64,000 nucleotides of DNA from the NCBI GenBank assembly GCA_036874045.1, contig JAZBRI010000011.1, forward strand, positions 15,828,001-15,892,000, written 5' to 3'. Position numbers and translations under genes: made by a program. The notes under the pieces are model-generated. The model was not told the origin of the DNA, made no database searches, and was given only the letters and a program-made list of their open reading frames with translations. The DNA comes from Cymodocea nodosa. Lineage: Eukaryota; Streptophyta; Magnoliopsida; Alismatales; Cymodoceaceae. The stretch's first letter is position 1. Every line of letters starts with the position of its first letter. Positions 1-64,000 of this stretch are shown here, piece after piece.

Positions 1-544
1 TCAGAACGTGTACACCTCGGGGCTTTGACGCAACACCTGCAAAGGCAGTCAAGAATTTCTGTTCGTAAATCTATGGTATATTATTGGATTTTAAACGGAG
101 AATAAAAGCACGGTTCTGATCAAGTTTGTATGACTATGGTTTCCTTGTTTCCTTCTCATACTATATATCTTCGACAACAGATGTATAAGGGAGATCATTC
201 AGCCTACTTGTAAGCAAAACGAATACCAACATTACAGGTGAGCTTTCAATTTCATCTAAATCTTTCAAAGCAGAACTGCTGAAAAATGGATGAAAACATT
301 CTTAAAGATAAAAAGTGTTACAACAATAAAGAAGCCCCTAAGCTACGGCCTACAAGAGGGTGGGAATATCTGAAAAGAACGGAAAAAGCCAAACCAGCCA
401 AGCAATTTCGTGGACAAGTGATTAAGAAGAAACCTCACGGTTGTCATTGCTTTTCAGAATTGCTTCGGCTAGCCCATTTATCTCCACTTTCAAATGTATT
501 TTGGAGCATAACCTTTGGCAAGTTTCTAGTTAAGCATGATTATA
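1..544. other. 3' flank of the EHD3-like gene
   Basis: No gene recognised. This is AT-rich sequence directly downstream of the stop codon at 545 on the minus strand and probably holds the 3' UTR. An open frame on the plus strand (286-711) runs antisense into the last exon and has no family signature. Confidence 0.5.
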
Positions 545-3500
545 TTACATCCAATGTTCAGGGCCACTTGTCCCTTTTCCTTCCCTCTCACAATTATGAC
601 AGTACCACATGCCATCAGGGATTTCGTCTTGAGGTGGCCTCATACAGTAAGTGTGATAAGCCTCATCACAAGAATCACAAATACAGATCAAATCATCATC
701 TTTATCAGTAAGGCAACCTCTGCATAAACAAGACGGACAGTACCAGTTATTGGGCTGCTGATGCTGGCTTGCCACCTGAGCAGCCCTCAAGCATCTGATG
801 TGGTAGTACTTGTAAGGGCAATGACTATGCGAGCAAACAAGGAACAGCTTGTCTTCCTCCTCACAGCCACCACACTGCTTGCATAAAGGTGCAACTGAAG
901 TAGCCTTTGATGGTTCTGATGAATTGTTACTTTCCGAAGTTGGGATTGGGGACTCCCCTGTACTAACTGCCAAAGCTACCCCATGTTTCTTTCTCCTGCA
1001 TTCCTGATACCTTGGATCATCATGTTGGCACCACATCGTACCCTTGTGGTATAGATGATTATATTGGTAAAAGGACAAGTCTTGCTCCGCTGAAGCCCTC
1101 TTTTTCACACAAGTTGTGCAATACCAACTTCTTGTTACGATTTTCTCAATTGAGGGTGTTATGCATAGGACATGATAAACATCCTCACACCCATCACAAA
1201 TGATGCGGTCTGTCTCATGGGCATCACTGCCACATTTTTTGCAAGTAGAGACAATCTCAAAATGAGATGCCACTCTTTGATCATGTTTAGTAAGAGAGTC
1301 GGCATAGTTAGCCATAAGTTGCAACCGGTCATACAAATCTACAACCATTTCCTTGCCAACAGCAGGACGAGCATCCTGCAGGAAGAAAAAGAACAATTAT
1401 TATATAGCCTTGTATATAATTCATTTAAGTAAAATTACTTCGGAAGAGCTGAGAAGGCTTATTGTGTGGCATAAAAGCCTGCTGACCATTCATATGTTAA
1501 GAGCCAACCAGACCACATGGATAAATTATTTCACTTGCCTCAAACTCCTGTTCACTTGAAGCATTACTGGAGCATCCTCTCACCTGGAGGAGATCCAACA
1601 GAACCAAAATTGGAACTTAATACAGCCATAAAATTATAAGGAGAGACAGCCCTGGGATATGTATGGAGAGAGAAAGAGATTCTAAATAATGCTTCACCAT
1701 CTAAAAACAAAAATATTACCTGCTTCCTACAAGAAGTCTGTGAGAGACTTGAAAGTTCAGAAGCTAAGAGCATCATCTCTTCACCTATATTCAGAAACTT
1801 CTCCAAACTCTGACAGTCATGCAAATCACGAGACAATTAGGAGTGAAAAATATAGCAGAATTCCACCCACTCTTGTCAATCCTTGGAGAAGAAGAATCTG
1901 AAGATGACTGAATAACTCGGCCAAGATTTAGCAACTCAAGAAAGATACAAAAAATCCTTTAGGAATCTAGACTAGAAATGTAGAACCCTAAATACTATAG
2001 TGAGTACATTAGATAGGATGGAAACAACAAATACAAGGCAATGAACTTCGTAAGCACTACAAGTTAGACCAGCATATTAAAATTATCAAAAGCTTAATAC
2101 GAAAAATAAAACATTTTAAATATCAAAACTAAAAGAAATAGAAGAAAACCCTAAAATTATATGGTTAGAAATTGTAAGAAAAGATTTAAATTTATGTAAC
2201 TGAATCAAAGATTTGGTCATAGACAAAAACATATGGAAGAAAAAGATTCATGTGGTCAACCTCACATAATGAGATTATAACATGAGTTGTTTAAATACCA
2301 AAAACTCATTACATACCAATTGAATATCCTCAACAGCACATTCTATGGAATCTTGGTAGGTTCCATCTTTTATCTTTGAGATAACTGCACTAAAGTCACC
2401 ACTATCTGTGTTCTTACCACATTGGAAGTTTTCACACAGCAAATTGCATAGTAAAGCAAACTTATGTGAAACCAGAAGGTCAAACAAAATGGTCTGACTC
2501 TTTGAAATGCTGGTGTTAGTGTCTTCTGCACCATTTACTGAGATTCGCACTCCATTGGGAACAACTTCATTGTGTTGGAGAACACTGTAAGTCAGGCTGC
2601 CATGCCTTTGCAATTTGTAATGACATTTCCGATGATCCTCCTATATTGCAATGAAGACAATGGAATAAAACAGGATTATGTGAATAACTTAAAATTCAAT
2701 AAATACATAAGTGGTTGAAGTAAAAATATTGGTAGCCACTGAAAATAGTAAAATACCTTCTTGTATACACCATTAAGATTAATGCTGTTAGAATATCCAG
2801 GAGGGCCACATGGAAGTGGCCTTCCAATGCAACTCTGTAAACTACATCCTTTTTTCAAATCTGTTGATCGTGCTAATTTCTCAAATACATTCTTCCAATG
2901 AGACACTATTCTTTGTTGCCCACCAATCTCACCGTTACCATTACACAGAAATGCTTGATGTGGCATTTTCATCATCTGCCAAATCACAATCGTCCAAGAC
3001 ATTGTAAATATCGATGCATTGCATGAAAGTGAATTAAGTATATAGTTAAGAAAACTTGGAGCTCGTAGAGATGGCTATAAATATGAATTGTGATGAATCA
3101 AAAGTTGGGAAATCTTGAGTTAAGGCAAACAAATGCATGATTAGTTTCAGAAGTGGTGGTCCTAAGAACATATATTATACGAATTTAATTTCTTTTTCCC
3201 ATTTTTTATGGTGCAGAATCACCCAGCTGATGCATGTGAGCATTCCCCAGATGCAACAAGCACAGAACATAAAAATTAATTTACAGTCCTTTAACACATT
3301 TTTTTAATGTGCTGAGCCCTTTTTACAAGCTGCTAACTCTAGATTCTGTAATATGCGTTTTTGGGACTAGACTAGCAATAGGCTATGCAAATTTGCAGAA
3401 AATTTAAGGAGACATTTGATAACGATTATTTCAATTCTTAGTATAAAAATAAGTTGTTATTTTAAGGTTCCATTTGGTAAAGATTATTTTAATCTAGCAT

Positions 3501-4450
3501 ATGAAAATAAATTAACATTTTTACAAAAACTGTAGAATTCAACTTTTTCCATTCAATATTTTTAGTTGATAAGTGCAACATTTTAAAGTTAACGTATAGA
3601 AATAAGCTGACATATAAAAAATACTCTTGGTAATGATTATCGAAAAACGTTAGTGTATTTTCATATGCTTGTTGAAATAGTCATTATCAAGCACTGCCTA
3701 AGAAAACTACTGATATTTTTAGTTCAAAGTGGAGTATTTTATAAGTTGATGTATGAAAGTAAGTTGACATAGAAATCGTGTTTTTTTTAAAAAAAAACAC
3801 TGACTTATTATCGTACACTAAATAAATTAATCGTTACCAAACATCCTCAAGAGATTAATGACGAATTGAGATTGATGAATGTTGCTGCATATCTGGTCCT
3901 AGGTCCACAAAGAAGTCCAGCAGCGGCAAACCAACTTACGGATGTTTACTAGAGAAAGGGAGAAAATTATCTACCCAGCAAAACCACATTTCGGTATTGA
4001 GAATTGGAAAATCAGTTCACTTACGAGACAAACCAACACAAACCAATAAGTAATGGCTGGACAACTAATTCCACATAAAGGAAAACCAAGTTTCCTCGAT
4101 TATGGTTTTAGGTAGGATACCCTAAAATTTCCGTCCCTAAAGCTGCATCTCGCGGTTTAATCCGTTCCAACCAGAAAACAAACGAAAGCGATCTCATATT
4201 TCAGGACAATTTTTTTTTTTAAAAAAAAAAACAACAACAAAAACCTTCAAGAGCCCAATTTTCCCCATCCCCTATCTTCAACAACATCCCATACCTGGTT
4301 TTCCGACGGAGAGTGGGGTTCCCCGCGGGGGCTGATCCAAGACCCGGACCTTCGACATTTTCTCCTCTTATAGGTGATGAAACCCTCCGAATTCGAGAAC
4401 GGCCCCACTTTTCCTCCTTCACAAACCCCATTTGCCTCCCTTGACGCCAT
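545..4450 (-). CDS. EHD3: EHD3-like PHD-finger protein (triple PHD)
   Basis: Five coding exons, all in phase 0: 4450-4295, 2975-2757, 2640-2317, 1809-1720 and 1375-545. They give 539 residues, close to rice EHD3 (about 563). The N terminus carries a basic TYKRRK segment near residue 26. Exons 2-4 encode a helical region that recalls the degenerate bromodomain-like part of this family. Exon 5 holds three PHD-type zinc modules: the first from C308 (CKKCG...WYCTTC), then two closely linked ones (CKQCGGC...WYCPSC and CRGC...WYCHNC). PHD fingers read histone H3 tails; rice EHD3 promotes flowering by acting above Ehd1. That role is family knowledge, not shown here. The ATG at 4450 fits because exon 1 (52 codons) joins exon 2 in frame. 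The acceptor of exon 2 is the least certain junction: an upstream ATG at 3002 opens the same frame. The alternative name is simply an AT1G77250-type PHD protein. Confidence 0.82.
3409..3848. mobile_element. MITE-like element in EHD3-like intron 1
   Basis: The ends form imperfect terminal inverted repeats: GACATTTGATAACGATTATT at the left, and the complement of 3825-3848 (GATGTTTGGTAACGATTAAT) at the right. Shorter internal copies of the TTGGTAANGATTAT motif occur near 3468, 3625 and 3672 in both orientations. There is no coding capacity. The size (about 440 bp) and AT content suit a non-autonomous DNA transposon. The target-site duplication is not clear. Confidence 0.45.
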
Positions 4451-5872
4451 GACCAGTCCTAATTATCCACCTTTGGTTTAAAATCCCGGTTCCGGCGGAG
4501 TTGCGTCATGGCAGAGCTTCTGGGTCCAAGACCCGCAGCTTGGAGCAGGAGAAGGGGGGGTTGGCGGAGGAGGACGAGCACCGGTGCTGTAATGCTCCGG
4601 TGAGCGACGCAGATCGGCGACGGGACGTTTGGGAGAAAGCGAGAACGGAAAATTTCCCAGATCCGAATAGGGTGAGGGAGGGAGGGAGGGAGGGGCAGAG
4701 TGGTAAACGAGGCCATCGATTTTTTTTATCCTCTTGTTTTCTACGCGATTGATCAACTACGACAGTACAACAAACCATTTACCCACGTCAGCGTAGATGT
4801 TTATAATAAAAAATATTTTAAATATCAATTTCCATTTTTAATTTTGTACAAAATCTCATTTACTCTGACTTAGATGTGGCGAACTATATAATCTATTTTT
4901 ACTATTTAAATTACATAGATAACATAATTCAATATATCACTTTAAATACTTAAAGAACACGTAAATACTTTTTTATTTTTTTTAAAGAAATGCAAATACT
5001 TACTTCAACTGGAAATAACATAATCGATCATCCATGAAAATAAAATTTGAGATAAAATCACAACAATCGTAAGGAAACATCAGTCTACGTCTTGCGGGGG
5101 AAAGTAATTGACACGGTCAAAAAAGGTGACGCTACTTGTGCTGGAACTCTTTAATAGCTGAAGTAGCCTTTCACGTGTCCTTGCAAAAATCTCGGGATAA
5201 CTTACATATTTTTTAACATGTAAATTAGCACGTACATCTATGCTAAGTACAGAAAGTATTGATATACGATTAAATAAATTAAGTAAATTAAACTCCGACC
5301 ACGAGACCGCCGCTGGCATTACAGAAGAAAAGAAAGAGATTCCAACGCACAGACCGGTATAAAGATTTGGATTTATGAGCGCATGACAGGTACGACTGAA
5401 AATTTAAAAATGTTCAAAAGAGCTCCTCCATCTTTTCGTGGTTAGAGTGAGATAGAAAATTTATTTCGTGGGTGAGGGGGACCATATACGGAGAATTAGA
5501 TAGAAAATTTATCATTTTCAGGGGGAACCCTTCGTAAGGTCGTGATATTAAGCTTTGACTATACCAGTAAGACTGCATTAAGTTTGGGAAGAATAAAATA
5601 CTCTCGTACACAAGAAATAACTGGAAGCCGTCTGGCTATAACCAAAAGGTCCAAAACCCCTAAAAAAGAATGAAAAGAAAAACACATTTCTGATTCCAAA
5701 TTATGCGGAAAGGAATGCACATGTACAATTGAAGCCCGTCCTGGATGCAAACAAATGATTATGTACCTATAGGTGGAATATTGAACCAGCAAGAGTATAA
5801 AATGAATCCGATGGGTCTCCGGAGTCTTTTAAGTTGCGTGGTATTCATGCCGTTGATATGGACACGAGCTGC
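4451..5872. other. Promoter region of EHD3-like gene and SGRL 3' flank
   Basis: GC-rich sequence from 4451 to about 4750 lies directly upstream of the EHD3-like ATG and is probably its 5' UTR and core promoter. It includes a run of five GGG blocks at 4676-4695 on the plus strand. The rest to 5872 is AT-rich and shows no gene. Open frames in the GC-rich block on both strands have no family signature and look like composition effects. Confidence 0.5.
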
Positions 5873-8800
5873 TCAGAGAAGGAATGCGACTAGCGCATGG
5901 AGGATCGTTTTGGGGCTTGCCAACCTCATAGTTTTTTCCTCAGCAGCTCTTGATGGATCTGGTATATCTTCAAGAGTTCTCTGAAAAACAAACAAACCGG
6001 ATCTCAGTTAAAAATAATCAAAATGACTATAACGCTCATGGAACATCACAACACCCATACGATTCCAAACAAATAAAGTTCTTCATACATTGATTGCGGA
6101 AATCCCATGAAATCAAGCATGCTTACATGCAGTGATGAGGTTTTATGATTTATAATTTTGTACTTTGCCATTACAAATTAACTCCAGAAATCTTCAGAAA
6201 GAAATATTCTTTTCATTGCACATTAATTTTACCTGTGTCGCATCTCTAAGAGGACCCCAACATTCAACACGATTGTACCTTCTTGTGTTGGAGTGGAAGT
6301 AGACCCATACAGGAGCATCCAGCAACTCAGGATTCTCCTCAAAAAGAATTGAATCACCATATATAACAGATTGAAGAACCTGTCCAAGTAATTGCATACC
6401 AGTTAAGCAAATCAAATTATGTCACAGATGCACTGAGCCCTTCAGTTATCATGCACATACAGTCGTGATAGTGCTACTTGGACGAGAAAAGAATTCCTTT
6501 TTAGTAATTATTACAGCCTAAACCTCACCAATGGCAGTTTCTTGGAGAAGATGTAGTATCTGAATTCTGCTGCAAGATCTTGCAATAAATTGGCACCACT
6601 TACATAGCAATGAACATGCAAAGATGCATCTTCTTTTATCCTCTTCCATTCAGCCACCACATCATCCTTCAGTATTTTAGCCTGCCATCTTCTCAACTGT
6701 TACAGCAAGTTCCAAATGCATTCCTTTGTTAAGGTCCTTCCAAATTGTAAAGAGGTAAACTCCACTACACTTTTTTACTGAAATTAACTTGGCTTTCATG
6801 TTAACTATTCATATCTTATTTCCTTTTTTACAATCATATCTTATTTCCTTTTTGTTTTTAGTTAATTTAAGATGGGGGATAAGCAATGGAACTATACTAA
6901 TTCCTGGTATTGGTAAAGTGGTGTGGGATCATGATTAACCGAAATGGAATTATCCCAATATTTCTAAAGTGCACACAAAGAGAGACCAATTAAGTTTATT
7001 AGTGACAGAGCATGTTGGCAACTCTTAAGGACTATGCAACAGCAAATTCATGATAGCAAGAAGTGTGATGAATTAAAGGGTAATCCCTCCTTCCCATACA
7101 TTATAGAAAAAATATGTGAATTACACTCCAAAATGATGTGTGAACAAAACATACAAGCAGAAGTGTTTGAGACTAAAATTAAGATATTTTTCTTCCTGAA
7201 TTTAACTTCCACAATGTGACATATTCAGACAAACATCAGAATAAGTTAACAGACAACAAAATAAAAAATTATGTTTGTGTGTCAGGTAGGGGAGGGAAAG
7301 GTGATCTACAAACTTGAAAAATATGCAACGATCCTAGGTAGTGCTGAAACATAAAATAAGATAGGCTGAGAGATGACAATTGGATGACCATAGTCTTCTT
7401 GAGAAAAAATGTCAAAAAAAGCAGAAATAGTCCAACAGTTACGATAATTGCCTTCCAAGCAATAAACTTGGGGTTTCATTCCTGACAAATCCAACATATA
7501 TTCTATCAAATTCTCTTTTATTGAACTAGGGACAATATCGAACTTATTTACTTAGAAAAAAGAGTGAGCATTTAAATTATATATGAGAGTTAACAACATC
7601 AACCTTTAGATTAAAGGTGTGGTGACGAAAATTATATACATGCAGAAACTTGATGACACCAAAATATACCACTTCATGAAAAATAGGACACAACCATAAT
7701 TAATTCTGAAAGGTAGGATAAGATCGGATGATAAATGGAAGAATAAAGTTTTCAGTTTCAAGAACAACTTTCAATGCAAGCTTTGCAGACCAACGGTTAG
7801 AATAATTGCCTTCCAAGCAATAGACCTGGGTTTAACTCAGCAAAAACGAAATATATATTCTTTTGAATTTCGTTTTCAAGATTAATAAAAACAACTGACA
7901 AGTACAATTAGATGAAAAATTAACATTTTGTTTGTGGCTTAAATTGAGATGGTTTTATTCACAAATTTAACTTGCTTAAAGACAGTCATTCAACAACAAA
8001 TTTCAAACAAACATTAAAACAGGTCAAAAGAAAATTAAACGAAAAATTTTGTGGCCATGAGAGAAAGGGCAGAAAGACAGATATCAAGACAACATATTTC
8101 ACTCTTTCAAAAATATGGCATTGCCCTAGATAGTGCCAAAACATAGAATATGATAGGCTATGAATTGACAATCGGAAGAGTTTAAGTAATAGATCATAGT
8201 CAAGTTGTTCCTATGTGAGAATTAGCTAGACCAACTCCCTGCAAAACTAAGAACCAACCCAACTTAGTTTGCCAAATTAAAGCCAACCAGTCATCCAAAC
8301 CAATTGAATTGCATATATCACTTTCACAACTTATATTTCCCCTATTCTCGAAATGTGGTTGTTTCAAGCAAATCAATTGTCTCACTTATCAAGGGTCTTT
8401 CCATTTACATAATGAGTTTTAGCCACTCGTAAAAGAACAAACTGATGATGTGACAATTGAAAGAGTTTAACTTTATGATAAACAACATCACTTCACCAAA
8501 AGCATTTGTAGTCCAACGGTTAGGATAATTGCCTTCCAAGCATAGACCTGGGTTAGACTCCCGGCAAACGCATCATCTATTTTTTCTTCTAAATATTATT
8601 TTTTGAAACAAGGGAAAATATCTAACTTGTTTACTTAAATGAAAGAGTGACACCTTGAACAATATACAACAACAACCCAATACAATGTTTTAGATCAAAA
8701 GAAATTAAATTTCTGCACAAACTTCATAACACATAAATATATTACATTGTGAAAAATATGTCACCATTATTCATTAGTGTCAAAAGGCAAAATAAGAAAA

Positions 8801-11800
8801 GAAGAGAAAGTTTTGCATTTCTAAAAACAACTTTCAACAAAGTATTTGTAATAAAACAATTAAGATAATTGATCTAAGTAATAGATCATGGTCAAGTTCT
8901 CCCTATATGGGAATTGGCTAGACCAACTCCCTACAAAACTAGGAACCAACCAACTTAGGTTGCCAAATTCAAGTCAACTAGTCATCCAAACCAATTGAGT
9001 TGTGTAGATCACTTTCACAACCTATATTTCCCCTATTCTCGAAATGTGGTTGTTTCAAGTAAACTAATTGTCTCACTTGTCAAGGTCTTTCCATTTACAT
9101 AATGAGTTTTAGACATTCCTAGAGGAACAAACTAATGATGTGACAATTGAAAGAGTTTAATTTTATGAAAAACAATATCACTACAATAAAAGCGTTTGTA
9201 GTCCAACGGTTAGGATAATTGCCTTCCAAGCAATAGACCCGGGTTCGACTCCCGGCAAACGCATCATCTATTTTTTCTTCTAAATATTATTTTTTGAGAC
9301 AAGGGAAAATATCTAGCTTATTTACTTGAATGAAATAGTGATACATTGAACAATATATGACAACTCCCAATACAATGTTTTAGATCAAAAGAAATTAAAT
9401 TTTTGCATAAACATCGAACTATATCAAATTGTGAAAAATTTGTCACCATCATTCATTAGTGTTGAAAGGAAAAATAAGATAAGAAGAGAAAGTTTTGCAT
9501 TTCTAAGAACAACTTTCAACAAAGCATTTGCAATCAATCAATTAAGATAATTGCATTCTAAGTAATAGATCATGGTCAAGTTGTCCCTATGTGGGAATTA
9601 GCTAGACCAACTCCCTGAAAAACTAGGAATCAACCCAACTTAATTTGCCAAATTCAACCCAACCAATCATCCAAACCAATTGAGTTGTGTATATCACTTT
9701 CACAACTTATATTTCCCTTATTCTCAAAATGTGGTTGTTTCAACCGAATCAACTATCTCACTTGTCAAGATCTTTCCATTTACATAATGAGTTATAGGCA
9801 CTCCTAAAGGAACAAACTTATGATGTGACAAATGGAAAAGCTTAACTTTATGACAAACAATATCACTTCAACAAAAGCGTTTGTAGTCCAAAGGTTAGGA
9901 TAATTGCCTTCCAAGCAATAGACCTGGGTTTGACTACCGGCAAACGCATTATCTATTTTTTCTTCCAAATTTTATTTTATAAGACAAGAAAAAATATCTA
10001 GCTTGTTTACTTAAATGACATAGTCGCACCTTGAACAATCTATTCTTATGATCTTCTAAATTTTATTTTTTAAGATAAGGGAAAATATCTACCTTGTTTA
10101 CTTAAATGAAAGAGTGACACCTTGAACAATATACGACAACACCCAATACAATGTTTTAGATCAAAAGAAATTAAATTTCTGCACAAACTTCATAACATTG
10201 AAATATATTACATTGTGAAAAATATGCCACCATTATTCATTAGTGTTAAAAGGCAAAATAAGATAAGAAGAGAAAGTTTTGCATTTCTAAGAACAACTTT
10301 CAACAAAGCATTTGCAATCAATCAATTAAGATAATTGCATTCTAAGTAATAGATCATGGTCAAGTTCTCCCTACGTGGGAATTGGCTAGACTAACTCCCT
10401 ACAAAACTAGGAAGCAACCCAACTTATGTTACCGAATTCAAGCCAACCAATCATCCAAACCAGTTGAGTTGCGTAGATCACTTTCACAACCTATATTTCC
10501 CCTATTCTCGAAATGTGGTTGTTTCAAGCAAATCAATTGTCTCACTTGTCAAGGTCTTTCCATTTATACAATGAGTCTTAGGCACTCATAAAGTAACAAA
10601 CTTATGATGTGACAATTAGAAGAGTTTAACTTTATGACAAACAATATCACTTCAACAAAAGCGTTTGTAGTCCAACGGTTAGGATAATTGCCTTCCAAGC
10701 AATAGATCCGGGTTCGACTCCCGGCAAACGCATCATCTATTTCTTCTTCTAAATTTTATTTTTTAAGACAAGGAAAAATATCTAGCTTGTTTACTTAAAT
10801 GACATAGTGGCACCTTGAAAAATTTATTCTTATGATCTTCTCAATTTTCTTTTTTAAGATGCTTTGAGCAATCTACTCTTTCAAATTCCGATAAATGCAT
10901 CATTTATTTTTTCTTCTAAATTTTATTTTTTAAGATAAGGAAAAATATCTAACTTGCTTACTTAAATGAAATGGTGACACCTTGATCTTCTAAATTTTCT
11001 TTTTTGAGACAAGGGAAAATATCTAGCTTGTTTACTTAAATGAAAAAGTGATACCTTAAACAATATACAATAACTCTCGATACAATGTTTTAGATCAAAA
11101 GAAATTAAATTTCTGCACAAACTTCATAACACCGAAATAAATTACATTGTGAAAAATATGTCACCAATAGTCATTAGTGTTGAAAGGCAAAATAAGATAA
11201 GAAGAGAAAGTTTTGCATTTCTAAGAACAACTTTCAACAAAGCATTTTCAATCAAACAATTAAGATAATTGCATTCTAAGTAATAGATCACGATCAAGTT
11301 GTCCCTATGTGGGAATTGGCTAGACCAACTCCCTGAAAAACTAGGAATCAACCCAACTTAGTTTGCCAAATTCAAGCCAACCAATCGTCCAAACCAATTG
11401 AGTTGTGTATATCGCTTTCACAACTTATATTTCCCCTATTCACAAAATGTGATTGTTTCAACCGAATCAACTATTTCACTTGTCAAGATCTTTCCATTTA
11501 CATAATGAGTTTTAAGCACTCCTAAAGTAATAAACTTATGATGTGACAATTGGAAAAGCTTAACTTTATGACAAGCAATATCACTTCAACAAAAGCGTTT
11601 GTAGTCCAACGGTTAGGATAATTGCCTTCCAAGCAATAGATCCGGGTTCGACTCCCGGCAAACGCATCATCTATTTTCTCTTCTAAATTTATTTTTTAAG
11701 ACAAGGAAAAATATCTACCTTGTTTACTTAAATGACATAGTCGCACCTTGAACAATCTATTCTTATGATCTTCTAAACTTTCTTTTTTGAGACAAGGAAA

Positions 11801-14800
11801 AATATCTACCTTGTTTACTTAAATGAAAGAGTGACACCTTAAACAATATACAATAACTCCTAATACAATGTTTTAGATTAAAAGAAATTAAATTTCTGCA
11901 CAAACTTCATAACACCGAAGTATATTACATTGTGAAAAATATGCCACCATTATTCATTAGTGTTAAAAGGCAAAATAAGATAAGAAGAGAAAGTTTTGCA
12001 TTTCTAAGAACAACTATCAATAAAGCATTTGCAATCAATCAATTAAGATAATTGCATTCTAAGTAATAGATCATGGTCAAGTTGTCCCTACGTGAGAATT
12101 GGCTAGACTAACTCCCTACAAAACTAGGAAGCAACCCAACTTAGGTTACCGAATTCAAGCCAACCAGTCATCCAAACAAGTTAAGCTGCGTAGATCACTT
12201 TCACAACATATATTTCCCCTATTCTTGAAATGTAGTTGTTTCAAGCAAATCAATTGTCTCACTTGTCAAGGTCTTTCCATTTACACAATAAGTCTTAGGC
12301 ACTCCCAAAATAACAAACTTATGATGTGACAATTAGAAGAGTTTAACTTTATGACAAACAATATCACTTCAACAAAAGCGTTTGTAGTCCAACGGTTAGG
12401 ATAATTGCCTTCCAAGCAATAGACCCGGGTTCGACTCCCGGCAAACGCATCATCTATTTTTTCTTCCAAATTTTATTTTATAAAACAAGAAAAAATATCT
12501 AGCTTGTTTACTTAAATGACATAGTTGCACCTTGAACAATCTATCCTTATGATCTTCTAAATTTTCTTTTTTGAGACACTTTTAACAATCTACTCTTTCA
12601 AATTTTGGCAAATGCATCATTTATTTTTTCTTCTAAATTTTATTTTTTAAGACAAGGGAAACTATCTAGCTTGTTTACTTAAATGAAAAAGTGATACCTT
12701 AAACAATATACAATAACTCTCAATACAATGTTTTAGATCAAAAGAAATTAAATTTCTGCACAAACTTCATAACACCAAAATATATTACATTGTGAAAAAT
12801 ATGCCACCATTATTCATTAGTGTTGAAAGGCAAAATAAGATAAGAAGAGAAAGTTTTGCATTTCTAAGAACAACTTTCAACAAAGCATTTGCATTCTAAG
12901 TAATAGATCATGGTCAAGTTGTCCCTACATGGGAATTGGCTAGACTAACTCCCTACAAAACTAGGAAGCAACCCAACTTATGTTACCGAATTCAAGCCAA
13001 CCAATCATCCAAACCAGTTGAGTTGCGTAGATCACTTTCACAACCTATATTTCCCCTATTCTTGAAATGTGGTTGTTTCAAGCAAATCAATTGTCTCACT
13101 TGTCAAGCTCTTTCCAATTACACAATGAGTCTTAGGCACTCCTAAAGTAACAAACTTATGATGTGACAATTGGAAGAGTTTACTTTATGACAAACAATAT
13201 CACTTTAACAAAAGTGTTTGTAGTCCAACAATTAGAATAATTGCCTTCCAAGCAATAGACCTAGGTTCGACTCCTGACAAACGCATCATCTATTTTTTCT
13301 TCCAAATTTTATTTTTTAAGACAATAAAAAATATCTAACTTGTTTACTTAAATGACAAAGTGGCACCTTGAACAATCTATTCTTATGATCTTCTAAATTT
13401 TATTTTTTGAGATAAGGGAAAATATCTAGCTTGTTTACTTAAGAGTGACACCTTGAACAATATACGACAACACCCAATATGACAAACGCATCACCTATTT
13501 TTTCTTCCAAATTTTATTTTTTAAGATGAGAAAAAATATCTAGCTTGTTTACTTAAATGACATGGTCGCACCTTGAACAATCTATTCTTATGATCTTCTA
13601 AATTTTATTTTTTAAGATAAGGGAAAATATCTAGCTTGTTTACTTAAAAGAAAGAGTGACACCTTGAACAATATACGACAACACCCAATACAATGTTTTA
13701 GATCAAAAGAAATTAAATTTCTGCACAAACTTCATAACATTGAAATATATTACATTGTGAAAAATATGCCACCATTATTCATTAGTGTTAAAAGGCAAAA
13801 TAAGATAAGAAGAGAAAGTTTTGCATTTCTAAGAACAACTTTCAACAAAGCATTTGCAATCAATCAATTAAGATAATTGCATTCTAAGTAATAGATCATG
13901 GTCAAGTTCTCCCTACGTGGGAATTGGCTAGACTAACTCCCTACAAAACTAGGAAGCAACCCAACTTATGTTACCGAATTCAAGCCAACCAATCATCCAA
14001 ACCAGTTGAGTTGCGTAGATCACTTTCACAACCTATATTTCCCCTATTCTCGAAATGTGGTTGTTTCAAGCAAATCAATTGTCTCACTTGTCAAGGTCTT
14101 TCCATTTATACAATGAGTCTTAGGCACTCATAAAGTAACAAACTTATGATGTGACAATTAGAAGAGTTTAACTTTATGACAAACAATATCACTTCAACAA
14201 AAGCGTTTGTAGTCCAACGGTTAGGATAATTGCCTTCCAAGCAATAGATCCGGGTTCGACTCCCGGCAAACGCATCATCTATTTCTTCTTCTAAATTTTA
14301 TTTTTTAAAACAAGGAAAAATATCTAGCTTGTTTACTTAAATGACATAGTGGCACCTTGAAAAATCTATTCTTATGATCTTCTCAATTTTCTTTTTTGAG
14401 ATGCTTTGAGCAATCTACTTTTTCAAATTTCGATAAATGCATCATTTATTTTTTCTTCTAAATTTTATTTTTTAAGATAAGGAAAAATATCTAACTTGTT
14501 TACTTAAATGAAATGGTGACACCTTGATCTTCTAAATTTTCTTTTTTGAGACAAGGGAAAATATCTAGCTTGTTTACTTAAATGAAAAAGTGATACCTTA
14601 AACAATATACAATAACTCTGAATACAATGTTTTAGATCAAAAGAAATTAAATTTCTGCACAAACTTCATAACACCGAAATAAATTACATTGTGAAAAATA
14701 TGTCACCAATAGTCATTAGTGTTGAAAGGCAAAATAAGATAAGAAGAGAAAATTTTGCATTTCTAAGAACAACTTTCAACAAAGCATTTTCAATCAAACA

Positions 14801-17800
14801 ATTAAGATAATTGCATTCTAAGTAATAGATCACGATCAAGTTGTCCCTATGTGGGAATTGGCTAGACCAACTCCCTGAAAAACTAGGAATCAACCCAACT
14901 TAGTTTGCCAAATTCAAGCCAACCAATCGTTCAAACCAATTGAGTTGTGTATATCGCTTTCACAACTTATATTTCCCCTATTCACAAAATGTGATTGTTT
15001 CAACCGAATCAACTATTTCACTTGTCAAGATCTTTCCATTTACATAATGAGTTTTAAGCACTCCTAAAGTAATAAACTTATGATGTGACAATTGGAAAAG
15101 CTTAACTTTATGACAAACAATATCACTTCAACAAAAGCGTTTGTAGTCCAACAGTTAGGATAATTGCCTTCCAAGCAATAGATCCGGGTTCGACTCCCGG
15201 CAAACGCATCATCTATTTTCTCTTCTAAATTTATTTTTTAAGACAAGGAAAAATATCTACCTTGTTTACTTAAATGAAAGAGTGACACCTTAAACAATAT
15301 ACAATAACTCCCAATACAATGTTTTAGATTAAAAGAAATTAAATTTCTGCACAAACATCATAACACCGAAATATATTACATTGTGAAAAATATGCCACCA
15401 TTATTCATTAGTGTTAAAAGGCAAAATAAGATAAGAAGAGAAAGTTTTGCATTTCTAAGAACAACTATCAATAAAGCATTTGCAATCAATCAATTAAGAT
15501 AATTGCATTCTAAGTAATAGATCATGGTCAAGTTGTCCCTACGTGAGAATTGGCTAGACTAACTCCCTACAAAACTAGGAAGCAACCCAACTTAGGTTAC
15601 CGAATTCAAGCCAACCAGTCATCCAAACAAGTTGAGCTGCGTAGATCACTTTCACAACATATATTTCCCCTATTCTTGAAATGTAGTTGTTTCAAGCAAA
15701 TCAATTGTCTCACTTGTCAAGGTCTTTCCATTTACACAATAAGTCTTAGGCACTCCCAAAATAACAAACTTATGATGTGACAATTAGAAGAGTTTAACTT
15801 TGTGACAAACAATATCACTTCAACAAAAGCGTTTGTAGTCCAACGGTTAGGATAATTGCCTTCCAAGCAATAGATCCGGGTTCGACTCCCGGCAAACGCA
15901 TCATCTATTTTTTCTTCCAAATTTTATTTTATAAAACAAGAAAAAATATCTAGCTTGTTTACTTAAATGACATAGTTGCACCTTGAACAATCTATCCTTA
16001 TGATCTTCTAAATTTTCTTTTTTGAGACAAGGAAAAATATCTACCTTGTTTACTTAAATGAAAGAGTGACACCTTAAACAATATACAATAACTCCCAATA
16101 CAATGTTTTAGATTAAAAGAAATTAAATTTCTGCACAAACTTCAAACATCAAAATTTATTACATTGGGAAAAATATGCCACCATCATTTATTAGTGTTGA
16201 AAGGAAAAATAAGATAAGAAGAGAAAGTTTTGCATTTCTAAGAACAACTTTCTACTTAGATAAAAACACGAGATGAAATTGATCATACCAAATTTATCAC
16301 TTTCTAAAAAATAAAAATACTTAATTTGCTTACTCAGATGAAAGTGACTCTTTAAAGTCAAATATTTGTGGCTTAAATTGGTATAGTTTTGTTCTTGAAT
16401 TTAACTTCCAAGATGACAAACTCATTCAACATAATAATTTAAAACAAACATAAAAACATGTCAATAGGAAATTAAATGCAAATTAAGTTTGTTGAGGGAG
16501 GGAGGGCTGGTGCACAAACTTGATGACAACAAAATATTCCACCCTTAGAAAAATATGGCATTGTCCTAGGTAGTGCTGAAACATAGAATACAATAGGCTA
16601 CGAGATGACAATAAGAAGAGAATAGTTTTTTGAGAAAAAGTTTCAACAAAGCATTTGCAGTCCAACATTTAAGATAAATAATTGCCCTCTAAACAATAAA
16701 CCCAGGTTTGACTCCTATTAAATGCATCAACTATTCTTATATTATTTTGAATCTCCTTTTTTGAACTATGGAAAATATCTTATTCACTTGATGAAAGAGT
16801 AACACTTCAAACTATATACGATAACTCATACACCAACTTTAAGATTAAAAGAATAGTGATGAAACTTATATTTGCACACAAAGATTCTTTTTGAAAAATA
16901 TCTGTGCACAAGGTTGATAACACATGAATATATCACCTTCTGAAAAATATGATGCTGTCACAGATAGTTCTGAAATAGAATAAAACAGGCTATGAGATGA
17001 CAAATGGAAGAATATAATTTTTTGAGAAAATTTTCAACAAAGTGTTGGTCCAATGAATAGAATAGTTGTCTTCCAAGTTCCAAGCAATAGACCTAGGTTG
17101 AACTCCCAGCAAATACATCATCTATTGCTATATTCTTTTGAATTTTATTTTTTTTACCAGAAAAAATGTCCAACTTGTTTAGTTAGATGAAAGAATGACA
17201 CTTTAACCAATATATGGCAACTTACACTATGAACTTTACGATTAAAAGAGTAGTGATGGAAATTATATCTGCGCGCAAACTTTTTTTTTGAAAATTATCT
17301 GTGCACAAACTTATGACACTAAAATATATCACTTTCTGAAAAATATGCCACCAACACAGTTAGAGTTGAAAGGCAAAGTGAGGTAGCCTTCGAAATGAAA
17401 GAATGACTCCTTAAGCTATATATGGCAGCTGACACCAGCCACTATATCCAGGATCCTTGTGAAACTGCTTATCTTGCAGAATGTATCAAAATATGGGCAT
17501 TGACCATTGAAAAACCAAAAATCATTTAGTTGCACATATATGATAGATGTATGGTACAAGTCAGGATGTTGAGGATAGATTTGATAGAAATTTAAGATAA
17601 AAACATAAGATGTTTGTTTTAGTACGTATGACAGGGTTTAGGGTTTTACAAAGTTAAAGGAAACTTTTAGGGTTAAACTTGGGTCAAACACAACACATTC
17701 CATGGCTGATACAATGCCAACTGCTACGCTCCTAGCCTGTTGTTGTTTACCATTTTCAATCAGTCATTTGTAAAAGCTTCTGTTTTTTTTTTAACTTTTG

Positions 17801-19054
17801 CAGAAATAGATATGTGTTACATTATTACTCATCGACAAAGGCAGATCACAGAGATGAATTATGTCAACAGTATCTTCCAGCGGGCAAAAAGTAAACAAAG
17901 TGACGCTGATGTTTAAAATATAAAAATATCGTTACCTGATCAATGTTGATACTGTTGGAGACAGCAAGAGTGAGGTTGGCCGTGAAATCACAGTGTGTAA
18001 GTGTATAGGTCCTCGGAAAAGTAGTTGACAGTTGATTCCCCATCTCTCCTCCGTGGAAAACCACATCCAATTTCGATGGTTCAAATCGCATAGGTGGGCC
18101 CAAAAGCCGAGCAGCCTAACAATGAACCAAAATACACATGCCAGTAACATAAGTGCCAGACCATTCACCATAGGAAAAAAAATGCAGGCTTTGCGTTGTT
18201 AATAAACAGTTCTCGTATAGTCTAACACGAACTTCCATCACTAGTTTAATTCAACATCAACAACCTCGGACAATGAGTCAATTGAAACTTAAATAATCAG
18301 ATAAGATTCAATTCTGTTTTGTGCATAGGCATCATATGGTACCAGAGTTTATCTTGTTTTTACTTTAAAAAAAAGTGGCAATCCGGCATCAGCCCAGCGC
18401 CATTGCAACCGAAAACTTTCTCTTCCAACATACCAAAAAAGTTCAATAAATAAAAGCCCCGACCATTCACAACCACCCAAAACCTCCATTGAAGCAAACC
18501 TTGAGCACGAGAGGCAATCAGGCGTAAGCCCAGAGCCATTGCAACCGAAAACTTTCTCTTCCAACATACCAAAAAAGTTCAATAAATAAAAGCCCCGACC
18601 ATTCACAACCACCCAAAACCTCCATTGAAGCAAACCTTGAGCACGAGAGGCAATCAGGCGTAAGCCCAGAGCCATTGCAACCGAAAACTTTCTCTTCCAA
18701 CATACCAAAAAAGTTCAATAAATAAAAGCCCCGACCATTCACAACCACCCAAAACCTCCATTGAAGCAAACCTTGAGCACGAGAGGCAATCAGGCGTAAG
18801 CCCAGAGCCATTGCAACCGAAAACTTTCTCTTCCAACATACCAAAAAAGTTCAATAAATAAAAGCCCCGACCATTCCCAACCACCCAAAACCTCCATTGA
18901 AGCAAACCTTGAGCACGAGAGATCCAGAGGACGGGACAACAACGGGCTTGACGGAGACTCCTCCTCTTCCTCCTTTGGAATGCGAGATCGGCGACGAGGA
19001 AGAACAAGACGAGATGCTGCATTGGAAAGCGTTCCGAGTGGAGAAAGAAGCCAT
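5873..19054 (-). CDS. SGRL: STAY-GREEN-LIKE protein (SGRL), plastid
   Basis: Five coding exons, all in phase 0: 19054-18908, 18115-17936, 6696-6529, 6379-6233 and 5980-5873, giving 249 residues. Exon 1 (49 residues, Ser-rich, poor in acids) reads as a chloroplast transit peptide. The core shows the stay-green family signatures FPRTYTLTHCDFTANLTLAV (about residues 82-101), DDVVAEWKRIKEDASLHVHC, FRYYIFSKKLPL, and VWVYFHSN with VECWGPLRDA. The C terminus stops soon after this core, without the Cys-rich motif of SGR1/SGR2 (NYE1), so the protein belongs to the SGRL subgroup (Arabidopsis SGRL is about 260 residues). Family members act on chlorophyll a in the thylakoid: SGR is a Mg-dechelatase, and SGRL is reported to prefer chlorophyllide a. 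Intron 2 is 11,239 bp and contains the tRNA-Gly array. Intron 1 starts inside a 136-bp tandem repeat. Two CACGTG boxes lie upstream. Confidence 0.93.
7421..7493 (+). pseudogene. tRNA-Gly relic, left edge of array
   Basis: The centre (ATAATTGCCTTCCAAGCAAT) keeps the tRNA-Gly anticodon arm. The acceptor stem (GCAGAAATAG at the 5' side) and the T arm (GGGTTTCATT) are broken. Confidence 0.6.
7780..7849 (+). pseudogene. tRNA-Gly(UCC) pseudogene
   Basis: The D arm (CCAACGGTTAGAATA) and anticodon arm (ATTGCCTTCCAAGCAAT) are still recognisable. The acceptor stem does not pair, and the T arm reads CTGGGTTTAACTCAG in place of the intact sequence. Confidence 0.65.
8503..8573 (+). pseudogene. tRNA-Gly(UCC) pseudogene, one base deleted
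   Basis: Close to the intact copies, but the 3' side of the anticodon stem has lost one A (GCATAGACC instead of GCAATAGACC). The T loop reads TTAGACT instead of TTCGACT, which damages the B box, and the first stem has a G-to-A change. It is probably not functional. Confidence 0.75.
9192..9263 (+). tRNA. tRNA-Gly(UCC), intact
   Basis: 72 nt with all four stems paired: acceptor GCGTTTG with CAAACGC, D stem GTCC with GGAT, anticodon stem ATTGC with GCAAT around loop CTTCCAA (anticodon TCC), and T stem CCGGG with CCCGG. The discriminator base is A, and CCA is not encoded, as is normal in nuclear genes. The internal B box GGTTCGACTCC is perfect. A T6 run that should stop Pol III follows about 10 bp downstream. 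The upstream sequence CTACAATAAAA is AT-rich with a CAA motif, as is typical of plant tRNA genes. Confidence 0.95.
9877..9948 (+). pseudogene. tRNA-Gly(UCC), damaged T arm
   Basis: The acceptor and anticodon arms are intact. The T arm reads CTGGGTTTGACTACCGG, so the T loop has lost its conserved C and one T-stem pair is broken. The D loop has a C-to-A change. The B box is weakened, so this is probably a recent pseudogene. Confidence 0.7.
10661..10732 (+). tRNA. tRNA-Gly(UCC), intact
   Basis: Same 72-nt structure as the copy at 9192, with a single C-to-T difference in the variable loop (AGATCCGGG). All stems pair and the B box is perfect. CAACAAAA lies directly upstream and T-rich terminator sequence downstream. 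It belongs to the duplicated segment, and its twin is at 14203. Confidence 0.94.
11595..11666 (+). tRNA. tRNA-Gly(UCC), intact
   Basis: 72 nt, identical to the copy at 10661, with anticodon TCC, all stems paired and a perfect B box. The downstream T run is interrupted (TATTTTCTCTTC), so termination may be a little weaker. Its twin at 15137 has one D-loop change. Confidence 0.94.
12378..12449 (+). tRNA. tRNA-Gly(UCC), intact
   Basis: 72 nt, identical to the copy at 9192 including the AGACCCGGG variable region. Stems, anticodon TCC, A and B boxes, upstream CAA and the downstream T6 run are all present. Confidence 0.95.
13214..13285 (+). pseudogene. tRNA-Gly(UCC) pseudogene
   Basis: It begins GTGTTTG. 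The D loop reads AACAATTA and lacks both conserved G residues. The T stem reads CTAGG against CCTGA, with mismatches. The anticodon arm is unchanged. It lies between the two copies of the segmental duplication. Confidence 0.8.
14203..14274 (+). tRNA. tRNA-Gly(UCC), intact
   Basis: 72 nt, identical to its twin at 10661. All stems pair, the anticodon is TCC and the B box is perfect. Upstream TTCAACAAAA and a T-rich tail are present. Confidence 0.94.
15137..15208 (+). tRNA. tRNA-Gly(UCC), near-intact
   Basis: Identical to its twin at 11595 except for a G-to-A change in the D loop (AACAGTTA instead of AACGGTTA). The change removes one of the two conserved G residues that contact the T loop. The stems and B box are intact. 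It may still be transcribed, but folding or processing could suffer. Confidence 0.8.
15829..15900 (+). tRNA. tRNA-Gly(UCC), intact
   Basis: 72 nt, all stems paired, anticodon TCC. It differs from its twin at 12378 only by the variable-loop base (AGATCC against AGACCC). That suggests one later mutation or a short gene-conversion tract. Confidence 0.94.
16651..16726 (+). pseudogene. tRNA-Gly relic, right edge of array
   Basis: The tRNA-Gly outline (GCATTTGCAGTCCAACATTT ... AGGTTTGACTCC) is still visible. It has an insertion (AAATA) after the D arm and an altered anticodon loop (CCCTCTAAA), so the anticodon is lost. Confidence 0.65.
17041..17117 (+). pseudogene. tRNA-Gly relic, outermost right copy
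   Basis: Strongly decayed. The anticodon region contains a local duplication (TTCCAAGTTCCAAGCAATAG). The T arm reads CTAGGTTGAACTCCCAG. The 5' acceptor strand is not recognisable. Confidence 0.6.
18375..18918. repeat. 136-bp tandem repeat (4 units) over the SGRL exon 1 donor
   Basis: Units start at 18375, 18511, 18647 and 18783, with an exact period of 136 bp. Units 2-4 are almost identical; the distal unit (18375) is diverged at its start. Read on the minus strand, each unit boundary carries CTCGTGCTCAAG followed by GTTTGC, the 5' splice site of SGRL exon 1 (real junction at 18908). The repeat therefore contains the last 11 or so bases of exon 1 and copies the donor at 18772, 18636 and 18500. 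Long open frames through the repeat arise because 136 is not a multiple of 3 and the units have few stop codons. Confidence 0.93.
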
Positions 19055-19263
19055 GAGGACTAGAGATGGCGATCAAGCGGCGCGTCCGCTCCCCTCACCG
19101 TCGTCCTCCCCCCATTGCCGGAGAGAAGGCCACGTTTCGCCTGCTCTCTCACTCGGGGGGGGTGTGCGCCCGCGCGTGCACGCGATTGGATGCGTGGGGT
19201 TTTGTCGGACACTCGTGTCTCTCGGAAGCCACAAGAATTTCGGGTGGTTCAGTTTGTACGTGC

Positions 19264-19269
19264 CACGTG
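19264..19269. promoter_or_regulatory. G-box (CACGTG) upstream of SGRL
   Basis: A palindromic CACGTG in the context GCCACGTGAA lies about 210 bp upstream of the SGRL start codon. G-boxes bind bZIP (ABF/ABI5) and bHLH (PIF) factors, which are known to control stay-green genes in other plants. Occupancy here is inference. Confidence 0.4.
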
Positions 19270-19637
19270 AAGGGATGTGATTGGTTGGATGAGTGAGATG
19301 GAGATAATGGATAGGCCGTGGACGCAACCAGGACCTGTAGTCCTAACATTCTTATTTTTAGTCGATTGGGTCGGAATGTTTTATTTATTTTTTATTCTAC
19401 TGGTTAGTTTTTCTCAAATTATTACGGTAAAAGGGCTTACATAAGCTATGCGGCCGGAACGGCCCGGCCCACGAAAGAGTATTGACTTATCTTACCATCA
19501 GATTAAAGGGTAAACCCGAGAGTTAAAAGGAAATGTTAGGGAAAAAGAGAGAAAACAGGGGGAAGGCATCGTGGGCATGTCCTTGAAATGTTCTACTTCT
19601 CTCAAGATCACGGAGTTCAAATAATTATTGGGATTTT

Positions 19638-19643
19638 CACGTG
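19638..19643. promoter_or_regulatory. Second G-box (CACGTG) upstream of SGRL
   Basis: CACGTG in the context TTCACGTGCT lies about 580 bp upstream of the SGRL start codon. With the one at 19264 it makes a spaced pair. Confidence 0.35.
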
Positions 19644-20632
19644 CTGGAAAAATCACCATATCTGTATGTAAAATATAGAACATGGGATAGATTTATAAGA
19701 GTTTTTTTGTTGTATTATGGGAATCGAAAAGTGATTTTTATCTAGACCAGGTAGTGAGGTGTTAATTTTTATCAGCATTTATTTTCACAAAAAATAATGA
19801 TATTTATAATCTTAAATCTCGAAAAACGTAAAAACAATACATCTATCACAAAAAATACGTCTTTTTGGTGACTAACCTCCTTGTCGTCGCTTTTCACACG
19901 TCTAAAGAGTATTTTAAAAATGAGCATTTAGATGGACTTTCTGAAGACTTTGGTAAATTAAAGATAACTAGAAATGAAAATATTCCACGTAAACAACGAT
20001 CTAACTATCGAGCTGTTTGAATAAAATCTATTTTAATTAAATCACATGTGATGTAACTTGAGCGAATGTAAGTGTATGCATCTATAATCATCACCCTATT
20101 ATGTGTCTAAATAAAAAAATATCATTCGATATTTAAGAGGAATAACTAAAATAATAAAGTTTCCAAATGATGGAATAATGATAATGACAAAATACAATGA
20201 TTGATGGCCAACAAATTTTTGACGCCCAACATTAGATTACCGATAAGAGATAATGCATTCAATCTTTCTCTAATCTCATAAGATCCTTAAAAACACAAAA
20301 GACCTAAATTCAAATTCAGATAAAAATATTACCAATATCAAAAAAACACATGGCATTAGAACATAGAGAGGAAGAAGCACAATTTTTTTGAAGGCAGCAT
20401 ATATGCATATACTTGTTTGGCAGAATTACCTGGTAACCTACTAATTTGCAAGAGTACTAGTAAGTTCATCAATCCGATTTTGGTAATACAAAAGTATATA
20501 CTGACGTCGCCATTTCTTCTAAAGAGCAATTGACGACGGGGAAGAATGTGAGGCAACACTGTGACAATGCAAAACTATATTTCATAACAAAATTTCGCAA
20601 ATTGAAAAACAACCAATCGAGTTTTCGTTTTG

Positions 20633-23600
20633 TCATTGGCTCGTATCTACTTCTTGAGGACGCCATGTTGTCTTCTTCAGGCAGAGCAACCCTTCTTTCT
20701 CCTTTGAGTATGTCAATTGTATTACCCAGTGCAAGGACCTTGCTATTTGCTCCAACTCGTTGATTGTCTCAACATCGTCTCGTACCACGATCTTCCCTTC
20801 AGGTCTCAAAATTCGATCCACTTCTACCATGACAGTTAACAACTTGCACCTGCAAGAGGATTTGTAGTCCAAAAAAACCGAATGACCGAATACACAGATG
20901 CTTCAGGCAAATGCAGAAACGAAACATACACGTAACATAAAAAATGTAAAAAGAACTCGTCATGGAGCAGTAGTGGTAGTGATAATTGCATGGGAGATAT
21001 GAAAGTGGTCCTTGTTCCCTTTAATGAACTCAAGGATTGTTTCGTTATTGATATACTTTCTTTAAATGACGCTTAATGTTTTTATTGGACAATAAACTCA
21101 GTTTTTTTATTTATGAAGGAAAGACCACCAGCATAACCACTGGAATTTAGTAGAGTACATTGACTTTCGACCAATAGATCTGCAGATGGTATATTTAGTT
21201 TTCCGTTCTACCATAAGAAACCTAGATTCCAATCTATGCAAAAAAAAACTATCATTATCAAAAAAAAAAGAACTTGTCTTCAAATGCAAGTCCATCTTTA
21301 TTTTGTACAAGGTTATAACAAGGTTAATTCCAAATATAAGTAACAAGATGAGAAGAAAAATAATATAGAAAAGAAAAGCACCGCACCAATGGAGTAATTA
21401 AACCCAACAGTTAAACCAAAATCAACATCCCCATGAAACTTTCAAAAAGCAATGGTAGCTGCTAAGACTACATCATTTGGAAAATAATTTACCTTTATCG
21501 AGTAATAAAAATATATAAAAGAAACATTCTGAGGAAATGTATGAAGCCAACCTCTTTTTTATCTTGGAAAAGAGATGATCCGCATGGAGAAGGTCATAAG
21601 ATCTAGGGTAGGTGCTGAATGATTCACACCAGTCATGGTACATTCCAAACAAACCCCTCTCGTAAATAATGGGCAGGGTGTCGGCAGAATCTACAGAGAC
21701 TACATTCATGACCCATACATTCACGTCTCTCAATGCTGCAGCAAAACTGCAAAAGATTGACAACAGAGAATGTAACATTAAGTTTAAACAGTGTGTATCA
21801 AAAACTTGTTTACTTTGATTAGATCAATGGAACTTGGCCAATAAATTAGCCTGATATTACATCAGAAAAAAGTTGAACAAAATGTAAACATATTAATCAA
21901 AATTGCAATATTACCATTTATAGATAGACAGGACTGCTTGATTGGATGAGAAAGAAAAGGAGTTACAAGTCATTTAGGTCAACCAAATTCATAAGAGATT
22001 TGGATGTAAATGCTTGAACTTTGAAATAATGAAATATAAAAGAGAATTCAGATTTTCAAGGCTTCAATATCCTCAATAGATACACAAAAAAAATATTTCT
22101 GGGGCTAACTGCTAAGATTGAATAACCCTAGGAAAGAAACAATGTCATTCTGCTTCACTTTTTTATGGCATTAAAGATAACTTTTTTTAACTACATTGGA
22201 GAAAGGGAAATATAAATTTCTTCAAAATCCTGCACAGGAGTGTTGTGAATGTAATTCCAATGTGAGCCTTCCATAATCATAGATGTGGCAAAAAATAAAC
22301 CAGGCTATATTCACAGTTTTCACCTGGATTACATGCTACAAAATTTTAATTTCAGAACTCAAAAACATGGAAACACAGGTTATTCAAAATAGTAACCAGA
22401 TCTTTGTCACAACTTACCCTCCATATACAGATCTCATGTCCATGACATTTCTCACATTTGACCAGTCAATTCCCATTCCATTCAAATAGGATTTGTTAAC
22501 AACACGCTTCCAGTGCTCATAGTCAGCTTTGAAGTCTTCAGGTACCGCTTGACCATAAACCCCAATTTGAGAACTGTTCAGCCAAACTGGGGGTGTCGCT
22601 AACCTTTTTGGCCACTGGGTTGGCCACTGTGAACCTCGAACTGAAGGATCTTCAGGCACCCGATGCATGCATGCTTGCAATAGAATATTCCTATAAAATT
22701 GAAATTAAAAGAGAATAAGCTGGTGGCTGTCGTACTTTCAAGTACACAATGAATACTTGGCATGTAAAGCATTTATTTAGTTTGGCAAGCAAAAGGAATA
22801 GAAAAATTACAGGCACTAACCAGGCAGCGTTTGGGTCATCTGAATCATTGCAGAGAGGTGGATCATTTGTCACTCTTTTATCATAGCACTCATTGGAAGA
22901 AGGTTTCCTGTATACTGCCATACCTACTTGGTTCAAAGCATCCTTTGTCTTTGAAACCAACTCCCAGCACATGGACTTCGTCAGTTCTGACATTGCTGCC
23001 ATTGAGAGTCACAGATCAACTTCCATTCTGTAAAAATGCTCATATACACACAAAAATCTATGGTGCAAACATTAAGGATATAGTCTCCTATACAGCCACA
23101 TAAAACATATCTTTTTGATGAATTAACTTAAAAGAAAGCTTGAAGGTGTACTATCACCAAGACTAGCCACTAGATGGAGTAGTATTCAGCCCTTCCACCC
23201 CCCCCCCCACAAATAATAATAATAGTAACTTTCATGATTTACAGCTCCTAAATCTACTTATTAGAGATTTGATCAGAATCTTCGATGTCTATCACAGAGG
23301 ATACAATGTTCCAAATACTGTGTTGTGTACTAGGAAGCACCAACATGATCCAGGGATTCGAATTCAACAAGTTGGACTCAAGAATTCGATGATTTTCTAT
23401 AATTTAGGATATGACTCACCTTGGATACACTATTGAATAAATGATATATTTAAATATAAATACTTAAAGACTTAAATAACATATTCAAATGACATAAAAT
23501 AGGTATATAAGTTATAAATAATATAATTCTATAATAATAAAACACGTATACAAATATTATAATAGTTATCACATATTATTTTAATAACATACAACAACAA

Positions 23601-26600
23601 TACAAGTCATAATTCTACTACGTGAGGTTAACCACATGAATCCCTTTCTTTATTAATAATTCTACCTGTGGAAGTTTTACCCCTTTATGGCTGGTCCCAA
23701 ATTCAAATAAAGGAGGGTTAGCATTAGGTACACAACTAGTCATATAAACTTGTCAACTCTTCATGAACATATTATTTTAGTAACATGCCAGTAAAAAATC
23801 CAATTAAATCCATGTTATGTTTTGAAAGTAAATGTTGTATCAAAAGAGAATGTGATTTTTTGTAAATAGAAATAATGCAAGCATGCCACATGACGTGCCT
23901 AGAAAAAATATTAAAGAGTCCTAGTCATGTCAAATGCAACATGTCAGACGCAAGTGCAACGTATGTTTAGAAGAATCTATGCTATGAGAATAAATTTCCT
24001 CTGGTAAGTTGGCAAACTAGATCAAGTTTTTCAGAGGACATCAATTTGAACATCGACTTTTGGGATAATATGAGAATAAATTGATTCATATGGTTGAGGA
24101 ATTAAGAAGAGTTACATTATATACAATAAAAAAAAAAGAACAGGGTAAAGGGAGGAGATATACTAACAAGAATATGGAAGATGTTACAAATGTTCTCAAG
24201 TTTCAATGTAAATGAATAAATGACAAGATATATATTCAAGAAGACTCCTTCTGTGTAGAGGGAAAACTTGCCTAATTTACGCCAGCCTCTATTAAGGATA
24301 GGAAATCAAGTTTCTTTTAGCAAGCAAATTATGGTTGCAATGGTAATAATAGGGAGAGAAACTACCTCTATAATGATTGTGATTATTGACATGATTATTG
24401 GGGAAAAGGTAGAGTGATAAGAAAATAAATTTCTAAAATGTACAATCCTTTCAAAATTCACTAACTTCCTTTGCTCTCCTCTCTCTATTTGAAAAATGTA
24501 CACATAAAGAGAAAAACTTGTATAAACCTTTCCATATTCCAGCATCTTCTGAATTTTTCCGATAAACTGGAGTAGCAGACCACACAAAATAACCACCAGG
24601 ACGCAACAAACGATTCAGCTCCAAAAGAAGCATTCCTCCTGCAAAGTATTCAGTTTCATTTATTAGAATTTCAGGAATAATAGAAGCATGGGACAAAGAG
24701 CATTATGTCCATTGGATGAGCATTACCTTCAATGTGCCAAGGAACTCGACATCGTGCACAATGAACAACATCAAAGACCCCAGAAGGAAAGGGGAGTCTC
24801 TTGGTGCCCATGACAGCAGTAAAGGCGGGAATTCCCCTCTCAAGGGCAAATTGTACTTGAGATTCATGTTCATCTTTTGGAGCAAACGACATTGTAAGTA
24901 CATCTCGCTCAAAGAGGAAACCACCAAAACTAGCTACTCCACAACCAACATCTAAAACAACACGACTTTTTTTACTCCATGCAATGTCAGGTACAGACTG
25001 TAAAATCAAGACAGCCCTATCAGCTGGTGCATCTAATTTAAAAAATATTACTATGCATAAACAAAATTCACTAATACATATGAAAGTACAACAATATGAT
25101 TAGAGTAACAAAAGCATGAATTATCATGTTTAAAATGAGATAGAAACAAAGTGCACAAACTCTATGTTTCTAGGGAGTATTAAATATTCTACATCAACAA
25201 GCACAGAAAATGTATATTATCAAACTTTGAGAACAAAGGTAGTTTCATGGTTGAAGAATTAGAAATAAAAATGCAATATTGTCAGACTTTGGTGAAACAG
25301 AAACCAGGAACAACCTTTTTATAGGCAAGAGTGTATACTGGCAAGCATCACGAAAAATCCCAGAGATAAGAGTGGGCAGCACTAAGATGGTTAAAGAGTT
25401 ACCTCCTGAATAAAATCAATGTAGTGCAGTGCTCCATGAGTGAATTGTGTACCACCCCCAGGAAAAGTAAGATACTCGCCACTTACTTTTACCCAATTTT
25501 GGTGACCCTTCACAACTGCAAGCTTTGTATGAGGAACATTAGCATACCATATCTGCAGAATCAAATTTTTAATGATGAGAAATTTCTGTCAGTAAAATAT
25601 TAGAATCAATATGATCATATAAATTTTTGATGCACATAAGGGTAGTTATGTCAAGCTTTTATAGGTACCTTTTTCCTGCTGGCAGGCCATTTAACTGGCT
25701 GCTTATAGCCATCTGGAAGGGGAACGAGGCAGGTTGGACCTTCTTCAGGACAGTGCCTTTCCCGATGCTCATAATGCTTTGTGGTATGTAACTTCTTAAT
25801 TGCCTTGGTGTTATCAAGGCATGGAATATAATCTGGCCCAGCACTGACACTACAAAGTCTCCAGTTGTACTCTGCAATTTGGCCATCAGATGGTCTTTGG
25901 GATTCCTTCTCCTTCTTTGACTCCACAGCCTGTGTCGACCATGACCCAGTTTGGGTACGAGTCTCGTTCAAAAGCTCTGACTGAGCTGGATCGGGAAGCA
26001 ACTCACTTGGGCTTTGACCTTCAGGTTTCTTCTCAGCAGGATTTTGTTCTGTCTCTTTTGATTGAGTTTCCTTGATCTTCTGATCCATCCGATCTTGATC
26101 TATTTCCTCTTGCCTAGGTTCACCACTGGAGTTATATTTGTCTTCTTTTTGTACTTTCTCAATATTTACACCATCCTTCTGCTCAACGGTTACAACAGGA
26201 TTCTGATCCTTGTTCTTTTCTTGGATAACTCCATCACTTTCATATGTACTTGCATCTCTAACATCCTTGTTTCCTTCACCATCTTTAGTTTCCCCATTTT
26301 CATCATTGTATGACTTACCCTTCAAGGCAACTTTGGAGTCATCATTTTTATCTTCAGTTTGCTTAATAGGGTTCTCTTCTGGTGCTTCCAGCCCGTTGCT
26401 TTCCTCAAACTTCTCGTCCAAGCTCTGGCTTTGAGAATCTGATGAGCTGCTCTCTTCTGGAGCCTTGTCTGAAGTGGTGTAAGTTTCTCCTTTTTCTTTC
26501 AAATCAGCAGAACCATTTTCGATAGGCCTTTCATTATGGATAACTTCTTTTTGCACTTCAGAATTGGTTTCTGAAGCCGCCAGATCAGTTGGAACAATTG

Positions 26601-26724
26601 TAGATGATGTCATCATCCAAACACCAACCAGGCAAAGGGCAACAAATGTCACAAGTGTTACTGTCGAACAGTGTGAAGATGCTGAACGCCTATTATCCAT
26701 CCTTTGGCTTTTCCCAAGCGCCAT
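20633..26724 (-). CDS. PMT26: Putative methyltransferase, PMT24/25/26 type
   Basis: Eight coding exons: 26724-25669, 25552-25403, 24997-24727, 24638-24528, 22995-22821, 22690-22418, 21746-21552 and 20849-20633. They sum to 2448 nt, or 815 residues, the usual size for this long-stem subgroup. The N terminus [20 protein letters not shown] and a single membrane anchor (about residues 21-42) define a type II Golgi protein. A long acidic, low-complexity stem follows to about residue 265. The catalytic DUF248 domain holds the SAM-binding motif [13 protein letters not shown] (about residues 416-428), [23 protein letters not shown], and the second half with [15 protein letters not shown] and [16 protein letters not shown]. 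Homologues such as QUA2/TSD2 affect pectin methyl-esterification. The symbol reflects closest resemblance to the N terminus of Arabidopsis PMT26; PMT24 or PMT25 orthology is not excluded. Confidence 0.93.
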
Positions 26725-29600
26725 ATTAATTTACATAAAAGGTAGATCTGGAAATAGTGCAGTAAAGCATTTGCAGAATATCAGGCTCTATATATCATAA
26801 CCACCACAGCATAAGTATAAGTTCAATGCGATGACATTGGATGGTGAGATCTGATTTATCTTTTCTGTCAGGCCCATGGAGAACTCATAAAAGTACAAAA
26901 TTCAATAACCACAAGGATAATGCATGTTTAATTTGTCCAAAAATATCACACTGGAAACAACAAATTCATGAGGATTTAAAGCGAAAAAAGACAAAATTAG
27001 TAGATCAGTGCCATTAACGAGCATTAACTGCCGGAACTTTGAGAATAAACAAATTTTGAAGTGAACATACAGATCTAAGAGACGTATCAGATATTCGTAT
27101 CGGCAATCGGGATATCAAAATATTATGCTTAGGCAACTTTATCCATACTCCACCTACGCTTCCGACAACTCCCATTCCACAAATAAGTAGATACCTAGCA
27201 AGGCATCATCCCTGTAACTACAAACTAGCATGGGATTTGGACAATCGCGTAAGCATCACAAGCAAAAACAACACTGCACATATCACTATCCCTCTGCATG
27301 GAAAACCAGATCTGAGATCACACGCAGTTAGTCTTGCATCGCAGAAGCGAAGACCATTTTGATAAATCACAAAACTCGCACAAACACGACGGAGAAATGT
27401 GCATACCGAAACGCAGCAGAACAAACGATTCACGAGCAAACAGCAACGTACCCTACCAAATGCTTTCCCGCGCCGATTCAAAAGAACATCAGGCCAACGC
27501 CAAGCGTTGGTTTCAGAACCCTGACGGATCTGGCGAAGAAGGAGAAGAGGAAACCTTGCGGCACCACCAAAAACCGCGGGGAGTGTGAAGGGAGGAGGAG
27601 CTCAAAGTCGATGCTTCGGGCGAGAGGTCGAGATCCGTCCTTTTCAATATAATATAAATACATACAAATATATATATATTTATAGATGTAGAGGCATGAC
27701 AGCCCTGACGTCTATTTTGGAATTTTGGGGTTAGCAATGCCCACACGAATCGACCTTTTTGGAGTTAAACGTGGTCCGATGGATCGAGGGGAGGAAATCA
27801 GAAATCCGGGGGAAGCCTTTCCCAGGTACCCCTTGAAATATGATACGTCCACGTGTTACGAATAAAAGAGAAACTATATTTTCCTATACAAAGGACGTCA
27901 TTTCCTTTATCATGCAAGCCTGTACTTCTACTTACCTGAAAAAGATCATAGGTATTGATAATTAATATATTAATTTAAAATTTATCATTTGAAAAAAATA
28001 AATAAATTTTATTTATAAATATTTATTTTTAAGTGTAATCTTTACTATTGATAAATTTTATATTTGATATAAATGAACACTTGTAATTTCCTTTTTTTCA
28101 GGTATATCAAGACAAGAGTCTTGTTACTTAAAATCCATTTAATCAAAAAATATTTAAAAATGATTCGCTTTCGGAGAAAACCAAAAGTAATTTTTTAAAA
28201 ATTTTTGGCGGTATTTTTTTCGAAGAAACTAAAATTAATAAACCAAACCGAAACAAAATGTTCGCTTGGATCAATAAAGGAGTCCGGCGGAACACCCGAA
28301 ACGGTGCCAGCACACTGGTGGTGGGCCAGACTATGACGGTATCTTTACCGAACACAATTTAAGGCAGAGTACACGTGATTGGGCCAGGGGCTCACGTTTC
28401 TTTTCCCGGGAAACAGTAGGCGGTGCCTTTTTTTTAAAAAAAAAAAGAAAAGGTAAATTGATAAAAGTGACATTATTTGATTTTTTTTAGGTTGAAAGTT
28501 TTTTTTTTTAATTCGATCTTAAGTTAATAATAAGGTTATTTTATCACTTAAGTATCTGATAATAAGTATTTTAAAGTGAAAAAAGCTATCTTAATATTTT
28601 AATATAGGATGATGCATAAAAGATAAAATACAATTATAAAATCAAAACTATGAAAAATGTCTAAAAAAGTTAAGATAATTGACAATAAAAGTCAATTATT
28701 TGCAGAAGGATCGTAAAAAATAAGTTGAAAAAGGAAAACTAGAAGGAGTTAATTATTACTCTCTCTAAATTTCATCTCTCCGTTTTCTAAGCACACAAAC
28801 ATTTAACTTAAATCTTAGTATATTGGCTCCATCAACATTTTCAGCAAAAAAGAAAATTAGTGATTTCAATTTAAATAAACTTCTTTCGCAATACCCACGT
28901 CACAAAGTAGTTAGTCAAAAAGAAATAAGATTAACAATATTAATGAATATCGAGAATTTATTAGAGTTTAGGGTTTTCATTTCTGTCAGCAAAGAAATTT
29001 GCAACGTTGTGACTAAAAATGTCATTATTTCTGTTAATCTAAAAAAATTCAAAGTACAACAAGAAGGGAGAATTAATAGAAGTAAAACTAAGTTTAAGGA
29101 GTAAACCGTAGTTTGTGGTAATATGATAGACCTTAAACCTAAAGTCTTTCGTAAGTTTCCAATTTACGATCTTCACCATCCCGATACATCATTTGGTAAA
29201 CTGAAAAAAAATAACAGTTAAAATATCATCGCTGAATTTTTCCGAAGAAACAATAGATCCGGCCGTTTTTTTAATGGGTAAAAATAAGATTTTCTTGAGG
29301 ATTAAATATTGATAAACTCAGCCATTGATCCACTCCGCTATACCCGTTGGTGGTATTTTCATTTTTCTGAAATTGGTAGATTGATATGATAAACCCTGGA
29401 AGTTCATTCATTTGCAGCCAATCTCAAACATTGGCAAAGGAAAAATATCAAATGTAAATGGTGAAAAATATTTTTTCCCTTAACATATTTAATTCAAAGT
29501 AAATTTTTTATTAGCTGATGTATGAAAATAAATAAATTAGCATGAAAAATAAGATCGGTTTGAATGGAAAATATTACATAATAACTCAAATGGATAACAG
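26725..29600. other. PMT 5' region and ALDH3 3' flank
   Basis: The sequence from 26725 to about 27.66 kb is probably PMT 5' UTR, possibly with a leader intron, and ends in a GC-rich promoter block at 27.42-27.65 kb. CACGTG boxes occur at 27850-27855 and 28372-28377. The remainder is very AT-rich. A 93-codon plus-strand frame at 28823-29104 has no recognisable domain and is probably chance. Confidence 0.45.
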
Positions 29601-34137
<4,537 letters not shown>

Positions 34138-37100
34138 TCCTTCAGCCACCGATCAAAGGGAAGAAAATCGACGTAGGTCTGGGTGAATTCGTGCGGAGAT
34201 TTAGAACGACCAGGGAGAAGAGAAACAGCACAACCCTGCTCTACACGCATATATGTATGCGGAGGAAAAAAAAAATTGCCTCCTCCCGAATTCGAAAAGC
34301 ATTAAATTCTCCGCACGAAACTGGAATAAAGCCGTGGACAACAAACAAAATGCGATTTTTTTTTGCAAGATGAACTAAATATTAAAATATAAAAAATATG
34401 TACCTTATGATGTAATGACCCACATTTTCACTTTAAACTTTAAAATGATAACACACGATGATCTTTTAATTTTGTAAAAAATTTAAACATTAAAATTTTC
34501 AACCATAAAGTGAAAAAAACAACCATAATGGCATAATCCTGATACATGTTTTTTAATTGATAATAAAATATTAACAGGATTTAAATTTCAATATAAAATA
34601 TGAAATTTAATTTGACCCAAATTGACCAGAGATATATGCATAATTGACGTAATTGGCCTGCGGAGGATGGATGTCCATAAGTTCACATGTGCCGTACAAG
34701 TCATCAATCACGTTGACGCAAACGCGTCACCTGGAAATTTGATTTGTTTTGTCTTGAATTTGATTTAAATTTAAGGTATTGTTTTAATAGTAAAAATTTT
34801 TGTAAAATTATAATTTTACGTTAAATTCAAAGGTATTACTTCGAATATCATCTTCACATTTTACTATATTTTTATGCTATTTTTTTATGGAAACATCCAT
34901 CTACGTGTGCGAAAGTAGTAAAAGAAATCCATTTTAACTTAGAACCATCAATCAAGCAACTCCATTAATATAGTTGATATTAGAACTAGCCTTACTCTTA
35001 AAAGCTGAGTGAAAACGATGAAGACTATAATTGAAATCTAGCATTTACTTTGTTGTTGTTTACATTCGTTCTCTTGTTTTGTTGTTTTTCTTTTACCTGT
35101 ATTCTTAATTTTATTTATTTTATTCATTCGCTCTTTGATTGTGATTTTATAACTGTAATTTTTAAATTTTTTATTTTTATTTTATATTGCAAAAAAAAAA
35201 TGTTAATTTCAATAAGAAGAAAATTCGTTAAATATCTTATTTAGAACAAAGAATATAGGAGAAATTTTATGAAAGGATGCCCAATCACATGTCCCATTTA
35301 TCCTAGAATCTCAGAAATCGATAAAAATCTACAAAATGGCCGATTATTCTGGTACTTTGAATTTAAGAGCATAATCAAAAGTAAATTTGTCCAAAATCTT
35401 TAAATCAAAGAACATTTGAACACGATTTTCTTCCAAATCATGAAATCCTAAAATCAACGCATTGATAAAGATTGTTTTAAGTCACTGGCAATATCAAATT
35501 CAAGTTCCACTAGAGTCTAATTTCAGAAATCTTGATTTTCACGTAATCACAGATTTGATGAAGTCGTTGACAAATATCGTTAATGTTACAGATATTGTTA
35601 AGAATCGAAAAATTTTGAATAGTGTTTTATAGTTCATTTTTTGGAACCGTAAAATTTTAAAAAAAAAGTTTTAATTCTAGTTGATTTTGTTGATTGTATA
35701 CGATTTTTACTTTTAACATGATATAAGATTTCAGAATTGATACGTGATTGATAAAGATTACAGACAACTTTAAATTCTTGCAATTTTTATTACTTTAACA
35801 TAGAATCAATATTTTCATTCTAAGAGGATTTTACAGAGGAAGAGCCGAACTAAGATTGTAGTATATTGTATTCATATTGTAGCAATATTTTATTGTTTTT
35901 TTCAGAAAAATCCATTTGTTGTATTTTTTTTGGCAAATTCACATCTGTTGTATTAAGAAGATAGAAAATTGGAATTTTAAAAGTTACAAAAATAGATATC
36001 AATTACTCTGGACACAATTAAAATAACGGCAATTTCTAACAGAAGAGAATCATAAACGAAAGAAAAAAATAAAACGTAGATGGTGTGAAATATTCTATCT
36101 AAAATCAATTGATGACGAATAAAAAAGTTTATCATATATTAGTTTAATTTTCGTCCCGACATTGATTGTATATTAACTTTATTCTCATCTTTACGTTTAT
36201 CAGTACAAGATTTTTTAGATTTTACATTCTTCTTTACAAATATCTTATGATTAAATATACGTAAAATTACTTTGACAATGTGTAAAATATTTTATCTTAA
36301 AATTAATTGATAATAAATAAAAAATCATGGTATAATAACTCAAAGCCCCGTTGACGAGAATTTCGGAACGCTGGTGGTTGGTGATGGAGAAGGTAGACAT
36401 CGTAAGCAATAAAATAATTCATCTATTATTTAATTATAAAAAAATGTTTTTTAAATTCGATTATTAACAAAAAATTTCATTACACATGTTTTAAATATAA
36501 GTTATAATTCGAATACGATTTAAGGAGAAAAAAAATTTACGTAATTGTGATTCTACGTTAATTTCAAAATAACGAAAATTGTAAAAAAATTTACCACCGT
36601 ACAAAAGTTATTTAAAATCTTTTTAGATTTTACAAACAAATCTCCATGTACATTCGACAAAATTAAGTTTTTTTTTTTTTTAATTCCAAAATTAAGCGTG
36701 ACCGTCGATCGAACAACACCCGTGATCCGCCCGAATCACGACAACAATTAATAAGAAATTCTAAATTTAAAATTTATATTAATAATACAAAAGGAAATCG
36801 TTCACCACCGCATCACGGCATTCATTATTATTTTTAATGCGATACTTAGATTAAAGAAAAATTTTAAAAAAAAGATAAAATTTAGAACTTTACCGAATAT
36901 ACAATCACAAACAGCGTGAAGAGAAAATTTAAATCAAAACAGAAGTTTCAACAACAAAAAAGTCAAAATAGAGAATCTAATTAATGTATTCTCCTTTGAG
37001 TTCATCCCCTAATAATAAAACATCGAACCTTCAACAACAGTATTGTCAGTTTCTTTGACATTTATTAAGACGGTGTTACGAACAACTAAGACATTTCAAT

Positions 37101-37661
37101 TAGATTACACAGTTAACTAAATCACCGCTTCCATTATTAGAGTTGAGGATTTTATAAACTTTCACAAAGGGAGAGCAGAAGCCACTGGTGTTTGAGATGG
37201 TCCTAGCACATCCTTTGGCCACGTATCTATGCGGAAGAAGTGGAACTCAAGGTGATTTATCATGCAAGGTAAATAAACTTCTAAAATAATTAGCATGCAC
37301 TTTATCGCCAAGTTGAAGTTCCCAGTGTTGACGATACCTAATCATCTTTGCTCTGCAAACCACTCTCCAGTTGGCAAGATGGTAGGAAGGTTTCCCACAG
37401 CTGGATTGCCAAAGGAAGCATCTTCTGATTTTATGTGATGTTCTTTCTCTCTGATTTGGAGAGGTGCAGGGTTGATAGGAAGTATGTTGTGGGCTGGATC
37501 ATAAGCAGATCGTGCTTGACGGAGGCTCTTAACAGACGTTTGACGATAATTTTAAAATATCTATTTCAACCATAAGTAAGTAAAATCATTGCGAATGTAT
37601 GCATATAACATATGCATCAACCACAGCACAAGAGAGAAATGAAATGGAATGGGCTTACGGG
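34138..37661. other. Long AT-rich intergenic region
   Basis: About 3.5 kb between the ALDH3 promoter (34.14-34.4 kb, moderately GC-rich) and the 3' end of the aspartic protease gene. It is low-complexity AT-rich sequence with homopolymer runs. No gene, RNA or clear transposon ends were seen. Short open frames near 35.05 kb are Phe/Leu/Ile-rich and reflect T-richness. Confidence 0.5.
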
Positions 37662-39867
37662 CTACGACTTGAGATTCCTGTCGCAGTTGGTAGGAGACCA
37701 TCCAATCTGCTCCCTCTCGTTGTCGTATACAAACAAGAGATCTTGCAAGGATATATCTGCAGGTATCCGACATAGAGCAATCATGTTTGAAAGTGCTACT
37801 AAACAGCATAAAACTCTACTGATAAGCTCATAAGCTTCTCCTTACCTCCAATCACATTATAATCCCTCAAGCCGGCTTGGGTTCCATTGAGGACGCCTAA
37901 ACAAGCATTGCCATGTTTCTGCAGAGAAAATTATATCGTTAGAATTATCTATCTTGGCTAATTACAATCTTTCCGGGGATTGAACAAGCACTAGATGTGG
38001 CGCTTACTGTTGTAATGAGGTAGTTCTCCGGAGGTATTTCGAACAGGGTTTTCTTCCCAAAGTTAAGCACCAGCGGGCTGAAATATCTTTTATAGTCGTC
38101 GACAGATCTGAATGGTTTGTTGCCTTTCCAACAGTGAGGGAGGGTCCTGTCCTCTGGTGCTCCTTTCAATGGCTTCCCTTTCAAGTCCTTGTCCAGCTAA
38201 TAAAAGGTAGGAAAGTGATAAATGCGACTGACTTTTGGATTTTATATGTAAAATACTTTATTGTTGGAATAAATATAATATATATATATATATATATATA
38301 TTTATAATTAAACCAATGTTACCAACAGCAACCGTAAGCTTTTTTCACCAAGGAAGCTTGGATTTCAACCAAATAAAAACATTATCATTATAAAGGAATG
38401 AATCGAATATTAGCTTCGAAGATGAAATTTCATCGGAGACAGCATCAGAAATATAGTAAATGAAGTTGATATTGGCTTTTACCGAACTGAGAAAGGCTTT
38501 GTAGTATTGGCTAGAAAAGTAGGTGTAAGAACTTCCACTGTCGAACACCACCTGGAAGTTTCTCTGTACCAAGCTCTGCTTGCCGAGGAATAGACTTGCC
38601 GGTCCCGGCGAATAATACTTCCTGTAACTACGTCATCAGTGTGCACCAAGAAAGAGTTAGTCATCAATCCCAACGAAGAAGAAGAGAAGAGAAGAACAGA
38701 AAAGAAAATCCAAGTTGTTCTACTGATTTCTCTCACCTCACCCCAGTGCTCGACATGGGCGTCCATGTGATGACAGAACGTCGAACGAGCGTATCCCCGA
38801 GGAAGAGGAACCCTCCGTTCCTCCTGCCCAAGCAATGACCGATCACACTCGTGACAAGCCCTTTATCTCGCAACTGAGACAAAACGCTGGACCGTCCGAG
38901 CCCAAGACCCAGCACTCCATCGGTAGGCGATACCGGTGTATTGCTCGCACTCTGCTGGTCGTATCCACACCTGTTCCAAACACCACCATCAATACTAATC
39001 CAAATTTCAAATACCCAAAAAGATGCAAACAAGGAAGCGACCGTAATAATAATGCTAGTGGTGGTACTGTCGGCTTACCCAAAGACGAGGTTGGGGCGGA
39101 GGAGGGAGCCATTGGTGAATTTGATGGATAAATGATCGGCGATGAGCACGCCAAGGGAAGATTCACCGCCCGCGTACTCGATCTCGTAGTGGCATTGGTC
39201 CGGCGACGCGTCGCAGCCGTGCTTAGAGACGGCTCCAGTTTTCTGGAGGTAAGTGCAGATGGGTTGCTTGCAGGGCACGAGCCGGTTCTTGCTGGGCTTG
39301 TACAGTGGATGAGGACCCTAAAAGGAGAAGAAAAAGTAGCGCTAGTAACAGTAGTAGAAGAAGAAAGCAGAGGAATTCCACAAATAGAAAAAGGCTTCGA
39401 CTTTTGGAATCTCAACAATAAAGGAAAGAAACAAAAAGGGTGAGAGGAGATGACTATTAGATTGTAGGACCTTGGAGCACTGGGCGCAGGGGGCGTCGCA
39501 CTGGATCCAGGTAAGGTCGCTTCCGGTGTCGACATCAAGGAAGTAGGGCCTCGGCGGATTCCCAATTTTCACTTCCACGTAGTAGATTCTGCATGGGAAC
39601 CCACGAATTAAAACACCACCCACCAAATCCCAGAGAAAAACCTCTACGAAGGCGTTACCCGTCAGGATAGACGTTTCCAGCGAGGGGGAAGACGGCGGAG
39701 GAGGCGTCGCGAAGGTCAACGGCCGGAGGAGATGGTCTTCTCCGCCCTAGTAGCTGCTGCTGCTGCTGCTGTGGATGGAGCGGATTGACAGCAGCAGAGC
39801 AGGAGGGGAGAGAGATCGACAGGAAGAGGAGAGGAAGCAACAAAGCCGTCGACACCAAATAGGCCAT
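37662..39867 (-). CDS. Secreted A1 aspartic protease (Asp1/nucellin-like)
   Basis: Eight coding exons: 39867-39659, 39588-39471, 39317-39079, 38970-38737, 38621-38483, 38196-38008, 37918-37846 and 37756-37662. They sum to 1296 nt, or 431 residues. The N terminus MAYLVSTALLLPLLFLSISL is a signal peptide ending near CSA. A short poly-Gln run (CAG repeat) follows at residues 33-38. Catalytic aspartates are D90 in DVDTGSD and D294 in FDSGSS. Cysteine-rich segments (IQCDAPCAQCS, VPCKQPIC, CGYDQQ) match the plant atypical nucellin/Asp1/APF group, which lacks the plant-specific insert. The C terminus QIGWSPTNCDR is typical. An in-frame ATG at 40002 would add 45 residues ahead of the signal peptide, so 39867 is preferred. 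Substrate and tissue are unknown. Confidence 0.92.
38278..38302. repeat. (TA)n microsatellite in a protease intron
   Basis: About 12 TA units lie in the intron between the fifth and sixth coding exons of the aspartic protease gene. It is likely to be length-polymorphic. Confidence 0.85.
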
Positions 39868-40887
39868 GGCTTGATTTGTCCTCCGTCGAAGGAAGTGATC
39901 AGAACGGGTGGGATGACGGGTGGAAGTGACCAAGTCTCTGTTTTGCTCCGACGGACGGAGACGAGACGTATGTGGAACGTTCTCAGTTGTTTCCCACTGC
40001 ATTGTGTGTTAAATAATATATATATATTATTGTTTTTCGATAATGTTAATATAAGTTCAGAATTAGAAACTTATAGTATTTTTTTTTCTGGTATAAAAAT
40101 TATTTTTATAATTATATATCATTTAAAATAATGTTAATTAATTATTTTAATAAATAGCCTGTAAACGTAATTTCGGTGATATATTCTATTTCATTCTAAT
40201 TCTATGACCAGCATGTACCATCATGTAATATAAGCTTGGTTTAATTTTTGATATTAAGGTTAAAAAGTTAATTGTAAGTACAAATCTGAAGGCTTAAATT
40301 TATGTCAATAATATGGTAAAAGTTCTTTACTATACATTTAAGTGTAACTTCATTTAATTATTGTTAATGTAAAATATCAATAGGTTTTGTTAACACGATA
40401 TGGTCTCTTTGACTTTAAGTTTGAATATTATTTGTGTTGAACAATATAGTGATAAAGGTGGAACAAGGTAATTCAAACGTGATCTATTTGTACCATATCA
40501 GTTAACAGTATAATTTAACCGTATTAGATTATTATTTTTGACATATCAAATTATAAGTTTTATATATCAAATCTAGAAAATAGTGTGCTGAAAATCACAT
40601 AAAATTTGATCGTGATATTTGAATATACTTGTTTGTAAAATAATATATCAAATTTATAAAAAATCAATTATCATATCTTATACTGATTATGTTAACATAC
40701 GATAATTAGATCTGATGTAATTTACATCTATAAACAGAATGAAAAAAATATTCAATTTTAAGATAAAATTTTACCAGAACCAATCACCACCGTGAACTGA
40801 GACCTCCCATTGTCCCAACATATCGGCAAAAGCCACAACTTTTCCATAACGACAAACAAGTACCTCCGTCACCGGAGATCTGCGAAT
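39868..40887. other. Divergent intergenic region, protease and OGG1
   Basis: About 1.0 kb separates the start codons of two divergent genes, so it must contain both promoters. It is very AT-rich apart from the flanks. No conserved element was recognised. Confidence 0.5.
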
Positions 40888-42701
40888 ATGAAGAAATCAC
40901 TTCCTCTCTTCCCCCCGCCGCCCCCGGCTACTCCATTCTCCGCCAGACGCCAAACCCTAAAACCACCAACATCGTCACCACCATTGAAACAGGAAGGAAC
41001 CACCATAGCCCCGTCGACCCTCTATCTGCAACCAGCACCACCAACGCCGCCGCCGCCGCCGCCGTCGAGGAAGAAGAAGAAGAAGAGGAAGTCTCTCTTT
41101 ATCGAAACCCAATGGACACCCCTTGGAGTTCCAAGATCAGAGCTTTACCTCCCCCTCACGCTCCCCACAGGCCAGACCTTCCGGTGGCGCCAGACCTCCC
41201 CGTCCCATTATACTGGCGTGGTCGGCTCCCATCTCGTATCCCTCAAGCACGTTGATGATGATCCCGATGGTCACGTCTCCTACCTCGTCCACAACTCTCA
41301 CTCCAGTCCCACAACCGCCACCCACCTTGCTCTCTGCGAGTATTTCAACCTCGGGATCTCTCTCTCCGAGATGTGGCGTGAGTTCTCCGACTCCGATCCC
41401 AGGTTCGCGGAGCTGGCGAGGAGGTTTCGCGGTGGAGCCCGCGTGCTCCGGCAGGATCCCGTAGAGTGTCTGTTCCAGTTCTTGTGCTCTTCCAACAACA
41501 ACATTGGAAGAATTGAGAAGATGGTAGGAGTCATTTCCTCCTTTGGGGATTACCTTGGGAGTGTTGATGGGTTTGATTTTCACCGGTTCCCGTCGATCGA
41601 AAGGCTGTCAGCTGTCTCCGAGCAAGATCTCCGGGATGCTGGATTTGGTTACAGGTTTGTTTGTAAACTTCCGTACGTTTCAGTCTGTTCTGATTATGGT
41701 ATTGCTTTAGAATTGCAGATTGTGGAATTCAACCACGATTTGGAATTGGAATCCTATTGGTAATTTGTTGTGAATTACCATGTTCATTTGAAATACGAAA
41801 TGTGTATTGTTTTTTTCTCTCATTGTAGCTGAGACATCTCGACCATGTATATCACATTGAGCTGATGTGAAAGTTGAATATTTTCCATCTTATTTGTTCC
41901 TTCTGCTGGATTAGAGCAAAGTACGTGGTTGGTGCGATCAAGGCACTGCAATCTAAGCCGGGAGGAGGTGCGCAATGGCTTGCCTCGCTACGGAGCTTGG
42001 AGCTCCCCAAGGTGATTGATGAGTTGTGTACTTTGCCTGGAGTTGGACCTAAGGTGGCTTCATGTATTGCTCTTTTCTCACTGGACCAGCACCATGCCAT
42101 TCCCGTCGATACTCACGTGTGGCAGGTGTGTCCCTCCTTAACTTTCCTGCCATTCCATTTTGGGTTCATTCTTTCTGGTTGCTTTGGAACTTTTAGAAGA
42201 CTCTCTTGAAGAAAAAAATTGGATTCTGCCAAACAGCTAATGGAACTAAACAATAGCTGGCCTAACAAATTGATGTGTATAGATTCTAGTGGAGGAAAGC
42301 CACTTTCTTTGAATTGCATCAAATTGACCCATCTCCTTAAATGTTAAACGGTTTTTGACATTCAAACTTGACGAGCTGCTACTTTGTTTATCGTTGCTGT
42401 TTGTACATCTTGCCTGCTTGTGTTGAAAATTTGCAGTGTATTTTTGTGTTTGCAGATTGCAACACGGTACTTTGTTCCAGAACTTTCTGGAGCACGTCTC
42501 TCACCAAAGCTCTTTGGACAAGTATCCGATGCATTTGTTGCCAAGTTCGGGAAGTATGCTGGTTGGGCACAGACTGTACTTTTCATTGGTGAATTACAAT
42601 CTCGAAAGGCCTTTTTCACACCCAAAGCCAATACTAAGAAGCAAAAGAAATCCCCGCCTATGGAATGTCGAAGGGACGGAGGTATTGAAAAGATGTTGTA
42701 G
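40888..42701 (+). CDS. OGG1: 8-oxoguanine DNA glycosylase/AP lyase OGG1
   Basis: Three coding exons: 40888-41654, 41915-42125 and 42456-42701, giving 407 residues. OGG1 removes 8-oxoguanine from DNA and cuts the abasic site, in the nucleus and possibly organelles. The N-terminal 70 residues are proline-rich with a basic run RKKKKKRKS that could be a nuclear localisation signal. FRWRQTSPSHYTGVV marks the N-terminal OGG domain. NNNIGRIEKMV and the helix-hairpin-helix LPGVGPKVASCIALF follow. The Schiff-base lysine is K302 and the catalytic aspartate is D321 in VDTHVW. The C-terminal helix KYAGWAQTVLFIGEL is typical. The start at 40888 is the first ATG; the frame stays open upstream only through non-ATG codons. 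Poly-Pro and poly-Lys runs come from CCG and AAG repeats. The gene is divergent from the protease and convergent with SWI3C. Confidence 0.95.
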
Positions 42702-45700
42702 TGGAAGTCAGAATGAAGCAGGTGGTGTCGTGAGGGTGATGGTACCCATGCTCATGCTGTAAAACAATTTTCTGTTAAATGTTGAGGTGGAGATCTGAAT
42801 AGTAAGTTGTATCCAAATTTGGATGTAGTTGGCTATTTTTCTGAGCTACTTATGGAACATGTAACCACCGAGAACAATCAACAGATTCAACTTTGCTTAG
42901 TTGTGTGCAAGTACTAATGACATTGATATTGTTGAACTGCATCTATTATTATCCAGAGTTACATATATGCAGGCTAGGCTGAATCATGCGGTAACATAGA
43001 TTGATTGTTGAGATGAATTACCTTCCCCACAACTGCCATGGATATGGCTGACTGACAACTTCCTATAGTATATTTGTCACCGTTCCCAACAGATGTTCCT
43101 TGGCTGACATTTTTGCTCTACCATGGCAATGGAGTATAAGACTTGGCCGTACTTGGAGAAAGAACAAGAATGGAGGATGTGGGTAAGAGTAAAATCTGCA
43201 CATGCTGTTGTTAGAGGCGACGGTGAGGGAAATATCCAGAGGTTTGCCATCCATTTCCTCAAAAAGAGCAAGTAGTTTCTTTTTGATATTGGTTGTGATT
43301 TTGTTTGCATTCTAATGTAAGACTTTCTTTCTTCTCAGACTTTATAAAGGAGAAAAGAATATGTCATTTATTGTTGGTTCAAAAAGAAAACGAGTCCCTA
43401 ATAGGTTTTATGAAAGGAGGAGGAATATGGCAACCCGGTAGAAGCAAGTGAACAAGCTATTTGTCACAGCAAGCTTGCGATTTCAATGAAGAAATTTGAC
43501 TCTGAACCGAAAAGGTCCTGCAATTCATTCGAACTTTAACAAGCAACCATGGCAAGGTTGGTTTTATCAGCTGATAACAATTCTGTTAATGGATCTGAAA
43601 GATATGCATATTCAAAGTAAGAATCAGTTGCTTGTCCAAACTTTACAATATTATTATCACTTATGATAGGTAAGAGATTACAACTATACAGTTTTTGAGC
43701 AGGTTGTCTTGTGGGGGGGTCTTAAAAGGAGACCCCGTGACGACGTACGCTTTCTCCGTTGATTCAGGTCTCACCTTTACCCATACTTGCACGATTTAGT
43801 GCGACCAGACTTCTCTCCTGCGTCCCCCCTATTTGTTTTTGGGTCTGTCAGAGAGGCCTCTTCCTGGCTTTTGAATAGTTCTCACTCTGTCAATACCAGC
43901 CGCTATACTTTAGAGAAGAGTCCTAGAATACTTGATTAATCAAAGGTCCCAGAGGGGAATTTTTTTATATTCCAAATGGATACGTAGAAAGGGTAGGATG
44001 GTGCATCGGCGATCCAACCAGCACCTTTTTGTATTTGTTTTTTGATAAAATCCAACCGTCACCTTAGTAGTGAAATGTCAGATTTCCCATCTTCGAAGAA
44101 TATGGATTTTTCAATATTTATTTGTTACTGTTTTAAGGCTCCTTTCACTAATTGCTCCCCTAACGTAGAAGTACCGCCAAATGTGATCTAGTCTTAAGCT
44201 TTCGCAATTAATTTCCCAGAAACATGTTTCGTAAAGATGTGCCCGCATTTGATAAAAAGAATGTTTATTCAAGTAATTTTTAGGAAAAAATAGAGTCCAT
44301 GTTTTTAGGAGGAATTCTAATTAAGAAGTTTTTGGGTTGGGGGATGGATTTTGATTTACAGATTTCAGGAGGAAAGATCAAATTGAAATTGAATAAGTAA
44401 CTAAAAATAAAAAAAGGATAAAAATCCAAATCGTATGAACCTTTGAACACATGTTAAAATCATCCGTTATACATACAACCATATACGCCTAGACGACCAG
44501 AAGATATGCATTTAGAGACACAAAGGTTTCTTTCGATTAGCTATTGTTTGACAAAGGTTGTCATAATTTAAAGATTTTAATTAAAATCATAATGACGTGG
44601 TCAATTTTAAAGAACATTTACTCAATTTTATACTGTCATTTGTAATTTACATTTTGAGAACCAACACTTTTATTGATTCTAGAATTTTACATTGAATTTT
44701 ATGCACATGTGATTATCAAATATCATTTTTCCTTACTAAAACACTTAATGAACAGTAATAACAATCGACAGATTTTGAAACCGCAGATTCTTGATTTTGT
44801 TAAAAATTGAACTTCTAACCAAACAATACCTTACATAACTTTAAAACATCATTATATTTATCACACAAATCTATACAAGTGGCCACAACATATGCAACCA
44901 TATTGATTTTATGCCATCTAATTAGAGGCCTACCTTTCGAAAATTTACATGTTGCAAGTTATGGCAACTTTCGTGATTATAGCAATTATATTTAGTTGTC
45001 TGAGAGATATTTGGAAGTAGAGTACCCACAAGAATGTAGCTGCAGTCATCACCAAACAAATGCAAACAAGACATTGTTTTTGGCTATGATGATTTCGTTT
45101 GCATTTTACAACACGACGCCAATACATTTCTTTTCCAATGATTGCAAAATAGTAGTTTGGGCAAGGATTGAAGATGATCACGTACAACTGAGACCTTTGA
45201 AATATAAGAAATCTTGGTGAATGCAAATTCCCTGTATGCCGCTGTTCCACTGACAACTGGAAAAACACGAACCAACCAATTCCCTTTCACAATAAAATCC
45301 ACTGGAACAAAAATGAGATTCAGTGCTGGTGCCAACATGAACTCTTCATTAGATTCGTTTTCATCTTGAAGAATTGTTGTTCCATCCGAAGCCACTGATA
45401 CATGGAAGACTTGAGGATCAGAGAAACAAACATGACAAGGCATTGATTAATCCTCCGCCGAAAAGAAGACACTTCCCAAGGATGGTGAATATAGGCAAGA
45501 AGCAATGAGGATACCTCCCGGAAAGGGGCAGCCAGCATTCAACATGGGTTTGCAACACATGCAAAAAATTGTGTAATTACACCAACTTTCAATTTATGTA
45601 CATGTTGAAACTGAAGGCCGCACCTCAAGGAGAAAACTAATATTGTCAGATTCTTTGCTGAAATCTTATGGACTTGAAATGCAATCGATGGGCAAAAAGA

Positions 45701-45731
45701 GGCAAATGGTGGTGGTATGTGTATTACCTTT
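42702..45731. other. Convergent intergenic region, OGG1 and SWI3C
   Basis: About 3 kb between two 3' ends. It contains a 50-codon plus-strand frame at 43123-43275 with a good initiation context, a segment of unusual composition at 43.71-44.05 kb, a MITE-like element at 44.54-44.83 kb, and an open frame of 119 codons on the minus strand at 45084-45443. None of these is a recognised gene. Confidence 0.5.
44540..44830. mobile_element. MITE-like element
   Basis: About 290 bp of AT-rich sequence is flanked by inverted ends. The left end is GCTATTGTTTGACAAAGG. The right end, read on the minus strand, is GGTATTGTTTGGTTAG. The inner part lacks coding capacity. A target-site duplication was not confirmed. 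Confidence 0.35.
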
Positions 45732-48700
45732 TCAGCCTAAATTTGCATTGCCACCCGACATAGATCTCAGCAAGGGATGATGGTTATTGGGAGTTGGGGC
45801 ATTGGACATACCAGGAGTGTGCATTAAATTAGTAGATTGATGAGATGAAGGATGGATTGCTGACAGAGGCAGGCGAGGTCCAACAAACGGATACATTGAC
45901 TGCCGTGGCATGAAAGGCATATGAGGGTGACTTTGCACGTTATTACCATACGGAGGCGAAGTACTTGCATGCCTACCTAGTGAAATACCATCTTTATTGC
46001 TAGGGTTTCCAGCCACTGACGCTGGCACTGAAGAAGAAACGACACTGGTTCCTTGCTGCCCAAACCGGGTTGACATGAGACGAGCACGTTCTGCCAAGAG
46101 TCTCTGCCTATTTCTCTCCACTTGTTCACATTCCTTCAGAAGCAAGGTTTCTATTTCCGCAAATCGCCTTAACTTCAGCTCAAGCCTTTTTAACTGAATG
46201 TAGAAGTTAAAATAATGTGAGGATATGCAAGCTTAAGTTCTCAGGACAATTTACAACTGAAAGAGTCAGAAAATTGGGACCATAAATTTTCTGACTACTG
46301 CCGTGCCTCGTGAAAATATTCTAAAAAGTACATAAATAAACACTTACCAGGCCTAGCAAATTTCTGATATAGTTGTTTGCTTTACAATATTATAAAGCCC
46401 CACCATTTTCCAAATGAATCAAATAAAAGAAATTAATTATTTACTAAAAAATATATGAAATCCTGGCCAAGAAAATTCAAACTATACTAAGAAATCTGAT
46501 GTCCCGGGCATATAATTACAAATGATTCAAATGTGCTCATGATAAATGATAATCCAACCATAACCCGGATTTCAATATCAAAAGGTGATCACGACTTCTC
46601 ATTTGGCTACAAGGTTTTCTTGATAATGATAATATTTCTGCCTAGATTTGAACTCAGGTCTCATTCCCCCAAAGTAGAGTGGAAGACTAATTGTACTACC
46701 ACTATTACTTATTGGGCTAAAAGGTTTTAGTTGTATGAATTCAAAGAAGATAAATTGAATCCAATGGAACCACGGTCACTCTGATCCCTGAAATTAAATC
46801 TATTCGCACAAGTTGGAACATACTGTCAAGCAACTTCACCTGATGATTAACTACAGCTGCAGTAAGCCGTTGTATTTCACGCTCTTCTTGGTCAGCAAAG
46901 AGTTTTGCCTTCATTGCCGCCGCTGAAAGACCAAATATTGCAGCAGTTTTCACCTTCTCAGAAGGTAAAGCATCATCTTTATGCAATCCTTGATTTTGAA
47001 TGGTTTCATCTGTAACTAAATTGTCAGAACTCAAGCACAACTTATTAATACTAGGATGTGAGGCCCTATCATACGTTACCCTTTTGTAGACTGGATTTAC
47101 CACGATCCTCAGGGAGTCCACCTTCTGGGCCCATACTCTCAGAATTCATCCTTAACAGAAAAACAAAATCAGATTTAATACACCTTGTTAGGAACAAAAA
47201 GGTCAAAACAACTCAATCACACAACAGAAAGGTCTAGCCCAGAAAAATTGCCAAAACAAACCAAAACTATTAGACCTCAAATTAAAGGAATTTAACCAGC
47301 ATAGAGAATTTACATTGTGATTGTTTGATTAACTTATCTACGGTTATGCTTATATGCACGGCAGCTTAAAAATCAGAGTCATTCACAACACAAACCCCAC
47401 CCTACCCATTTTTTTGCTATTTTCCAGTTACATTTTATATGCCTCCAGAAATTCCTTAAAATGTTATCATTTTCATATGCCACCGCATATGATTTTCTAC
47501 AAGTCAAAACAGATTAACATATACAAACACTGAAGCAACCTTGCAGACTGGAACACTAAATACCACCAAAAGATTGCACCAATTTTACTTCCCCAAAATC
47601 ATGATGAAAAAAATCTAAGCCAGAAACATTCATCAAATTGTCATAACCACGTCCCAACCCACTCCAAAATAAAAGAACGGAGGTCCCTAGTCCCATGGTA
47701 TCTTTGCAACTTTATGCAGGAAAAGTGTCATGACATGCAACTTGATAAAGTCATCCCCTATGCACCCTTAACAAAGAAAAACTTCGCAGTCCACAGACTG
47801 TTCTGATCCCCTGACAACAATTGCAGAGACCAAAAGCCATATAGAAAGTAGACAAAAATGTCAGTACATAAAGACAAAAAATATCACTTTGCTTCCAAAG
47901 AAGATGAACCTTCCAGTTGGAATATCCAGCACTAAGACAACCAGCCCCAAATGCTAATAAATACTCAACCATGCAATCAATACTACCACCCACATCGTGA
48001 AGAAAGCCACCATACATCATTGGAGAAACCAAAATGTTAAAGAAATGCACTTAAGCACATGGTAAACTCAGCATAAACCAAACTATTAGTAAAAGAACTC
48101 TGACTTGCCTACAAAATGTTATCATCAGCAAAATGCTAACACCTTGCATGTTATTTCCTCGCCAGATCTTGTTCCCATTTTCAAGTGATAAATATTCAAA
48201 ACCTACTTGCAACTTTTTTAGTTTGACCCATCTATCAATTGATCTATGACTACAGTAGTAACAAGATCTATGCTTCTTATAACATGAGTAATTTATGAAC
48301 CAAGTACGTAAACTACAATATGTAAACTCAAGTACGTAAACTCATAAAGAAAATTTCATTTACATCATGAATTTTAAGTATAAACTGCAATACCTCAAAA
48401 CGTGAATATAAAGGCACTTTGGCTGGGGTACTAAATTAAGTTTGGAATGTGCTTTTCTTTGAAGAGATTTCAAAAACAACGCTTTACAATGTAGTCTATT
48501 AGTTTTCAAGGGGTGCAATTTAATGGGCATGGATATTTACCAGTCTTTGCTGGAATCCTCCTTTGTCAGGATGGAGAGTGCAGCACTTGCACATGTTGCA
48601 GCCACTCTGGGTCCTACTGCAGCAACCAAAAAGGCAACCTGGATATCACAAGAACATAAGAATCAGGAAATGCCACAAAGCAGAATCCCTAAACACTAGC

Positions 48701-51700
48701 AGCAGTAATGTGTCATGTATGGACATACCAACTAAAACTAATGAGCAAGCTAAACAATACAAAAAAGAGACAATTATCTAATAATAATCTCACTACATGG
48801 AGTCTAATAATAAATATAAGCAACAAAAATATATTAGGTAATCAACTCACCAAAGACATGACTGGATTACTAGCATTTCCAAAAGGAAGACGACTCTTTG
48901 AGTGGTCGTCCTGCATATAGCCTGAGAATGAATTTGGGAGAACCAGTTGGAAACCAACATACAATGGACAAATTCATAACACAAAATGAAGTGCAGCAGT
49001 GCCCCATAGGAATTACCATTGGAATTGACTATCACATCTGTATTGCCTTTGAGGCCAGACATCGGAAAATCAATATTTTCTAGCAAACTGTCCTCCATGG
49101 GAAGGCGGATAAAATGAAGTATGCATTGTGCTTTTGATTTTGTGCCCACATGTTCTGCTATCTCATTCCAGTTATCATTGTAAATTTCCAATGCCTCTAG
49201 CAACAGAAAAGTTTCCCGATCACTCCAGCTATCTACGTTGTTATCATACAAATCTTTTGATAAATCCATTTTTGTGAAATCCAAACTTGAGTGACCAGTG
49301 ATGTATTTCCCATCATGGAAGCAATCCAAACAAAGAGTAGTGTCAACCTGTGAAAAGAAAAACCACCAAAAATAGCACACCATTTCTTGCATAAGCACAT
49401 CACGGACTATGCAAATATTCAAATTATATGTAATCCATCCATGCACTTTGCAAATATTGCAATCCCTGTGACTGCATCTTACAGCTGACCAGGAAGGTTG
49501 CCAATTTCAAGCAGGGTAAATAAGGAGGAGTTGGTTTCAAGGCATGCAGTTTATGAACTTAGTGTCTCATCTGTTTATCCTCCGCATCTTCCATGCATCT
49601 TGTGTGGGTTTCTTGGGGTGAAGACTCAAAGGCAGTCACTGCAGAGAGGGGGGTGGTGGAAGGAGCAGTGTCAACAGCAGTGGCAGCAGGAACAGACCAC
49701 AATGGTTGAATGCAAGACTCCTTGGAATAGATATGCAGGGGGGCTTGGAAGGGGCACATCTCCTTGGTTAAAACTTGGAAGGATCAAAGAAGTGGCAGAG
49801 TGGTTCAGCAAGGTCAGGGACCAAAGATGAGAGGCCAAAACCTCTCACTGGAGGTATGCTGCACACAACCCATTTAACTGGGTTCACGTCAGGGAATCTC
49901 CAGCACCACCATCCAGCTAGAGGTTGCAGAAGGATGGGTATCTTGTAGATTTGCATTATAGCCCTTGCCAATGGCCTTAATAGTAGACATTATATAAGAA
50001 ACATGTTAAAAAAAGGCTTTTGAACTAGAAATATTTATGTATGAACACTAATGTATAATCATGTAAATTTGGGTCTAATGACATATGGACAGTTGCTTAA
50101 GAATGTTAATAGTTCCATCAAACTTTGAAACAACTACCGTTATAATACCATTCTAAAATATTTGGTTCCCATATAACTTGATTCATGTATGCACATTGTG
50201 ATTATAGTGTTACCCATTGGTTAATCTTAATGTTCACATGGACATGTGAATTATATATAAAAAAATCAAGAATGCTATGTCAGGAAACTCAGGGTTCAGG
50301 GTATTCTATCAACCACTGAGGCCACTCCCATTGTTGAGTGGATCCTATCCTGCCAGTGGAATGGGTGGCTATTATCAATGAAAGAGAAGGGAAATGGAGT
50401 TTGGGTTTTTGGAGTTATCTACATTTCAAACCAAATCATTTCAAAATTTGAAAAAAAAAAACCAAAAATATTCAAGTATGCAAAAACCTTGAAGTTTTGA
50501 ATAATGTGATAACGTGTTAGTTGGTATTGCTACCTATCTACCTGATTGACATGTATACACATTATTATTCATATGTCTGATTGGCAATCATGATTGCCTG
50601 TTTGAAAAAAAGGCCAACGTGATTAGTCACCATGCATGCTTGCTAGCTATTGGAAAGTAGACAATTGACTTTTGTTCATCCTAAGGTCAACAAGATTGAA
50701 CATTGCTTGCGTATGTTCGGTGTAGTCAATGTGATTGATCATTAGGTTTAACTATCTATTGCTATTTGAAGTTATTTATGTATTTCTATGCTTTTATGTA
50801 TGTCTATTGTCATTGTTTTAGTTTTGTAGGAGTCTATTACAAGACATGCATGTTAAATAGTCCAACTTGAAGAGAGTATTAAAATAAATTGATCATTGTA
50901 TGGATCCTATAACCCTGATTAGGTTACTTCCGGGATAAGTAATAGATTACTTTTAGGTTAAATATGCATACTTGTAGGTTATGTAAATAATAGATTACTT
51001 GTAATTTTTAAGTATTTGTACTCCTATATATACGAGATTGTACTCTTTCTTGCAAGGTAACAATATTTACATTTCATTCTCTACTGCACAAAAGGCAATA
51101 TCCACAAATTGTATATAAGATGTAACATACGATGGCAAAGTATAGGAATAATTTGACATTTGACTGATGAGTTAAACTGATAAAAATGATACATTCTCAA
51201 AATTGATGTATTCTGCATGCAAATGCAATGATATAATTCATTAAATGCCCGATTGTTCAAACATAAGCATAGCCTGAGATTTGAACATTGTAACTTAAAA
51301 TACATGAAGAAAAGAATCTGGTTCAATATTAAATTAAAAATAAAATAGTATTGGATAAATATCTACATGTTGATTTCAAACCTTCAACAGTTCCTTTTAG
51401 GAAAAGGAGCAACAACATAGGCAAACCATAAAGTAATAAAATAATAGCTTATGATTGGTAAAGCTTTTGCAATTTTGCATGATAAGTTGAACAGTGAAAT
51501 TTAAAAGAAGCATCTCTTCCATTATACAATAACAGTGAAACAGCACATGAATTTAAAAAAATGCATAAAAAGTTCCACGTGGATACCTCCTTCTGTGATT
51601 GATAGCACATTCTAAGCAAAGGGCGTGAGCAGTAGGTGCAGGAATGCTCCGACAATCGTTCCCTTATCCAATTATCCAAATCAGGATCTTCTGTACAAAG

Positions 51701-52857
51701 ACCGTTTGAGTTCGAAGAAGATAGAGATGAAATATCCTCTGCCATGTAGCTGCTCCTAGGTCTATCAAATTGCATCAGACTGTCAATTGACTTCAATGGA
51801 GAGGTTGCCACCTGCAGCTCTCCACTTGCATCCTCACGTATAAGAGACCCAGCTACCCTAGACCCTCGATGTTTTGATACGGCCAAGTAGTTGATAATTC
51901 CCCAATGATCCAAAAACCTCACTATCCGGCTAAGATCGTAGAACTCGTTACTCGAAACAAGATCTTGACAATCCCCTAACGACAATTTCCTTCCTGGGTT
52001 CTCCATGTACTTCATCACAATCCTATTCCGCAACAGCATGTACCTCTGTGGTGTCTGATCCGCTGACTTGCCAGAGAAGAAATGCGGCACAACCTGCCTC
52101 TCGAGCCGATGCACCGAGTTCGGATTAAACCAATCTGTGCAATACAACCCACTCAAAATCAACAACACAAACAGCGACCAAAATTAGACAGAATAAAAAA
52201 GAACCAATGTTGCGATCAACCAACCAACCAGAATGCTGCGGGAGAACAAGCACGGTATCTTTTAAAACCCGCTTTACAACCCCTTTTCCTGCCATGAGTT
52301 GCGGCGGAGTACACACGTACACCGGCTTCTCTGCTTCCATCTGACAACTCAAGGCAGGATTATCCGGCAACACCGCGGAAAGAACCTGCAGCTGCCCATG
52401 CGACACATTCTCCAGAGAAATTCCCACCACAGGCCTGGCCTGCCGGTCCGCCCACCTCTCCGCCTCGACAATCGCAACCACAGAGGAATGCGGTCTACTC
52501 ACCGACCTCCGGAATGCCATGGGGAAGTCGGAAATCCGCTGGCCACCGTCCGAAATTACCTCGCACCGGCGCATATCCACGACAGGGTCCGCGTGCGGGA
52601 TGGCAAAATGGTCCCGGTCTTCCTTATCAACACCGGCGGCTGTCACTGCCGCTACGGCCCCACCTTCTTCCTCGTCCTCTTCGCCATCATCATGAGGCTT
52701 CTGCTTGAGCTTTCTCTCCCTCTTCCTCTTCTTCCATTTCGAGCGAGAATCTGTGGTGATTTCGGATAGTATTTTAAGGATTCAGTGGAGGTTGCAGAGG
52801 GAGCAGGAAGGAGGGAAGGGGAGTACCTGACGGGAAGGAGGAGGATGCCGGCGCCAT
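45732..52857 (-). CDS. SWI3C: SWI/SNF complex subunit SWI3C, frame conflict in exon 7
   Basis: Eight coding exons: 52857-52827, 52750-52229, 52134-51587, 49347-49017, 48921-48851, 48638-48541, 47150-46840 and 46193-45732. SWI3C is a core scaffold subunit of plant BRM-type chromatin-remodelling complexes in the nucleus. Domains in order: a basic and acidic N terminus, SWIRM from about residue 185 (DWFNPNSVHRLE to LDHWGIINY), a ZZ-like zinc region (CTYCSRPLL ... LCLDCFHDGKY), SANT (SWSDRETFLLLEAL ... KSKAQCILHFIRLP), the conserved FGLSAAAMKAKLFADQEERE helix, a coiled coil (LKRLELKLRRFAEIETLL), and a low-complexity C tail rich in Pro, Ser, His and Asn. The eight exons sum to 2374 nt, one base too many: exon 7 starts in one frame (WMNSESMGPEGGLPEDRG) and ends in another. 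An alternative acceptor at 47107 restores a frame of 776 residues. Confidence 0.9.
46590..46728 (-). mobile_element. Possible tRNA-derived SINE relic in SWI3C intron 7
   Basis: Read on the minus strand, the segment begins TTTAGCCCAATAAGTAATAG with an A-box-like start. It contains GAGACCTGAGTTCAAATCT, which resembles a Pol III B box, and ends in AT-rich sequence. This is the usual head of a plant SINE. No flanking duplication was established. Confidence 0.35.
50870..51090 (+). mobile_element. Copia-like LTR remnant in SWI3C intron 3
   Basis: A purine-rich tract (ACTTGAAGAGAG, near 50865-50877) precedes TATTAAAATAAATTG, as in the polypurine-tract/3' LTR junction of many plant Copia elements. 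About 150 bp further on come a TATA-like CTATATATACGAG and a polyadenylation-like stretch, ending near CTACTGCACA. No open reverse transcriptase or integrase frame was found, so at most the 3' end of a dead element remains. Confidence 0.4.
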
Positions 52858-53804
52858 AGAGAGTGGTCGGAGAGCTAGGGTTTTTGGCTTCGGTTCCTCC
52901 CGTTCTCGGCTTTCGCTCCCCAGCGAAGCGACGGGAGGACCGTGGAAGACGATAGGCTTATCTCACCGCGCGAGGCACCGTACCTCCGTATAAACCGCGA
53001 GCCATGGCATTTCAGGTTTTTTTCGCAAGAATGATTGCTTTTTTTTTCTCGAAAGGTAATAAATATTATAAATAAAAGGAAAACTCACAGTTAAAAAAAT
53101 TAAGAAAATCGAAGAAGAAGGGTAGCAAAATATAGAGCAGAAATTGAATCTCCTTAATTACTTTATCTCCGAGTTAAAAGTTCAAATCTTCCAACGAAAA
53201 GGAAGGAAGACTAAACGCAATGAATTTTTATTAATTTGATATTTGAGGTTATTATATTTTTTATAATAATAATATATTTAAAATATTTTATTTCAATTTT
53301 AAAGAATAGTTATGAGTATGAGTATCTTCACAAAAATCAACTAAATTCTTATGATTGTCTAAAGTTAATCAGTTTAAATGTCTGGTGATGTGCATAAATT
53401 TACTTTACCTTTGTTTATATTAAACCTTCAAGTAAAAAAATAATTAATTGATCTATGATATAATATATGATGTGTTAATTATTCATACTAATCTGAGTTA
53501 TATTTATTAATTATTGATTTTTAGTTACAATTTCTTTATGAAATGTAAGTAGGATGTTCGTATTTAGATATAGTATCAAAACAAAAAGTTCTTGATAGAT
53601 CCACAAATCTACTAAATTAAGAAACACTTACATGGACAAGAAAAGGATTACAGGTGAAATGGAGTATTGGATTAATCTCATATAGACTAATCTAAGATTA
53701 AAATATGTACCGATAAAAAATAAAGTTTAGACTTATAATTAATTAAATTTAAGTTAAATGTTCGCATTTCAACATGATTTTGAATTAAATGTCTAGATTT
53801 GCAG
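52858..53804. other. SWI3C promoter and flank of the NRAMP pseudogene
   Basis: GC-rich to about 52.99 kb (SWI3C leader), then AT-rich. The missing N-terminal part of the NRAMP gene was searched for here by eye and not found. Confidence 0.5.
52876..52883 (-). promoter_or_regulatory. Telo-box (AAACCCTA) in the SWI3C leader
   Basis: AAACCCTA on the coding strand lies about 20 bp upstream of the SWI3C start codon. Telo-boxes are common in promoters and leaders of plant growth and chromatin genes and can recruit TRB proteins. Confidence 0.4.
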
Positions 53805-56550
53805 TGATTGGGAGGGCCTTTGCATTCAACATACTGTTTCATATCCCATTGTGGGTAGGAGTGCTTTTGATAGGAATGAGCACTCTTCTGCTCCTGGGCC
53901 TGCAAAGATATGGAGGTAATAATCAATCATTCATCTTGATTTATATTATGTGATTGACTCTGTCCAACTTCCAATATTTACATATGTACATTTTCTCAAA
54001 CAAGTAACTATTATCTGCTTGTAAAATAGGCTTCACAGCCTGTTTCTCATGTGGTATTGGCTTTAAACAATATTTGTCCTTAATACATCAAGAAGACTCA
54101 GGTTCTATCAGAAACTAATTTACTAATCCAACATACTGTCACTGACCAAGAAGAGAAGTTTAGCTCTAAAACATAATTTAGTCAAGAAATATTCCTACCT
54201 GTCTGTAAATTAACTACCTTTGTTTCAAAAAAATTGATGTTTTTAGCTCCTTTACTCCTGAAATCTCCAAGCCCCCATTTTTCTTTATGTTTCATTCCAA
54301 CATTTCAGGTTAGGAAGCTTGAGATGCTGATTGCAATGCTGGTCTTGATAATGGCTGTGTGCTACTTTGGAGAACTGAGCTATGTCAAACCTCTAGCTTC
54401 TATAAGTTCTGCAGAGCCTATTTACGACCAAGTTGAATAGTAATAGACTTGTGACCGAAGCAATAGACCCCTCTTGGGAGCACTCATCATGCTGTAAGAA
54501 ACACAAAATTAATTGCCACATGTTTAAAAAAATAAATCATGCACACCCTAACACTAGTTAGCTTTGGATATCAAAGACTTTAGTTGGATCAGGTCCTCTC
54601 TCATTAAAATTTCCTGTGGATTTTTCCACTTGTCATTTTCTATATCATTCAGGTGGGTTTGGTGTTAAACATTATACATTACACCTTGGTATCTATCAAT
54701 CATTCCCACCATAGTGGTAAAAATAGCATTGAGACTGCTTCACATCAACAAAGCATTGATTTGCACAATAACTATATCAGCTTTGAACTTTTCAAACAGG
54801 CACAATCTTTTTCTACATTCGGCACTCGCGTTGTCAAGGAAGATACCCCCATCAACGCATGGAATCAACGTGAGAGGAAGAACGACAATCAATGAATTTG
54901 ATCAATCAGAAAGACAAGATAATTAGTGAACATGTATTTTCTTTGTTGTGTATGCTGTTGTGTATTTGAACATGCATTTCCTTTGGGAGAGCACATCTGT
55001 CACCGTAGTGGCCCTGCTCATCAACATCTCAGTGGTATCTGTCACAGCCTCATGAACATGTTTGTGCAGCCAATGCACTTTCATCTGAGAACAAGGAGAG
55101 GTCCAGCGATCTGACGCTCAATTCAGCTTCTTTTCTGCTCAAGGTTAGGATTCCATATGCAACTATAATGTGTTCAAACGAGTGGCTTGATGAGTAGATC
55201 TAAGGAATTTGGAAATTAAAATGCAGAATATTCTAACACTTGGAATCTACCTGAAAGCAAAAGTTTTCAAGCATTGGAATTTGGAAAATTTTAATAGAAT
55301 GTGGGAGATTAACATCATAGTTGCTGTTGAAATCTTAAATACATGTGTGTTCCTTAGATGGAGTCCTTGGACATTTGGCCAACTCTTAAACGACGATTAT
55401 AAAATACAACGTATGAATTGAAATCAAAATTTCTAGTATCTATTCAATTTGTGAAGAATATTTTGGGGAAATCAAGTTCCACGGTATATGCAATAGCACT
55501 GCTGGCTTCTGGACAGAGCACGACCATTACAGGCACTTATGCTGGTCGGTACATCATGCAGGTGATGATGATCAATGTAGTCTGTACTAATAATTGTAGA
55601 TCACATACAATACCACTGTTGTTCTTCTAAATCAAACCATTACCTACTCTTTACAAATGTCACAGGGTTTCTTAGATCTCAAGATGAAGAAATGGCTGAG
55701 AAATTTCATTACCCGTTGCATCTCCATCGCCCCTGGTCTCATTGTCTCCATCATCGGTGGCTCCTCTGGAGGTGGACGACTAATTATCACTACTTTGGTG
55801 GGTTGTGCTTTGCCTCTGGAAAGTGGAAACCTTGAAACCATAGCAAAAATTGATCGCTTTTATTTCATTGCAACCACACAGCACATGAAATACCTATTTG
55901 CATAAACACGGACCACAGCAACAGAATATTACCAACAGATGAACATCATCAGAGATCTTTGTTTTTGACTGTGTCTATGAGCAGATGATTTTGTCCTTTG
56001 AAGTACCATTTGCACTAATCCCCTTGCTCAAGTTCAGCACCAACCACACAAAGACGGGTCCTCACAAAAACTCCATCTATGTATGATTCTATTGCCTATA
56101 TTCTAACAGCTGCTTACGAATTCTATCCATTCTGATATTATCACTATTTTCTAGGTAACATGTTATTCAGATCATTGATTCATTGTGACATCATGGATAC
56201 TTGGATTAGCCATAATCAACATCTACTACCTCGTCATAGGCTTCGTTGGTTGGATCTTGGCAGCAAGATCCCTCATGTCATCCTCATCTTTCTTGGGATC
56301 ATTGTCTTCCCTCTGATGGTTGTCTACATGCCGTCCTGTACTTCATGTTAAGGAGGGACACGACAGTCATTCATTGCCACTGACAAGTTGTGGCAGATTG
56401 AAAGTGGAGACCGGTTTCCATGAACTTGAGAAGAATGGCATGTCCTACAGGAAAGATCTTGCTGACATCCCTTTGCCTCACATAAAGGCTTTTGGATGGA
56501 TAGATGCATTGTTGGCAGAAAGACAGTCACCGTTTTCTCATGCTTGCTGA
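53805..56550 (+). pseudogene. NRAMP metal-transporter pseudogene, 5'-truncated
   Basis: Fragments of an NRAMP (divalent metal/H+ symporter) appear in the right order with intron remnants. 53805-53915 encodes [19 protein letters not shown]. 54309-54440 encodes [19 protein letters not shown] and then a stop. About 54770-54890 encodes HNLFLHSALALSRKIPPSTH. About 54985-55110 (GPAH frame shifted, with stops) corresponds to VVALLINISVVSV. About 55430-55561 encodes [20 protein letters not shown]. 55666-55797 encodes [18 protein letters not shown]. 55985-56080 encodes [17 protein letters not shown]. 56155 to about 56550 encodes SWILGLAIINIYYLVIG with two in-frame stops. The N-terminal part with the DPGN motif is absent. 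The conserved MPH metal site before HNLFLHSAL is destroyed. The canonical junction between fragments 1 and 2 gives an immediate stop. Retained splice sites show it decayed from a genomic copy, not a retrocopy. Confidence 0.88.
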
Positions 56551-58231
56551 TTTTTCTTCCCATTGAATTCTGCTCGAACAGATTGAAAAATGTTATTTAT
56601 GGTACTTGAATGACAAATGTAAGTGACATCTATTGTAACCTATGTACAACAGAGCTTCATGATCCTTCGCTCAGACAATAATTGTAGAGATTGAACCACT
56701 GAAACATGAATGTTCCAGATATTATGCAATTTACAGCATCTTTCCAAAAACTCGATCAATAAATTGCTGATATATGTGTTGGGATCACTTTTCTTGAGTG
56801 ACAGAATCATGATTGGAGTGAACCAATTCATGATTAAATCATGGTTGAACCACTTTGACCAAAGCATCTAAACCGTTGAGTTCTTATGTTTTAAAAAAAT
56901 TCATGTTATATTCACTAAGGGGGAGATAATAAAGGAGAATATTAAGGATTATCCCTATTTGATTTTGTTATTAGAATCCACCTCTTTTTTATCTAGTGTC
57001 CTAACCCAGCCACTGTATAAGATGCAAGGTATTTTATGTGAATCAGAATTTTTCATTACTTTTGAATATTATAGGATTTGTTTAGATTGACCTTAATTAG
57101 ATCTTACGCATTACCCTAATAAAATTTACAAGAGTATGGAAATGGAAAGTTGGGTAATCACATTTTTATAATCTATTATATCATAACCCCATAATTGGTA
57201 TGCATCCATGCTTTTGAATTTGGATCATATGCAACACATGAATCAGCAGACGATTAAAAGGCTAGTGGGCATACAATTTGTTAAGTGAGATAAATAAGAC
57301 CATGTCACAAAGGGATGATTGACTTCGATTTATTGGTCCCAACCATTTGCAAACTCAGTTCTTTAACCAATCCTCACATCTTTAAATATGCTTGGTTTAA
57401 TTTGTTCATTTATGAACTTGCTTGCAACCTCATGGCTTAGGTACGACAGAAATTGTGATCCAAATCTATATGCTACCATCACACCTATCAAAGGTTGTTC
57501 TACATACCGTCATGGTGAACTAGGAAATAGAAAAAGAGGAATTTCAGATGTAGCTTAAGGTGAGTTAGTTGATTGGTTTCCATTTGTCAACGTTTTAACT
57601 GGAAAGAAACGTTGTTGAAAGTCCAACTCTTGCCTTCAGCAAGTGGAATGTGTTCAGATAACATTAATTTAGTTATTATTTGGTAAGACTCGTAGAAGAA
57701 GTAGGTCCTTAAGAAAAGTCAAAGAAGTTGGTTTCTAAGGTTCAATTTGAATTGAGATGTTTGGGTTCCAACTCCATCAAGATTCAGGAACATCTACTTT
57801 AGTTACTATAGTAAGTCAGAATTGGTGAAGCCCAAAAAGAATGTGAGCCATGGAAATCAGTTGAAAATCTGAACCATTGCAACTGGTGAATCCAAAAACA
57901 CACTCTAAGGTCTAAGAGTTTTTGGTTCGATTCCATTTTTGTGGACAGTGGTTTGGGACCAACTGAAAGAGATTGTTGTGCAAGTCTTCTCCTGCCAAAT
58001 TTCTCTCTTTAAAGCCTGTGCTAATCCTCAACATACAGCCACAAGTCAATTCTTCTTAATTTGGTAAAAAGATACTGTTGCCCTAAAGCGTAAGACCACC
58101 CAGCTGACTAAATTACTTGAAGGTTGTCAGTACAAGAGTCAAAATGACGAAACCAACCACTAAAGTGGAGACTTCTCAGACAAACCTAGATGACCTAATA
58201 ACCTGCTTTTTATTAATACTTCATCAGAAAG
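56551..58231. other. Intergenic, no gene seen
   Basis: Unique-looking AT-rich sequence. No coding, RNA or transposon signal was recognised. Confidence 0.45.
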
Positions 58232-58606
58232 ATGGACGCGATCGCACCGTCGTGGTTGATCACAAACATCTCTCAACCTCCAATCTCGCCAAGATTGGCT
58301 CCATCATCACAAGCAACCAGACTACGGTGTCATCATATAATAAATGTACCGCCAGTACCTGCTAGTTTTAGATGCAGGAGGAGGACGGAAGTGATGCGAG
58401 TTGGTGACATGAAGTGCAGAGACGATTCCTTCAAAAGACCAGGTACCGTTCCATTCCAGTGGGAGATCCAACCAGGCGTGCCCAAGCAAGACGTGTTCGA
58501 TCCGACGCCGTCAAGGCTCAATCCGCCGCCTCAGCTCCTACGTGTGTTCTCCCTCTTTCCGTCGTCGGAACAATACTACGGCCGGTCCTACCCCAAAAAG
58601 GGTTAG
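58232..58606 (+). CDS. Small protein or fragment with PG-VPF-WE-PG-PK motif
   Basis: One open frame of 124 codons from an ATG at 58232; a second ATG is at 58394. The part from residue 55 (MRVGDMKCRDDSFKRPGTVP) leads into PFQWEIQPGVPKQ, the signature of a family of uncharacterised plant proteins (DUF688-like). The local GC content is higher than the flanks. The predicted protein is shorter than usual family members, and the frame after PTPSRLNPPPQ does not look conserved. Downstream in another frame, near 58625-58700, a GCFGTKPFEHG segment could be the displaced C terminus. It is probably a decayed copy or a short gene of unknown function. Confidence 0.4.
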   Translation: MDAIAPSWLITNISQPPISPRLAPSSQATRLRCHHIINVPPVPASFRCRRRTEVMRVGDMKCRDDSFKRPGTVPFQWEIQPGVPKQDVFDPTPSRLNPPPQLLRVFSLFPSSEQYYGRSYPKKG

Positions 58607-59202
58607 GGTAGCGTGTTCTCCAATATGGCTCTGTTCCACCCCTTAGGCGGCTGCTTCGGCACCAAGCCGTTCGAGCATGGCGGTGATCGGAAGAACGAAG
58701 ATGGTAGAGGAAGTGGCATGAAGATTAAATAATGATCTATTTTTTACAATGATAGATTAATTTTTTTATAATGATAGATTTTTAAATTTAAGTATTATGA
58801 AAATTAAAATAGTTGTTATCTTTAATCAATTAAAGTATTATAATTGACTTTAAATTAACCTAACTGGATTATTAAAATTGATTGCAAGGAAAGAGTTGAG
58901 AATCATGAGCTGGAATTGATTTTGATATTATTTTTAATGTTTTTAAAAAGAAATTTTCGTTAATTTAATTTTAATTTATCCACGAAGGTGATTTGAGTGA
59001 GAAACCAAAAAGCAAGGGAATTAGCTCACCTTATAATAAAGTTAATTATTCAAAAACATATCATCGACTAACGAAGTCAAAATCTACAGGCAAAACAACT
59101 ATAGAGAGGTTATAAATTTCTATGTACACTAGGATAGCTTGTAAAATAATGCTATTGCAAATACATATATCAACAAAATTAATGGTTACTGGATACGGCA
59201 TG

Positions 59203-62200
59203 CTATCTTTCTCCAAGCAGAGATTCAAGGAGAGCGGCCTCCTCTTCCTGTCGAAATTAGAATCAAAACTACTAGTTAGAAGTTCCATACTTGCCATTTA
59301 TACTCTACTAAATAAAGATGCGTTCATTTGTTTTGATAGCAGTGAAGATTACAAATTTGGGAGGAAAGTCGCATACCACCAATGCATTGAACTCAGTCTC
59401 CTCATCTATAGCAGCAATAATGGCAGGGTCTTCTAAAAGTTCCTGCTCCCCAAGCACGTATAAAATAATTATAATTGTTGAATGCATTGAAGAAAATGGA
59501 TGAAAGGCATAATCCAAAATCGACGATAAGATAAATTATCGTGTTATCAAGAGGAAATGCAACATCGTCATCCCAGCAAATGTATTTTGTCGAAAAAAAT
59601 AAATAAAAACATTTGTTTAGTATCAAATGTCTGAAGAGAGAAGGTTCTTGATGAAACTGTGGTTTGCTTGTGAGTCCAATTTATACTTAAATAGCAACAC
59701 TACGTTTCATTGCATAATGCAAGTTCATCGAAAGCAATAAAAATTGTCGTAGTAGATTGATGGACTAATGAACTTATGCTTAGGATAGAATTATTTATAA
59801 GCTTATTTGCATCAATTAATAGATCATGTAACTACAAAACATTTGCATCAATAAGAAGAATAAAAGACACATAAAAGTTATGTTTAGAAGCATAAGTTAT
59901 GCTTCAAATTGCAGATATGATCACAATCTTTTTCAACAAAACTAGATTATTGGAAGATATATTTGTAGTTTTTTAGGTGATTCGTGATTTTTGTGAATGC
60001 AAGAGAAGTCGCAAAGACAATTTTAGAAATGCAAGATGATATTTCTATGACTATTTGTGAACTCGTTTGTACACCTTAAAAATAACAGAAAATAAAAAAA
60101 AGAAAGATTTAGAAAGTTACAGAAAGTCATGGAAAAGAAAATTACAAAAAATCAGCAAAAAAATGAATACTTGTGTACAATAAAGAATGTAATAGAAAAC
60201 AACAAATAATAATAAAATATATATTTAATAAAATACAATTATTCAACACTCTTAACAAGTTTATAAATAACATATAATTTTTACAATAAAAGATAATGAA
60301 ATATGATTTTTATGATTTATGATGGTAAAATATGATTTTTAAGATAAAAGATGATAAAATATGATTTATGATGATAAAATATAATTTTTAAGATAAAATA
60401 TGATTTTTATAATTTATGATGATAAAAAATGATTTTTATGATTTGTGATGATAAAATATGATTTTTAAGATGAAAGATATTAAAATATGATTTTTATGAT
60501 TTATGATGATAACATATAATTAATAAGGAAATTAAAAGAAAATTTTTGCTCACAAAGATAAATCATCACTTTTTGACTTTTTCGTACTTCTCAAAGTTGA
60601 AAAGTAGGTACAAAGAAAAATCTTTTCCAAAAGAGTTAAGGTAGAAATTTTATTAAATTTTCTTCTACTTTCTATCATGTACAAACACTATATATTTTAT
60701 CTTAATTTTCTATTACTTTTCTTTCTATCTTTTCCTATCACTTAACACCATGCACAAACCTCTCTTAAAATGTAAAGTTGTGTTTTCAAAGTAGTAAACA
60801 CTAGCCTTATAGGTATGGAAGAAAAAAAGCCTAACAATGGGTACAAGCAATAAAAATATTATTAAGCATCAACCTTCATATTTCAAATCATGATGAAAGT
60901 AGAGGAAAAACTCACATCGTCTGAAATTTGTAGGAGTCCCTCTTGGTTCTGCATGATAAAAAGCATGAACATTTAAAGAGGCAAACAATACCACTTAACA
61001 TTTGTCAAGGTAAAAACACAGAGGACTATGTGAAAATCTGAACATTAAGTGTACAGAATTGTGATAGATGACAAGATATGCTACTGCAGATTGATGCTTA
61101 TCACCTTAAGAAACTTAACAAAATTTACCTTCGTAGCAACAAATAATAGTGGATCAGATGGAGTATAAATCATATAATGAGAGCCATCCTGTAAATTTTA
61201 TAGAGGAACTAAATCAGTAGCATGATAAAATATAGTTTCCAACTATCAATGAAAATAGAATTTTTTTGGAGGGGCTTTTTATAGAAGAAGCTGAATGGTT
61301 GAAAGTAGAAACCGTAGTTAACTTCAAAATAGAAAAATATAGAGTAGATCCAATTAATTCCTTCAGTCTTCAGAGAAACTAATAAAGCTTTTCTTTCACA
61401 AATTCACAGAGATCTATGTTCATATAAGTGTGCATTTTCTTTGGCTAAGAAGTTGAATTTTCCATATCATTTTCTTCACAGCACATTTATAAAGAAATAA
61501 AAAATCACTAATGAGGAGCAATGGTATTAAGTTGAAGGATCCAGCCACCCATAATCAATATATGATATGAACATGAAGCAAGGAGATTATACGTTTTATT
61601 GGTTTTTAGTTGTATTTTATGCTAGTGTGGCATAGAGCTTGAATTTACAAGCAAAGACGCCACCACCAAAAAATAGAAACTATAAAGAAATTTTTGTAGA
61701 AAATGTAGATGTCCACTAAATTACATTGATAAGTTGTCCCCTAAATAAGAAGTTTTGAAATTTTCAAATTGTAACTAATACATGCACGAAGGCTGAAAAC
61801 CATCTTCTCACCTGATGAAAGCAAGTAATTTCAATACCTTCAGCAGGCAGGCCTTCAATATCATCACCGTTATCTGCAAGATTTTTCCCACTTCATTTTC
61901 AACAGGTAGAAGAAAGAATAAGGCTGAAGCATGAGATAAATGGAATATAGCTGTTATGCCTTTAAGTAAAACATTACTCAAGGTGATGACAATTATGTGG
62001 TCTAATAGACACAAAGGACAATCCTAAAAATGTCATTCAAATTATCAAATATTATACAAAAGAAGATCTTTAATGATTGAAAATGAGAAATATTCTTTAT
62101 AGATTTAGTCAACATCTAGGAATTTTATGCCTATATAATGATGTTGAGTTTCTACACACACGAAAGCAGTAAAACTCTACCAGTCACACACACACACAAA

Positions 62201-64000
62201 AAGAACACGAGAGAAGGTGGAACACAAGATTTAAGTGGTTCAACAAAAGTCTACAGGCAATGGTGGTATTTTGTTGCTCTTTCAACTCCTTACAACTTAG
62301 TTCGATGGTACACACACTCATAGTGTATCGTCGCTACTACATTACAAGGTTACAACATATCCTTTTATACATACACATTAAGGTACAGGGACATTATAGT
62401 AATAGCACCAAACAACAACACAACACATTCAACTACTCAAACACGTCGGACACTCACAATGTATCATCACTACTACAATACAAGGTTACAACATACCCTT
62501 TTATACACATACATTAGGACATAGAGACATCACAGTAATAACACCAAACAACAACACAACATGTTCAACTACTCGAACACGTCGGTTAGTTGAACTCCTA
62601 ACCTTTCAAACTATTGGAGTGTTGTCTTGCACCTTCGGTCATTTGAGGCAATAACTCTTCATCCTTCTCGGATACTTATCCCTTAACCATCTGAGTTTCA
62701 CAATCTTCAGCTTGTCGTTTTCTCACGTGAGAAACTTACTCTCCACATGACCAAAACTCATAGAGTTAGCGATAACTCTTCAAGTTTCTACCTTAACCCA
62801 ATGACTTTCCTTGTGTTGGGTGGTTGTAACTAACCTTTAATAGTAACTCGTCAATGCCTTTGGACATTTAACTCCCAATTGTCCAAACTTCATGACCTTT
62901 CCAACATTGGCTCATCAATCTTCGTTACAAGCTTTCTCGAGTTATATTGTGTCTTTCCGTCAGACACAAACTTCATAACTCACTATGTTGTCTAGTTAAC
63001 TCACCGACTGCACTTGTAAGTTTCTGCAACGATCGATCTATTGTCTCTTTCAGTAATGTCTCAACTTTCAACAATCACTACAAATTCAATCTGGTCTTGA
63101 TACATTGCATCTAGATCACAATCTCATTGCCCTTAATAAGGTAGTTTCCACACAACCCTAACAAATGATTAACTAATAAAATGCTAGATGTGTGATGTGG
63201 CAATCTGACTCAGACCAAGTTACCAATACTAACAAGTAGCAAATCAAATAATTGGTTAAATCTAACCATCCACCAACCTACCACTCCATTGCCGATTAGC
63301 TGATCATGACAATCAACTAGGCAAGCAATACCTTCCATGCTAGACAAACCAACCACAGCAAACATGTCCTTTTATGATCACAAACCATGTGCTGCCTAGC
63401 AACTGGTCAATTCTAACCTACCACCAACCACCACAACAAACATGTCCTCCAATAATCACATGCTAACTTCTCTTGAGGGCTTATAGTATTCCTCCCAAAC
63501 TAGGTTAGCCACTAATGATTGGCACAATAGTGGTGTGTGTGAGCAATCGGCAACACCATAGGGCAATCAACAAAGAATGACCAACAAGGCACGAATGGAG
63601 TCACACCTCCCAACACTGGCATGCAAATAACATGTGCATGTGTACTGCCTTGTCATTTTCCTGCCAATTATCACATCATTTTGGATGAAAGTCAAGGCAA
63701 AATTGGCACACAAATCAAAGGCAACGCCCATGTTGCAAAAAAATCTGCACATGTTTTGAGAGGCAAATAGAATCTCTTTGCCTTATGTATTTGTAGAGCT
63801 CACCATGATCTAAGAAGCAAGGTATTTAGTATCAATATCATTTCAAGTATTGATGTATCTTAAAAAATAGAAAGGCAAGGAAGATTTGAATTGAATAATA
63901 AGCACCAACCAGTCACAATTTTGAATCTTAGAATACATCTTGACTGCATGATCTAGTTAAATTACATAAATACCTGTCCGAAACTCAAGTATATCCTCGT
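59203..64000 (-). CDS. DUF3727-type plastid protein (5' end beyond window)
   Basis: The C-terminal part of a gene running off the right edge. Exons seen: 64000-63974 (partial), 61873-61812, 61188-61129, 60948-60916, 59442-59377 and 59247-59203, with compatible phases. The joined protein reads DGDD-type acidic text, then GIEITCFHQDGSHYMIYTPS, DPLLFVATKNQEGLLQISDD, ELLEDPAIIAAIDEETEFNA and EEEAALLESLLGER, stop. The pattern 'D-G-S-x-Y-x-I-Y-T-P-x-D-P' followed by an acidic 'AIDEETEFNALVEEEAALLESLLG' end matches the DUF3727 family of cyanobacteria and plant plastids; its function is unknown to me. Some exons are very short (33-66 nt). The introns hold a minisatellite (60.25-60.53 kb) and a repeat-rich insertion (62.15-63.5 kb). 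Confidence 0.82.
60250..60530. repeat. AT-rich minisatellite in a DUF3727-gene intron
   Basis: Irregular tandem copies of words such as ATGATTTTTATGATTTATGA and GATAAAATATGATTTTTAAG, repeated about six to eight times with a variable period of roughly 20-40 bp. It lies in the 1.5-kb intron between exons 60916 and 59442. Confidence 0.8.
62150..63500. mobile_element. Repeat-rich insertion in a DUF3727-gene intron
   Basis: The segment starts with a CA microsatellite (62188-62202), then GAACACAAGATTT-like text ending AGTGGTTC, a phrase common in dispersed plant LTR repeats. A direct duplication of about 137 bp follows (units from about 62322 and 62460, sharing ACCAAACAACAACACAACA and CACGTCGG). 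The composition is CT-rich on the plus strand and unlike the flanking intron. No transposon protein is encoded. Confidence 0.4.

Follow-up and report, generated by a model that had tools for sequence, protein, structure and literature searches.

The window (i.e., the 64,000-nucleotide stretch of the Cymodocea nodosa genome analyzed here) was predicted to contain tandem tRNA-Gly(UCC) copies within an intron of a stay-green-like gene. This locus raises the question of whether such an array is real and, if so, whether its members are working tRNA genes or the remains of an intronic repeat.

Host gene and orientation of the array

The original prediction placed the array in an 11.2-kb intron of SGRL. 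The splice sites delimit a GT-AG intron (donor CAG/GTAACG; acceptor TAACAG/TTG), and the joined exons encode one continuous and complete Staygreen domain (PF12638; profile 1-147/147; E = 3.4e-57). The host gene is probably SGRL. As a class, SGRL proteins are distinguished from SGR by the lack of its C-terminal cysteine-rich motif. A Cys-rich stretch was noticed by eye in the C18 paralogue. The same-position intron in the SGR-like paralogue is approximately 104 bp long. Because the host exons are on the minus strand, the tRNA copies, on the plus strand, are antisense to the host gene, a point absent from the original prediction.

17936..18115, minus strand: host exon just before the intron, covering Staygreen profile 1-51; approximate 5' limit (profile match)
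6697..17935, minus strand: array-bearing intron of the Staygreen-family gene, 11,239 bp, GT-AG (splice sites read; exons join to a continuous domain)
6529..6696, minus strand: host exon just after the intron, covering Staygreen profile 53-101 (profile match)
6194..6379, minus strand: following host exon, covering Staygreen profile 98-147; approximate 3' limit (profile match)

Census of the full-length copies

ARAGORN identified eight tRNA-Gly(TCC) genes in the whole window, all on the plus strand, and no other tRNAs. Rfam yielded 10 copies above its gathering score (29 bits), of which six, at 9192, 10661, 11595, 12378, 14203, and 15829, reached 72.9 bits. Two copies (starting at 7428 and 7782 in the Rfam matches) scored below this cut-off, and local alignment added two more (16651 and about 17043-17117). 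The total of 14 full-length copies (6 structurally perfect, 1 near-perfect, and 7 damaged) is exactly that of the original prediction, and the head-to-tail arrangement with a TCC anticodon was borne out by both programs. Across 200 dinucleotide-shuffled versions of the intron (plus strand), the top local alignment score was 17, compared with 26-72 for the 14 copies, which excludes chance. The tRNA-Gly(UCC) array in the intron is real.

7422..7493, plus strand: damaged full-length tRNA-Gly(UCC), outer copy (local alignment; Rfam 22.5 bits over 7428-7485)
7779..7850, plus strand: damaged full-length tRNA-Gly(UCC), outer copy (local alignment; Rfam 22 bits over 7782-7844)
8502..8572, plus strand: damaged tRNA-Gly(UCC), anticodon arm minus one base (Rfam 49.5 bits; local alignment)
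9192..9263, plus strand: structurally perfect tRNA-Gly(UCC), GACCC type (ARAGORN; Rfam 72.9 bits)
9877..9948, plus strand: damaged tRNA-Gly(UCC) (ARAGORN; Rfam 56.9 bits)
10661..10732, plus strand: structurally perfect tRNA-Gly(UCC), GATCC type, first T run TTT (ARAGORN; Rfam)
11595..11666, plus strand: structurally perfect tRNA-Gly(UCC), GATCC type (ARAGORN; Rfam)
12378..12449, plus strand: structurally perfect tRNA-Gly(UCC), GACCC type (ARAGORN; Rfam)
13214..13285, plus strand: damaged tRNA-Gly(UCC), 8 substitutions, all G:C to A:T, flanks nearly unchanged (Rfam 50.4 bits; alignment)
14203..14274, plus strand: structurally perfect tRNA-Gly(UCC), GATCC type, first T run TTT (ARAGORN; Rfam)
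15137..15208, plus strand: near-perfect tRNA-Gly(UCC), GATCC type, single D-loop G to A (ARAGORN; Rfam 71.2 bits; local alignment)
15829..15900, plus strand: structurally perfect tRNA-Gly(UCC), GATCC type (ARAGORN; Rfam)
16651..16726, plus strand: damaged full-length tRNA-Gly, old outer copy (local alignment)
17043..17117, plus strand: damaged full-length tRNA-Gly, old outer copy, 5' part aligns poorly (local alignment)

Structural and promoter features of a nuclear tRNA-Gly(UCC) gene were found in the array. A cloverleaf with a UCC anticodon was recognized in 8/14 copies by ARAGORN and 10/14 by Rfam, and the internal A and B boxes of the intact copies are implied by their intact tRNA bodies. 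The predicted upstream CAA and downstream T runs were seen by eye in the flanks of the 14 copies, the first T run at 10661 and 14203 being only TTT. RNA folding was set aside as proof of structure, because among six copies folded the cloverleaf was the minimum-free-energy form only for 9192.

Half-length relics, dimeric unit, and block duplication

Start positions of the 10 central full copies (8502-15829) are spaced by 685-989 bp, and each of the nine gaps between these copies contains one decayed half-length tRNA relic. Eight relics scored 20-25 in local alignments, and the truncated one near 12886 scored only 14 alone. In 7/9 gaps, the distance from the start of the relic to that of the following full copy is exactly 353 bp (local alignment coordinates). 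With a half relic in every central gap, the array is a higher-order repeat with a dimeric unit; the relics did not figure in the original prediction.

8845..8892, plus strand: decayed 5' half-tRNA relic (local alignment)
9524..9576, plus strand: decayed 5' half-tRNA relic (local alignment)
10308..10360, plus strand: decayed 5' half-tRNA relic (local alignment)
11242..11292, plus strand: decayed 5' half-tRNA relic (local alignment)
12025..12077, plus strand: decayed 5' half-tRNA relic (local alignment)
12886..12915, plus strand: decayed half-tRNA relic, 23-column deletion, limits approximate (alignment)
13850..13902, plus strand: decayed 5' half-tRNA relic (local alignment)
14784..14831, plus strand: decayed 5' half-tRNA relic (local alignment)
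15476..15528, plus strand: decayed 5' half-tRNA relic (local alignment)
9941..12578, plus strand: three-unit block, copy at 13483-16029, 98.6-98.9% identical (sequence comparison)

The two blocks appear to have arisen by recent duplication, or else they may be one block assembled twice from different haplotypes. With the age of the array expressed in substitutions only, K2P distances were 0.010-0.0145 for the recent block, 0.07-0.11 for the dimers, and 0.34 for the right-hand outer units.

Two spacer probes matched only this array genome-wide (10/10 and 12/12 matches), and comparison within the 64-kb window revealed neither inverted matches nor any match beyond the intron; on these grounds, we rejected an origin as a dispersed transposon. 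A mobile origin that is very old or local is possible. A tRNA-snoRNA dicistron was likewise rejected, because Rfam searches of the intron at E values up to 1 returned tRNA matches only.

Preserved and decaying copies

Private changes of all lineages were counted on the same columns. Summed over lineages, tRNA bodies carry 11 changes in 71 columns and flanks carry 82 in 431 (0.155 versus 0.190 per site). These rates are about equal; the tRNA bodies are thus under no overall constraint, and we dropped the idea that all intact copies are constrained. The copies are sharply split into preserved and decaying ones: the ratio of tRNA to flank private changes was heterogeneous among seven lineages, which were defined after the alignment had been seen (permutation p = 8e-5; 2.6e-4 without 8502), with 0:37 in four lineages versus 9:10 in two. 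Labeling copies as intact and then finding no change in them is partly circular, and only the heterogeneity test escapes this circularity. All 16 private changes of the copy at 9192 fall in its flanks, leaving the tRNA untouched, and three pairs (9192/12378, 10661/11595, and 11595/15829) diverge by ~10-12% upstream with 0/72 tRNA differences. The copies at 12378 and 15829 differ at 2/400 upstream and 0/70 downstream positions and yet are unlike at the GACCC/GATCC site.

Decay of the full copies is biased from G:C to A:T and concentrated at CpG sites. In the eight copies that are not perfect, 32/96 CpG bases were changed versus 18/208 other G/C bases (distinct positions, 12/12 versus 12/26; p = 0.001), and the CpG observed/expected ratio is 0.31 in the spacer versus 0.59 in the window. 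This methylation-like signature suggests that cytosines are heritably methylated and that the array is therefore partly silenced. Against this interpretation, no CpG excess was found in the half relics (3/6 CpG bases versus 7/20 other G/C bases; p = 0.64), and drift from G:C to A:T would be expected anyway in a spacer with 30% G+C.

tRNA-Gly genes elsewhere in the genome

Counting tRNA-Gly-TCC genes in the whole genome, as the original prediction proposed, gave 15 matches with at most 3 mismatches, 10 of them in the array, and 10 structurally perfect genes in the assembly, including 6 in the array and 4 dispersed intact copies. It is plausible, given these shares, that the array adds tRNA-Gly(UCC) dosage, as predicted; caution comes from the summed rate of the tRNA bodies, which approximates that of the flanks, and from the damaged full copies, whose CpG-deamination-like signature resembles what methylated clusters would be expected to show. 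Array members and dispersed copies alike include both the GACCC and the GATCC variant, so the variable-loop difference alone is insufficient to assign reads to the array.

The genome contains a second glycine array, with a GCC anticodon (G000:C24:3935540-3944762; seven intact copies). A shared origin of the two arrays was rejected, because their spacers are unrelated and similarity is restricted to the tRNA bodies. The nine tRNA-Pro matches in the genome are all dispersed. In a comparison limited to Gly and Pro, two Gly arrays with dispersed Pro contrast with plant surveys in which Pro is the isotype most often clustered (PMC11700998 and PMC12652284).

Origin and significance of the array

The locus is probably a tandem tDNA array with a long history of birth and death, in which the intact members are competent for Pol III transcription. 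An ~350-bp unit with one tRNA-Gly(UCC) gene would have begun duplicating in the Staygreen-like gene intron, on the strand opposite the gene. The 3' half of one tRNA in an adjoining pair would then have disappeared, and the dimer so formed (i.e., full tRNA plus half relic) may have been amplified as a unit by unequal recombination, with the three-unit block as the latest event. The right-hand outer copies would be old and degenerate and the central copies young. With A and B boxes, upstream CAA, and downstream T runs kept, each intact copy should be competent by itself to produce tRNA-Gly(UCC) through Pol III. Selection or conversion would keep some lineages intact, and others would decay, with CpG bias arising through heritable methylation and partial silencing. 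If expressed, the array would provide 6 of the 10 structurally perfect tRNA-Gly(UCC) genes detected in the assembly.

A rather unlikely alternative is an inert satellite in the intron that contains a tRNA gene by chance, its intact copies being simply young duplicates irrelevant to the tRNA pool. It does have several points in its favor: overall tRNA and flank rates are alike, the recent block duplication explains two of the six perfect copies plus the near-perfect one, the CpG-biased decay suggests silencing, and Arabidopsis clusters are reported, in portions of PMC10701932 and PMC12308677, to be largely silent, with SYY active in root tips. It accounts poorly for the unchanged tRNA at 9192, the heterogeneity of the tRNA:flank ratio, and the three pairs that are identical only in their tRNAs. 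Gene conversion, within the array or with dispersed copies, could also hold tRNA bodies identical without per-copy selection. The sharing of both loop variants with dispersed copies is consistent with conversion, as is the mismatch between 12378 and 15829, for which a single mutation would serve equally; but a tract confined to 72 bp between flanks 10-12% apart would be very short, and damaged copies such as 13214 were left unrepaired despite near-identical neighbors, making this explanation distinctly unlikely.

An assembly that placed two haplotypes side by side (blocks 10661-12378 and 14203-15829) is less likely again. Their 98.6-98.9% identity is a plausible level of heterozygosity, but such an error would take away only 3/14 full copies (2/6 perfect), and the other units compared (K2P, 0.07-0.34) are too far apart for haplotypes. 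We find it very hard to credit that the array serves to regulate the host gene, whether through occupancy by Pol III, antisense interference, or the slow transcription of an 11-kb intron. The antisense orientation and the short intron of the SGR-like paralogue would fit, but no sign of regulation was found, one founding event is enough to set the orientation of a whole tandem array, and long plant introns are commonly spliced.

A bolder reading, in which the array is the main, selectively maintained source of tRNA-Gly(UCC), switched on in certain tissues or tied to host gene activity, is unlikely. If true, it would bring a chlorophyll-related gene and glycine decoding together at one locus and, with the GCC array, would imply that tandem arrays have come to provide much of the glycine tRNA in this lineage. 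Because preserved and decaying copies adjoin each other with alignable flanks, they provide a good internal control, and the array is a test case for whether selection, conversion, or recency keeps clustered tRNA genes alive and for the role of CpG methylation in their death.

Comparison with known tDNA clusters

The 10 copies from 8502 to 15829 fall within the pair criterion for tandem tDNA clusters (neighbors <1 kb apart; PMC12652284). No 1-kb stretch contains the starts of more than two full copies, which is below the threshold of at least three tDNAs per kb in a survey self-described as stricter than other studies (PMC11700998); as this threshold is that of one survey, we file the array under the pair criterion only.

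The GCC array of the same genome is likewise a tandem of glycine tRNAs, with ~1.0-1.4-kb spacing and two alternating T-loop variants; it differs in its seven intact copies, anticodon, and unrelated spacer. The upstream flanks of the GCC array do not track the alternation of its T-loop variants. The Arabidopsis thaliana SYY cluster (tRNA-Ser/Tyr/Tyr) is also a tandem of multi-tRNA units with tRNA-like pseudogenes and has reported DNA methylation (excerpts of PMC12308677), but it lies partly in constitutive heterochromatin and comprises other isotypes in 27 units with, according to an excerpt of PMC10701932, no other annotated genes. The array may be a methylated cluster as well, the mutation signature of the full copies, absent from the half relics, being an indirect sign. 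The A. thaliana tRNA-Cys(GCA) cluster on chromosome 5 resembles the array in its short tandem units (~0.4 kb, versus an ancestral ~0.35 kb here), edge pseudogene, and gain and loss of whole units; as partly described in PMC10701932, it has four genes in the reference and overlaps annotated Helitrons, whereas the spacer probes here match the array only, with no mobile-element relation found.

The original prediction knew of no Gly-UCC array in a protein-coding intron. Our search of main texts in the open-licence PMC literature likewise found no report of one for Gly(UCC), but the arrangement has a precedent: A. thaliana tRNA-Pro clusters, tandem and of a single isotype, mix genes and pseudogenes that often overlap introns of opposite-strand genes (sections of PMC10701932). 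The array, lying in an intron of an opposite-strand gene, is of this antisense-intronic type, and it differs in isotype, in its confinement to one large intron of one gene, and in its dimer with a half-tRNA relic. Antisense-intronic tDNA clusters are thus already described, and the array adds a glycine example.

Detection of the tRNA-Gly(UCC) array and its host gene

The tRNA-Gly(UCC) array of Cymodocea nodosa is antisense-intronic, dimeric, and long-lived. ARAGORN identified eight tRNA-Gly(TCC) genes and no further tRNA in the 64-kb window (G000:C11:15828001-15892000, from a 374.6-Mb assembly of 28 contigs); all eight lie on the plus strand, within 9192-15900. Ten matches exceeded the Rfam cut-off, including six at 72.9 bits, and two further matches fell below it. 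When the tRNA body was aligned locally to 6001-19000, 14 full-length copies were recovered (scores of 26 to 72), the same 14 as in the original prediction, together with eight half copies (20 to 25). Among 200 dinucleotide-shuffled versions of the intron, the top plus-strand score was 17, and scores did not exceed 14 on the minus strand of the intron or on either strand of 1-6600 and 18001-64000. The array is real, and its predicted copy number is accurate.

The host-gene exons lie on the minus strand, and the intron containing the array runs from 17935 down to 6697 (11,239 bp). Three joined exons encode 165 aa that span the whole Staygreen domain (profile positions 1-147 of 147; E = 3.4e-57). 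This joined-exon stretch has six genome matches, of which three are the host gene itself and three are exons of a single paralogue on contig C18, where the intron at the equivalent place is only ~104 bp. The host gene is probably SGRL, because the C18 paralogue carries a downstream Cys-rich stretch (read by eye) like that of SGR proteins. Every tRNA of the array is antisense to the host gene, an orientation absent from the original prediction. The host pre-mRNA therefore lacks the tRNA sense strand, and cutting by tRNA-processing enzymes would thus not be expected. A 136-bp tandem repeat (18377-18921; 4.0 copies at 98%) apparently sits in the preceding intron, near the likely first exon. Other genes in the window are as follows:

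545-1396, minus strand, exon of a PHD-finger protein (PF00628)
20633-24702, minus strand, putative methyltransferase gene, several exons; all three ORFs tested match PF03141 (Methyltransf_29)

Array architecture and history

Ten full copies, named here by start coordinate, span 8502 to 15829, and each of the nine intervening gaps holds a decayed half-tRNA. These half relics match approximately positions 1-53 of the tRNA, the 3' part being lost. Aligning the tRNA body gave direct scores for eight of them. The ninth, near 12886, carries a deletion of 23 columns; by itself it reaches a score of only 14, and it was identified through the alignment of the units. The distance from relic start to the next full copy is exactly 353 bp in seven of the nine gaps, and the left-hand outer copies 7422 and 7779 are spaced ~357 bp apart. 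In the simplest history, an ancestral monomer of ~350 bp would have given a pair of neighbouring tRNAs, one of which lost its 3' half, and the dimer (full tRNA plus half relic) would then have been amplified.

A three-unit block (9941-12578) is repeated at 13483-16029 with 98.6-98.9% identity (K2P, 0.010-0.0145). K2P is 0.07 and 0.11 for two older-unit comparisons, and the two outermost units on the right are separated by a K2P of 0.34. This young centre and old edge suggest the pattern left by unequal recombination in a tandem array. Short tRNA 3'-tail fragments occur at the start of repeats near 10893, 12607, 13483, and 14435.

Substitution patterns

The eight full copies classed as not perfect (including 15137; gapped positions not deducted) carry 75 substitutions. 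G:C to A:T changes make up 50 of these, 32 of them on the 12 bases of six CpGs. Such changes affect 32 of 96 CpG bases versus 18 of 208 other G/C bases (Fisher p = 2.4e-7, a value made too small by shared ancestry). With each position counted once, the figures are 12 of 12 and 12 of 26 (p = 0.001). The CpG observed/expected ratio is 0.31 in the spacer and 0.59 in the window. CpG-biased G:C to A:T loss is a trace of methylated cytosines, and on this established knowledge the full-copy signature and the CpG-poor spacer are what methylated cytosines would leave. The half relics weigh against methylation, as their distinct-position counts show no CpG excess (3 of 6 versus 7 of 20; p = 0.64), the six CpG bases giving little power.

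Constraint was assessed in the ten full copies 8502-15829, with the four outer full copies outside the comparison, by counting private substitutions on columns gap-free in all ten units (71 tRNA and 431 flank). For three paired lineages, only changes common to both members were counted, and those private to one member (e.g., the G to A change in the D-loop of 15137) were left out.

Private changes per lineage (tRNA:flank)
8502, 2:35
9192, 0:16
9877, 3:6
13214, 6:4
11595+15137, 0:11
10661+14203, 0:3
12378+15829, 0:7

The tRNA bodies show no overall constraint: changes total 11 in 71 tRNA columns and 82 in 431 flank columns (0.155 versus 0.190 per site). The split among lineages is more uneven than chance would give (permutation p = 8e-5; 2.6e-4 without 8502), and four lineages at 0:37 differ from two at 9:10 (Fisher p = 1.2e-5, for groups picked after seeing the data). 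Copy 13214 (13214-13285) departs from the canonical body at eight sites, all G:C to A:T, and its upstream flank differs from that of 10661 at 9 of 376 sites; it represents localised rapid decay of a tRNA amid nearly unchanged flanks. The uneven split can be accounted for by selection acting on a subset of copies, by conversion, or by the two together; the data do not discriminate between them.

Other tRNA genes and known clusters

Genome counts are lower bounds, the search scoring only part of its candidates. Of 15 matches to a tRNA-Gly(UCC) probe (40 bases, ≤3 mismatches, no gaps), 10 lie in the array and five on contigs C1, C9, C20, and C7 (two). Four of the dispersed copies appear intact (Rfam, 72.7-72.9 bits), and the remaining one, on C7, shows mismatched stem positions; the array thus holds 6 of the 10 structurally perfect UCC genes found. 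Two spacer probes matched the array alone (10/10 and 12/12 genome matches). Four weaker tRNA matches (56.7-59.9 bits) lie within ~72 kb at G000:C21:6327966-6400049.

A tRNA-Gly(GCC) probe likewise gave 15 matches, eight of which form a second tandem array (C24:3936962-3944762), around which ARAGORN reported eight genes, one of them (3935540) decayed:

G000:C24:3935540-3944762, tRNA-Gly(GCC) array of seven intact, one decayed, and one truncated copy

The seven intact bodies vary at one T-loop site, where A and G alternate along the array, beginning and ending with A. As many as 57 of 392 sites vary between their upstream flanks, without following this alternation, and we therefore do not claim a dimer here. 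No spacer similarity was found between the two arrays. All nine matches to a tRNA-Pro probe are dispersed; Pro is the isotype most frequently clustered in plants, according to PMC11700998 and PMC12652284.

Our literature search found no description of an intronic Gly(UCC) array in the text passages and search results covered. The array would miss the cluster threshold of ≥3 tDNAs per kb (PMC11700998). Methylation and root-tip activity are described for the SYY cluster (PMC12308677), and the Arabidopsis tRNA-Cys cluster has 0.4-kb units with a pseudogene at one edge (PMC10701932). Genes and pseudogenes of the Arabidopsis tRNA-Pro clusters often overlap introns of opposite-strand genes (PMC10701932), an arrangement like that of the UCC array, which joins an already described kind, the antisense-intronic tDNA clusters.
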